From Amphibalanus amphitrite (taxonomy: Eukaryota > Arthropoda > Thecostraca > Balanomorpha > Balanidae), in contig NW_024881829.1 of NCBI RefSeq assembly GCF_019059575.1, positions 593,245 through 657,244 on the forward strand: DNA of 64,000 nt. The letters are read 5' to 3'. The translations under genes were made by a program, and so were the position numbers. The notes beneath the pieces are model-generated. The model was given only the letters and a program-made list of their open reading frames with translations, was not told the DNA's origin and made no database searches. Below are positions 1 through 64,000 of this stretch, one piece after another (the first letter of the stretch is position 1; each line of letters opens with the position of its first letter).

Positions 1-917
1 CGGTGACTCTGAGGGCCCCACCGGCGTCTGACAGTACCATGCCGGCAGTGGCGTCACCACAGGGAGGGGGGGGGGGGCAAGCGGGGCAACATGCCCCCCC
101 CCCCCAACCTCCAAATGGGCACCCTCTGAGATCGATGCAGATCCGAGGAGATTTTGGGATCGAAAAATGGGGGTACCTTCAGAGAAACACTCGCAATGAA
201 CATGCGGCGCAGCCTCTACTCCGAATGAGCTCAGCCTAGCATCGGTACAAAGCCGCGCCGCGCCGCCTGCCGGTCACCTTTAGGCCAGTTTCCATCTATC
301 GGCTGTCTGGCTAACCCGCCCGAAGCCGGGCTGCCTGCCCACGGGCCGGTGCATTTGTCGCCATATTCTGCTAACATACGATAGGCTTCATGTTCACCAT
401 ACATTTGTACTCGCCTTTAGGTGCCGCCTGCCGGCGTGAGAAAGCTCAAACTATAGTTGTGTGCTCCAGGGTATATTGAGTGAAAAGGTGTGCTCAAATT
501 ATAGATGGTATGTCGACTGCCGTCGCTAAACAGAAATATTTTTTTTCATTTTTTATTTGTTTGATCTTTGAGTTTGATCCCAATGCCACTTCAATAGAAT
601 TTATTATGGATATCTTTGTTTTCATTTATCAGTTCTTATTTCACTGACTACGGAAACGGGGTACGTTCCTTACGTGTTTATATATATATTTATTTTTTGA
701 CACACTTGAAACCTGATAATCAGAAGGATGTTTGTTGATGTTGAAAGCAGCAGAAATGCATTCCTCGTTCTTAGCATAGCAAACTGCCTTGATAATACTG
801 AATTGTGATACTGGCCTGAGCCCCTCCAACTTTTCGGCCGGGGGGGGGGGGGGCTGGTAATGTATTTGAGCCCCCCCCCCCCCCAGCTGGAGGAATCGAA
901 ATCGGTAATCTACCAAC

Positions 918-1419
918 CAGGGCTGCGGAGTCGATGGATTTTAGGGTGACTCCGACCCCGACTCCGACTCCGGCTTCAAAAATCGACTCCGACTCCTACT
1001 CCAACTCCGATTCCGACTCCGGATGGTTTTATTAAAATCCATACCATGATATTGAAGTTCATAATGGAGACGTTTTATCTTGCCTGAAACGACCCCTTGT
1101 GCGTTCCAAGACTTTGCGTTGCAAATATGCGTTAAAAATAACATGCAGAATTACAAAGCAGGTTCTTGGGAATTCACCGTCTTCTGCTTGTCTCGCTGAA
1201 AACGTTCGTCCACAACAGCAAAATGGTCTTTTTTCGACAAAATATAATTTCGAGCGCAGTATCGTCAATCATATAGATGCAGTGCATGACGTTGAGCCGC
1301 TAGCGTTAACTCCGACTCCGGAGTCGGAGTCGGTAAGATTTTGGTGACTCCGACTCCGACTCCGGGCAGAAATGTCGACTCCGACCGACTCCAACTCCGA
1401 CTCCGACTCCGCAGCCCTG
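918..1419. mobile_element. hAT MITE with GAGTCG-rich ends, copy 1
   Basis: The ends are inverted CAGGGCTGCGGAGTC and GACTCCGCAGCCCTG, flanked by the 8-bp duplication CTACCAAC (910-917 and 1420-1427). Subterminal blocks of GACTCC/GGAGTC hexamers flank about 280 bp of unique sequence. It is inserted in the larger hAT element that starts at 46. No coding capacity is visible. Confidence 0.9.
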
Positions 1420-1439
1420 CTACCAACATAATTTCATAA

Positions 1440-1600
1440 ATTCCGATACATAGGCGCGGGAACCGGGGGAGGGGGCAGTGGGGGAAGCTTGCCCCCACAA
1501 CTCTGGGGCCGTGGGGGCGGTGCCCCACAACTTTTCATTAGACGCCCAGGAACCGTTGGGGCAGCTTGTCCTCCCCAAATTAGGGGTTATGGATCACAAA
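1440..1600. repeat. Dispersed G-rich repeat, second copy inverted at 25546-25670
   Basis: The stretch carries GCCCCACAACTTTTCAT and neighbouring sequence that recurs in reverse complement at about 25546-25670, including the AACCGTTGGGGCAGCTTG part. I found no clear TIR or TSD, so the class is open. Confidence 0.5.
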
Positions 1601-1608
1601 GAAAGAAA

Positions 1609-1898
1609 CATGGGTGGAACTTTTCCAGGGAAGTTGGTGGGGCAAAAAGTCGTCAAACCCACAATGTCCGATTATGAAGTTGAATAAAATGCCACACTGA
1701 ATCAAAACCTATCATTACAGATAAAATATTTTGCATTTAACTGACACAAAGCTCTTCAATGCGAAAAAGATTAATTTGCAAAGCGACAAAGTCTTGGAAA
1801 CCATCTAAAGTTGGTGGGGTAAAACACTTATTGGTGGGGAAAAATACCAAGTTGGTGAGGCAGCCGCCCCACCAACTGTATAGGAAGCTCCGCCCTTT
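1609..1898. mobile_element. hAT-type MITE with GTTGGTGGGGC repeats
   Basis: The outer ends, CATGGGTGGAACTTTTCC and GGAAGCTCCGCCCTTT, form an imperfect inverted pair. The flanks are GAAAGAAA (1601-1608) and AAAAGAAA (1899-1906), a 7/8 match. The interior repeats GTTGGTGGGG motifs. It is an inverted-orientation relative of the clearer copy at 36140-36432, which supports the call. Confidence 0.6.
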
Positions 1899-2186
1899 AA
1901 AAGAAAGCACGTAAGTGAAAAATCCACCTCTTTCACTGGCTCAGCAACTCATTTGGCAGATTAAAACCTTATTCCAGGTTGCCAAAAATGTAGTTTCTTC
2001 ACTCAGCTGAGACGGAATACCTCACTTTTTTGCAAATATTTTCTCTTTTTTTTTCGTTGCCAAGCTCTGAAAAATAAGTGGCCTAAAACCGATGAGAAAA
2101 CTAGATTTGGGGGTACCCTAGGTTAGGTTTGCAAGATTTGCCCCCCCCCCCAACCAAAAAATCCTGGTGACGCCACTGCATGCCGG

Positions 2187-2492
2187 TCTCTAAGGACCCC
2201 ACAGGACTTCTTCTGCCGGCCTAAGGACCCCTTGCCGGTCACTGAGACCCCCTGCCGGCTTGTAGAGAGTTCGCGTCAACAGCTCTAAAGGCCCCACACC
2301 CGTCTGTGACGGCTCCACACCACTCACCAGCGTCTATGAGGGCCCACAGCAACGCCTGTAAGGACCCTCATCGTCGCCTCTGAGAGAATCACACTAGCAC
2401 CTCTGAGCGCCCACAACGGCACCTGCATGGCGGCCCCACACCGGTGCCTCTAAAGGCTCCTTACCGGCGGCTCTGAGGGCCCTACGCCGGTG
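2187..2492. repeat. Degenerate GC-rich minisatellite
   Basis: Loose repeats of the type CTCTGAGGGCCCCACnCCGG, with units of roughly 20-25 bp and heavy drift. The same material occurs at 1-45, after 2805 and again at 19611-19970. The hAT at 46-2178 and the MITE at 2501-2796 are both inserted in it. Confidence 0.6.
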
Positions 2493-2500
2493 ATTCTGAG

Positions 2501-2796
2501 CAGGGCTGCGGAGTCGGAGTCGGAGTCGGAGTCGGTCGGAGTCGACAGTTGTGACCGGAGTCGGAGTCGGAGTCGGAGTCGATGACTCGATTTTAGAAAC
2601 CCGAGCCGGAGTCGGAGTCGGAGTCACCGAAAATCTGTCGACTCCGCAGCCCTGCTAGGTCTGCGGAGTCGGAGTCGGAGTTGGAGTCGGTCGGAGTCGA
2701 CAATTCTGCCCGGAGTCGGAGTCGGAGTCGGAGCTGGTTTTTGAAAGCCGGAGTCGGAGTCGGAGTCGCCGAAAATTCATCGACTCCGCAGCCCTG
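2501..2796. mobile_element. hAT MITE with GAGTCG-rich ends, copy 2
   Basis: The ends CAGGGCTGCGGAGTC and GACTCCGCAGCCCTG are flanked by the 8-bp duplication ATTCTGAG (2493-2500 and 2797-2804). The interior is almost entirely GGAGTC hexamers. It is built from two head-to-tail half units (2501-2655 and about 2656-2796), each ending in GACTCCGCAGCCCTG. Confidence 0.9.
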
Positions 2797-2804
2797 ATTC
2801 TGAG

Positions 2805-3455
2805 GGTGCTACCGATAACCGAAGGCACCACACAAGCCCTTAGTGTCGCTGAGCTTTAATCCCATACCGGCCCTCCGAGGGCGCCACGTGCTCATTTCCC
2901 CACACCCCTCCCTCACACCCGGAGCGGGTAAACTGTGTTATACCTATAGCAACGATTTTACCACCGTTGTACGTACGTTATGTATTTCTCAAAGTTGACT
3001 CAAGCTGGTGCAGTATAAAATCTGGCCTGCCAAACTTATGGCCAAGGTCAGGCTCAAATCAAAGCGGGATGACAAGAGCAGATGTCAAATCGATACTGTA
3101 TCAGCAGAAACCATTCAGATGGCAAGGAAAATGCCGTGTATTGATGTTTAGATGTATAAAGGAAACAAGAAGGAAAGAAGTCCGGAAAAGGGAGGAAAGA
3201 TCTTTTCTCGCTGCCTCAATGTTGAGGGGGCGCCGCCCCCTCGGCTCCCAAGTTGGGGGGGGGGGGGGGGGGGCAAGCGCCCCCGCTGCCCCCTGTTGCC
3301 GGGTCTATGGGCGTGAACGTTCGCGAACTGTTCGTTGTTTGTTTACCAAAATTTGACCGATGACGTCACTTGTTCGCGAACACATTTGTTCGTGAACAGT
3401 TTGTTTATGTTTGTTTATTTGAAAAATTAAACAAACACCAAACTCTGAAAACAGG
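2805..3455. other. Minisatellite remnant, G-run and GTTCGCGAAC-type palindromes
   Basis: 2805-2900 continues the GC-rich minisatellite. A G-run lies at about 3256-3273. At 3310-3400 there are several short palindromes of the type TTCGCGAAC and TTCGTGAAC. No gene is supported. Confidence 0.4.
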
Positions 3456-4005
3456 ATGGAAAGGCTGGAAGCGGAAATCTACTTAAGGGATCAGAGGATT
3501 GATCAGCTGGAATCTGAAGTGCGCGCATGTCGTGAGTCATTACAGAAACAGGATGAGCAGTTAGACGACATTGAGCGCCACAGCCGCGCCGCAAACTTAG
3601 TCCTTCACTGCCAGAGATTTGTAAATAATCAGACATGATTGAGTTTTATTCACGATCGATGGCAACACAAGTCAAATTCCTAAAACCAATGGTTTTAGGA
3701 ATTTGACTTGTGTTGCCATCGATCGTGAATAAAACTCAAACTGCCAGAGATTTAGAACGAGGCGCGATGGTGAAGATATTAGTGAAATGGCGGTCAAAGC
3801 CATCGCTGTGCACGGTGAGAGTGTGCCCCCCCCCCCTTGGTTAGGCTAGCGATGTCAAGTCCTTGGCTGTCGGGCCCCGGCCCCGGCGTGCGGTCCGCTC
3901 CCGGTGCGTGGGTGCGGGGCGCCGTCCTGCCGGTGGTCGACTCTGGCGGTTGTGTACCTTTTTGCCTGGCGGGGCGAGTCAGATAGTCTCCGGTGGGGTT
4001 TTCGC
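3456..4005 (+). pseudogene. LINE ORF1-like coiled-coil protein fragment, interrupted
   Basis: The reading frame opens with a charged heptad-like stretch (MERLEAEIYLRDQRIDQLES) and continues DDIERHSRAANLVLHCQRF. This resembles the coiled coil and the following 'D-D-L-E-x-x-S-R-R-N' block of ORF1 proteins from several LINE clades. A fold-back insertion (3622-3740) interrupts it. After its removal with one copy of the 13-bp flank the frame reads HCQRFRTRRDGEDISEMAVK up to about 3820, then a C-run and a stop break it. It may be ORF1 of the same LINE whose ORF2 starts at 9754, but that link is inference. Confidence 0.55.
3622..3740. mobile_element. Fold-back insertion: perfect 50-bp palindrome with 13-bp TSD
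   Basis: Arms 3639-3688 and 3690-3739 are perfect inverted copies separated by one base. The flanks repeat CTGCCAGAGATTT exactly (3609-3621 and 3741-3753). The insert lies within the LINE ORF1-like frame and breaks it. Confidence 0.8.
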
Positions 4006-4248
4006 CATTGCACAGTGGCCCTTTTTCAGAATTAGCACGCATTAATTCCCACATTACCTGAAAGTGGTGCAAGACATCACCGCATGATCAAGGACGTATT
4101 CCCTGCCAATGCAAAGAAACGAACTGCCCAAGGAGATTCGGTCCAACAGCGACAGGCCGCTCGGCCCAAGATTTGGCGCACGTTCGCACGGCTCGCCCGC
4201 CGCACAGTGGGCCGATATGCCATTCCAGCGCGACAGGGCCTGAATCAT

Positions 4249-5089
4249 CGAACGGAACCCTCGGTTTTTCCCGAGTAATTCGCGTAAAAAGCGGCCGATT
4301 GCAACGAAACTTTCAGTACCCTCGCGATAATTAATTTCACAGCTAACCTGAAAATTTCATGACCCTGACCTTAATGATCTTTGACCTGTGACCTTCCTTC
4401 GAGACCATGTTTGGCCGGAATCGCGATTCAGCGTATGTCGGCTCGCATTAGCCGCGAGTTTGCAGTCTTTTCGTGGTTTAAAGCGTTCAAGCATGGAGTA
4501 TTATGTTGCTCCCATGCATTAGGGTGGGTGTTTCAAGGTCACCGGAAGGTCAGGTAAGGTCATTGACTTTTGATGACCTTGGGTCAATTTTTCGAGTTTT
4601 ACATGTTTCTAGGCTAGTTTTTGAAGCTGAATTCGAATCTAGCAACCATTTGAACATTTGCTATGTAGCTTTGGTGCCTTCGTAACATGTTACGAAGCTG
4701 TCAGAGGCGGTTGCCACCTACTACAAATACCCGGCAAAACCCTTACTGGTTGACCTGACCTGACCCGACCTGGCCTAAATGCATGAAGACATCATCTATG
4801 ATCATAAATAACATTATATTCGTGATCAGCACCCAAAAAACCCGTAGCAGCCACCCTTTACGACGTTCTAACTGGTCCCGATTTTCCCGACTTTTGGGTC
4901 ATTAACCTGACCTGGAAGATCAACCGATGACCTAGGGCCTACAAATGGGTATCATCAGCTTTCTCTTGTCACGGGCAACACGCTCGTCTTTTCCGGGAAG
5001 CTCTAGCTCGACCAGGGGCGAAACGGCAGGGGGTCCAACGGACCCCTTCTATACGTCCGCGGCTGGAAAAACACCACTAGGGGCGAGGG
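4249..5089. mobile_element. TTAA-type (piggyBac-like) MITE P1, left end missing
   Basis: The sequence parallels the complete element at 34113-34998 from the CGAACGGA block through the right end GGGCGAGGG, followed by TTAA (5090-5093). The left terminal CCCTCGCC and G-run are missing. The interior is rich in TGACCTGACC motifs. Confidence 0.65.
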
Positions 5090-5093
5090 TTAA

Positions 5094-5987
5094 CCCTCGC
5101 CCGTAAACGGTGTTTTGCCACCTTCGCCCATGCAGGGGGGGGGGGGGTTGGTGCGACCCCCCCTGGCGTTTGAAAACGGAGCGTCGTAGAGCTTAGCGGA
5201 AAAGACCAACGGATTGCTCTCAACGATATCTCGCGATTGGTGGTAGTGACCTACTTATGACCGGTCAAAGGTCAAATTTTCGGAAAAATATAACTTTTTC
5301 AGATTTCCGCGCCGATTGCGGCAAAACGGTAAGAGATATCGACTTGAAACCTTCACTATCGTGATCCTTGATCAATTCTCTATCGTTTGGTGTGTATTTC
5401 GATGTCATAACTATAAAAATGATGCGTTGGGAGCATCGGAAGTCTGCAAGGTCATTTGTGCATTGGGTCACGTCAGGCGTGTGACGTCACTGACCTGACC
5501 CTGACCCAAAATGAACTACAAGAAACAACTGACGATGCCTGAAATGGATAGCAAATTCGAATTCAGGGCATCAAAATACCCCGAAAAGGCATACAAGTAC
5601 AAGAAGTCATTACAGGTCAACCGAGGTCACTGACCTGACCTTGACCTTTAGTAACCTTGAAAAGGTCAACGGACATTGTGCCAATGTCAAATCAGCCAGT
5701 TATGATTCTAAAACAATCCATCAGTGTGTCAGGTCAGTCGGCATTTATACCATTGTGAAGCAATCTCCAATTTAGCGTAAATCTGGCCGGAGGTTGTTCC
5801 CTCTATGACGTCATAACTCCATGACTTGACATGACCTTGACAATTTTTTTTTTACCAAAAGTTGCGCAAAGGATGCCCCAAAGGGTACTGAAAATTTGAG
5901 CAGGCTATCTGAAACGGTTCGGCGCGTAGCTATGAAAAACCTCAGGGGGGGGGGGGGGTGCACCAACCCTCCCTACATGGGCGAGGG
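5094..5987. mobile_element. TTAA-type (piggyBac-like) MITE P2
   Basis: It runs from CCCTCGCC to GGGCGAGGG with TTAA on both sides (5090-5093 and 5988-5991). It shares its left TTAA with element P1. G-runs lie about 40-50 bp inside each end (5136-5147 and 5945-5958). TTAA targets and CCY-type termini are traits of piggyBac elements. No transposase is present. Confidence 0.8.
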
Positions 5988-7500
5988 TTAAGCCAAATCT
6001 GAGGGCTTATTTTAGAAAGACCGCCAAAAGAGCAATTGAATGCACTTTTCCGCAACGATGCAGCTCTATTGGTCCCCGAGGTAAGGGCCGGTGTTTCGAG
6101 AAATGTTATATACAACATTTTACCTTTGATGACCTCTGGTGAAGTGATCTTTGACCTGACCTAGAAATGACTAATTAACTATCTGGAATTTCGGGCGCTC
6201 TTTCGAATGCCACTTACTACGTGTCTCTATGTGGCCCAGGAGCCGAGTTAGAAGGGGAGTGTTCAATCAACGCCTCCCGGCCCGGCGCGTTTGACGCCGA
6301 GCACCGGTCCGGCGCGGTTTGATGTTTGGCTGCTACATCCAAAGTCGCAAAAAGTCGCAAGAAATGACTGTTGGATCTTGTAGTGCAATAACTCATTGAC
6401 ATGTAGCGAGATTTTCGAAGCGGTACTTTGCGGTACTTTTTTTAAAAGTCTATTTGTGTGTGACATCAATTATGTAAAATTATATTTTCATCTTTAAATC
6501 TTTGTGGTACAAATACATCATAACCAAGTAAGAGTTCGCCATTTTCATGTGGTCATGTGTGTTCTGCAGACCCGGAGCTATCGTTTAATGTATATAAATG
6601 TGGAATTCCTCCTCAAATTGTGATTGTTTTCGTGGATCAAAGATACGCTGTCGAAGAGTGCGGGGGACGAGTTCGGTCCAAACGATTCCGAAGTTCGTGT
6701 TTAAGCTGAGTTTTCGCCATGAAATAGCAATTGTGTTGGAAAACAAAGACCACAGCAATGTAGTATGATCATTTTTGAACAAATTGGTATAGGTTTCATT
6801 GCACATCCACAAAGTTCGATTTTTGTACCCATGTCGTGCTAGACCTGGCGATCGGCCCAGTGTGCGCCGGCCGGCCCAGGCCGCTCCGAACGCAAGTGTG
6901 GCGAGCCCGCCAGCCGACCGCGCTGCACTGACCGCCAGGACGCCCCAGGGCGTCACGTGACCGCATCTACAGCTGTTGCCAGCCACCGTTATCGGCCCCG
7001 GCCGGGCAGCAACTAAGGTCAGCGCGACGCGAACAATACAAACACATAGGCGCTTTTGACGTTAGATCTTAAGCCGACCACGGCACTTGTGCGGCTTGGA
7101 CATCAAACGCGACAAGAAATCGGACAGTTTTTCTTGAGCACAGCGTTATGCCTACATGACATTTCAATAAGCACATCTTATGGCAAAAGTCAAGCCACAT
7201 TTAGGCGCACACCAGGTGACACCAGCTTTGACCCAGGTCAATGAGCTTAGTCGTATCGAACAGGAGCCACAGCCGCTCGCGGACTGAACTGGCTCACGTT
7301 ATCCACCGTAGAAGCAAAATGGCGCAAAATGGCGCGATGCCCTTTGGTGGACATGGTCAGAAGAGATCGGCGATTCGAACGATGTATAATACGACATGTT
7401 CCAGAGTGTGCTACTTAACATAAAGCTTAATATGTATGCCGCCATCTCCAGTTAATAATTGTCCTGTTATTGTGTCCACAATATTCGGCAAAAGTGGTCT

Positions 7501-7858
7501 ATTTTTTTTTTTTTATAAATTTCGTCCGAACCTTTTGATGGGAAGGATTCACAAGGACAGAGCCATCGCTAAGCGAAGCTTGTTGCGATGACCCTGCCCT
7601 CTACCCTCCGATCGCGCGATTCCGGTTCTATGGCAGAATTTAGAGTCCAAAGTTTAACGTGCGCACAAAGCCGCGCACGGCCGGTCCCCTCGCTGACTTC
7701 GCCTGGCTTCGGCCTGCCACCAACCGCAACCATACCTGTCAGGAGGCCCATAAATGTCGAGCGCCCGTCGCGCTTCGAACCCGGACTGTCATAACCGGGA
7801 ACGCGTGCTCTCACCACGCGGAGTCCAACGCTCTAACCAACTGAGCTACGGGACCGGC
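7501..7858 (-). mobile_element. tRNA-derived SINE, copy 1
   Basis: Read on the minus strand it starts GGTCCCGTAGCTCAGTTGG. Box A (TAGCTCAGTTGG) lies at 7837-7848 and box B (GGGTTCGAAGC) at 7772-7782. A tRNA-unrelated body of about 250 bp follows, ending in an A-run (T-run at 7501-7514 on the plus strand). The equivalent Transib-like copy at about 58184 lacks it, with only ATTT at the junction, so the insertion is defined against an empty site. A related copy lies at 31893-32225. Confidence 0.85.
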
Positions 7859-8202
7859 AAATTTAAGTTTATACAATGAAAATTGTGGTTTCTAGGGCTT
7901 CTACGTAAACTCAGCTTCACAGCCATGCCACTAATTTTTAATATTTTCTCACCGAAAGCCTTACAAATTGATGTTCATCTCACCCTACTTTTTAGGGTCC
8001 GCCGGTGGTGTCCGCGCGCCTCTCGACAAACTTCGATTTTGCGGTCAGTTTTACCAAAGATAATTATTTTTTAGGAGGTAAAAATGGCACCATCGGATAG
8101 TTTGGAATGTTTTGCACACGATTAGACTGCTTTTACTCAAAAGGAGAGAAAAAAAAATTGAATTTATGCGTGCTAATCCTGAAAAAGGGCCACTGTGCAT
8201 TG

Positions 8203-8529
8203 GTCGGTGAGTTTTTGGACCGAGGTAGATGATAACTGTGTACCTATACAAGTTTTGTCGATTGAGGAGGGGGAGGGGAAGACAAGGGGTCTGGTGGGTG
8301 GGTGTTTATCCGGGAGCTGTATCAGTTGGACGCTTCCTGAAAGTGGGAGTTTGGTAAGCCTGTGATGCGCTGTATGCTGGAGTAATTTGGTAACCTACAA
8401 AGAAGTGTTCTTAATTTTTCACGTGGCCGCGTGCCGAGCGCGTTAGCAGCGCTCGGTAGCTGTAGGGACGACTGTTTGCTTGTTAATGGTGGTGTATGTC
8501 GTATGTTTGATTGTTTTCTTGCATTTTCG
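8203..8529. other. Unassigned spacer between nested elements, possibly LINE inter-ORF sequence
   Basis: No open frame or repeat was recognised. It lies between the right TSD of the Transib-like element and the TTAA of the next element, so by position it may be non-coding LINE sequence between ORF1-like and ORF2 remains. Confidence 0.3.
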
Positions 8530-8533
8530 TTAA

Positions 8534-9603
8534 AGGTAGTGTGCCAGCTTTCCTGGACCGTATGGAGTTAATGGCCGAGATAAGGAGAACCGGATTTTTA
8601 GAACTTATCCATACCTTCAAAACTCATGGAAACGTCTTAAATTCTTCAAATTTTGAGTACCCCAGTGCGAAATTCGCCCCGACGGGTTGTCGGTCGTACC
8701 CCAACCACATTTCACACCACTATGAACAATAAATGCACACACTGAAATCGCTATTACCGATATGCTCATCCAATCAAGTTTCGATAAACCCGTTCATCAT
8801 CATCTCCTGCGGTTTCGAACACGCCTGTTAGGTGGTGCGGTAGACCGCGCCCAAAGCCAGGGTCCCGGTAACGTGAGGTAGCCGAGTCGGGGCAGCGTGC
8901 GCTGACCCAAGCCGGGGCCGCGCGTCCTCCCGGTGTCATGTGATAGCCCGGGGCTGCCCGCGGGGATGCGGTAGACCGCGCCCAAAGCTGCGGCCCCGGC
9001 TTGGGTCAGCGCACGCTGCCCCGACTCGGCTACCTCACGTTACCGGGGCCCTGGCTTTGGGCGCGGCTTCTGCTCATACTTTGTGGTGCGGTGGTGGTGC
9101 GTCGGGCCGCGCGCTCTGACTTCGGCCAAGAAAAATGCGTCAGCTGATCATTGTCATTTCTGCCACTTGCGTGTGGTGAAATGGGGTCATAACTTAAGAG
9201 ACGGCTTTTTCATATCAATTATTTTACATAAAATCATATTTCAAACCATAAATAATGTTCGACAGCCAAATAAAAGAAACAATACCAATACAGGCTTACA
9301 GTTTAAGGCTCGACATTGTGTTATCTACGATTAGACAGCTGATAACTCATTCCCGTACGTCGTAACTCTATAATGACCTTTGCTTATTGTCACATGTGCG
9401 CCGCATTCGCGATTGTTGCCGACGCCTGTTTGCAGGTCAGCCCACTACAGTTGTTATACATATCGAAAAACCGATAAACTTTTAGGCGAAAAAGGCACTA
9501 TTCCAGGCCCATTTTTGATTTTTTTGCGATATTAGGTAAAAACAGAAGCTTCTTATCATAGGAAAAATAAAATGGGAAATCTTTCAAAGGTGGCACACTA
9601 CCT
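8534..9603. mobile_element. TTAA-flanked MITE with AGGTAGTGTGCCA ends
   Basis: Inverted ends AGGTAGTGTGCCA at 8534 and TGGCACACTACCT ending 9603, flanked by TTAA (8530-8533 and 9604-9607). The termini differ from the CCCTCGCC family, so this is a second TTAA-targeting family (Kolobok or piggyBac type; not resolved). It contains the strong inverted repeat at 8845-9066. Confidence 0.75.
8845..9066. repeat. 77-bp near-perfect inverted repeat
   Basis: Arms 8845-8921 and 8990-9066 are inverted copies with one mismatch I can see, around a 68-bp GC-rich spacer. The spacer repeats part of the left flank (GCGGTAGACCGCGCCCAAAG). Confidence 0.8.
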
Positions 9604-9753
9604 TTAAATGGTCAACGTCCTAATCGGTTTCTGTGCTTGACAGTCTGCGTGCGAGAAAAGGGCGGGACTAGGGAATGACCGCAGCGAGCTGCTTCGTAAG
9701 ATGGGCACGCGTTTATCACTCAGATGCGGATTGCATGAACCTGTATCTTGCCA

Positions 9754-9794
9754 ATGCCTGGACAGGTTTCTATAGTGAGCTTTAACGTAAGAGG
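9754..9794 (+). pseudogene. L1/Tx1-type LINE ORF2, segment a (endonuclease start)
   Basis: From an ATG at 9754 the frame reads MPGQVSIVSFNVRG, the start of an apurinic-type endonuclease domain (motif N-V-R-G). It is cut by an RT-fragment insertion and resumes at 10803 in the same frame (GLRDNKKRRAVFRHM). No full-length product is possible. Confidence 0.7.
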
Positions 9795-10797
9795 TAACGG
9801 GAGAGAAGGGTCAGATGCAGCAGCTTGTCTCGCAAATGGAGGGTGCACTGGCTGATGTGTATAGTTGGTTTTGTCAAAATGGGATGAGGCTGAATGCTAA
9901 AAAGACACAGATGCTCGTGATGGGAACACAGGCGATGCTTCGTGGGCTGCCGCCGGTCACGCTCAGTTTCTGTGGGACGGTAGTGCCTGATGCCAAGGTA
10001 GTCAAGAACCTCGGAGTGTCAATCGATCGCCATCTTACGTTCGAGTCGCATATTGATGACATGTCACGCAAATGCACCGGAATTCTAATCGCCCTGAACC
10101 ACGCACGCCATGTGATACCTAGGACTGCACTAAAATGTATCGTTCAAGCACTTGTTCTATCGATTGTGCGCTACTGTATGTCAGTGTACGGCTCCTGTAC
10201 GGATACGCAGCTCCACCGTGTGCAGAAGATTGTGAACTTTTGCACACGGGTCGTGACCGGTAAAAGGAAGTACGACCATGTGTCCGGAGCTATACGGCAG
10301 CTGGGGTGGTTCACAGCTAAACAGCTGGCATCGTACCACGCAGTATATGCCGTCGAGCGTGTGATTGTGTCCGGTCAGCCCGAGTATTTAAGACAGACCA
10401 TCGGACCCAGAGCCTGCCAGCGGCACCAGCACCAAACGAGACGAGCCGATTCGTTCACCCTCCCCGCTATTCGCACAGAGTCTGGGAGACGCCGTCTTTG
10501 TTACCGAGGTGTGTCGCTGATGAATGACATGCGCATAGAGCCCGGCATGCCGGCATTTAAGGCTATGTTGAGGCGGGCTACTATGTCGCTATAGGCTGCT
10601 GAATGTAGCACAGATGTGTCCGAGTCGCTGATGGTCAGTTTCAATGTGTTTGTATAATTGTGGTCATGGATATGTGATTGATGTGATTGTGTGCGTGTGT
10701 CATACTTTCCATTTTGTTTTACCGTATGACGTGACTGAGCGAAAAGCCACCGCTTTGTGTGGACCTCATTCGAATACATCTGGAGTCTGGAGTCTGG
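9795..10797 (+). mobile_element. 5'-truncated CR1/Jockey-type LINE inserted in the ORF2 above
   Basis: An open frame at 9815-10594 (259 aa) encodes the C-terminal part of a reverse transcriptase. Visible blocks are SWFCQNGMRLNAKKTQMLVMG, then VKNLGVSIDRHLTFESHI, then a thumb-like region and HRVQKIVNFCTRVVTG. This order is typical of CR1/Jockey-group LINEs. The catalytic palm motif (Y/F-A-D-D) lies upstream of the truncation and is absent. The 3' end carries short tandem TCTGGAG repeats. AGAGG flanks both sides (9790-9794 and 10798-10802). The piece starts at a truncation point and is a dead copy, though this frame itself is intact. Confidence 0.75.
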
Positions 10798-10802
10798 AGA
10801 GG

Positions 10803-11044
10803 ACTGCGGGATAACAAAAAGAGGCGGGCTGTATTCCGACACATGCACGTAAAGTACCCAGATTATATAATTGTTTTGCAAGAAACTCACTCAACAGAAG
10901 GCGTAGAAAAAAGATGGACAGCAGAATGGGACGGGGATAGGCGGGGATGTATTCTTTTCTCATGGTTCAGGTAACGCCCGCGGTACCTGTATAATGACTC
11001 CAAGGCAATATAAAGGGGAACTATTAGGATATCGACGAGACCAG
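10803..11044 (+). pseudogene. L1/Tx1-type LINE ORF2, segment b (endonuclease)
   Basis: The frame reads LRDNKKRRAVFRHM, then YIIVLQETHS with the metal-binding glutamate of the endonuclease, then after a frame shift near 10935 FFSHGSGNARGTCIM and GYRRDQ. The break at 11044 is caused by the element at 11045-14714. Removing that element with one CAG keeps the frame into segment c. Confidence 0.75.
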
Positions 11045-11531
11045 GGCCTCGTTTCATAAAAGGAATTACTTACGGCGTTCCGTCAATTATGCCAGATTTG
11101 GCGTATTTGATGCCAATTCCGTTTCACAAAGCCGGAGACCGGAGTAGTTCACGCCATCGAAATTACGGAGCTTCATTTACGGCAAATGCTCGATTCCGGA
11201 CCAATTGATGCCATTTGGGTTTCATAAAACGGCGTAATTAACACCAAATATTTTATCAAGTTCTTGATATCAGTGGTGTAAACTACGCACGAAAATGTTA
11301 CGTGAATTTGAATTAATGTGAAGATTCGAAGCTAATTTTTGATATATTTTATAATGTTGAGCCCGGTGAGGAAGAAAGAACAACCAAAATGAGACAAAGA
11401 AACTGTAGATCTTCTGTACCAGTCGCTTTTTGCTGGCCACTATCGGAATTTTGTTTATTCGCCGCGCCGCGCCACTTACGTAGTTAGGCACTTCTGCTTA
11501 GCTGGCTTTCTGCTGTTTTCAATATTATATA

Positions 11532-11694
11532 TTAACACATGGTTTCCCGTGTGTAAATGGTTTTAACGCACGACGTGGATGGATTGGAGCACGAGTGTGT
11601 TAATGCACGAGTGAAACGAGTGCATTAACGCACAAGTGCTCCATTCCATCCACGAGTGCGTTAAAACCATTTATGCACGGAAACCATGTGTTAA
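11532..11694. repeat. Imperfect palindrome with TTAACACATGG ends
   Basis: It starts TTAACACATGGTTTCC and ends in the complement, with arms of roughly 75 bp rich in GTTAA(C/T)GCAC motifs around a short centre. It looks like a fold-back MITE; no TSD is certain. Confidence 0.6.
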
Positions 11695-12378
11695 ACTAAT
11701 TAATACATGCTTAACGGTGCGAATTTAAATTAAAATTTATCTTAGTCCATGACAAAAAGGGCCTTTTATGGGATTTCTTAGAAGAAAGTCAATGACCCTT
11801 CCGAAAAACTTCAGTCGAGAAAGTCATCACTGCACGCGCGTGCACCAATTTAAATTGGTGCACGGCTACCTTCGAATTAACGCACGGTTAATCTCCAGTG
11901 AACGCACCGTAAAGTATGTATTAAATTGATTTGATAAAGGATGGTCATCAATATCAATATTTTTTTTTTCATAAATAATTTTTTTTTTAGATTTAAATTC
12001 AACATAATTGCTTTATAATTTCTCGTAAAAAATCAGTGTTGACATGAAATTGTAATTACGGAGCGAGCGAAGCGAACGTAGTCTTTCCTTAGATTAACGG
12101 AAATTTCTGAGTATGAGCGGCCGGCCGGCCGGCCGGCCGGCCGTGGTCACGCTTTTGCGAGGCTTATATCTCAGGAACCACTTGACCGATTTACACGCGG
12201 TAATTTTTGTAGGGTAGCTTCATTCCTTCTACCAAGTATTGGACTATTCCCGGTGCATGTGGGTGACCCCTTATGCACGTGCCACGTGCAAAACGAAGAG
12301 GTGTCAGTTTTGTAATTGTTGCAATATCTCGGTAACTACTTGGCCGATTGCGCTGAAAGTTGGCATGTAGGTAGGCAC

Positions 12379-14166
12379 TAGAGGTGGAAATGACTAACGT
12401 TTTCCAAAATCTTGACTAATGACTGACTAATGACTAATGACAATTTTGGTTGACTGACTTTTGACTGACTAATCTTTGGTCTCAAAAGGCTTGACTGACT
12501 AATGAATGACTAACGCCATTTTTCTTGATTTTGACTAATATTTGACTAAATTTCGAAATTTGTTAGCACTGCGTAAATAATTCCGATCGACAACGGAAAA
12601 ACACAAATCGATCTCAAATTTTCTCCCTAATCATGTTATGGCCAACGCGATGCGAAGCCACCGCAAGATATCTTGTCGGCCGCTACGACGCCTGGTTAGG
12701 GAGATAACAGGCGGGGAGGGGGGGGGGTAAAATTTATCCCCCAGCCGGGCGCGTTCGGCCGGCGACCCCCAGTGGGGCGCGGATTAACCCTCGCCCGGCC
12801 CTGGCAGGGCATTTTTCGTAACGCGGCCTGGCTGGGGGGGGGGGGGGGGAGTCGATGCGACCCTTCTGGCGTTTCGAAACTAAGCGTCGTGGCGTTTCGC
12901 AACAAAGACCAGTCGAATGGTCGCAACGAGTACTCGCGATTGGTGGTATATTTTTTACCATAGGTCAATATTTGACCCAGTTATGACAGGTCATTGGTCA
13001 AAGGTCAAATTTCATGGAAAAACTATAATTTTCCAAATTACTTCGCCAATATTGGCGATGGCGAATCTATGAAAGATAGCGACATGAAACTTTCACGACC
13101 GCGTTTCGCAACGAATTACCAACAACATGAGGTATAGTTGACTGCATTTCAGTCATTACTGGCGTGACGTATTCCCCGGGAACACGGGAGGTCACGCCCG
13201 CCGCCGGCGAGGACGTTTGCGAATATCGGGAGCCTTCCAACTAATCGAGTCAACATTGGTGCATCTATGAAAGATAAAGACTTGCAACTTCGAAGAGCGT
13301 ATTCCTCAGAAGAGCGTATTCCTCAGCTGCAAAATTACATATTGTTGACTTTTTATGACTTTTTATGGTGATAAAAAAGGCTTTCAATGACGTCACGTAC
13401 CACGGTACCTGGCCCAAAAAGCCGCAAGGCTATGCTCGCTGACCGGCAGCAGCAGCGGCCGCCCGTCAACCGGAGACCTGGGGAAGTGGGGAGTTCACTG
13501 CCACTTGTAGGAACAGTTTTGAAGGCGTTTAGGTGAAAATTGAACCGCAGATTCGGATTCAGGACCTCAAGAAACCCCACTACGGACACTAAACACAGCT
13601 CATATCACTGAGGTCAGCGTGTGAACATGCGAGATCATCTTGGTTGACCTTAGAAAGGTCAATATACAATGTAAAGATCATGTCCAGTCAAATTCTGACA
13701 TAAACCACACGGAATAGTTTCGTTCTTGTCGATGAGATCACGTCCAGTTACGGTATGTACGATTTTGTTAGAAACGGTTGGAGGTTGTACTTATTATGAC
13801 ATCATAGCTCGGTGAACTGACATGACCCGATTTTTTTTTGTCTAGCAAAAGTTGTGCAAAGGATACCCCAGAGACTATTGAAAATTTCAGCACGATCCGA
13901 CTAATAGGTAGTTCAGCGCGCATCGCAAAAAAACTCTTGGGGGGGAGGGGTCGCATCGACCCCTCACCTGCCAGGGCGAGGGTTAAGTCACCTCACGAAC
14001 CACGACAAATTAGTCGACTAATATCATGCAACAAAATCATTGACTAATGACTGACTAATGACTAACAAACATTTTGGATGACTGACTTTTGACTGACTAA
14101 AAAAGTGCTTGACTAACGTTAGTCGACTAATTTTTGACTAATGACTAATATTCATTTCCACCTCTA
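12379..14166. mobile_element. hAT element with TGACTAAT subterminal repeats
   Basis: Ends TAGAGGTGGAAATGA and TCATTTCCACCTCTA are inverted. GTAGGCAC flanks both sides (12371-12378 and 14167-14174), an 8-bp hAT TSD. Family Y copy 2 has the empty site at about 27199. Dense TGACTAAT/TGACTGACT repeats occupy about 150-200 bp inside each end, and a TTAA element (12788-13982) sits in the middle. Confidence 0.92.
12788..13982. mobile_element. TTAA-type (piggyBac-like) MITE P3
   Basis: CCCTCGCCC at the left and GGGCGAGGG at the right are flanked by TTAA (12784-12787 and 13983-13986). A long G-run lies at 12834-12849 and a shorter one near 13939. The interior holds AGGTCA/TGACCT motifs. A G-run-bearing fragment at 12710-12783, ending GGCGCGGATTAA, is a remnant of a related element abutting it on the left. 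Confidence 0.8.
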
Positions 14167-14714
14167 GTAGGCACCCACTAGGCACTGCATATACATGTGC
14201 CAGAGTTGGGGTGATGCTGCACGTGCGCACGTGCAGGGGTCGTTTCCAGATCTCGGGAACGGCTGGACCGATTGCGCTCAAATTTGGTACACGGTTAGGG
14301 ACCGGTTAGTAGGGTGCCGTGCACAAGTCAGTTGGGACCCATTTTGCACGTGCGCACGTGCAGGGTGCCGCTTCCAGATCTCGAGAACGGCTGGGCCGAT
14401 TGTGCCTAAATTTGGCACATCGCTAGAGACCAGTTAGTAGGGTGCCGTGCACAAGTCAGTTGGAGGTACCCCCTCGCAATTTCGCACGTGCAAGGCCCAC
14501 CCTCTCGCTCGCTCCGTTAGTCGCCCCAAAAGGCGTTATACTGGTTTGTAGGACGCTTGATAAATTACGGTAACTACGCAAATGTGCTTAGTTACGGAGG
14601 TGTAAACAATTCCAGTTGTGGCTTTGTGAAACGGCTTCATTTGCGCTCCGTAGTTTGAAAGGGTGTGAATTACGGAAAGGTGTAAGTTACGGCAGAGCTT
14701 TATGAAACGAGGCC

Positions 14715-14745
14715 CAGGAGCGCAGAACAGTTTCGGTTCAGTTAA
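14715..14745 (+). pseudogene. L1/Tx1-type LINE ORF2, segment c
   Basis: Thirty-one bases between two elements read (Q)ERRTVSVQ in the frame of segment b and join segment d across the TTAA element as VQLNINNATMAVVGVYAPT. Frame continuity on both sides is the evidence. Confidence 0.65.
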
Positions 14746-15928
14746 CCCTCGCCCCGTTGGGGGGGGGGCATTTTGCCCTCCCCCTGTGGTTTTTCCTAAA
14801 TAGCAAGAAAACGGCGGCGCGCAGCGCCGCCAAATTTTCAGTACCTTCCCGGGCATCAATTTGACACATTCACACCAAATTTCAAGTCTTAGGTCACCTT
14901 AGGTCAGGAGTTATTGAGGTCAAACTGAGGTCATGTTCGAGCAAAAATGAGCAAAAAACATGCAATCTTGAAACGCTCACCAAACCTACAGTTATCAAGC
15001 AATTTCAAAGTTCTTTACATGGTCTAGTAGACAAAAAGCGGCGCTACAAAACTGCTATCTCGGATTTTCAAACTTTTGGGTTTTTGACCATAAAAAAATC
15101 AAAAAATTGATTTTTTTTTTCAGAAAACTAAAAAAATCCAAAATTTTTCCGAATTTCGAAAAAACCGGAAAATTGTGATAGTCCCTGTGCTCTTCTATAT
15201 ACATACCAAATTTTAGATCGATATCTCGTTTTTTGGCCAAGTTATAGCGAAAAGAACTGTTCAAAAATGATGACGTCAAATTTTTGAACTCAATTTTTTA
15301 GCGATTCTAGACCACGTACGGCAAAACAAAGACCACCATTGAACTCCCCGTGACGAGCTGCATCGATTCGATACCCATTTTATGTAAAAATATTAACTTT
15401 GAAATTTGACCTAATTTGACCTGACCTTGACCTGACCTTGACCTGACCTTGACCAAAACGTGACCTAAGCTGGCCCCAAAGGCTGCCTGACCCACATAAT
15501 CGCATTCGTCATGTAAAATGGACCATAAAACATGTATCACACGACACTTTCATATTGTGACCCCCCGTGACCTGACCTCTGTGACCTGACCTGGTATCAG
15601 TGACCTCAAATAGCAAAATATGTGTTTGAAGAACATTTCCCCATCGATGATTTTCAATGAAATGCATTTTACTCGATTTTACAACGCATTTCTTGAAATG
15701 CCTGTAAACGGTGAAAATTGGACCTTTGACCTGACCTGTGACGTCATCGGTTTGACCTAGGTCAATAAAATTGGGTCACAAGGTAGTTCCCTGATAGGGC
15801 TATCCAACACTGTTTGCCGCTTGTCGCTAGGTTGCGTGGTTCTCGAGATCTTAGGGGGGGGGGCCAAAATGCCCCCCCCCCCCCACCCAACGGGGCGCGT
15901 TGCTCGGCAGAGCCCAACGGGGCGCGGG
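14746..15928. mobile_element. TTAA-type (piggyBac-like) MITE P4
   Basis: Starts CCCTCGCCCCGTTGGG, ends CCCAACGGGGCGCGGG, with TTAA on both sides (14742-14745 and 15929-15932). G- and C-runs lie near both ends. The interior contains arrays such as TGACCTTGACCTGACC at about 15410-15460. It is inserted in the LINE ORF2. Confidence 0.82.
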
Positions 15929-16640
15929 TTAAACATTAATAACGCAACAATGGCAGTTGTCGGAGTATACGCGCCGACGTAAGGACATTGCCAAGTAAAC
16001 TTTTTATAAAGAACTAGGCAAGCACATACGATCCCTACAGATAACGCACCCGCTTATTGTTTGCGGAGATTTAATCATACATTTATCAATGCCTGATTCC
16101 AGTCAAAAAAAATTCACTCAGGCATCTACCACCGCTCAGGCTGTGAGTGAACTAATGCGAGAATTTGATCTGAAAGATGTCTGGCGCGAAGCGAACCCAA
16201 ATTTGTGTCGATATACGTGGAGGAAGTGTCATCCATTGCAACAATCCAGAATATATTACTTCCTTGTAAGCAGCGTGTTTATAGATGCTCATCATGTGGA
16301 AAAAATTGACATTGAACCCGGCCCAAGAAGCGATCACAGTATCATAACGTTCTCAGTAAACGTATTTGGGGACAAGCGGGGACCAGGTGTATGGAGATTG
16401 AACCTCAGCTTACTCGAGTGCGCTGATGTGGTTAATGAAATTAAAGAGGAAATACATACCTAGGGCAAAACAAAGGCAGAGCCAATACCATGGGGCTAGC
16501 GAACTAGGCCTGTTGATAGAAATGCTGCTGTCAAATGCAAGAGTAATATGTATTAAGGCGAGTAAGCGGAAGGCGCGAGAAAGGCGAAAACGCGAAAAAG
16601 AGTTAGAAGCCAATGTAAAAGAACTGGAAAACTCACTATA
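15929..16640 (+). pseudogene. L1/Tx1-type LINE ORF2, segment d (endonuclease end and linker)
   Basis: Visible landmarks in order are VVGVYAPT (about 15960), then after a frame break ITHPLIVCGD, then in the open frame 16089-16463 SRIYYFLVS and PGPRSDHSIITF followed by RGPGVWRLNLSLLE. The last is a typical L1/Tx1 block after the S-D-H active-site motif. The usual D of S-R-I-D-Y is Y here. A +1 shift leads into a lysine/arginine-rich helix ending VKELENSL at 16640, where the TA-flanked element begins. Confidence 0.7.
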
Positions 16641-16796
16641 GTTCGTTTTTTTTTAAAGGACGCTGGCCCAAAGTTCAATATCGAAGCTCTCACGTAAGTT
16701 TTGGCAGCTTCAGTGTCTGGCGAAGACTGAAGAGTTTCTTACCGAAAAAATAACCGATTTCAAATTGTGCACGGTAAGTAACTGGAAATTATTTCT

Positions 16797-16990
16797 GAAA
16801 AATGAACATATTATGATGACGTCACTGGTGGCAGCAGGCACCCAAATGTCCGTGCAATGGGACAAGTGTCAACGAATTTGGGTGAAACTTCTTAAAAATG
16901 AACATATTATGATGACGTCACTGGTGGCAGCAGGCACCCAAATGTCCGTGCAATGGGACATTGGGACAAGTGTCAACGAATTTGGGTGAC
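16797..16990. repeat. Tandem duplication, about 97 bp
   Basis: The block beginning AATGAACATATTATGATG and ending CAACGAATTTGGGTGA occurs twice in a row. The second copy has a small extra ACATTGGG segment. Confidence 0.85.
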
Positions 16991-17106
16991 ACTTAGTTTT
17001 TCACTGTTGCCGAGCTTATAATCGAGTAAGCAGTTCCGTACATGATAGTTATAAGTTACATTGCAATACATGTTCGACAGTATGACGTCACCACTGTTTT
17101 CATATA

Positions 17107-18465
17107 CAGGGTGTCCCGAAATTGATGCGCGGTTGGTGCCGCATGTTATGTTGTCCCTCCCGAGTGCTGAACAACTGCAATTTTACCGGCTATGGCACCA
17201 CGGACATCTTGCTGGTCACACGATCACGTGAACCAAGCGGCTAACCCGACCGCGGCCGGTGGTGGGCGCGGGAGGCCACTCTTGTCCAGACAGGCAACGT
17301 GGAGAAACCGCATATCACCAAAAGTGAAAAGGCACAAACTACCGATCCGCTACCGCGCGGTGGGGATGATCAAGGACGGTGTGACCCAGGTTCCGGATGC
17401 CAGAGAATTGGGCGTCAACTCTGCGACAATTAAACTTTGGATGGACTGCAAACGATCAGGAGAGACACTCAAGAACAGCACAGTTCGAGGGCGGAAGACT
17501 GCCTTGAGCAGAGTGGCGAAAATCGTGATTGCAAAGTCGACCTTTAAAAAGCACCATTCAACATCGCTGACAAGAAAACTGAATGAGATGCATGTTCCAG
17601 CATCCAAATCGACCCTCCACCAGTATTTGAAGACTATCTTGAAGCTGAAGCTGCTCAGCTTCAGGATGCAGACTTGGCCTACCGTGGTCCAGAAGTGCAG
17701 GCAGCTGGATTTCGCCAAGACCCACAAAAACTGGACCATTCAGGACTGGAGATGCGTCCTTTTCAGTGACAAGGTGCCCTTTGTGGTCTCTAAGCCCCTT
17801 ACTGCCAGAACGATCGAAATGTGGGCCAACGGCAGCTCTGAGGAGTCCGCTGTCGAGACCGTGAAACGTCTGCTGAAGAATCTCATTTGGAGCATGATGA
17901 GCTACAGAGGCGCTCTGGCCTCTGAGCTTTACGAGGTGCCTCGGGGACAGACCGTGACTGCTTATTATTATGTCAACGAGGTGCTGGAGAAGACTGATGC
18001 CACAAAGATGCTGAGGGAAAAGGTAAATGGTTCAAAAACCAGACTCAAACTTTTGTCCGACATGCCCAGGGCCATTTTCCAGCAAGAAAGGGCTCCAGCT
18101 TATCACGCCAGGAAGACCCAGGACTGGTGCCGAGCGAGGCTCCCAGGCCTCTGGGAGAAGGGGACATGGTCTGGCAACAGTCTGGACCTGTCCCCGATCC
18201 AAATTATCTGGACGATCGTCAGAAAAGAGCTCAGCAAGCTTCCACGGGCTAGCTCAGAGAAGAGGCTGTTTCAGAAGATATAAACGGCATGGCGTTGTTT
18301 CACAGGAGAGACTCTTGACAACCTGAAACGTGACACGCTAGAGTGCAATAGGCCGTGTATGCAACTGAATGGGGACTATGATAACATATAAGCCGTGAAA
18401 TAAATTCGAGCACTTTATAAGTTATTGAGGATAGAACAACCGCGCATCAATTTCGGGACACCCTG
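17107..18465 (+). mobile_element. Tc1/mariner-superfamily element, 1359 bp
   Basis: Perfect 29-bp inverted ends starting CAGGGTGTCCCGAAATTG at 17107-17135 and 18437-18465, with TA duplicated outside (17105-17106 and 18466-18467). One transposase frame fills it. Confidence 0.95.
17192..18283 (+). pseudogene. Tc1/mariner-like transposase with altered catalytic residues
   Basis: A 363-aa open frame. Residues about 45-110 look like a paired helix-turn-helix DNA-binding region (RYRAVGMIKDGVTQVPDARE). The first catalytic aspartate is present (LFSDKVPF, D193). The second site reads QQERAPAYH, with E299 where QQD is usual. The third reads SPIQIIW, with Q337 where SPIENLW is usual. The spacing of 37 residues between the second and third sites suggests a DD37E-type family. 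The start at 17192 is the first ATG after the left TIR. With two of three catalytic residues replaced the product should not cleave DNA, although the frame and TIRs are intact. It could be a decayed copy or a retained DNA-binding protein; the first is more likely. Confidence 0.8.
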
Positions 18466-18638
18466 TATGGTTCCAAAACGCACATATGTAAATTATCGGG
18501 AAGAAATCACATGTTAAAATTAGTCGACGTTCGATTTTCTCAGGTTCAGTTTTTGCTCGTTTTGCTCGCTAAAACACGTGCTTGTTCGAAAAACATACTT
18601 GGAACCAGCGTCCTTCTGAGAAAAAAAAACGAACTATA

Positions 18639-19269
18639 GCATTGTTGCCACCAGGTGGGTGACGGCACGTGATCGCCTGAGGCGGTGGGGGTAAACATAT
18701 TTTCGTCATTCAATGCTCAATGCAATCGCTGCGACTTTTTACAAGACCTTCTCCTCGTCGATGTTTTTTGCTTTCAACGACTGGTCCCCGAGTGATGACT
18801 ATCCTCTCGCAAGATAGGAGGAATGTAGCTACCAATTAAGCCCAAAAAACATATCGAAAATGTTACAAAACACTTCTTTTGAAGGACATGAATTGAATGG
18901 TTTTGGAGCCTCACGAAACGAGTTTCAGATATGACGCGTAAAATAAACTGACGCATAAAGACTGTGTTCAAAAGTGTGAGCGGCAGCTCCGCAAGCACTT
19001 ATTGACAAATGAATATCGTAGGTACTGCTCGGTCGCCATAGCAACAAGTAAGTGTCACAAATTTCGAACACTATCTGAGTGCGCCAAGTTCGACTACATC
19101 GAGGACTACGGGTGATGGTTGCCAGCTGATTAAATTAATGAAACGCGAATAAATTCAACTTTCGTTTGAGATGGCGAGTAAAATCTGTTTGTTAATTTCA
19201 AATATCATTGAATTAGTTTTCGTATATAAAATAACTACAAACGCCTCTGTGCAATGAATTAATCAAGGC
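18639..19269. other. Unassigned stretch between nested elements and LINE
   Basis: AT-rich sequence without a recognised frame, TIR or TSD. Given LINE coding sequence on both sides (16640 and 19270), it is probably another, unidentified insertion. Confidence 0.3.
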
Positions 19270-19610
19270 TTATGGAAAACGTGAGTAGGGTTGGGAAAAG
19301 CAGAAAAAGGATCACGTGACTGGCGTCCCAGCCTTATCTGTAAGAATCTTGGACCATCCATAGATCTGCAGGACGAATATAAACGAAAGAAGGATGAGCT
19401 GGATACATTCAAGCTACGTGTTGCCGAAAAAGCGATGCTCTGGTCTCGAGCGAACTGGCTAGAACACGGTGAAAAACTAACTAGATACTTTTTAAACATG
19501 CATTGCAAACCAAAAAAAGTGCTGACAAGGACATTCACGTGTTGGAGGACACGGAGGGTAAGATTATAACCGGAAACAAAGACATATTAAATAACTGTAA
19601 AACATTTTTT
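19270..19610 (+). pseudogene. L1/Tx1-type LINE ORF2, segment e (start of RT region)
   Basis: The frame reads LQDEYKRKKDELDTFKLRV, then EKAMLWSRANWLEHGEKLTRYFLN, the conserved block just before the reverse transcriptase in L1/Tx1 elements (R-W-x-E-x-G-E-K-x-T-x-Y-F). A +1 shift continues as KSADKDIHVLEDTEGKIITG. The rest of ORF2 is missing after about 19610, where minisatellite begins. Confidence 0.7.
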
Positions 19611-19969
19611 GGGGCCCTGACGGGTCCTTTGGCCCGTCGAAGTTTTAAGTGCCGAGTCTTCTCCCGGGGCCGGGGTCTCCAATTACCCACTCCGGCTCCT
19701 GAGAGATCCGTCAGGCTCTTGAAGCCGCACACAGGCACCCAACTCCTGAGGACACCGGATGCGCCCCAAGGGCCCGCACAGGCTTTTTTGAGGCTCAAAA
19801 GCGGTCTCCGAGAGCCCTAGCTGGTGTCTGAGAAATAGCTCCCCGATAACATTCAGAACCCAAGTCAATCACCAGACGCATGTATCTAAAGACCCACATA
19901 TCTTTAAGGGTCTCTTCAGCCGTCTTTGAGGGCCACACCCATGTCAAGGGGCCCTACGTCGGACTCTAG
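19611..19969. repeat. Degenerate GC-rich minisatellite
   Basis: GGGGCCCTGACGGGTCC-like and CTCCGAGAGCCC-like units with drift, similar in style to 2187-2492. Confidence 0.55.
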
Positions 19970-20858
19970 GGGCCCCACAGGCACGTAGCTAGGATTTGGC
20001 CAAGGGAGGGGCGGAGGAATCCCGGGGGCCTCCTTTCTACAGAGGGCCTCCTCCCTAAAGGGGCCTCCTTTCTACAGAGGGTCTCATGCCTACATAATTA
20101 CATACAACATAATGCATTCACTTTTGTTCAGCTTTCATATGGCCAGCGCACTCGTATGTTTCTTACCGCTGTAGCGGTAGTCACACGTCACCGAGTGGCA
20201 TGGTAACTGGCAAAAAAAAAAAAAAAAAAACTCGGGCGCCGGCGGCGGCGGCGGTGGCGGCCGGACCGCAGCAAGAGGGGGAGGATCTGCGAGGAATGGG
20301 TGGATACTGGATGACGGTCAGAGTAACACTTGGTGTATTATCATGTATCGTGCAAGCGCTTAACCGTATTACGGGCGGGCTCTGAAAGACTCTGAATCAG
20401 GCGGGGGCCTTCTTGGCCCCCGTCAGAACTCGAAAAGCACGAATCGTAGCGACAAACGGCAACGGCGTTTGATAGTTCGTTGAACGACTTTTTTGTAAAC
20501 AACTTTTTTGGGTCAGGTCAATATTGAGGCCGCCAGAGGTCATAACAAATAACATGGTTTATAGTGACTTACATAGATAGGTCAACTTCACGTTTACTTG
20601 TTGTAAGTAAAACATGGTTTCGTTAGAAAATTTTCCTAGGTCCAGGTGGTTTGCCTCATTTACGCCGTAGATGAAGCAAACAATCGATGGATATATATTA
20701 ATTTCCCGGTCAAATAAATTATTATGAGTTGTGCGAAGCATGGCTATGGGAATATCACCACGATCTGATAAATGGTTTGGGTAATTTCATCCACGTAAAA
20801 ATACCAACACAGCCACAGGCATATATTACAGAAATGGGCTGCTGTGTTCATGCATTAA

Positions 20859-21430
20859 CCTGCGCCCTGCCGGGGGTGTTTAAACACCCCTGCAGTTCTC
20901 CGTGAATATCTCAAAAACGGCGGCGCGGCACACTATCCTACATCATTTCTACATATGTTGTGAAAATTTCAGTATCTTTTATTTCAGTATCTTATCTTAC
21001 TAGTATCTTTAATTACTAGTATCTTTGACACACTGAACATGAAAATGGCACCCGTGACCCCTTTTTATAACCCTGAGGTCATCTCAGCTCACCAATGGTA
21101 TCTGACTGTTTTTCGCGAATAACTTTTGATAGAGGCATGCTAGAGCGATGAAAACACCTAAGTTGTGTTTGGCTCGACGATTGGATGGACTGATATGGAA
21201 CTTAGCCCTTATCGGTCAGGTAATGACCCTGACCTGAGGCCAAATTTTCAAGTTGACCTTTCAAGGTCAATTGATAGTTCATTCCACACGTCTTGACGAG
21301 AGGAACACGATGCTGGTAAAGGGAAGTTCGTGCAAATTTTGAGACAAAAGTTATTGCCGAAAACTGGTTTCCGAAAATATCGGCTATTTTGGCAGTTTTT
21401 GCCCACTGCAGGTAAAACCGTTGACGGCAA
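20859..21430. mobile_element. TTAA-type MITE remnant
   Basis: TTAA (20855-20858) is followed by CCTGCGCCCTGCCGGGGG, then GTGAATATCTCAAAAACGGCGG and TGACCT-rich sequence like other TTAA elements here. The right end was not found. Confidence 0.45.
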
Positions 21431-21485
21431 AACCGTTGACGGCACCCGGCATGATTTCTCTGAGCGCATTTATACAACTAATTTG

Positions 21486-22335
21486 TCTACATAGGATAGG
21501 GCCTTCTGTTTACAGAGGACCTCCTCCTTACAGAGCCCCTGTCCCTTCCTACAGCGGGCGGCGACGCGGTTGGGAGTCTATTCTGTACAGTTTCCTGAGT
21601 TCTCAGTTCTCACTATAGTGAAAACTGAGAACTCTCTTTAGAGAGTAGCAGGGACCAGAAGCCAGAAGGCAATTTGCTTACAGTGGGCCTCCACTCTATG
21701 TACTTAATATACGACGCTGTCTTTGACTACCGGGGGCCTCCTGCCCACAGAGGGCCTCTTATCTACAGAGGGCTTCCTCTCTACAGATTGCCTCTTATCT
21801 ACAGAGGGCCTCTTCTCTGCTGAGGGTGTCTTTCTCTCCAGAGGGCATCCTTTACAGAGGGCATCCTCTCTACAGAGGGTCTCCTCTCTGGTCTCTACAG
21901 GGACCTCCTCTCTACAGAGGGCTTCCTATCTATATAGGGCCTCCTCTCTTCAAAGAGTCTCGTCTCTACACAGGACCTCTTCTATACAGAGGACCTCATC
22001 TCTGCAAAGGGCCTCCTCTCTTCAGAGGGCCTTCACTCTACAGAGGGCCTCCTACCTACAGAGGACCTCCTTTCTACTGAGGGAGTCCTCCTCTACAGAG
22101 GGCCCCCTCTCTTCAGACGATCTCCTCTCTACAGAGGGCCTCCTCTCTTCAAAGGGCCTTCTGATTTCAGACGGTTTCCTCTTTACAGAGGGCCTGCTCT
22201 CTACAGAGGGCCTCCTTTTTACAAAGGGTCTCCTTTTTGCAGCGGGCCTCCTCTCTACAGGGGGTCTCCTCTCTAAGGGGGCCTCCTCTCAACAGAGGGC
22301 CTCCTACCCACAGAGGGCCTCCTCTCTACTGAGGA
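21486..22335. repeat. 20-bp minisatellite, unit like CTCTACAGAGGGCCTCCT
   Basis: More than 30 imperfect copies, densest at 21720-22335; a few units also occur at 20030-20090 near the left end of the same hAT. It keeps a 222-codon frame open on the plus strand, but the protein is only a repeat translation (RASSLQ/TEGLLS) and is not called as a gene. Confidence 0.85.
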
Positions 22336-22879
22336 GTCAGAGGGGCCCTAGCGGTCAGACACAGACACTAGTGGTTATTCACAGGAGATGAGAAGGACCC
22401 TAGCTGTCACTTGTCAGACTGGTCAGAGGGCCCTGATTGTTCTGACGTCATTTTTTAGATTCCCGCGTAAATTTCGTTCGCCTCCGACGTGATTTTGGCC
22501 AACGTGGGCCTTCGGCCCACGTTTGATTCAGGCCGAAAGGATTCAGGCCAAGGCCCACGTTGGCCTGAATCCTTTCGGGGGGCCTCCTGAAAACCCCAAG
22601 GGAGGGGCGGGCGCCCCCTCCGCCCCCCTTGGCTACGTCCCTGGGGCCCCACGAGAACCTTTGAGGGCAAATATTGCCCAGGTATACTATACCCGAAGGT
22701 CCGCACAGATCTTTTACGTGTAGGGCCCGCTAAAATCTCTGAGCGGTTTTGCTGGCCTCTGACAGAAAAGACGAGTTTCTGAGGCCCTAAGCGATCTCCT
22801 GCGGAGTGTCGGCAGTCGGCACCGTGTGGTCACGTCACTGAACTCTATAATGTGGAAGGCGCATCGGCCGCCAGATGGT

Positions 22880-23965
22880 GTCCAACGGTGCCGCCATGTT
22901 GCGCAGACCAGGAAGCGGCCGCCGCCTGTGTTGGGAAATAGGGAATTCGGGACCTCGATTTACGTTTGCGGCCGCTGCATCCGTTACGTTCAAGCTATGT
23001 AGACACGAAACCCGGCATCCTACGCAGAATTGAGTTGAGAACAAGATGACATCTGAAAAAATCCTCAACTACAGGGAACTTATACGTTAAACCTTTATAA
23101 GTGAATGAGGAAATATTCACTATTGGCGCCGGGAATGATCTGAAACTATCTCAAGCATATAGAATCGTGATTCCATGCACTCCTTGCAAGGTCCAATGCT
23201 TCACATTTGCATTGTCGCCCTTGCGTGACGTCATTTGTGACGTCACAAGGGTCATAAACTTTTCTTCAATAATTCCCGATCAAATTGAGCTAGCGAATCG
23301 GGAAAGCCACAGATGGACTCAGAAAGACCTGCCGAATCGAATGATATGCAACATGGCCTTACTCGACAAGCTTAGTGAGCTGAGAGCTCTGACCTGACAT
23401 TGTCACGAGGTCAATGCCGTAAATTGACCTCACCCGAACAAAAAGTACATCACTCGATGCGCCTGAGCTAGGTGAACACGATGATGCCAAAATCTCGGCT
23501 CTACGGCCATTTTTGGCGAAGTTATTTACCAAAAACCGAGCCCGTGCCTTAGGTCACTTGACCTGACCTCAAGAGGTCACCGGTTGACCTGAGACCTTTA
23601 AAGCGGATTTCTACCAACCAGTCACTCTGCATTGTACTCTGCCTCATACGACCACTTTACCGCTAAATTCTAGTTGAATTAGCGGCGCATTAGCGGGGTG
23701 GGTTCAATCAAGCCTCTCAGCCGGGGCAAATTTAGAAAGACGATGGTCCGGCGAGTGAATTTAAGGAATTCTGAAGATTTGATCGTGTTCCCACTCAATT
23801 CTGCGTAAGATGCCGGGTTCCGTATCTACGTAACTTGAACGTAACGGATGCGGCGGCCGCAAACGTAAATCGAGGTCCCGAATTCCCTATTCCTCAACAC
23901 AGGCGGCGGCCGGTTCCTGGTCTGCGCAATATGGCCGCCACCGTTAGACACTACGGCCAATAGGG
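22880..23965. mobile_element. Element with long inverted arms (about 180 bp)
   Basis: The left arm (about 22880-23058) and right arm (about 23783-23965) are inverted copies sharing GCGCAGACCAGGAA, CGGGACCTCGATTTACG and CCGTTACGTTCAAG. The interior is similar to 27592-28240 and ends in CCGGCGAGTGAATTTAA, so a TTAA-type element probably lies inside. TSD not identified. Confidence 0.65.
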
Positions 23966-24059
23966 TTGAAGCGGCAGTGCTCCCCTGTGGGTCACGTGCA
24001 CCTCTGTGGGTCAACCCTTAACCTGACTTCCAATGGCCCTACATAGGGCCCAGAGAGGC

Positions 24060-24283
24060 TCACAGCCCAGAGAGGCTTCAGGTGCCGAAAGAAAAAGCCC
24101 CTGTCAGGTGGCCTACAATTTTTTTCAAGTCTTCAAAAAAAAAAAAAATCATCGTGCCAGGGCTGTGACGAAAAATAAGTGGCCTAAATCCGATGAGAAA
24201 ACAGGATTTGTGGGTACCTTAGGTTTGGCTCCTTCCCTGGTGTGCCCGACGCCCGCTCTCAAGCCCTGGATCCGCCAGTGAAA
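24060..24283. mobile_element. Fragment of the hAT family at 46-2178, GGATCCGCC end
   Basis: AAAATAAGTGGCCTAAATCC and the following GATGAGAAAACAGGATTTG match the 3' part of the 46-2178 element; it ends in CTGGATCCGCCAGTG. No TSD was found. Confidence 0.5.
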
Positions 24284-24468
24284 CCATCCCCTGGCATTTC
24301 GACAATTCTCCACCCATGCTGAAGCTGCTCAGGAGTAGGTAGGTAGGTATGTAATGCATCAAAATCCGAGTTTTTGGATTTTGGAGATACTTTTTGGGGG
24401 TATGTTCCCGTAGCGTGGAAAAACATTTTTGGATCCGCCTATGGCATTATCTCGTATAGTATCTTGCC

Positions 24469-24730
24469 TAGAGATGTCAATCGGATACCAACTTTTTGGT
24501 ATACCGATACCAAACCGATACCAACTTGGTATTTGGTATTTCAATCGTAATGTGTTTGGTATTTTGTTGGTATCATAGGCCCTCACTAATGTATTAGAGG
24601 CTAAGAAATCGGTAAAAAGTTGATATTTCCCTCAGTTTCTCAAGTTGGTTTGGTTTCGGTATTCTCCCGTGGTTTTAGTTGGTATTTGGTTTGGTATCGG
24701 TATTCCGATTTTCCGTGATTGACATCACTA
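24469..24730. mobile_element. hAT MITE with GGTATC repeats
   Basis: Ends TAGAGATGTCAATC and GATTGACATCACTA are inverted (one mismatch). ATCTTGCC flanks both sides (24461-24468 and 24731-24738). The interior is mostly GGTAT/GATACC repeats. Confidence 0.88.
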
Positions 24731-24769
24731 ATCTTGCCCCCCCCACGCCAAAATTGAATTCGTCGCCCC

Positions 24770-24930
24770 TGGCCTATACAAACGACACCACCGCATACGC
24801 CCGCCCGCCGCCAAACACAAACACCGCAAAAAACGCAAACACCGACGCAAAAAATTGCATTGCACGCCCGCCCGCCGCAAGCCGCAAAACGCCGCAAAAA
24901 ACGGCCGCACGCCAGGGCCTTGTCTGAGGA
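24770..24930. repeat. ACGCCGCAAAAAACG-type low-complexity repeat
   Basis: Repeated CGCCCGCCCGCCGC and CGCAAAAAACGC motifs. Similar stretches occur at 32540-32700 and, in short form (ACAAACGACACCACCGCATA), at 37776. Confidence 0.5.
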
Positions 24931-24940
24931 ACTTTCACTG

Positions 24941-25560
24941 GGGGGGGGGGGGGGGGACAGAGCCTGAAGGAGCCAAACCTAGGGTAGGTACCCCCAAATC
25001 CTGTTTTCTCACCGGATTTAAACCACTTATTTTTCATCACAGCCCTGACACCATGATTTTTTTTTTGAAAACTAAAGGAAAAAAACAAGGGCGGATCCAG
25101 CCGGCCGTCTTGGGGGGGGGGGGGGGGCAACCGGTTGGGACAAGCCAAACCTAGGGTACCCCCAAATCTAGTTTTCTCATCGGTTTTAGGCCACTTATTT
25201 TTAACCCTTCGCCTTTTCATCGAAAAAAAAAACGAAACGAAAACAGTTGCAAAAAGTGAGATATTTTGTCTCAGCTGAGTCAAGGAACTTTTTTATTTAC
25301 AGTAATCATGGGACAAAACACCATCCATTAGAACCAAAGCAGAGTCGAGAATGTTCAGATCGTTCAGATCGTTCACAGCGGTTCTGGAGCAGCGCCGTGG
25401 TCGCGGTAGTCAAGGAACTACCTTTTTGGTAACGTAGAATAAAGGCTTAAATCTTCCACATGAGCTGTCAAGCAAGGTAAAGAGGGGGATTTTTTCTTAA
25501 ATGTTTTCTTCCCTTTAGTTTTCCTTTGTGACCCACAACCGCTAATTCAGGGAGGGCAAG
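24941..25560. mobile_element. Two partial hAT-family copies side by side
   Basis: G-runs at about 24941 and 25112 are each followed by GCCAAACCTAGGGTA and the inverse of the ATAAGTGGCC block. The second begins AAGGGCGGATCCAGCC and continues into a CTCAGCTGAGTCAAGG segment related to about 2000. Confidence 0.5.
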
Positions 25561-25670
25561 CTGCCCCGACGGTTCCTAGCCCTATGAAAAGTTGTGGGGC
25601 AGCGCCCCACGGCCCCAGAGTTGTGGGGGCAGGCTGCCCCCCAGACCCCCAGCTCCCGCGCCCATGACCA
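25546..25670. repeat. Dispersed repeat, inverted copy of 1440-1600
   Basis: ATGAAAAGTTGTGGGGC and CCCCAGAGTTGTGGGGGC match the complement of the 1440-1600 stretch. Confidence 0.5.
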
Positions 25671-25939
25671 CAAAGTTCAGGCCCATGGCCCGGCGTCGAG
25701 CTCAAATTCAGACTCGGCAATGTTGATGGTGTGTCCGAGTTCAGACAAGCTGAGCTTATGCTGGGTTCAGCTAGGACGATTGAAGAGGTATCCTGTTGGG
25801 CTAAATGCCGGACAATCTCAAGCTCTAATTTTGCATTTAATGCTTAATTATCCTACTATGTTGAGTGAAAACTACCCATGTGTCATTAAGTATAACTTCA
25901 AATAGTGGGTTTGGTTAGTGACATATGGTGGAGCATTAA
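25671..25939. other. Unassigned stretch
   Basis: No gene, TIR or strong repeat was recognised. Confidence 0.3.
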
Positions 25940-25943
25940 TTAA

Positions 25944-26537
25944 CCCACGAGCCGCTGGGGGGGGGGGGGGCATAAAGTTGCCCCCCTTTACGTTTTGTGA
26001 AATATCTCCGAAACCTGATGAGCTACGAACGTGAAACTTGGCATAGCTTCAAATGAATACCTAGGCAATATTTGAAAAAAGTTTGGTGGTTGTAGCACCT
26101 AAGATGACGTCACAGTAACGTCATAAAGTTTTGTCGTTTTCCGATATGGACCGTTTCTGATGACGCTGAGCATGAAACTCAACTGTAAATGAACTAGACA
26201 GCACCTGCTGTCATCCTAAAACATCTAACTACACTTCCATCTAGTTCCTGACCAATAATCGGCCCTTTATATTCGGTCCCATATATCTGATGTATCGTGA
26301 GGAATATGAGAGCCGCAAATCTATAATTTCACTTATGACGTCACTGTGACGTCATTTCAAATGGGATCGACACCAAATTTGGACACAATCTTGGCTAGGT
26401 ATTCAGGAAGATGTGTGCAAAGTTTCGCTTCTCTATCTCTTCGCGTTGCGACGATATCGTCGCAGAAGTAAAGGGGGGGCAACTATATGCCCCCCCCAGC
26501 GGCCGGCGGGTGGCGCGGAGGCCCAGCGGCCGCCGGG
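25944..26537. mobile_element. TTAA-type MITE P5
   Basis: Starts CCCACGAGCCGCTGGGGG and ends CCCAGCGGCCGCCGGG, with TTAA outside (25940-25943 and 26538-26541). G-run near the left end, C-run near the right. The right TTAA is shared with P6. Confidence 0.75.
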
Positions 26538-26541
26538 TTAA

Positions 26542-28247
26542 CCTTCGCCGGCCGAGGGGGGGTGGGCCGCCCCCCATAGGGTTTTTTCGCGATAGCTCCG
26601 AACACGCTGGCGATAGAGAGCTGAAACTTGGCATACCTGACCTTTGATTCAAGCCGCAGCTTTTGACACCAACCGCATTTTTGGGTCAGGTCAGGTCACT
26701 GACCTATGACGTCATAAAAGAACCTCTGCACGGTCTTCAGATGTCGCAACTTCGCAACGCCCTCACTGCCAGAGGAGATGTCACAGGGAAATGAAACTTG
26801 CAGGATCTAGTATCCATTATGAGTCTCACAACTTGTATATCTCGGATTTTTCCTAAAGGTCATATGAGGTCAGGTCATTTTCGTGACCTCACCATTATTA
26901 CGGAGCGAGCGAAGCGAGCGTAGTCTTTCCTTAGATTAACGGAAATTTCTGAGTATGAGCGGCCGGCCGGCCGGTCACGATTCTGCGACGCTTATATCTC
27001 AGCAACCACTTGACCGATTTACACGCGGTAATTTTTGTAGGGTAGCTTCATTCCTTCTACCAAGTATTGGACTATTCCCGATGCATGTGGGTGACCCCTT
27101 ATGCACGTGCCACGTGCAAAACGAAGAGGTGTCCGTTTTGTAACTGTTGCAATATCTCGGTAACTACTTGGCCGATTGCGCTGAAAGTTGGCATGTAGGT
27201 AGGCACTCACTAGGCAATGCATATCCATGTGCCAGAATTGGGGTGCTGCTGCACGTGCGCACGTGCAGGGGTCGATTCCAGATCTCGAGAACGGCTCGAC
27301 CGATTGCGCTCAAATTTGGTACACAGTTAGGGACCAGTTAGTAGGGTGTCGTGCACAAGTCAGTTGGGACCCATTTTGCACGTGCGCACGTGCAGGGTGC
27401 CGCTTCCAGATCTCGAGAACGGCTGGGCCGATTGTGCCCAAATTTTTTCACGTCGCTAGACACCGGTTAGTAGGGTGCCGTGCACAAGTCAGTTGGAGGT
27501 ACCCCCTCGAAATTTCGCACGTGCAAGGCCCACCCTCTCGCTCGCTCCGTTAGTCGCCCCAAAAGGCGTTATACTGGTAAGTCAATGGGGAAAAATGAAA
27601 ACTGCTATTCTGGCGCCGGGAACGATCTCCAACTATCTCAAGCACACAGAATCGTGATTTGATGCACTCCTTGCAAGGTTAGATGCGTCACTTTTGCAAT
27701 GTTGACCTTGCGTGACGTCATTTATGACGTCATCAAGGTCATATTAGTTTTTCGTCAATAACTCCCGATCAAATTGAGCTAGCGAGTCGGGAAAGCCACC
27801 AATAGACTCAGAAAGACCTGCCGAATCGAATGATATGCGACATAACCTCTTTCGACCAGCTTCGTGACCTGGGGGTGCTGATCTGACCTTGACCTGAGAT
27901 CAACACCCCAAGTTGACCTGACCCGGACAAAAAGTATATTATTCGACGTGCCTGAGCGAGGTGAACACGATGCTGCCGAAATCGCGGCTCTGCGACCGTT
28001 TGTTGCGAACTTATTCACCAAAAACTGAACCGTACCTTGGGGCACTTGACCTGACCTCAGAGGTCACCGGTTGACCTGGGACCTTAAAATCGGGTACCAA
28101 TCTCTGCGTCTCGTAACGGCGCACACGCTCGTTTTTTCCGCGACGCGCTAGCTCCACCAGGGGCGAAACGGCGAGGGGGGGGGGGGGTCGTACCCGCCCT
28201 CCCCCTCGGCCGGCGCGTATGTAGAAAACCAATAGGTCCGGCGAGGG
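26542..28247. mobile_element. TTAA-type MITE P6, interrupted by family Y
   Basis: CCTTCGCCGG at the left and CCGGCGAGGG at the right (after a G-run near 28173) lie between TTAA sites 26538-26541 and 28248-28251. Family Y copy 2 (26901-27577) interrupts it. TGACCT-rich sequence lies on both sides of the interruption. Confidence 0.65.
26901..27577. mobile_element. Repeat family Y, copy 2 (uninterrupted)
   Basis: Starts CGGAGCGAGCGAAGCGAG and ends GGCGTTATACTGG, as in copy 1. It has the uninterrupted GTAGGCAC site that marks the hAT insertion in copy 1. Two tandem blocks of about 145 bp sit at 27230-27510 with the same AACGGCT..CCGATTG motif. Confidence 0.65.
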
Positions 28248-28366
28248 TTAAGGGTTCTAGGGGTGCACATGCACCCCCTAACTGAATAAAGTACCTTCTC
28301 AAAATGACGTTTGAAACACTTCAAAAACAAGTACAGGTAAGGGGAAATTGTGTCTTCCTCTGTTAA

Positions 28367-29241
28367 CCCTCCCCGTATAGGGGGAGGGGTCGAACAGACC
28401 CCACCCCCCTCGATTTTTCGCGAATAACTCGCGTAAAAACGGCTAATGGCGACGAAACTTTCAGTACCCTCGAGTTAATCAATTTTGCATCTACCCTGAA
28501 ATTTTAATTACCCTTACCCAAGTGACCTTTGACCTGTGACCTATTTCTCGAGACCATGTTTGGCCGGGATCGCGATTCGGCGTATGTTGGCTCGCATTAG
28601 CCGCGCGTTTGCAGTCTTTTCGTGGTTTCAAGCGTTCAAACATGTGATATGATGTTTGTCCCATGCATTTGGATGGGTGTGAAGGTCACCTGAAGGTCAG
28701 GTCAGGTCATTGACCTTTGATGACCTCAGTTCACTTTTTCGAGTTTTACATGTTTCTAGGCTAGTTTTTGGAGCTGAACTCGAATTCAGCAACCATTTGA
28801 ACATTTACGAAGTACTTTAAGTGCCTTCGTAACATGTTACGAAGCTGTCAGAGGCGGTTGACACGTACTACGAATACCCGGCAGGACCACTACTGGTTGA
28901 CCTGACCCGACCTGGCCTAAATGCATGAAGACATCTTCTGGGATCAACACTAACACGATATTCGTGATCAGCACCCCGGAAAAGCTCAGCCACACTTACG
29001 ACGCTCTAACAGGTCCCAATTTTCCCGACTTTTGGGTCATTGACCTGACCTGGAAGGTCAACCATGAAGGTAGACCTAGGACCTTAAATTGGGCATCATC
29101 GTCTTCCTCTCGTCACGGGCAGCACGCTCGTTTTTTTTTTCGCGAAGCTCTAGCTCGATCAGCGGCCAAACGGCAATGGGGGCAACGCCCCCCTCCCCCC
29201 CTATACGTTCGCGGCTGACAAAACGCCAATACGGGCGAGGT
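28367..29241. mobile_element. TTAA-type MITE P7
   Basis: TTAA (28363-28366) then CCCTCCCCGTATAGGGGG; the right end reads ATACGGGCGAGGT then TTAA (29242-29245). The interior closely follows P1 and P9, with TGACCT motifs. Confidence 0.75.
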
Positions 29242-29325
29242 TTAAATCCATATACATTCAGGCATGAGACAAGAAAGCTCCTGTTTAATAGTGTTAATGA
29301 ACTATGAAGAAGCTTCAGCTATTAA

Positions 29326-30246
29326 CCCGCGAGTTGCTGGGGGGGGGGGGGCGTTAAACGCCCCCACTTGTTTCGCCGGGCCATAGCATAAAAACGTCGC
29401 GCCGTAGGCGCGCCAAATTTTGGGTACCTGTAGAGAATTGATTGAAGTTTATTGTGACAAAGGTTCAAAAAAATCGATCGGAAAATTTTAGAGATATCGA
29501 GGTTTTAGTGACGTCATGATTTCTGAGTTTTCGACCAAAAACGGCATATGTTCAAAAAATCATATAAAATCACAGAATAGACATACAGACATGCCGTAAA
29601 CGCCATTAGACTGCCAATACCATGAACAATCAAATGGCTATCTTCGATTATTGATTATCGTTCCGCATTTTCCAAAATATTGAACTGAATCTCGGCAATT
29701 TCTCGTGACTACTTCACCACCATGATACATGCATTTTTTAAATTTAACTTTTTGAGCCAAACACGTACACATATGATAAAATGAATGTCACCATCGTGTT
29801 CTACGCCTCAAATTACCCATAAAACATGTGTCACAGGCTGCGAATACCAGTTTTGATTTTCGGGGATATTTGCCTACCCGGTTGACCTGACCTTGACCCT
29901 GACCTTTGCTTGACTGACCTTTACATGGAGCTGACACTCTTGTAGGCCTTATATGATGGATTGTGCACCGTTTTGACAGAGTTTATGACGAGAGGCGCCA
30001 ATTGCGAAGTCCTGAAGTCCATGCTACTGAAAGCCCGATTTCAGGTGTTTGACCTGACCTTGACCCCACCTGTGACCTCAAAATTCAATTTTAAAGTACT
30101 CATCTGAAGCGTCTCGTCGCGTTCTTTCGTTTGCCGCCTCGTGCGTTTCGCTGCGCCTATTGGTTCTCGAGTTATCGGCTGGGGGCGTTTAACGCCCCCC
30201 CCCCCCAGCAAACGGTGGGTGGCGAAATACCCCAGCAACTGCCGGG
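29326..30246. mobile_element. TTAA-type MITE P8
   Basis: Starts CCCGCGAGTTGCTGGGGG and ends CCCAGCAACTGCCGGG between TTAA sites 29322-29325 and 30247-30250. GGGCGTTTAACGCCCC occurs near both ends. The flanks AAGCTTC/GAAGCTT outside were originally contiguous. Confidence 0.8.
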
Positions 30247-30504
30247 TTAAGAAGCTTCTGAAATCTCTCAAGCTGAAGTTGATTATACTCAGTGTTGTTA
30301 TGATCATTCCTCAGTTTTCTGACAAGAATCACACATTTGGCCATGGCAAACGTTGAAAATACCTTTTTCTTTAAAAAAAGTGCCTAATGACAATCTTACT
30401 TTCCAACAAATTTGCAATTAAAACCAACCAGTACACAATACAGAACACGTGCCTATGAATGCGAATAACAATGTGATATCACGTCAATTTCTCCTACATG
30501 TTAA

Positions 30505-30668
30505 CCTTCGCCGGCACAGGCCATTTTGACTCTGGTTGGCAGAGTTTTTCACGTTTGCCCCAAGGTCACTCAATCATCAAAGCAATATTTCAGTTTTCAG
30601 CATAGGAACTTTGAGAATGTTTATTTTTGGTAATATTACTAAGTCCTCGAGCGAGGAACATATTGAAT
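30505..30668. mobile_element. TTAA-type left-end remnant
   Basis: TTAA (30501-30504) followed by CCTTCGCCGGCAC, the same start as P6; no right end was found. Confidence 0.4.
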
Positions 30669-30927
30669 ATAATTAGATAAATAAAAGAAATTGACCTTTT
30701 CCTCGACATCAAAAATGTAAAAAGCCGAATAATATATTTAAAAAAAAACGGTGAGCTTTCGGCCACTGGCCTTTATCAAACCAACGTGATAACAATGTTA
30801 ATGTTATCACGTTGGTTTGATAAAGGCCAGTGGCCGAAAGCTCACCGTTTTTTTTAAAATATATTATTCGGCTTTTTACATTTTTGATGTCGAGGAAAAG
30901 GTCAACTTCTTTTATTTATCTAATTAT
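30669..30927. repeat. Large palindrome, about 126-bp arms
   Basis: Arms 30669-30794 and 30802-30927 are nearly perfect inverted copies around 7 bp. The only differences I see are one base near the outer end and A-run length. The centre reads GTGATAACAATGTTAATG. Confidence 0.85.
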
Positions 30928-30949
30928 AATGTTTATTTTTTAGTTTTCT

Positions 30950-31062
30950 TGACTTATGTCTTGGGGGGGGGGGGCAAAAGATACATAGTATGGCCCCCTT
31001 TGACCGTCTTGGGGGGGAGCATGGCCCCGTTGCCCCCCCCCCCCCTTGGATCCGCCCTTGGG
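30950..31062. mobile_element. hAT-family end remnant with GGATCCGCCCTTG
   Basis: Paired G- and C-runs and the terminal CTTGGATCCGCCCTTG match the end of the fragment near 25090 in inverse orientation. Confidence 0.45.
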
Positions 31063-31892
31063 AAAAAATAATAGGCCATCCGACCCATGCTTTTACATTA
31101 GATTGTACTTGTAGCCTCCTCACATTGCCCATCAGACAGTAATAATCACACTTATCGGTGTTGAGCGTTTGTTTGAGTGGCCTGTCGCCTTGTGGCTTGT
31201 CCAAGGAATTTGCATGCCGAGCCTTATGTCGGGGGCCCACACGCATAGACTGAGCCAAGATTACTTTACTAATAGACTGACTAATAGACTTACTAATACT
31301 GGACTGAGCGCTTGACTCTGAGCTCATGCCAGCTTCTGGACCCACGCCGGCCTCTATGGTAGCCCACACTGGTTTTATATGATCCATACCAGGCTTTAAG
31401 GGTCAATCTGAGTGGAGACAGTATTTTCCCACTAGGGCCCCCTCAGACTAGTGTAATGCCTATGTATCAACTTGGAGATGATGGCTTCTCAGGTGGATTC
31501 TCCGTAATCACCGTGGATCTCCGACACAACCTTAAGGTCGTCAGAGGCTATAAACTAAACAAAAAATGAAGATTTATCGTGTAGAAGTGCAATTTGAGGC
31601 CCGTTGGGACCTTAAGTGGCTGGCATTTGCCCACCGGGACTCCACGCCGACTTCTTAAGATACATAATCCAGCTGTCAGTACCCGTTCCCATAGACAGAC
31701 CACCAATCTGCGCCTACGTACGACCACCACGGGAGCCTGCTTCATTACGATTAGGAGCTACTCTAGCCGCACACCGGTGACCGTCCAGCCAGAAGTTGGA
31801 TTGGACGCCGAATAGTGAGGACGACGATAGGCAAAAACAACAGATTTACGCCCCGAGGACAGAAACAACAGATTGATACGTAAAGGAGAAAT
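31063..31892. other. Unassigned stretch
   Basis: No gene recognised. A few TTACTAATAGACTGACTAATAG units occur at 31260-31310. Confidence 0.3.
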
Positions 31893-32225
31893 TTTTGTCG
31901 GTAGAGCGTTGGACTCCGCGTGGTGAGGGCACGCGTCCCGGTTATAACAGTCCGGGTTCGAAGCGCGACAGAGTCGCTCGATGTTTCCTCCTGGCGAGTA
32001 TGGTTGCGGTTGGTGGCAGGTCGTAGTCAGTCGAAGTCAGTGAGGGGACCGGCCGTGCGCGGCTATGTGCATACGTTAAACTTTGGGCTCTAACTTCTGC
32101 CATAGATCAGGAATTGCGCGATCGGAGGGTAGAGGGCAGGGCCAACGCAACAAGCTCTGCTTAGCGGGAGCTTTGTCCTTGTGAATCCTTCCATTCAAAA
32201 GGTCCGGACTAAATTTATAAAAAAG
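31893..32225 (+). mobile_element. tRNA-derived SINE, copy 2, head truncated
   Basis: It matches the complement of 7501-7858: GGTAGAGCGTTGGACTCCGC, box B GGGTTCGAAGC at about 31953, the same body, ending ATTTATAAAAAAG. Box A is missing. Confidence 0.8.
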
Positions 32226-33505
32226 AATGTCCGAGACACGGAGTTGGGCGCCTGAAAAGACGAAATGTAACGTATTGCTGAGCGAAAAAAAAGGTTCAGG
32301 TCAGGTAAACAAAATAAACACTTGATAACAGGCCTAAGTAATCGGGTAGGTATCAAAGTGTTCACATTGCATCCATGTTCCGTTTACACATTTGCTTTTA
32401 TGTGCACTGACGCCTCGAACTAAAAATTCGTTTGCCTTTTGGCTATTGCCGGCTCCCCCAGTAGTGGCTTTTTGCCCTGACTGGGGGGGGGGAGGGCAGG
32501 CCGATGACTGCGGGGGTTTGCCCCCCCCCCCCCGTTAACATGTTAGACGAGGCCTTGCCGCACGCCGCTAAACGCAAAAACCGCAAAAAAGCGCCCGGCC
32601 GCCGCCAACCGAAAATAAACTTAATACCAAAAACGACGCAAAAAAAAGAACCGTCCGCATCGCGGCGGGCGGGCGAAGGGCGATTTTTTCAAGGGCGATT
32701 TTTGTAAGCTTAACTCAGACTCAGGCTCTGCAGTCTGAGTTATAGATGTCGCTGTCATTCAGCCACTGATCAAAAGCGCCACGATTACCGTCCAATCATT
32801 TTTCCTACTTAACGATATTCTGGATCCTACTGGATGGTAGGTGTGTGCGTCTGCTAGTGCAGTTCGCAAGCCGACACTCCCGAACCTGCTAATCAGCAAC
32901 CATGAAAACGGAGTGCTAGTAGCCGCAAATGTTGCTGCATTGGACAAGGTCAGGGTCATGATCGAGCGTTAGTTGGCGATGAAACGGCTAGTGGGCTTGC
33001 AAGTCGGACAGAACCAGCTGAAGTATTCAGGGCGTCTCCTTGTGCAGTGATGTAGGCCGCTTATATGGCACGCCTGCAATCTTTGGTGAGACATTTTGTG
33101 CAGTACTCCGGCTTTCGTCCAGTCCGAAGGTGATTGGTGTGCTCTGCATGCACACTACCTTGTCACAAGGTCTACAAAAAAGTCTCCTGTTCCAGAGGCG
33201 GCCGGCAGGCCGAACCCCCGGATTCCAGCCCCGATTCTAATGCGCAGGCTACGGCAGTGACATTGGGTCAGGGCCCTGTTTCACCGGTGATAGCAGCACG
33301 CCGATTTTACGACTTGTCAAATTGGGTTTCCATGGAGACATCAACAGGCCCATTGCTCCAACACTACCACAAGTGTGACGTCAGCTCGCGCAATTTGATA
33401 GCAGCGTGGTAGCAGCAGCCCGTGAAACACCGCCCGGGTCGCGGCACCCGGCGCGGCGAGTGGGTCAGTCGGCGGGGGCCGGCGTTAGGGTGAGGGCGCC
33501 GTGTG
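32226..33505. other. Unassigned stretch with G/C-runs
   Basis: G- and C-runs at 32482-32535 and the CGCAAAAAACG-type repeat to 32700 are followed by mixed sequence with no supported gene. Confidence 0.35.
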
Positions 33506-34112
33506 TGGGGTGAGACTAAATGCTTACTTCGAAATCTAAGCTGTGTTGCGGCATTGGCGGTTATGTGCGGCGTGTATGCCGCATGATTAGTAAGCGGCGA
33601 CCACTAAATTAAAGACTTAAACGCTCCAACCTGTTTTCAATGAATAACACTGCATACCAAAAATGCCAATCACTCTCGTCATAAGATATTTAGATTTAAA
33701 TAACTAAGTTATCTGCATCATCATTTTGAACCAAATTAATGCCTTCAACTTAGTAGGTAGGTACTCACTCATTCCTTCCTTCGTTGGCTCCAAACAGTCT
33801 TTCGATTGTCTGGAAATCGTATGCCAAATCCCGCACCTGTATACGACTGGTGCATATAAAGGCCGATGTGAGAATTTCAATAGGCTCTCGCATGCGATTT
33901 CCTGGCTACCCAAAAAGTCTGTTTCAGTCATGCTATCAAAACATGGTATGTCAGCCCTGTCACCAGCTTATGACTGCTCTACTTGTAGTGCACCGACTCC
34001 CTTCCCTCCTTAAAAGCCTAGTTTCCCACCATCATCTCTACTAGATTTAGGTGATGCTCCGACAAATTCACAAACAAGACCGAACTTGTTCGGAGCTCGG
34101 ACTGTGAGTTAA

Positions 34113-34998
34113 CCCTCGCCCTTTAGGGGGGGGGGGGGGGGTCGAACGGACTCCCCTCGGTTTTTCGCGAATAACTCGCGTAAAAAGCGGCCGATCACGA
34201 CGTAACGTTTAGTACCCTCGCGTTGATCAATTTTACACCTACCCTGAAAATTTCATGACCCTGACGCAAATAACCTTTGACCTGTGACCTACTTTTCGAG
34301 ACCATGTTTGGCCGGAACCGCGATTCAGCGTATGTCGGCTCGCATTAGCAGCGCGTTTGCAGTCTTTTCGTGGTTTCAAGCAAGGCCGTTTCAAGCGTTC
34401 AAACATGTGATATGATGTTGTCCCCATGCATTAGGGTGGGTGTCAAAGTCACCTGAAGGTCAGGTCAGGTCATTGACCTTTGGTGACCTCGGTTCACTTT
34501 TTCGAGTTTGATTTGTTTCTAGGCCAGTTTTTCGAGCTGAATTCGAATTTAGCAACCACATGAACGTTTACAAAGTAGTTTTGGTGCCTTCGTAACATGT
34601 TACGAGGCTGTCAGAGGCGGTTGACACCTACTACAAATACCCGGCAGGACCTCTACTGGTTGACCTGACCTGACCTGACCCGACCTGGCCTAAATGAATG
34701 AAGACATCATCTGTGATCAAAACTAGCATGATATTCGTGATCGGCACCCCGGAAAACCCCATAGCAGCCACACTACGACGTTATAACAGGTCCCAATTTT
34801 CCGCCTTTTGGGTCATTGGCCTGACCTGGAAGGTCAACCGATGACCTAGGACCTTAAAATTGGGTATCATCGGCTTCCTCTCGTCACGGGCAACACGCTC
34901 GTTTTTTCCGCGAAGCTCTCGCTTGATAAGGAGCGAAACGGCAAGGGGTTATACCTTATACGTTCGCGCGGCTGGAAAAACACCAATACGGGCGAGGG
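34113..34998. mobile_element. TTAA-type (piggyBac-like) MITE P9
   Basis: TTAA (34109-34112) then CCCTCGCCC and a G-run of about 17 bases; the right end ATACGGGCGAGGG is followed by TCAA (one change from TTAA). The interior is rich in AGGTCA motifs and closely matches P1 and P7. Confidence 0.8.
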
Positions 34999-35235
34999 TC
35001 AAGTTGAAAGTATTAATTTGGTTCAAAACGATGATGTAGATAAGTTAGTTATTTAAATCTAAATATCCTATGACGAGAGCAATGGACATTTTTGGTATGC
35101 AGTGTTATCCATTGAAAACAGGTCAAAGCTATTGAGTTTTTAATTTAGTGGTCGCCGCTTACTAATCATGCGGCATACACGCCGCACATAACCGCCAATG
35201 CCGCAACGCAGCTTAGAGTTCGAAGTAAGCATTTA

Positions 35236-35383
35236 CCCCGCGTTCGATGTCTCTCGGACGGCGAAGATTCTACGCCGTCCGGCCAATCACGTTCCATAAC
35301 CGCAGCCGAGCCCCCGCTGACCTTGGACGGGATTGGCCGGACGACGTATAATCTTTGTCGTCCGAGAGACATCGAACGCGGGG
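35236..35383. mobile_element. PIF/Harbinger-like MITE, 148 bp
   Basis: Inverted ends CCCCGCGTTCGATGTCTCTC with about 40 bp of near-symmetry, flanked by TTA on both sides (35233-35235 and 35384-35386), a TWA-type TSD. The empty site is present in the opposite arm near 33520. Confidence 0.85.
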
Positions 35384-35410
35384 TTAGTCTCACCCCGTGT
35401 GTGGGGCGCA

Positions 35411-35988
35411 GAGATCCCGCAGTGAAGGGAAGGGGAAGATATGACACTGCATGATGGCGGAAATGATGCTTAATGATCTAAATCAAACACCTGCACACCC
35501 TTCCTTCCCCCATTCCGCTACCTATTATGTCATAGTCCTACAATAATCTGCAATCGTCAAGACTGCTTGCACTCAAATTCTCAACAAAAGGAAACAAACA
35601 ACTCGTTTAGCGGCGACATCATCCCGGACAAAAAAAAAGCGAGAATGAAAAGCGAGGCCATGGGATAGACGTAATGCAAGGGCAAATCGAAGTGTATACC
35701 TATAGTTTATACCGACGAGTATTTCATGACCATCCAGCCAAATTGAAATTTGGAATCTTGTCCAACTAGTCAGCAGCCGTTCTACACACATATAAATGCT
35801 TCGTTTTCGTTCACACAGTTTTCGATCACATAGTTTTTTTAAGTTTTGAGATTGAGTCGATATTTATCTTGCTTCGTTTGTCAGAAATTTTACCATGCCA
35901 CTTCTGGTCGTGTTTAATGATACGGTATTTTCATGGTCATTGGTCAAAAATCACAATAAGGTATTTGCGAAAATTCGAGGCTGACAAG
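35411..35988. other. Unassigned stretch
   Basis: No gene or repeat recognised. Confidence 0.3.
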
Positions 35989-35992
35989 TTAA

Positions 35993-36740
35993 CCCTCGCC
36001 GGCTGAGGAAAGGGGTGGGGCGGGGCCCACCATCGTAGTTTTTTTTGCGATATTTTTTTGCTAACGCTTGTGATAGAAAGTTAAAATTTATCATATTAAC
36101 TTTTGATTCAAGCCAGATCATGTGACATCAACCGCGTTTCAGGGGTGGAGCTTCCTATTCACTTAGTGGGGCGCCTGCCCCACCAACCTGCCATTTTGCC
36201 CCACCAATAAGCGTTTTGCCCCACCAACTTAAGCCGATTTGCAGGACTTTACTGCTTAGCAAACCTATGTTTTTCGCATTGAGGAGCTTTGAAATGTCTG
36301 TGTAATGCAAAATATTATCTCTGTAATGAAAATAATTGATTCATTGTTGAATTTTATCTAACTTAACAATCGGACATTGTAGGTTTGACAACTTTTTGCC
36401 CCACCAACTTTCCTGGAAAAGCTCCACCCATGCCGCGTTTTCAGGTCAGGTCAGGTCACTGACCTATGACGTCATACGTAAACTTCTGCACGGTGCTAAA
36501 CTGTGAATGTCACAAATCCGCAATGAACCTAATGCCAGAAGAGCTTTCACAGGGAAATAAAACGGACAGGACCGTGTCCTCCAGAGGCCTCACAACTTGT
36601 ATATCTCGGATTTTTCCTCGAAGGCCACCTGAGAGGTCACTCAAGTGACCTTGTCATCATAAGCCGACATCATAGGGGGGATATGGAAACTTCAATGCCG
36701 ATTGGCTTGGCCGACGACCGAGGTCGTGCGATGGTCAGCA
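35993..36740. mobile_element. TTAA-type MITE P10, right end lost
   Basis: TTAA (35989-35992) then CCCTCGCCGGCTGAGG. The following sequence parallels P6 (26542-26890), including CACAACTTGTATATCTCGGA. A hAT MITE interrupts it. No right terminus was found before the next element. Confidence 0.6.
36140..36432. mobile_element. hAT MITE with GCCCCACCAACTT repeats
   Basis: Ends CAGGGGTGGAGCTT and AAGCTCCACCCATG are inverted; CCGCGTTT flanks both sides (36132-36139 and 36433-36440). The related P6 sequence near 26675 lacks the insertion. Confidence 0.85.
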
Positions 36741-36750
36741 CACAGAAGAC

Positions 36751-37690
36751 AGTTGGGCAAACTAGACCTTTGGAATCAAAATATGGAGGCATCAAAAGAT
36801 TGATTCCTTATGACCATATTTGGGCATAAATGCAGACCATTTCTAACTTACCAATCACATAAAAATAAGAGTGTTTCAAGAAGGAGCATGCCTGATCTTG
36901 AACAGAAATGCTGGAACTATCTCCTAAGCAAAATAATATTGCCCCTATCATAACAATTTGACTTCTATAGGTAGTGAAAGGCAATCAAGGAACTGATTCA
37001 CTTTAAACAGATAATCATAATATTGATTCCCCATCAGCTGGCTAATCATTATTTTGATTCACAGGTAATGTTAACAAATAGGCAACAATGACTTGCAAGA
37101 ATACAGCATTTATCTTGCTATTATTCTCATTTAGTGGTATCCTCAGCACCACAACGGATACCTATAGCACTGTTGTACTTTACCTTCACTACATTTGATA
37201 ACAATTAACAATTTTTAAATGTCAAGAAAACAAAAACTGAAGCAACGGGTAAAAACCATATAAATAATATAAAAGCACTACAACAATGATAATTAGGGGT
37301 TTAAAAATTTCATTTTGCCATTTTACACAAATACTGATTGTTTAGTATGTGATTCATGATACAAAAGAACATACAGTGCGATTTCCTCAAAACAGCTTTT
37401 ACGTGATGGACAGTGGCTGTCTTTTTCCCATTCACAAGGCCAAAGGGACAATTTCTTAGCTTGGAGGTAACACTTTTTGCAAACCTACCACATTTTTCTA
37501 CCTTTTTTAAGAAAAATCTCACTGTCATGGGCCTTTTTTACGCCGTAACGAGACATTTGAAGTCAAAAGTGTACCCAAATGAATCAAAAAATTGATTCCA
37601 TGCCCATATTTGGTCATGGTGGCTCCTCCCACCAGAATCAAATTATTGATGCCTCCATATTTTGATTCCAAAAGTCTAGTTTGCCCAACT
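36751..37690. mobile_element. DNA element with 45-bp TIRs and 6-bp TSD
   Basis: Ends starting AGTTGGGCAAACTAGAC are inverted over 45 bp with one mismatch (36751-36795 and 37646-37690). GAAGAC flanks both sides. AT-rich interior with GATTGATTC-like motifs and no transposase. Superfamily open. Confidence 0.8.
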
Positions 37691-37696
37691 GAAGAC

Positions 37697-39627
37697 GCGT
37701 TTACATAGGGTTTGTTGCTGTAGCGGCGGAACACCTTCAATTAAGGGGGGGGGGGGGACACTACCGACTTTTGTATACAAACGACACCACCGCATAATTA
37801 GGTACATACCCAAACGCCGAAGAGTGAGATGTCGTACTTACCACTTCATTGTGATTGGTCATCAAATTTGTGGACGATCGATCTCGGTGCTTGTCCTCTG
37901 TCAATCGGACTTATAGAAGCCGAGTTATGCCGCCGCGGTCCAACCCGTACGACCGACCACTTTGCAATCTAGCTGGATTCCGCTGGATAGAGGCACATCG
38001 GTCACAACTCACATGCAAAAGCTAGATTTGAAAACTGAGGAATCACCCAAGGCTATCAACGGGTGCAGTTATTTTTTTACATCTTAGTTTTTGTTTACGC
38101 GTTTTTAGACGTATTTCGGCGCACTGTTGTTGAAGTTACACAGGTCTATTTTACAGCTATTTTTTATTCACAAAACTGCTGCAATTTTTAAAACTTTTTT
38201 TTTGCATATCGACATTTTGATGGAATTGGAATGCATTAAAAGATGTTTATTCTTAAATCTTGAATGCCAATATAATAACAATGTGAATCGAGCCACGCTC
38301 GTAGCGAAATATTACGAATCAATGATAATAACAGTAACCGGCAGAAAATATGTAGTTACCGCCATTGTATAGATAATACTATATATTCCGCGTGAAATTG
38401 ACAGGAGATACCACAATAATAATAGCCTAAACAAATATTGAAATAACTGAAAGCTCATAATACCCGCCTAGCACTGCTAACGCTGACCATTTTCTTCGGA
38501 CATTAAATGCTTACCATACCATAACATCTGAAGATATAATGAACCTGAACCTCGAAAAGCGAGTTGTCCAGTTTCAGTCTCAGTTTGTGCGGTACTGGGA
38601 TACATTCATTATCAGTGAATCAAATAAAAATGGTCCGGGGCATCATGCTGTGATTATATGAACCAGTTAATATGTATAAAATCTAGTTATTGGCCAAACG
38701 TAACGGCCATGGACCGTAGGTTGACGACCCCGAAATTTAGCGAAATGAAGTATAGGTTCAAGCACTTTAAATAATGCTGGTGCGTGGAGTTGAATAGTGA
38801 TGTAAATGTGGCCACAGTCTACAAACACGATAACAAATATCGATTGCGCTTCCGCTTCGCTCAACGAGAGCCATGCTCGTTCTTGCTCATGAAACAGTGC
38901 ATCCCCATAAAATGAAAAGTCTGAACGAATGCATTCAGGTTCCTACCTCTGAATCACCTTATATTGAGATCCGTTTCTTAACAGGAACACAAACGCGGCC
39001 CATCAATTTGTCAGTACTAAGGCAACAGCGTCTGACAAGTGACAACGCATCAAATGGCCAACTTCTGACACTATCTACCAATACGGTTACGGCAATAAAA
39101 TTGCATTGCAAAATGCAAATAATATTGCACCATTTCCAAGCGCAGCTTGAAACCAAGTGCGACCAGCTAGTGTCATTTTCACAACCAAGTGCGACCAGTT
39201 AGTGTCTCGAGAATCGAGATACATTCCAACTGCATAGGTACCGCAGTAACCCATTAGGGGCGAAAGGAAACACATGACTTGTGTACGACCAGCGTTCTGT
39301 CAGCGTACGACGCATAAAGCATACTGCTCAAACAACTGCGATCCCGAACAACACAACACAGAGCTCCGAAACGAATGGTTTACAAAAGTCTACGACTGAC
39401 GACATCGAAACAGTACGTTCATCGGGACTAGTCACATGACACGGTCAACCCAGCTGGGTTATGGGTACTAATTGCGCTTCAAATTGACCTCTGACAGCCA
39501 TTTACTTACGCTAGTTTGATGCATAAAACTGTACATTGAAACTCAAGCGGCAGCACATAGGTCTCCATCAAGGTGGTTATATACAACAGAGCACCTCGCT
39601 AAAACGAGCGCGAGCCGCACTGTCACA
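37697..39627. other. AT-rich stretch without a supported gene
   Basis: A G-run at 37745-37757 and an ACAAACGACACCACCGCATA motif mark old repeat sequence. Short open frames occur, the longest 109 codons at 38873-39202, without recognisable similarity. A 26-bp direct repeat (CAAGTGCGACCAG..AGTGTC) lies at 39153-39206. Confidence 0.4.
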
Positions 39628-39918
39628 CTAACAGTTAACACTGAGCCGCGAGTCGTGACAGTCGCACTGCGTCATATGCACGCAGATGTCGCACTCACGG
39701 CACCGTTGCTGGCACTGCACTGCGGGTGGACACGCGCGGTGCAGTAGCTCCACGGTGTGCGGCTCACCGGAGGGATTATCAGTCTCCGACCGGACAGTCC
39801 AGGCGGGAAATGCGGTGTCTTCAATCATGACCGCCGTCCCCGTCTCCGCGGAGTGCCGCACGGCGGCGACGCGACGGCGTCGGATCTTGAGCTGGTGGAC
39901 ACTGGACTCCTGCCAGAG
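39628..39918 (-). pseudogene. SWIM zinc-finger protein fragment
   Basis: On the minus strand an AG acceptor-like site (before 39918) opens a frame reading LWQESSVHQLKIRRRRVAAV, then IEDTAFPAWTVRSE, then HTVELLHRACPP and CRECDICVHMTQCDCHDS, and a stop. The spacing of C-x-x-C, H-M and C-x-C resembles the SWIM finger found in MULE transposases and derived arthropod and mollusc proteins. The final C-x-H pair (usually C-K-H-I-H) is missing. It is a decayed exon or transposase piece; no other exon of it was found. Confidence 0.5.
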
Positions 39919-42199
39919 CTACCAGCTTCAGCCCTTCAGCATCCTGTCATCAGCAAACTCCAGCAGAGCTCCAATGCAACTGGGAAAATAAAATTTATGC
40001 TGTTAAGCTAAATCATGCAAAACATTTCCTTGCACAGGATTCTCTTGCGCAGTTCAGCAAAATCTTCTGTGATATCCATGGCCGTGACAAGAGGACTTGA
40101 TGCCATTGTAAAAAATATAGGTTCATTGGTTCTCATTTACCCACATCGAGCCTCTATAGGTACCATTCATTTGTATATCATGAAGTATGTTAACTACACC
40201 ATATTTATGCAACAGACTGACATGAAATATGTAGGAATGGCAAGGGAGATGGGTAAATAAGCTAAATAGGTTGCAGGATTTATTGGCACCAAACAGGTCA
40301 GAAAGTAGAAGTTCAAACAATCTTACAAACTACACCAGAGAAAGTCTTTGAATTAGGCACAAAATTATACCACAGAAATAAAAACAATGTAGTTTTGTAG
40401 AGCATTTCCCAAAAGATAATTGTGATTCAGCCTTGCTCCCATCTGAGATTGAATAAATACAAATTATGAGGTGAAAGTTACTGAAAAGCAGTTTTTTTTT
40501 TGAAAACAGCTTCAATCCATGTTTGCCTGATTTCAAACTCAAGGCAACATCTCATAGCTTTGGCAGCATGAAATTTCATTATTGAGGTTACAATTTCCAT
40601 AATCTTGTCGTTGTCACATTTCACAAACAGTGCACTTAATATGGATAACTAACACCAAATCAGCCAACCTAGTATCTTTATCTGGTGAAACTCAAGAAAC
40701 CAATAAAGCAAACAATTTCTGAGCAAAACATTTAGGTATTTGACAAGCTCGACTACTGCCATGCAGCCTAATGCTCGTTGTTACAGATTAAATACCTACT
40801 TTTCAAATATAAATTTGGTAGTTCAATATATAATGAAACACCCAGCTCAATAGAGGCAATTATGATAATGACAGCAGGTAAGCAAAGCAAAAACAAAATC
40901 AAATATTTCTTCTACAGAAAAAAGCACTTGTACCCACTCACTTAATTTTACTAAATCACTGATTTGTATTATCAGTCATCACCAGACTTGCAAAAAACTT
41001 TCTAGATATTATGCCACAAAAAAACAAAGTATCTGAAATTGCACAATATAAGCACCAGCCACTGGAGCGGTATGATGGGGTCTCGTAACTTGAATGTTCG
41101 GTCTGTAAGAGCATGCCTGACTTGACTTAACGGCTTTGAGACATCACCTTTGCAGCAGCTCCTCCTATTCTTTTTTAACATTAACTTAAACTATCATTAC
41201 CATGCTATGATGATGAGGTGGCTGGTTTCGGGCGCATGAAAAGTAGCAGTCCTTCTTTCATTCTATTTCCTTGTTTTCACATGCTGCACAAAATGTTTTT
41301 TCTTCCACGCTCCTTCTGTCATTATAAAAAATAATAGGTATCATAATTGCTTCATTTCTTTATATTCCAAGTATTGCTGCTGCAATTCATCACATCTCCC
41401 GTTAGTAAACCATTGCCCTATGGCCGCTAAAGTAAATAAGTGGAATGCGCCAGAAATTGTCAAAATCGCGCCAAAATAGCAAACTAAGATGAGAAAAAAT
41501 AACCGCACCCCTATCAACCCAACAGCTTAGGATCACGAGGCGGCGCTGTTTTCTGCTTGATATATTCAGGCAAATACATTGATATTTTTCTATTCAAATT
41601 AAAACAAGCCTTTTTAATATTTTCAAAAGATGATTTTGCTTTACCCAGAGCAAATATGTATTTCAAGCTAGCAATTTTCTACCACGACAATATTTCTGCT
41701 AGATTTAGTAAAAGTAAGGTTCTTGAAAAGCTGTAAACAATCATGTTTGTCGACAATTGCAAGACACCTAAAGACAATTGCGAAGAGGTTCACTGGCACT
41801 GAACTCTATAATGTTCACTGGTGACCGCCCAGATGAGAGATGTCAAGACGTTTCCGGAGAGGAGAGACATAAGCGTCAAGATCTAGAAGTTGCTATTTGG
41901 TTATTGCCTTTCTTTAATTTAATTGTCTTTGAGAGAGGACGATTAACTGGAAGGTGGTGAATATCCCACCAACTCATTCCCGGGCAATGCACGTGGCATT
42001 GCCGCTACCTGACCGCTTGGAACAGCGTGAGAGTTCCGGTTAGCACCTTGGTCCACTGGATGTGGTGCTTAGCCCAAACCAACCAACCATCCACCAACTC
42101 AGCTGAACTGGTTCTCGCTGTTGAGTTCATTCAAGGCCATTTCATTTGTACTTATAGTTGCATTCGGAGGTCGGTAAGTAGGCGTATGGATTGGACGTG
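39919..42199. other. AT-rich stretch, then LINE 5' untranslated sequence
   Basis: No gene is supported to about 41940. From about 42000 to 42199 GC rises and the sequence leads directly into a LINE gag frame, so it is probably that element's 5' UTR. Confidence 0.4.
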
Positions 42200-42970
42200 A
42201 TGGAGGGGCCAAGGGCCTTAAAACGGACAAGAGTGGATGAAATGAGTTTCTGGGGAGATGCAGATGGAGGAACCCAGGGGGTTTATCTGCAGCTCAAACT
42301 TACATCTGGGAAAAGTGTGAAGGAAAGAGGGTGGCCATGGGTTCAAACCTGCGTCCGAGGCATTCTTGGCGGACAGGAAAAAGTGGCCAAAGCTAACTTC
42401 ATGGCAGACGGGTCTTTGCTAGTCAAGACCAAAAACGAGGCTCAGACAGACAAACTCTTAAAGGCCCAACTTTTTGGTGGTGAGGAGTGTGTCGTACACA
42501 GGGACGCGAGACTGAATCAGAGCAAGGGCATCATACATGCGCCTGACCTGATTGACTTGTCAGAGTTGGAGATCTGCGGTTGGTTGGAGGAGTTTGGTGT
42601 GGTTGGCGTAAAATGATTCACGAGGAAGGTAGGGGAGGAAGTTCAGCGCACGCCCACTCTTCTTCTTACCTTCAACACCCCAACATGTCCCTCACAGCTC
42701 CAATTTGACTATGTCAGGTACCCAGTCAAGAAGTACATACCAAACCCACTTCTTTGCCACAACTGTGGGAAATACGGACATGCACAGGAAAGGTGTAAGG
42801 CTGAGAGTATATGTCTGAACTGTGCCTCTAAGAAACATGAAGGGACTTGCTCTCCAAAATGCATCAACTGTGGTGAGGCTGGACATGGCTGCCTCTCCAA
42901 AACCTGCAGTGTTTGGAAAACTGAGAGGGACATATGTGAAATTAAAGTGGACAGAGATGTCTCCTATGTA
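42200..42970 (+). pseudogene. Non-LTR retrotransposon gag-like ORF1 with CCHC knuckles, one internal stop
   Basis: From ATG 42200 the frame reads MEGPRALKRTRVDEMSFW, an RRM-like middle, then GVVGVK, a TGA at 42614-42616, and continues in the same frame FTRKVGEEVQRTPTLLLTF and YIPNPLLCHNCGKYGHAQERC. Further knuckles are CLNCASKKHEGTC and CINCGEAGHGCLSKTC, then WKTERDICEIKVDRDVSYV. This order is that of Jockey/CR1/I-group gag proteins, which bind element RNA. The stop is probably a CGA-to-TGA change. The 3' end is cut where array unit 1 begins (TAGCTGTACAGCAATG). Confidence 0.75.
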
Positions 42971-43451
42971 GCTGTACAGCAATGTAGAGTTGCTTCAGCT
43001 TTGGCGTAAACTTTCTCCTCTTCCGCTCACCATTCACCACCAGAGTCAGCAGCGTCTCGGCTGGCAGTCCAGTCAGTCAGGGCGAGTGTCTTCACTCGCC
43101 ACAGCGGGCCGGACCCATTACAGGGCAGCAGAGTTATCAGTTACCAAGCCTTGGCCTATAAAGAAAACCAGGAAATAGTAGCAATTGCATATATGTAATG
43201 ATTCTACTCTATTACGATTGAGCTAGCGAAGCGTATTCCTGTAACGTTTTTAATAGGCTTGTAAGTCAGCAACCGCTGGGCTGATTGACCTGCGTTACTC
43301 TTTGTTGCGCATAATCCTATCCCTTCCATCTCGTTATTGACTACAACTGATGTATCTTGGTGAGTTATTGACTACAACTGATGTATCATGGTGAGCGTCG
43401 TGACACGTGCGACGTGAAGGGCCAAGAGTGTTCGTTATTCTGCTGCAGTAG

Positions 43452-43545
43452 CGATTTTGGGTTGCTCATATATCTTGAACCCTGAACTGCCACGCCGATT
43501 GCGCTCAAATGTGGTACACTGTTTTGAACTGGTTGGTAGGGATGT
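43452..43545. repeat. CCGATTGCGCTCAAAT motif block shared with family Y
   Basis: ATCTTGAACCCTGAACTGCC then CCGATTGCGCTCAAAT and GTACACTGTTTTGAACTGGTTGG parallel the tandem blocks of family Y (14230 and 27250). It recurs in every array unit. Confidence 0.6.
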
Positions 43546-43562
43546 GTTTTTTTTTTATTGCG

Positions 43563-44260
43563 CGCATGTGTTTTTTATAGCGCGGAGAAAAAAATAGGAT
43601 TGTTAGGGTTAACCAGGGAGTCACCGATGTTAGATCCCTCTCTGGGTCCTTTCATAGGAGGTCACGGTCCTGACCCGAGATAGCTGAGCTGTGTCGCAGC
43701 CCTGACCTCAGACAGCTGAGCTGTGCACGCCGTCGGCTCGGCCGTCAGTCGCCACAGCCGCTGACGCCAGTGTCCAAACAGCTCCAAACAATATCCGGCC
43801 CTGTATAGCAGGATAAGCCATCAGAGGCGGGAGTGATCACCGGAACGGGCTGCATGGTACAGGACGGGCTGGGAACACGTCAACTCCAGCATGACGTGTT
43901 CCCAGTGTACCTGCATGTAGTTTCTTTATTCCTCAGCAGTTGTCATCCCCTTGGCGTTAGTGTTTCGCGTCCCTCCATTGATCACTCCCGCCTCTGATGG
44001 CTTATCCTGCTATACATGGCCGGATATTGTTTGGAGCTGTTTGGACACTGGCGTCAGCGGCTGTGGCGACTGACGGCCGAGCCGACGGCGTGCACAGCTC
44101 AGCTGTCTGAGCCCTGAGGTCAGGGCTGTGACACAGCTCAGCTATCTCGGGTCAGGACTGTGACCTATGAAAGGACCCACAGAGGGGTCTAACATCGGTG
44201 ACTCCCTGCTTAACCCTAACAATCCCCACTTTTTTGTCCGCGATATAAAAAACACATGCG
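43563..44260. repeat. Long inverted repeat of array unit 1 (arms about 280 bp)
   Basis: Left arm 43563-43839 and right arm 43979-44260 are near-identical inverted copies; the central 139 bp contains its own hairpin (GGGAACACGTCA..TGACGTGTTCCC). Equivalent structures lie at 47416-48115, 52797-53496, 57305-59006 (split by the Transib-like MITE) and 62498-63196. Confidence 0.9.
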
Positions 44261-44527
44261 GTTAGGCTACCTGTGTCGAATTAATGAAAGTTTATTATGT
44301 CAAAGTTTCAAAACATCAATCTGGTCTGCATGTCTGACTGCTCGCAGAACGGTTCTAGAGGCAGTGTCAGCGCGTGCGGAACGGTCCTCAGATGTGTCCA
44401 CTTTCAAGCGCGGAACGGTCCTACTGCGCCACCAGACTCCTCTCCCTCTCCCCTCCCCCCTGTCCGCTGGTCTATGTCAGACACCAGTACACCACTGACC
44501 TCCCCTACCCTCCCCTGACCTTCTCAG

Positions 44528-44662
44528 GTGCCAGCTGAGACGCTGGTCGGCCTACAGAACCTGCTCGTTCACCTGCGGGACGTCTCGGCAGAGAACGCGC
44601 ACCTCTACCAGTACCGACTGTGGGACGCTAAGAGGGTCAAGGTGGAGACCGCCCAGAACAGG
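44528..44662 (+). CDS. Exon-like segment A, unit 1 (unrecognised gene)
   Basis: A frame of exactly 45 codons between an acceptor (TTCTCAG) and a donor (GTATGT), reading VPAETLVGLQNLLVHLRDVS then ENAHLYQYRLWDAKRVK. It looks like a helical, possibly coiled-coil, segment. The protein was not recognised. It recurs at 49966-50100, 55350-55484 and 59274-59408 with few changes, and with a frame-breaking deletion in unit 5. Substitutions are mild (for example L to V), so the copies are recent. Whether any copy is transcribed is unknown. Confidence 0.55.
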
Positions 44663-45247
44663 GTATGTAACACAGACCGTAACACAAGCCGTAACGCAGG
44701 TCGTTACACAGGACGTAAAATAGATTGAACACAGACCGTAACATAGATCGAACACAGACCGTAACACTGGCTGCGTACGTGCGGGCACTCGGCCGGCCGG
44801 AACTAGGCTGGATCCCTTGGGCAATGAACAGGTGCTTTCTGTGACAGCGTCACCGCTGCAGGTCAGTCAGTTACACACAGACACTGCACCCGGCGCCCTT
44901 GTGCATGGTACAGGGCTCGCGGGTCTTAGCGGTAGGTTTTGCACCTAGAAAATTTAGTGTACTTCAGGCTATATCTTCGTCGTCTTAAGCTTTTAAGTGT
45001 TGAAGATGCGATCGACTTGTTGGGTAACAAGTCGGCCATGATCGTGTAAAATGGCTTCATCGTAGATCGATTAGTTTCTGAGATATATCCGGAAATGTAA
45101 AAGTGCCAAACCTACCGCTTAATCTCGCGAGACCTGTACCTGAGCCCTGAGCGCGCCCATGTGTCGCCCCCAGGGCGTGTCGCCGGACGGTTCTGTGTGT
45201 CGTACTGAAACCTGAACCTGCCTGAGTGTTATGCTATGACTCCCCAG

Positions 45248-45364
45248 GGCGTGTCGCCGGATGGGGCGGCCGGCTACCGGGACGGGCTGCGGCGGGCCAC
45301 CAATGGCCACCCGCTCTCCGCCGAGGAGGTACAGAAGGTCGTCAGCCGGGAGCTCTCCAGCTAG
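45248..45364 (+). CDS. Exon-like segment B with stop, unit 1
   Basis: After CCCCAG the frame reads GVSPDGAAGYRDGLRRATNG then HPLSAEEVQKVVSRELSS and a TAG. Unit 3 (56070-56192) has two extra codons here, giving VVSRVNQLSS. A partial duplicate of the acceptor and first codons lies just upstream (45174-45215, GVSPDGSVCRTET then stop). Other copies: 50686-50802 and 59994-60110. It is likely the terminal exon of the same gene as segment A; function unknown. Confidence 0.5.
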   Translation, partial: GVSPDGAAGYRDGLRRATNGHPLSAEEVQKVVSRELSS

Positions 45365-45660
45365 CGGCGCAGAGGTCAGTCACCGCACCGGGCGTATTGC
45401 ACGGGGACCCTAACAGACGCCTCACTCCTTTCCCTCATCTCAGTTGTTCTTTCATTTTTGTATTATTATAAATAATGGAGATAGACCAGAGCATTTTCGG
45501 TGCATTTATTAGGGTCATGTTACTCCAACGGGGTTGCATTGTCGGCACAGTCCTGTCTGGTCTGTGTGCTGCGGCGATGCTCTGCCATCCGGTGACCCAA
45601 CGCCACTGTCCGCTGACCGAGTGTCGGCTCTTTGCTGACCGTGTAACGTCTGTCCGTCAG

Positions 45661-45782
45661 GGTGGTGGCCGTGAACGCCTGTCGGACGGCGCCGGAGGGC
45701 AGCGCCGGCCGGCTGCTGTCACTGCTGGACCAGCTGCGGCTGCCGGACGCCGGAGCGCTGCCCGACTGGGGTCTACATCCTG
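45661..45782 (+). CDS. Exon-like segment C, unit 1
   Basis: Between GTCCGTCAG and a GTA donor, 122 bases read in one frame as VVAVNACRTAPEGSAGRLLS then LLDQLRLPDAGALPDWGLHP. Copies: about 51099-51220, 56492-56614 (frame-shifted by one base) and 60407-60528. Its relation to segment B, which ends in a stop upstream, is unclear. The Penelope-like insertion sits on its donor in units 1, 2 and 4. Confidence 0.4.
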
Positions 45783-46135
45783 GTAAACGAAGTCAAGTCA
45801 GATAATAGCGTAGTTTATAGGGTACCATGCGGGATGTGCGAGAAAGCATATATAGGAGAGACAGGGAGAGGGATAAATACTAGACTGAAAGAGCACAAAA
45901 GAGATCTTTGCAACTACCGAGAGTATAGCGCCTTTGTGGCCCATGCAGACGAAACGGGACATCTGCCAAACTGGGAGAGAGCAAAAGCAATAGCTTCCTG
46001 CAGTTCAAAATGTATTAGAAAAGCAGCCGAAGCGGCATTTATAAGCACTAGCGAAACGATTAACACGAAGGGTGGGTTCATAAAATGGGCATAATCGGCA
46101 GCAACTTTTAGCATCAAAGATTTTACAGAAAGCTG

Positions 46136-46394
<259 letters not shown>

Positions 46395-46612
46395 AATGAA
46401 ATAGATTTCTATACACCGTCAAACATGTTAAACTTTTAGGCATTTACTGATGTATCGAACGTTGATGTTTGGTGTAGGAGCATAATCACCGAAATATGAT
46501 GATAGATTGTGAGTGTTTTTAGGTAGTAGGTGCCCTCCTCAGCAATGCTTATTATTTTCTAACTGAATCCGATTTTATTTCAAACGATTGTCACTGTGCT
46601 AGTTTTCTTGTT

Positions 46613-46669
46613 ATACGTTTTTGAAAAAGCGCTGAAGAAGTCTTTCATAGACGAAACCGGTCCGCGTAT
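46613..46669 (+). ncRNA. Hammerhead-ribozyme-like motif, unit 1
   Basis: CTGAAGA (46632-46638) and GAAA (46653-46656) bracket a small stem GTCT/AGAC with loop TTCAT. GAAA is followed by the palindromic CCGG and then TC, the expected cleavage position. GCG/CGC and ATAC/GTAT could form stem I. One extra A precedes stem II, so activity is uncertain. Penelope-like elements are known to carry hammerhead motifs. Confidence 0.5.
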
Positions 46670-48133
46670 TTATATGTAATTGTTACTTGAATATATTCGT
46701 ATGCTACTTGCTCTTTACCACATCCTGGTATGTTACTGGGAGCGGCACGGTGTGTGTTGGGTGCTTCTGACGGTCAGTTGTATTAACTGTTAGTTCCTCT
46801 ACTGGCCACCAGGTGAAAAGCGTATTAGCTGTACAGCAATGTAGTTGCTTCAGCTTTGGCGTAAACTTTCTCCTCTTCCGCTCACCATTCACCACCAGAG
46901 TCAGCAGCGTCTCGGCTGGCGGTCCAGTCAGTCAGGGCGAGTGTCTTCACTCGCCACAGCGGGCCGGACCCATTACAGGGCAGCAGAGTTATCAGTTACC
47001 AAGCTTTGGCCTATAAAGAAAACCAGGAAATAGTAGCAATTGCATATATGTAATGATTCTACTCTATTACGATTGAGCTAGCGAAGCGTATTCCTGTAAC
47101 GTTTTTAATAGGCTTGTAAGTCAGCAACCGCTGGGCTGATTGACCTGCGTTACTCTTTGTTGCGCGTAATCCTATCCCTTCCATCTCGTTATTGACTACA
47201 ACTGATGTATCTTGGTGAGTTATTGACTACAACTGATGTATCATGGTGAGCGTCGTGACACGTGCGACGTGAAGGGCCAAGAGTGTTCGTTATTCTGCTG
47301 CAGTAGCGATTTTGGGTTGCTCATATATCTTGAACCCTGAACTGCCACGCCGATTGCGCTCAAATTTGGTACACTGTTTGGGACTGGTTGATAGGGATGT
47401 GTTTTTTTTATAACTCGCATGTGTTTTTTTATAGTGCGGAGAAAAAAGTAGGAATTGTTAGGGTTAAGCAGGGAGTCACCGATGTTAGATCCCTCTCTGG
47501 GTCTTTTCATAGGGGGTCACGGTCCTGACCCGAGATAGCTGAGCTGTGTCGCAGCCCTGACCTCAGACAGCTGAGCTGTGCACGCCGTCGGCTCGGCCGT
47601 CAGTCGCCACAGCCGCTGACGCCAGTGTCCAAACAGCTCCCAACAATATCCGGCCCTGTATAGCAGGATGAGCCATCAGAGGCGGGAGTGATCACCGGAA
47701 CGGGCTGCATGGTACAGGACGGGCTGGGAACACGTCAACTCCAGCATGACGTGTTCCCAGTGTACCTGCATGTAGTTTCTTTATTCCTCAGCAGTTGTCA
47801 TCCCCTTGGCGTTAGTGTTTCGCGTCCCTCCATTGATCACTCCCGCCTCTGATGTCTTATCCTGCTATACAGGGCCGGATATTGTTTGGAGCTGTTTGGA
47901 CACTGGCGTCAGCGTCTGTGGCGACTGACGGCCGAGCCGACGGCGTGCACAGCTCAGCTGTCTGAGCCCTGAGGTCAGGGCTGCGACACAGCTCAGCTAT
48001 CTCGGGTCAGGACCGTGACCTATGAAAGGACGCAGAGAGGGATCTAACATCGGTGACTCCCTGCTTAACCCTAACAATCCCGACTTTTTTGTCCGCGATA
48101 TAAAAAACACATGCGGTTAGGCTACCTGTGTCG

Positions 48134-49730
48134 AATTAATTAAAGCTAGGCTAATGTCGAATTAATTGCTCCACTTCGGGGAGCACTGCTCTCGTCTCCG
48201 CCGCAAGGTGAAGCCGCGTGTGGCCCAGCTGAGGAAGCTGACGGCGCGCTCGTGGGGCCTGCAAGAGCCGCAGCTGCGAACCGTCGCCAACGGTTACGTC
48301 CGTGGTGCACTCGAGTACGCGGCGGCGGCATGGCTCCCGGCGGCGTCGGAGTCGCACGTGGAGCTGCTTGAGAGGGAGATGCGTGCCACAGCGCGCGTCG
48401 TGACCGGCTGCCCGATCAGCACGCCGAGAGACCCGCTGATGGCGGAGGCCGGCATCGTCCCGGTCCGGGCGCGCAGGGAGGCGTTGGCCGTCAGGCTGAC
48501 CGCCACTGCGGCGTCGCAGAGGACCGATGACCCTCTCCGTGAGGTAGCAGCGAGGACAGCCCCCCGACGACTGCGGACCACCACCGGCTGGCGTGATGTG
48601 GGACGGGAGGCCCTCACCCGGCTTGGTCTTCAGGAGACACCCGTGGAGGAGCGACTACACATCACCCTCCCTCCATGGTCGGACTGTTCGGGGGTGGCGA
48701 TCCGGCTGGACGTCGGCGCGGCTATTAGCAGGGAGGCACGCGACGAGGTCCGCCGGGCGGCGGCCGAAGAACACCTCGCGACCCTGCCAGACCAGGCGAC
48801 CTGGATCTGGAGCGACGGCTCGGCAGAGGGCGGTGTCGCGTCCGGGGGCAGTGGTGCCCTGATCACCCTGCCCTCTGGAGAAGAGAGGAAGACCCGGACG
48901 CCGGCCGGCGCCGTCTGCAGTAGCACCCGCGCCGAGCTGGTGGCGATGCGTGCCGCTCTGGAGGAGGTGCAGCAGCTGGAGGACGCAACGTCTGCGACCC
49001 CGCTGGTGCTCTGCACCGACTCCCAGGCTGCGCTCGCCACGCTCGCGACGGGCGCCGGAGAACAGCGGACGACGCTGGGAGCCGAGACATGGCGCCTGCT
49101 CCTGGCGGCCCCGGACAGACCGACATGGCTGCAGTGGGTCCCGGCCCACTGTGGCCTCCCAGGCAACGAACGGGCGGACGAGCTGGCCAAGGAGGCCTCC
49201 AGCTTACCACAGGCAGCCGCGCCTGTGGACGTCCGCAGCCTCACTAAGGCAGTCGGCCGCGCCGCCTCCAAGGCCTGGCGAGATCGCTGGCCCGACAGCT
49301 TCTTCAGGCGGATTATGAGAGACAGGTTCCCGACACCTGTCCTCAACGAGACGAGGGAAGACGCGGTGAATGTGCACCAGCTTCGAGCGGGCCACTGGGG
49401 GCTCTCGACGAGCTACCTGCACAGGATCGGCCGTCGCCCAACACCGACCTGCCAGCAGTGCGAGGACCTGAAGTGCCCGGCGGCACTGTGTCTGGTCTGC
49501 CGAGAGGAGGCCGACACGCCGGAGCACGTGCTGCTGCACTGCCCCTGCCTGGCGGGCAAGCGACTACGCCTGTTCGGGACCATACACCCTGATGCGACTC
49601 GGCTGCGGGACGGCGGGGCCGTGGCGGCGCTGGCCCGCGGCTTCCTCCGCTACCGAGAGCCTGCGGGCTACGGCCGGCCGTAGGCCGGCCCGCGGGGAAA
49701 CAACAACAACAACAACAATTAATTAAAGCT
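48134..49730 (+). mobile_element. 5'-truncated RNase H LINE insertion, unit 2, with TSD
   Basis: AATTAATTAAAGCT is duplicated exactly (48134-48147 and 49717-49730); units 1, 4 and 5 show a single related site. Twenty bases of filler (48148-48167) include TGTCGAATTAATT, a copy of the target flank. The LINE part is 48168-49716 and ends in six AAC repeats. Confidence 0.9.
48168..49683 (+). pseudogene. LINE ORF2 C-terminal part: RT thumb, RNase H and zinc-binding tail, unit 2
   Basis: About 500 codons are open to the stop. Numbered from the in-frame codon at 48166, residues to about 165 resemble the post-RT thumb region. Residues 212-345 form an RNase H domain with all catalytic acids visible: D217 (WSDGS), E257 (RAELVA), D285 (CTDSQ) and D338 in the HCGLPGNERAD block. 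A cysteine/histidine cluster (C429 to C461) resembles the zinc-binding tail of I-group LINEs. RNase H removes RNA from the cDNA hybrid during retrotransposition. There is no natural start: the element is 5'-truncated and upstream is a stop. The frame is intact and strongly GC-rich relative to the flanks. Confidence 0.85.
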
Positions 49731-49965
49731 TATTATGTCAAAGTTTCAAAACATCAATCCGGTCTGCATGTCTGACTGCTCGCAGAACGGTTCTAGAGGC
49801 AGTGTCAGCGCGCGCGGAACGGTCCTCAGATGTGTCCACTTTCAAGCGCGGAACGGTCCTACTGCGCCACCAGACTCCTCTCCCTCTCCCCTCCCCCCTG
49901 TCCGCTGGTCTATGTCAGACACCAGTACACCACTGACCTCCCCTACCCTCCCCTGACCTTCTCAG

Positions 49966-50100
49966 GTGCCAGCTGAGACGCTGGTCGGCCTACAGAACCT
50001 GCTCGTTCACCTGCGGGACGTCTCGGCAGAAAACGCGCACGTCTACCAGTACCGACTCTGGGACGCTAAGAGGGTCACGGTGGAGACCGCCCAGAACAGG
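49966..50100 (+). CDS. Exon-like segment A, unit 2
   Basis: As in unit 1, 45 codons between TTCTCAG and GTATGT, with L-to-V and K-to-T changes. Unrecognised. Confidence 0.5.
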
Positions 50101-50685
50101 GTATGTAACATAGACCGTAACACAAGCCGTAACGCAGGTCGTTACACAGGGCGTGAAATAGATTGAACACAGACCGTAGCATAGATCGAACACAGACCGT
50201 AACACTGGCTGCGTACGTGCGGGCACTCGGCCGGCCGGAACTGGGCTGGATCCATTGGGCAATGAACAGGTGCTTTCTGTGACAGCGTCACCGCTGCAGG
50301 TCAGTCAGGGACACACAGACACTGCACCCGGCGCCCTTGTGCATGGTACAGGGCTCGCGGGTCTTAGCGGTAGGTTTTGCACCTAGAAAATTTAGTGTAC
50401 TTCAGGCTATATCTTCGTCGTCTTAAGCTTTTAAGTGTTGAAGATGCGATCGACTTGTTGGGTAACAAGTCGGCCATGATCGTGTAAAATGGCTTCATCG
50501 TAGATCGATTAGTTTCTGAGATATATCCGGAAATGTAAAAGTGCCAAACCTACCGCTTAATCTCGCGAGACCTGTACCTGAGCCCTGAGCGCGCCCATGT
50601 GTCGCCCCCAGGGCGTGTCGCCGGACGGTTCTGTGTGTCGTACTGAAACCTGAACCTGCCTGAGTGTTATGCTATGACTCCCCAG

Positions 50686-50802
50686 GGCGTGTCGCCGGAT
50701 GGGGCGGCCGGCTACCGGGACGGGCTGCGGCGGGCCACCAATGGCCACCCGCTCTCCGCCGAGGAGGTACAGAAGGTCGTCAGCCGGGAGCTCTCCAGCT
50801 AG
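50686..50802 (+). CDS. Exon-like segment B with stop, unit 2
   Basis: Identical in translation to unit 1 (GVSPDGAAGYRDG ... SRELSS, stop). Confidence 0.45.
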   Translation, partial: GVSPDGAAGYRDGLRRATNGHPLSAEEVQKVVSRELSS

Positions 50803-51223
50803 CGGCGCAGAGGTCAGTCACCGCACCGGGCGTATTGCACGGGGACCCTAACAGACGCCTCACTCCTTTCCCTCATCTCAGTTGTTCTTTCATTTTTGTA
50901 TTATTATAAATAATGGAGATAGACCAGAGCATTTTCGGTGCATTTATTAGGGTCATGTTACTCCAACGGGGTTGCATTGTCGGCACAGTCCTGTCTGGTC
51001 TGTGTGCTGCGGCGATGCTCTGCCATCCGGTGACCCAACGCCACTGTCCGCTGACCGAGTGTCGGCTCTTTGCTGACCGTGTAACGTCTGTCCGTCAGGG
51101 TGGTGGCCGTGAACGCCTGTCGGACGGCGCCGGAGGGCAGCGCCGGCCGGCTGCTGTCACTGCTGGACCAGCTGCGGCTGCCGGACGCCGGAGCGCTGCC
51201 CGACTGGGGTCTACATCCTGGTA

Positions 51224-51573
51224 AACGAAGTCAAGTCAGATAATAGCGTAGTTTATAGGGTACCATGCGGGATGTGCGAGAAAGCATATATAGGAGAGAC
51301 AGGGAGAGGGATAAATACTAGACTGAAAGAGCACAAAAGAGATCTTTGCAACTACCGAGAGTATAGCGCCTTTGTGGCCCATGCAGACGAAACGGGACAT
51401 CTGCCAAACTGGGAGAGAGCAAAAGCAATAGCTTCCTGCAGTTCAAAATGTATTAGAAAAGCAGCCGAAGCGGCATTTATAAGCACTAGCGAAACGATTA
51501 ACACGAAGGGTGGGTTCATAAAATGGGCATAATCGGCAGCAACTTTTAGCATCAAAGATTTTACAGAAAGCTG

Positions 51574-51610
<37 letters not shown>

Positions 51611-51614
51611 GAGA

Positions 51615-51666
<52 letters not shown>

Positions 51667-51671
51667 GAGAG

Positions 51672-51762
<91 letters not shown>

Positions 51763-52099
51763 GAGAGAGAGAGAAATGAAATAGATTTCTATACACCGTC
51801 AAACATGTTAAACTTTTAGGCATTTACTGATGTATCGAACGTTGATGTTTGGTGTAGGAGCATAATCACCGAAATATGATGATAGATTGTGAGTGTTTTT
51901 AGGTAGTAGGTGCCCTCCTCAGCAATGCTTATTATTTTCTAACTGAATCCGATTTTATTTCAAACGATTGTCACTGTGCTAGTTTTCTTGTTATACGTTT
52001 TTGAAAAAGCGCTGAAGAAGTCTTTCATAGACGAAACCGGTCCGCGTATTTATATGTAATTGTTACTTGAATATATTCGTATGCTACTTGCTCTTTACC
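51224..52099 (+). mobile_element. Penelope-like element fragment, unit 2
   Basis: ACATCCTGGTA at 51213-51223 and 52100-52110. The GIY-YIG frame (51224-51532) has the same translation as in unit 1. Shorter GA tract (51578-51774). Hammerhead-like motif at 51993-52049. Confidence 0.85.
51993..52049 (+). ncRNA. Hammerhead-ribozyme-like motif, unit 2
   Basis: Same sequence as the unit 1 motif; CTGAAGA at 52012-52018. Confidence 0.5.
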
Positions 52100-53514
52100 A
52101 CATCCTGGTATGTTACTGGGAGCGGCACGGTGTGTGTTGGGTGCTTCTGACGGTCAGTTGTATTAACTGTTAGTTCCTCTACTGGCCACCAGGTGAAAAG
52201 CGTATTAGCTGTACAGCAATGTAGTTGCTTCAGCTTTGGCGTAAACTTTCTCCTCTTCCGCTCACCATTCACCACCAGAGTCAGCAGCGTCTCGGCTGGC
52301 GGTCCAGTCAGTCAGGGCGAGTGTCTTCACTCGCCACAGCGGGCCGGACCCATTACAGGGCAGCAGAGTTATCAGTTACCAAGCTTTGGCCTATAAAGAA
52401 AACCAGGAAATAGTAGCAATTGCATATATGTAATGATTCTACTCTATTACGATTGAGCTAGCGAAGCGTATTCCTGTAACGTTTTTAATAGGCTTGTAAG
52501 TCAGCAACCGCTGGGCTGATTGACCTGCGTTACTCTTTGTTGCGCGTAATCCTATCCCTTCCATCTCGTTATTGACTACAACTGATGTATCTTGGTGAGT
52601 TATTGACTACAACTGATGTATCATGGTGAGCGTCGTGACACGTGCGACGTGAAGGGCCAAGAGTGTTCGTTATTCTGCTGCAGTAGCGATTTTGGGTTGC
52701 TCATATATCTTGAACCCTGAACTGCCACGCCGATTGCGCTCAAATTTGGTACACTGTTTGGGACTGGTTGATAGGGATGTGTTTTTTTTTATAACTCGCA
52801 TGTGTTTTTTTATAGTGCGGAGAAAAAAGTAGGAATTGTTAGGGTTAAGCAGGGAGTCACCGATGTTAGATCCCTCTCTGGGTCTTTTCATAGGGGGTCA
52901 CGGTCCTGACCCGAGATAGCTGAGCTGTGTCGCAGCCCTGACCTCAGACAGCTGAGCTGTGCACGCCGTCGGCTCGGCCGTCAGTCGCCACAGCCGCTGA
53001 CGCCAGTGTCCAAACAGCTCCCAACAATATCCGGCCCTGTATAGCAGGATGAGCCATCAGAGGCGGGAGTGATCACCGGAACGGGCTGCATGGTACAGGA
53101 CGGGCTGGGAACACGTCAACTCCAGCATGACGTGTTCCCAGTGTACCTGCATGTAGTTTCTTTATTCCTCAGCAGTTGTCATCCCCTTGGCGTTAGTGTT
53201 TCGCGTCCCTCCATTGATCACTCCCGCCTCTGATGTCTTATCCTGCTATACAGGGCCGGATATTGTTTGGAGCTGTTTGGACACTGGCGTCAGCGTCTGT
53301 GGCGACTGACGGCCGAGCCGACGGCGTGCACAGCTCAGCTGTCTGAGCCCTGAGGTCAGGGCTGCGACACAGCTCAGCTATCTCGGGTCAGGACCGTGAC
53401 CTATGAAAGGACGCAGAGAGGGATCTAACATCGGTGACTCCCTGCTTAACCCTAACAATCCCGACTTTTTTGTCCGCGATATAAAAAACACATGCGGTTA
53501 GGCTACCTGTGTCG

Positions 53515-55114
53515 AATTAATTAAAGCTAGGCTAATGTCGAATTAATTGCTCCACTTCGGGGAGCACTGCTCTCGTCTCCGCCGCAAGGTGAAGCCGCGT
53601 GTGGCCCAGCTGAGGAAGCTGACGGCGCGCTCGTGGGGCCTGCAAGAGCCGCAGCTGCGAACCGTCGCCAACGGTTACGTCCGTGGTGCACTCGAGTACG
53701 CGGCGGCGGCATGGCTCCCGGCGGCGTCGGAGTCGCACGTGGAGCTGCTTGAGAGGGAGATGCGTGCCACAGCGCGCGTCGTGACCGGCTGCCCGATCAG
53801 CACGCCGAGAGACCCGCTGATGGCGGAGGCCGGCATCGTCCCGGTCCGGGCGCGCAGGGAGGCGTTGGCCGTCAGGCTGACCGCCACTGCGGCGTCGCAG
53901 AGGACCGATGACCCTCTCCGTGAGGTAGCAGCGAGGACAGCCCCCCGACGACTGCGGACCACCACCGGCTGGCGTGATGTGGGACGGGAGGCCCTCACCC
54001 GGCTTGGTCTTCAGGAGACACCCGTGGAGGAGCGACTACACATCACCCTCCCTCCATGGTCGGACTGTTCGGGGGTGGCGATCCGGCTGGACGTCGGCGC
54101 GGCTATTAGCAGGGAGGCACGCGACGAGGTCCGCCGGGCGGCGGCCGAAGAACACCTCGCGACCCTGCCAGACCAGGCGACCTGGATCTGGAGCGACGGC
54201 TCGGCAGAGGGCGGTGTCGCGTCCGGGGGCAGTGGTGCCCTGATCACCCTGCCCTCTGGAGAAGAGAGGAAGACCCGGACGCCGGCCGGCGCCGTCTGCA
54301 GTAGCACCCGCGCCGAGCTGGTGGCGATGCGTGCCGCTCTGGAGGAGGTGCAGCAGCTGGAGGACGCAACGTCTGCGACCCCGCTGGTGCTCTGCACCGA
54401 CTCCCAGGCTGCGCTCGCCACGCTCGCGACGGGCGCCGGAGAACAGCGGACGACGCTGGGAGCCGAGATATGGCGCCTGCTCCTGGCGGCCCCGGACAGA
54501 CCGACATGGCTGCAGTGGGTCCCGGCCCACTGTGGCCTCCCAGGCAACGAACGGGCGGACGAGCTGGCCAAGGAGGCCTCCAGCTTACCACAGGCAGCCG
54601 CGCCTGTGGACGTCCGCAGCCTCACTAAGGCAGTCGGCCGCGCCGCCTCCAAGGCCTGGCGAGATCGCTGGCCCGACAGCTTCTTCAGGCGGATTATGAG
54701 AGACAGGTTCCCGACACCTGTCCTCAACGAGACGAGGGAAGACGCGGTGAATGTGCACCAGCTTCGAGCGGGCCACTGGGGGCTCTCGACGAGCTACCTG
54801 CACAGGATCGGCCGTCGCCCAACACCGACCTGCCAGCAGTGCGAGGACCTGAAGTGCCCGGCGGCACTGTGTCTGGTCTGCCGAGAGGAGGCCGACACGC
54901 CGGAGCACGTGCTGCTGCACTGCCCCTGCCTGGCGGGCAAGCGACTACGCCTGTTCGGGACCATACACCCTGATGCGACTCGGCTGCGGGACGGCGGGGC
55001 CGTGGCGGCGCTGGCCCGCGGCTTCCTCCGCTACCGAGAGCCTGCGGGCTACGGCCGGCCGTAGGCCGGCCCGCGGGGAAACAACAACAACAACAACAAC
55101 AATTAATTAAAGCT
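53515..55114 (+). mobile_element. 5'-truncated RNase H LINE insertion, unit 3, with TSD
   Basis: Same TSD (53515-53528 and 55101-55114), same filler and same truncation point as unit 2, so the two copies descend from one insertion. The tail has seven AAC repeats instead of six. Confidence 0.9.
53549..55064 (+). pseudogene. LINE ORF2 C-terminal part with RNase H, unit 3
   Basis: Differs from the unit 2 translation only at residue 308 (T to I, ACA to ATA), by direct comparison. All RNase H acids are retained. 5'-truncated as in unit 2. Confidence 0.85.
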
Positions 55115-55349
55115 TATTATGTCAAAGTTTCAAAACATCAATCCGGTCTGCATGTCTGACTGCTCGCAGAACGGTTCTAGAGGCAGTGTCAGCGCGCGCG
55201 GAACGGTCCTCAGATGTGTCCACTTTCAAGCGCGGAACGGTCCTACTGCGCCACCAGACTCCTCTCCCTCTCCCCTCCCCCCTGTCCGCTGGTCTATGTC
55301 AGACACCAGTACACCACTGACCTCCCCTACCCTCCCCTGACCTTCTCAG

Positions 55350-55484
55350 GTGCCAGCTGAGACGCTGGTCGGCCTACAGAACCTGCTCGTTCACCTGCGG
55401 GACGTCTCGGCAGAAAACGCGCACGTCTACCAGTACCGACTCTGGGACGCTAAGAGGGTCACGGTGGAGACCGCCCAGAACAGG
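55350..55484 (+). CDS. Exon-like segment A, unit 3
   Basis: Translation identical to unit 2. Confidence 0.5.
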
Positions 55485-56069
55485 GTATGTAACATAGACC
55501 GTAACACAAGCCGTAACGCAGGTCGTTACACAGGGCGTGAAATAGATTGAACACAGACCGTAGCATAGATCGAACACAGACCGTAACACTGGCTGCGTAC
55601 GTGCGGGCACTCGGCCGGCCGGAACTGGGCTGGATCCATTGGGCAATGAACAGGTGCTTTCTGTGACAGCGTCACCGCTGCAGGTCAGTCAGGGACACAC
55701 AGACACTGCACCCGGCGCCCTTGTGCATGGTACAGGGCTCGCGGGTTTTAGCGGTAGGTTTTGCACCTAGAAAATTTAGTGTACTTCAGGCTATATCTTC
55801 GTCGTCTTAAGCTTTTAAGTGTTGAAGATGCGATCGACTTGTTGGGTAACAAGCCGGCCATGATCGTGTAAAATGGCTTCATCGTAGATCGATTAGTTTC
55901 TGAGATATAACCGGAAATGTAAAAGTGCAAAACCTACCGCTTAATCTCGCGAGGCCTGTACCTGAGCCCTGAGCGCGCCCATGTGTCGCCCCCAGGGCGT
56001 GTCGCCGGACGGTTCTGTGTGTCGGACTGAAACCTGAACCTGCCTGAGTGTAATGCTATGACTCCCCAG

Positions 56070-56192
56070 GGTGTGTCGCCGGATGGGGCGGCCGGCTACC
56101 GGGACGGGCTGCGGCGGGCCACCAACGGCCACCCGCTCTCCGCCGAGGAGGTACAGAAGGTCGTCAGCCGGGTGAACCAGCTCTCCAGCTAG
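56070..56192 (+). CDS. Exon-like segment B with stop, unit 3 (longer form)
   Basis: Reads GVSPDGAAGYRDGLRRATNG then HPLSAEEVQKVVSRVNQLSS and stop. The two extra codons compared with other units look ancestral, since the others are explained by a 6-base deletion. Confidence 0.5.
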   Translation, partial: GVSPDGAAGYRDGLRRATNGHPLSAEEVQKVVSRVNQLSS

Positions 56193-56491
56193 CGGCGCAG
56201 AGGTCAGTCACCGCACCGGGCATCTTGCACGGGGACCCTAACAGACGCCTCACTCCTTTCCCTAATCTCAGTTGTTCTTTCACTTTTTTATTATTATAAA
56301 TAATGGAGATAGACCAGAGCATTTTCGGTGCATTTATTCGGGTCATTTTACTCCAACGGGGTTGCGTTGTCGGCACAGTCCTGTCTGGTCTGTGTGCTGC
56401 GGCGATGCTAGTCTGCTATCCGGTGACCCAACGCCACTGTCCGCTGACCGAGTGTCGACTCTCTGCTGACCGTGTAACGTCTGTCCGTCAG

Positions 56492-56614
56492 GTTGGTGGC
56501 CGTGAATGCCTGTCTGACGTCGCCGGAGGGCAGCCGTTGGCCGGCTGCTGTCAATGCTGGACCAGCTGCGGCCGCCGGACGCCGGAGCGCTGCCCGACTG
56601 GGGTCTACATCCTG
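56492..56614 (+). pseudogene. Exon-like segment C, unit 3, uninterrupted donor but frame-shifted
   Basis: Retains the original CTG/GTACGT donor with no Penelope insertion, but one extra base near 56533 shifts the frame seen in the other units. Confidence 0.45.
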
Positions 56615-57517
56615 GTACGTTACTGGGAGCGGCACGGTTTGTGTTGGGTGCTTCTGACGGTCAGTTGTGGTAACTGTTAGTTCCTCTACTGGCCACCAGG
56701 TGAAAAGCGTATTAGCTGTACAGCAATGTAGAGTTGCTTCAGCTTTGGCGTAAACTTTCTCCTCTTCCGCTCACCAATCACCACCAGAGTCAGCAGCGTC
56801 TCGGCTGGCGGTCCAGTCAGTCAGGGCGAGTGTCTTCACTCGCCACAGCGGGCCGGACCCATTACAGGGCAGCAGAGTTATCAGTTACCAAGCCTTGGCC
56901 TATAAAGAAAACCAGGAAATAGTAGCAATTGCATATATGTAATGATTCTACTATATTACGATTGAGCTAGCGAAGCGTATTCCTGTAAAGTTTTTAATAG
57001 GCTTGTAAGTCAGCAACTGCTGGGCTGATTGACCTGCGTTACTCTTTGTTGTGCGTAATCCTATCCCTTCCATCTCGTTATTGACTACAACTGATGTATC
57101 TTGATGAGTTATTGACTACAACTGATGTATCATGGTGAGCGTCGTGACACGTGCGACGTGAAGGGCCAAGAGTGTTCGTTATTCTGCTGCAGTAGCGATT
57201 TTGGGTTGCTCATATATCTTGAACCCTGAACTGCCACGCCGATTGCGCTCAAATTTGGTACACTGTTTGGGACTGGTTGATAGGGATGTGTTTTTTTTTA
57301 TAACTCGCATGTGTTGTTTTATAGCGCGGAGAAAAAAGTAGGGATTGTTAGGGTTAAGCAGGGAGTCACCGATGTTAGATCCCTCTCTGGGTCTTTTCAT
57401 AGGGGGTCACGGTCCTGACCCGAGATAGCTGAGCTGTGTCGCAGCCCTGCCCTCAGACAGCTGAGCTGTGCACGCCGTCGGCTCGGCCGTAAGTCGCCAC
57501 AGCCGCTGACGCCAGTG

Positions 57518-58520
57518 CACAGTGGCCCTTTTTCAGAATTAGCACGCATTAATTCCCACAATACCTGAAAGTGGTGCAAGACATCACCACGTGATCAAGG
57601 ACGTATTCCCTGCCAATGCAAAGAGAAGAAAAGAAACGAACTGCCCAAGGAGATTCGGCCCAACAGCGACAGACCGCTCGGGCCAAGATTTGGCGCACGT
57701 TTGCACGGCTCGCCCGCCGGCCAGGCCGCTCCGAACGCAAGTGTGGCGAGCCCGCCAGCCGACCGCGCTGCACTGACCGCCAGGACGCCCCAGGGCGTCA
57801 CGTGACCGCATCTACAGCTGTTGCCAGCCACCGTTAGTGTAATTTCAATTAGCACATCTTATGGCAAAAGTCAAGCCACATTTAGGCGCACACCAGGTGA
57901 CACCAGCTTCGAGCCAGGTCAATGAGCTTAGTCGTATCGAACAGGAGCCACAGCCGCTCGTGGACTGAACTGGCTCACGTTATCCACCGTAGAAGCAAAA
58001 TGGCGCAAAATGGCGCGATGCCCTTTGGTGGACATGGTCAGAAGAGATCGGCGATTCGAACGATGTATAATACGACATGTTCCAGAGTGTGCTACTTAAC
58101 ATAAAGCTTCATATGTATGCCGCCATCTCCAGTTAATAATTGTCCTGTTATTGTATCAACAATATTCGGCAAAAGTGGTCTATTTAAGTTTATACAATGA
58201 AAATTGTGGTTTCTAGGGCTTCTACGTAAACTCAGCTTCACAGCCATGCCACTAATTTTTAATATTTTCTCACCGAAAGCCTTACAAATTGATGTTCATC
58301 TCAACCTACTTTTTAGGGTCCGCCGGTGGTGTCCGCGCGCCTCTCGACAAACTTCGATTTTGCGGTCAGTTTTACCAAAGATAATTATTTTTTAGGAGGT
58401 AAAAATGGCACCATCGGATAGTTTGGAATGTTTTGCACACGATTAGACTGCTTTTTACTCAAAAGAAGAGAAAAAATATTTTGAATTTATGCGTGCTAAT
58501 TCTGAAAAAGGGCCACTGTG
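57518..58520. mobile_element. Transib-like MITE, copy 2 (1003 bp)
   Basis: CACAGTGGCCCTTTTTCAG at the left and its complement at the right; CAGTG on both sides (57513-57517 and 58521-58525). The four sister units have the single site GCCAGTGTCC. It lacks the nested element and SINE of copy 1, so it approximates the unmodified element. No transposase. Confidence 0.85.
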
Positions 58521-59273
58521 CAGTGTCCAAACAGCTCCAAAAAATATCCGGCCCTGTATAGCAGGATAAGCCATCAGAGGCGGGAGTGATCACCGGAACG
58601 GGCTGCATGGTACAGGACGGGCTGGGAACACGTCAACTCCAGCATGACGTGTTCCCAGTGTACCTGCATGTAGTTTCTTTATTCCTCAGCAGTTGTCATC
58701 TCCTTGGCGTTAGTGTTTCGCGTCCCTCCATTGATCACTCCCGCCTCTGATGGCTTATCCTGCTATACAGGGCCGGATATTGTTTGGAGCTGTTTGGACA
58801 CTAGCTTCAGCGGCTGTGGCGACTGACGGCCGAGCCGACGGCGTGCACAGCTCAGCTGTCTGAGGTCAGGGCTGCGACACAGCTCAGCTATCTCGGGTCA
58901 GGAGCGTGACCTATGAAAGGACCCAGAGAGGGATCTAACATCGGTGACTCCCTGCTTAACCCTAACAATCCCCACTTTTTTGTCCGCGATATAAAAAACA
59001 CATGCGGTTAGGCTACCTGTGTCGAATTAATTAAAGTTTATTATGTCAAAGTTTCAAAACATCAATCCGGTCTGCATGTCTGACTGCTCGCAGAACGGTT
59101 CTAGAGGCAGTGTCAGCGCGCGCGGAACGGACCTCAGATGTGTCCACTTTCAAGCGCGGAACGTTCCTACTGCGCCACCAGACTCCTCTCCCTCTCCCCT
59201 CCCCCCTGTCCGCTGGTCTATGTCAGACACCAGTACACCACTGACCTCCCCTACCCTCCCCTGACCTTCTCAG

Positions 59274-59408
59274 GTGCCAGCTGATACGCTGGTCGGCCTA
59301 CAGAACATGCTCGTTCACCTGCGGGACGTCTCGGCAGAGAACGCGCACCTCTACCAGTACCGACTCTGGAACGCTAAGAGGGTCAAGGTGGAGACCGCCC
59401 AGAACAGG
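59274..59408 (+). CDS. Exon-like segment A, unit 4
   Basis: VPADTLVGLQNMLVHLRDVS then ENAHLYQYRLWNAKRVK; slightly diverged (E to D, L to M, D to N), same splice-like borders. Confidence 0.5.
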
Positions 59409-59993
59409 GTATGTAACACAGACCGTAACACAAGCCGTAACGCAGGTCGTTACACAGGACGTAAAATAGATTGAACACAGGCCGTAACATAGATCGAACA
59501 CAGACCGTAACACTGGCTGCGTACGTGCGGGCACTCGGCCGGCCGGAACTAGGCTGGATCCATTGGGCAATGAACAGGTGCTTTCTGTGACAGCGTCACC
59601 GCTGCAGGTCAGTCAGGGACACACAGACACTGCACCCGGCGCCCTTGTGCATGGTACAGGGCTCGCGGGTCTTAGCGGTAGGTTTTGCACCTAGAAAATT
59701 TAGTGTACTTCAGGCTATATCTTCGTCGTCTTAAGCTTTTAAGTGTTGAAGATGCGATCGACTTGTTGGGTAACAAGTCGGCCATGATCGTGTAAAATGG
59801 CTTCATCGTAGATCGATTAGTTTCTGAGATATATCCGGAAATGTAAAAGTGCAAAACCTACCGCTTAATCTCGCGAGACCTGTACCTGAGCCCTGAGCGC
59901 GCCCATGTGTCGCCCCCAGGGCGTGTCGCCGGACGGTTCTGTGTGTCGTACTGAAACCTGAACCTGCCTGAGTGTTATGCTATGACTCCCCAG

Positions 59994-60110
59994 GGCGTGT
60001 CGCCGGATGGGGCGGCCGGCTACCGGGACGGGCTGCGGCGGGCCACCAATGGCCACCCGCTCTCCGCCGAGGAGGTACAGAAGGTCGTCAGCCGGGAGCT
60101 CTCCAGCTAG
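59994..60110 (+). CDS. Exon-like segment B with stop, unit 4
   Basis: Same translation as units 1 and 2. Confidence 0.45.
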   Translation, partial: GVSPDGAAGYRDGLRRATNGHPLSAEEVQKVVSRELSS

Positions 60111-60882
60111 CGGCGCAGAGGTCAGTCACCGCACCGGGCGTATTGCACGGGGACCCTAACAGACGCCTCACTCCTTTCCCTCATCTCAGTTGTTCTTTCA
60201 TTTTTGTATTATTATAAATAATGGAGATAGACCAGAGCATTTTCGGTGCATTTATTAGGGTCATGTTACTCCAACGGGGTTGCATTGTCGGCACAGTCCT
60301 GTCTGGTCTGTGTGCTGCGGCGATGCTCTGCCATCCGGTGACCCAACGCCACTGTCCGCTGACCGAGTGTCGGCTCTTTGCTGACCGTGTAACGTCTGTC
60401 CGTCAGGGTGGTGGCCGTGAATGCCTGTCGGACGGCGCCGGAGGGCAGCGCCGGCCGGCTGCTGTCACTGCTGGACCAGCTGCGGCTGCCGGACGCCGGA
60501 GCGCTGCCCGACTGGGGTCTACATCCTGGTAAAACGAAGTCAAGTCAGATAATAGCGTAGTTTATAGGGTACCATGCGGGATGTGCGAGAAAGCATATAT
60601 AGGAGAGACAGGGAGAGGGATAAATACTAGACTGAAAGAGCACAAAAGAGATCTTTGCAACTACCGAGAGTATAGCGCCTTTGTGGCCCATGCAGACGAA
60701 ACGGGACATCTGCCAAACTGGGAGAGAGCAAAAGCAATAGCTTCCTGCAGTTCAAAATGTATTAGAAAAGCAGCCGAAGCGGCATTTATAAGCACTAGCG
60801 AAACGATTAACACGAAGGGTGGGTTCATAAAATGGGCATAATCGGCAGCAACTTTTAGCATCAAAGATTTTACAGAAAGCTG

Positions 60883-61478
<596 letters not shown>

Positions 61479-61695
61479 ATGAAATAGATTTCTATACACC
61501 GTCAAACATGTTAAACTTTTAGGCATTTACTGATGTATCGAACGTTGATGTTTGGTGTAGGAGCATAATCACCGAAATATGATGATAGATTGTGAGTGTT
61601 TTTAGGTAGTAGGTGCCCTCCTCAGCAATGCTTATTATTTTCTAACTGAATCCGATTTTATTTCAAACGATTGTCACTGTGCTAGTTTTCTTGTG

Positions 61696-61752
61696 ATACG
61701 TTTTTGAAAAAGCGCTGAAGAAGTCTTTCATAGACGAAACCGGTCCGCGTAT
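61696..61752 (+). ncRNA. Hammerhead-ribozyme-like motif, unit 4
   Basis: Same core as unit 1; CTGAAGA at 61715-61721; the ATAC/GTAT pairing is kept despite a T-to-G change just upstream. Confidence 0.5.
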
Positions 61753-61910
61753 TTATATGTAATTGTTACTTGAATATATTCGTATGCTACTTGCTCTTTA
61801 CCACATCCTGGTATGTTACTGGGAGCGGCACGGTGTGTGTTGGGTGCTTCTGACGGTTAGTTGTATTAACTGTTAGTTCCTCTACTGGCCACCAGGTGAA
61901 AAGCGTATTA

Positions 61911-64000
61911 GCTGTACAGCAATGTAGTTGCTTCAGCTTTGGCGTAAACTTTCTCCTCTTCCGCTCACCATTCACCACCAGAGTCAGCAGCGTCTCGGCT
62001 GGCGGTCCAGTCAGTCAGGGCGAGTGTCTTCACTCGCCACAGCGGGCCGGACCCATTACAGGGCAGCAGAGTTATCAGTTACCAAGCTTTGGCCTATAAA
62101 GAAAACCAGGAAATAGTAGCAATTGCATATATGTAATGATTCTACTCTATTACGATTGAGCTAGCGAAGCGTATTCCTGTAACGTTTTTAATAGGCTTGT
62201 AAGTCAGCAACCGCTGGGCTGATTGACCTGCGTTACTCTTTGTTGCGCGTAATCCTATCCCTTCCATCTCGTTATTGACTACAACTGATGTATCTTGGTG
62301 AGTTATTGACTACAACTGATGTATCATGGTGAGCGTCGTGACACGTGCGACGTGAAGGGCCAAGAGTGTTCGTTATTCTGCTGCAGTAGCGATTTTGGGT
62401 TGCTCATATATCTTGAACCCTGAACTGCCACGCCGATTGCGCTCAAATTTGGTACACTGTTTGGGACTGGTTGATAGGGATGTGTTTTTTTATAACTCGC
62501 ATGTGTTTTTTTATAGTGCGGAGAAAAAAGTAGGAATTGTTAGGGTTAGCAGGGAGTCACCGATGTTAGATCCCTCTCTGGGTCTTTTCATAGGGGGTCA
62601 CGGTCCTGACCCGAGATAGCTGAGCTGTGTCGCAGCCCTGACCTCAGACAGCTGAGCTGTGCACGCCGTCGGCTCGGCCGTCAGTCGCCACAGCCGCTGA
62701 CGCCAGTGTCCAAACAGCTCCCAACAATATCCGGCCCTGTATAGCAGGATGAGCCATCAGAGGCGGGAGTGATCACCGGAACGGGCTGCATGGTACAGGA
62801 CGGGCTGGGAACACGTCAACTCCAGCATGACGTGTTCCCAGTGTACCTGCATGTAGTTTCTTTATTCCTCAGCAGTTGTCATCCCCTTGGCGTTAGTGTT
62901 TCGCGTCCCTCCATTGATCACTCCCGCCTCTGATGTCTTATCCTGCTATACAGGGCCGGATATTGTTTGGAGCTGTTTGGACACTGGCGTCAGCGTCTGT
63001 GGCGACTGACGGCCGAGCTGACGGCGTGCACAGCTCAGCTGTCTGAGCCCTGAGGTCAGGGCTGCGACACAGCTCAGCTATCTCGGGTCAGACCGTGACC
63101 TATGGAAGGACGCAGAGAGGGATCTAACATCGGTGACTCCCTGCTTAACCCTAACAATCCCGACTTTTTTGTCCGCGATATAAAAAACACATGCGGTTAG
63201 GCTACCTGTGTCGAATTAATTAAAGCTTATTATGTCAAAGTTTCAAAACATCAATCCGGTCTGCATGTCTGACTGCTCGCAGAACGGTTCTAGAGGCAGT
63301 GTCAGCGCGCGCGGAACGGTCCTCAGATGTGTCCACTTTCAAGCGCGGAACGTCCTACTGCGCCACCAGACTCCTCTCCCTCTCCCCTCCCCCCTGTCCG
63401 CTGGTCTATGTCAACACCATATACCCACTGACCTCCCCTACCCTCCCCTGACCTTCTCAGGTGCCAGCTGAGACGCTGGTCGGCCTACAGAACCTGCTCG
63501 TTCACCTGCGGGACGTCTCGGCAGAAAACGCGCACGTCTACCAGTACCGACTCTGGGACGCTAAGAGGGTCAAGGTGGAGACCGCCCGAACAGGGTATGT
63601 CAGACACCGTAACACAAGCCGTAACGCAGGTCGTTACACAGGGCGTGAAATAGATTGAACACAGACCGTAACATAGATCGAACACAGACCGTAACACTGG
63701 CTGCGTACGTGCGGCACTCGGGGCCGCCGAACTGGGCTGGATCCATTGGGCAATGAACAGGTGCTTTCTGTGACAGCGTCACCGCTGCAGTCGTCAGGGC
63801 ACACAGACACTGCACCCGGCGCCCTTGTGCATGGTACAGGCTCGCGGGTTTTAGCGGTAGGTTTTGCACCTAGAAAATTTAGTGTACTTTCAGGCTATAT
63901 CTTCGTCGTCTTAAGCTTTAAGTGTTGAAGATGCGATCGACTTGTTTGGTAACAAGCCGGCCATGATCGTGTAAAATGGCTTCATCGTAGATCGATTAGT
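61911..64000 (+). repeat. Tandem array unit 5, partial, runs off the window
   Basis: Same core. It carries no RNase H LINE at 63213 (plain TCGAATTAATTAAAGC). Several one-base differences and small indels appear from about 62545 on. Confidence 0.85.
63461..63594 (+). pseudogene. Exon-like segment A, unit 5, frame broken
   Basis: The same exon with a one-base loss near its end (GCCCGAACAGG instead of GCCCAGAACAGG). The loss may be real or a sequencing error. Confidence 0.5.

Follow-up and report, generated by a model that had tools for sequence, protein, structure and literature searches.

Transib transposons are the source of the RAG1 core, the antibody-shuffling enzyme, and three insertions in a 64,000-nucleotide stretch of Amphibalanus amphitrite DNA (hereafter the window) raise the question of whether they belong to this superfamily and what moved them. 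Our analysis confirmed that these insertions, E1, E2 and E3, are non-autonomous, cut-down Transib transposons. E1 and E3 almost certainly derive, by internal deletion, from an autonomous Transib line that has a full-length, open-frame member in the same genome, and E2 is a copy of a second Transib family.

E1 spans positions 4011..8197 on the forward strand and its flanks, read directly, repeat CATTG at 4006..4010 and 8198..8202, giving the borders CATTG-CACAGTG...CACTGTG-CATTG. Its 38-bp left terminal inverted repeat (TIR; 4011..4048, forward) is matched at 36 of 38 positions by the right TIR (8160..8197, reverse). E3 occupies 57518..58520 (1003 bp, forward) between two copies of CAGTG at 57513..57517 and 58521..58525, with the borders CAGTG-CACAGTG...CACTGTG-CAGTG and with TIRs at 57518..57555 (forward) and 58483..58520 (reverse) that agree at 37 of 38 positions. 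E2 lies at 4203..6864 (forward) inside E1, flanked by CGCCG at 4198..4202 and 6865..6869; its borders are CGCCG-CACAGTG...CAGTGTG-CGCCG, the right end thus reading CACACTG inward, and its right arm matches the left at 24 of 33 positions by manual count. A heptamer starting with CAC therefore begins all six termini. The first-pass annotation had proposed these ends with their 5-bp flanks, and a single family for E1 and E3 with a TIR of at least 38 bp, and our re-reading agrees: with E2 taken out, E1 is identical to E3 at 969 of 991 common alignment columns. E3 lacks about 160 bp that are present in E1, which carries two later insertions, E2 and a tRNA-derived SINE on the reverse strand (approximate ends 7502..7860). 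The SINE is absent from E3 and has a relative at 31902-32227; its tRNA-like head was read by eye, and ARAGORN reports no tRNA in the window.

Empty sites bear directly on the borders. The host of E3 is one copy of a repeated unit, and once E3 and one CAGTG are removed the joined flanks match four unfilled paralogues in the window at 97.75-98%, each with one CAGTG (43768..43772, 47623..47627, 53004..53008 and 62704..62708); this match places the boundary at CACAGTG and makes the target site duplication (TSD) exactly 5 bp. The nesting of E2 in E1, also proposed from the first, is borne out by L009, L010 and L011, stretches on three other contigs in which this E1 insertion is present, E2 is missing and CGCCG occurs once at the site. 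E1 and E3 have a further 5-base difference at the E2 site, which these three stretches assign to E3.

We also scanned the window for CAC...GTG pairs that lie 80-6000 apart, have the same 5-mer on both flanks and match at 10 or more of 14 end bases. The scan returned 8 rows: E1, E2 and E3 score 14, 13 and 14 and are the only ones to combine at least 13 of 14 terminal matches with identical 5-base flanks, and each of the remaining five scores 10, three starting in a tandem array. Sixty Markov resamples gave a mean of 0.62 rows and a maximum of 3. With other flank lengths the top row was a 13/14 pair at 26111-26348 with the flank ACGT, which is not a clean CAC-ended insertion because the inverted repeat continues through the flank. 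A short element at 26104-26355 has an inverted repeat of 23 bp that resembles TGACGTCACAGTRACGTCATAA and lies around 26111, with CACAGT inside the arm.

We then looked for the E1 family in the 807.55-Mb assembly (2644 contigs) that contains the window. The left 190 bp of E1 found 422 candidates, and the 40 that were scored were all 94-100% identical; 39 of these were fetched, the window's own E1 being left out. Both ends were present in 29 of the 39 first stretches, with an exact 5-bp TSD in 28 of the 29. Nine of the remaining ten copies were fetched as longer stretches, which added six two-ended copies, four of them with an exact 5-bp TSD. The 5-bp duplication that had been read as a Transib hallmark in the window, with the suggestion that TSD lengths be tabulated over many copies, is thus found in 32 of 35 two-ended copies. 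Even the three exceptions, L040, L057 and L059, keep an identical 5-mer on both sides (CAGGG, CATTG and CATTG): two extra bases precede the left heptamer in L040, and four interrupt it in L057 and L059, both at E1's own site. This split heptamer, CACCACTAGTGG for CACAGTGG, recurs at E1's own site on four contigs (L016, L057, L058 and L059) and may represent either a footprint or a mutation that they have in common. Since E1's own left flank is common to eight stretches (these four together with L009, L010, L011 and L013), whether by duplication or as separate haplotypes, the copies outnumber the independent sites.

The duplicated sequences themselves follow a rule. In a manual count of 28 TSDs, of which E1's own site supplies 3 rows, the first base is C in 27, the second A or G in 27, the fourth C or T in 26 and the fifth G in 26, so that the E1 family clearly targets sites around CRNYG. 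Beyond the TSD the flanks tend towards TTGGC ahead of the element and GCCAA behind it, in counts symmetrised by adding reverse complements. The 23 copies near 1.17 kb have a mean identity of 98.3% (range 95.9-100%), which supports the view that the family was probably active recently.

The first-pass annotation had held that the window lacks a transposase and that an autonomous relative must have existed elsewhere. The first point stands, in that tblastn with two Transib transposases of the same genome found none in the window at E 0.01. Neither did Pfam recognise a transposase domain in the 20 frames searched, out of 61 that overlap E1 or E3 and are 50 aa or longer (best match DUF3667, E 0.0061, below its cut-off), and no Rfam family reached its gathering score in the window. 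The same tblastn search (E 0.01) found no transposase in 48 fetched stretches, and TIR scans of viral_contigs and genome_contigs gave 0 matches.

The relative is present in the same genome. A genome search with Pfam RAG1 gave one weak place, which led to a 752-aa Transib transposase, C57 (HzTransib match E 4.3e-106), in a 2886-bp element with the TSD GTCGG and 19 of 20 end bases matching. As a genome query the C57 transposase found 164 candidates, and the 60 that were scored gave 70 Transib matches; about 35 places are 35-46% identical to it, many in open frames of 680-782 aa. Flanks of about 0.7-1.7 kb per side were fetched for 19 transposase places, and three TIR types were told apart in the genome, those of C57, C1218 and C422/C681. 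Among the 19 places, the E1 TIR stands next to the C1218 transposase, at 32 of 32 bases. The C1218 element (C1218:31311-35114) is 3804 bp long, has CGGTG as TSD on both sides and at both ends carries TIRs equal to E1's over 32 bases. Its 780-aa frame, counted stop to stop, is unbroken and starts with Met; over 665 aa compared it matches HzTransib (PDB 6pqn) with E 4.5e-100, so that a full-length copy with the same TIR does encode a RAG1-core-like transposase, as the annotation had proposed to check. The protein is 37.4% identical to the C57 transposase and scores 18.9 bits against Pfam RAG1, below the cut-off of 25. Its acidic motifs are kept, KWGMDGS, MTMVDGK and SEEAAES aligning with KWGFDGA, MTMIDGK and SEEASEA of HzTransib, and we take them to hold the catalytic DDE triad. 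Another 780-aa frame, at C1093, lies beside the same right TIR, after which comes CAGTG, the left end lying outside the fetched piece; C1218 and C1093 are the only fetched E1-family copies that lie with a transposase.

Alignment of a 1.17-kb copy to C1218 matches the left 81 bp at 100% and the right 1011 bp at 94.3% over 1013 columns, which makes the 1.17-kb copies internal-deletion derivatives of the C1218 line. However, for 77 bp of the copy close to the left junction (positions 82-158) C1218 offers no convincing source, the best match being 21 bp, so this copy is not a single clean deletion of C1218 itself. We propose that a C1218-type transposase would bind the shared TIR through the heptamer CACAGTG and the inner AGCACG block, cut at the heptamer border and excise the element, which would then be pasted near CRNYG with a 5-bp stagger, leaving the 5-bp duplication. 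This cut-and-paste chemistry is carried over from HzTransib and RAG and would also have let E2, with its own TIR, jump into E1. The C1218 transposase, rather than a relative, presumably moved the E1 and E3 copies.

The right 870 bp of E2 found 3138 candidates, and the 40 scored were 95-100% identical over 869-870 of 870 bases. Three further copies of its family measure 1766-1778 bp and are each flanked by a 5-bp TSD (CGGTG, CGCCG and CGCCG). All three are without the 0.9-kb TTAA-flanked element at 5094..5987, whose ends are CCCTCGCCC/GGGCGAGGG, and this piece is therefore a later insertion in E2. A ACAAAAATC string was seen by eye in the right end of E2, about 30 bp away from its heptamer. The 19 flank pairs yielded no transposase carrying the TIR of E2: nothing in them exceeded 20 of 33 matching bases (about 0.7-1.7 kb per side, so that TIRs may lie further out). 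All three insertions are Transib, as the first-pass annotation had suggested, with the refinement that E2 is from another family than E1 and E3 and has a TIR of its own.

The alternative that survives best is that the E1 transposase also moved E2 and that the two families form one system, which we regard as possible though unlikely. E1 and E2 do share the CACAGTGG start and an AGCRCG block placed 16 bp (E1) or 17 bp (E2) from the heptamer, and the alignment score of their inner right ends was reached by only 10 of 2000 shuffles, that of the E1 left with the E2 right end by 44 of 2000. However, pairs with the E2 left end align no more closely than shuffled sequence (1144 and 1929 of 2000), and by our reading the 17-bp spacing and GGGTCC/GGGCC-type start of E2 are nearer the C422/C681 Transib TIR.

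A second alternative, that E1-E3 are relics of a RAG-like transposon of the RAG1L-RAG2L (ProtoRAG) type and not Transib, is very improbable. RAGL transposons likewise have TIRs starting with CAC and 5-bp TSDs (PMC7204232, PMC8289069), and ProtoRAG and its kin resemble the E1 family in the CAC heptamer, the GC-biased 5-bp TSDs and the two-block TIR, as far as these are described in PMC8289069 and PMC9435367. The C422 heptamer CACTATG, of another Transib family in this genome, even equals the TR1 given for ProtoRAG in PMC8289069. Protein similarity tells the families apart, for the C1218 transposase, which shares the E1 TIR, matches HzTransib at E 4.5e-100 but amphioxus-type RAG1L (6b40) far more weakly, at E 1.3e-8. 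No RAG2-like gene was recognised in C1218, where a listing of frames shows the others of at least 90 aa to be only 96-207 aa long; a Pfam RAG2 search of the genome gave zero matches, as did its controls, so that it counts for neither side. Further, the E1 TIR contains neither the ProtoRAG TR5 block as given in PMC8289069 nor the protostome RAGL consensus as given in PMC7204232. Weakest is the notion that these are the ends of another superfamily (hAT, with CAGTGG ends and an 8-bp TSD, or a 4-bp-TSD family) and the 5 bp a framing accident, which is hardly credible: shifting the boundary 2 bp inwards does leave E1 and E3 between two copies of the 4-bp TGCA, a fit by flank alone, but the four E3 empty sites read GCCAGTGTCC, without TGCA, and together with the failure of the CAGTGG/TGCA frame for E2 refute it, no 8-bp TSD as in hAT was found, and C1218, the full-length element that shares this TIR, codes for a Transib transposase.

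As Transib elements, these families also invite comparison with V(D)J recombination signals. The heptamer CACAGTG at the starts of E1-E3 is identical to that of the signals, and in the window the six E1-E3 termini and nothing else fit CAC..TG N13-20 AGCRCG, a pattern chosen after viewing them. In E1, E2, C422 and C681 the AGC block lies 16-17 bp from the heptamer and reads AGCACG or AGCGCG, or AGCACA in the C422 left end. The genome holds at least three Transib families by TIR, and in two of them a CAAAAAT block stands 23 bp away from the heptamer: [CT]CAAAAAT[AG] was found at exactly this distance at all five ends read (both of C57, both of C422 and one of C681). Like the signals, these two other families thus have an A-rich block at 23 bp, which in C57, C422 and C681 matches the nonamer ACAAAAACC at 6 of 9 bases. 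Unlike the signals, E1/E3 and E2 score low there (5/9 and 3-4/9), and there is no 12/23 asymmetry. Nor is the 23-bp position unique, since at 29 bp C422R scores 7/9 and C681L an equal 6/9. The heptamer-spacer-block layout is known in kind, since for Transibs already described PMC8355894 reports blocks resembling the nonamer, with symmetric spacers of 20-22 bp. We found no literature linking Transib with TAGCACG, and nothing related for CACAGTGGCC with transposon.

E1-E3 themselves are ordinary Transib deletion derivatives. The E1 family agrees with Transibs such as HzTransib and Transib5 of Drosophila in its transposase match, CAC-heptamer TIR and 5-bp TSD. Hztransib is given as 3518 bp long with the 5-bp TSD GCTCG (PMC1852546); unlike it, the E1 family has its own TIR beyond the heptamer, and the C1218 stop-to-stop frame is 780 aa against 489 aa quoted for Hztransib. 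According to PMC4411706 autonomous Transibs typically occur as a single copy or a few at most, whereas deletion copies of the E1 family are numerous (422 candidates, 40 of them scored). Although the finding is ordinary in kind, its evidence is unusually complete in that full-length member, deletion offspring and targets are all in hand. A full-length, open-frame Transib with recent offspring and sister families offers matched pairs of enzyme and signal, which would serve in testing how the heptamer, the spacer and the nonamer-like block are recognised. We suggest, tentatively and as the less likely case, that the several open-frame Transib lineages of this genome, with their heptamer-23-A-rich or AGCACG TIRs and deletion families, form a living series of RSS-like signals and recombinases; if so, the series would make directly readable both the passage from degenerate to 23RSS-like signals and the mobilisation of one family by another.

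The window holds several other repeats. A tandem array with (GA)n tracts runs from 42969 to 64000. It consists of units, each about 5.4 kb, and pieces related to them, with identities of up to 98-99%, and one unit holds E3; the array contains a 505-aa, RNase H-bearing frame twice (48166-49683 and 53547-55064) and 31-bp markers. Elements ending in CCCTCGCCC/GGGCGAGGG and adjoining TTAA occur at 12784-13986 and 34113-34998 besides the one in E2, with TCAA after the end near 34998, and a related piece lies near 28367-29245. The three elements are presumably piggyBac-like. A near-perfect, almost loopless inverted repeat with arms of about 130 bp (96.6%) lies at 30668-30928. Finally, a 370-aa open frame at 17171-18283 has a faint match to the Sleeping Beauty transposase (E 0.22), and our guess is that it is Tc1-like.
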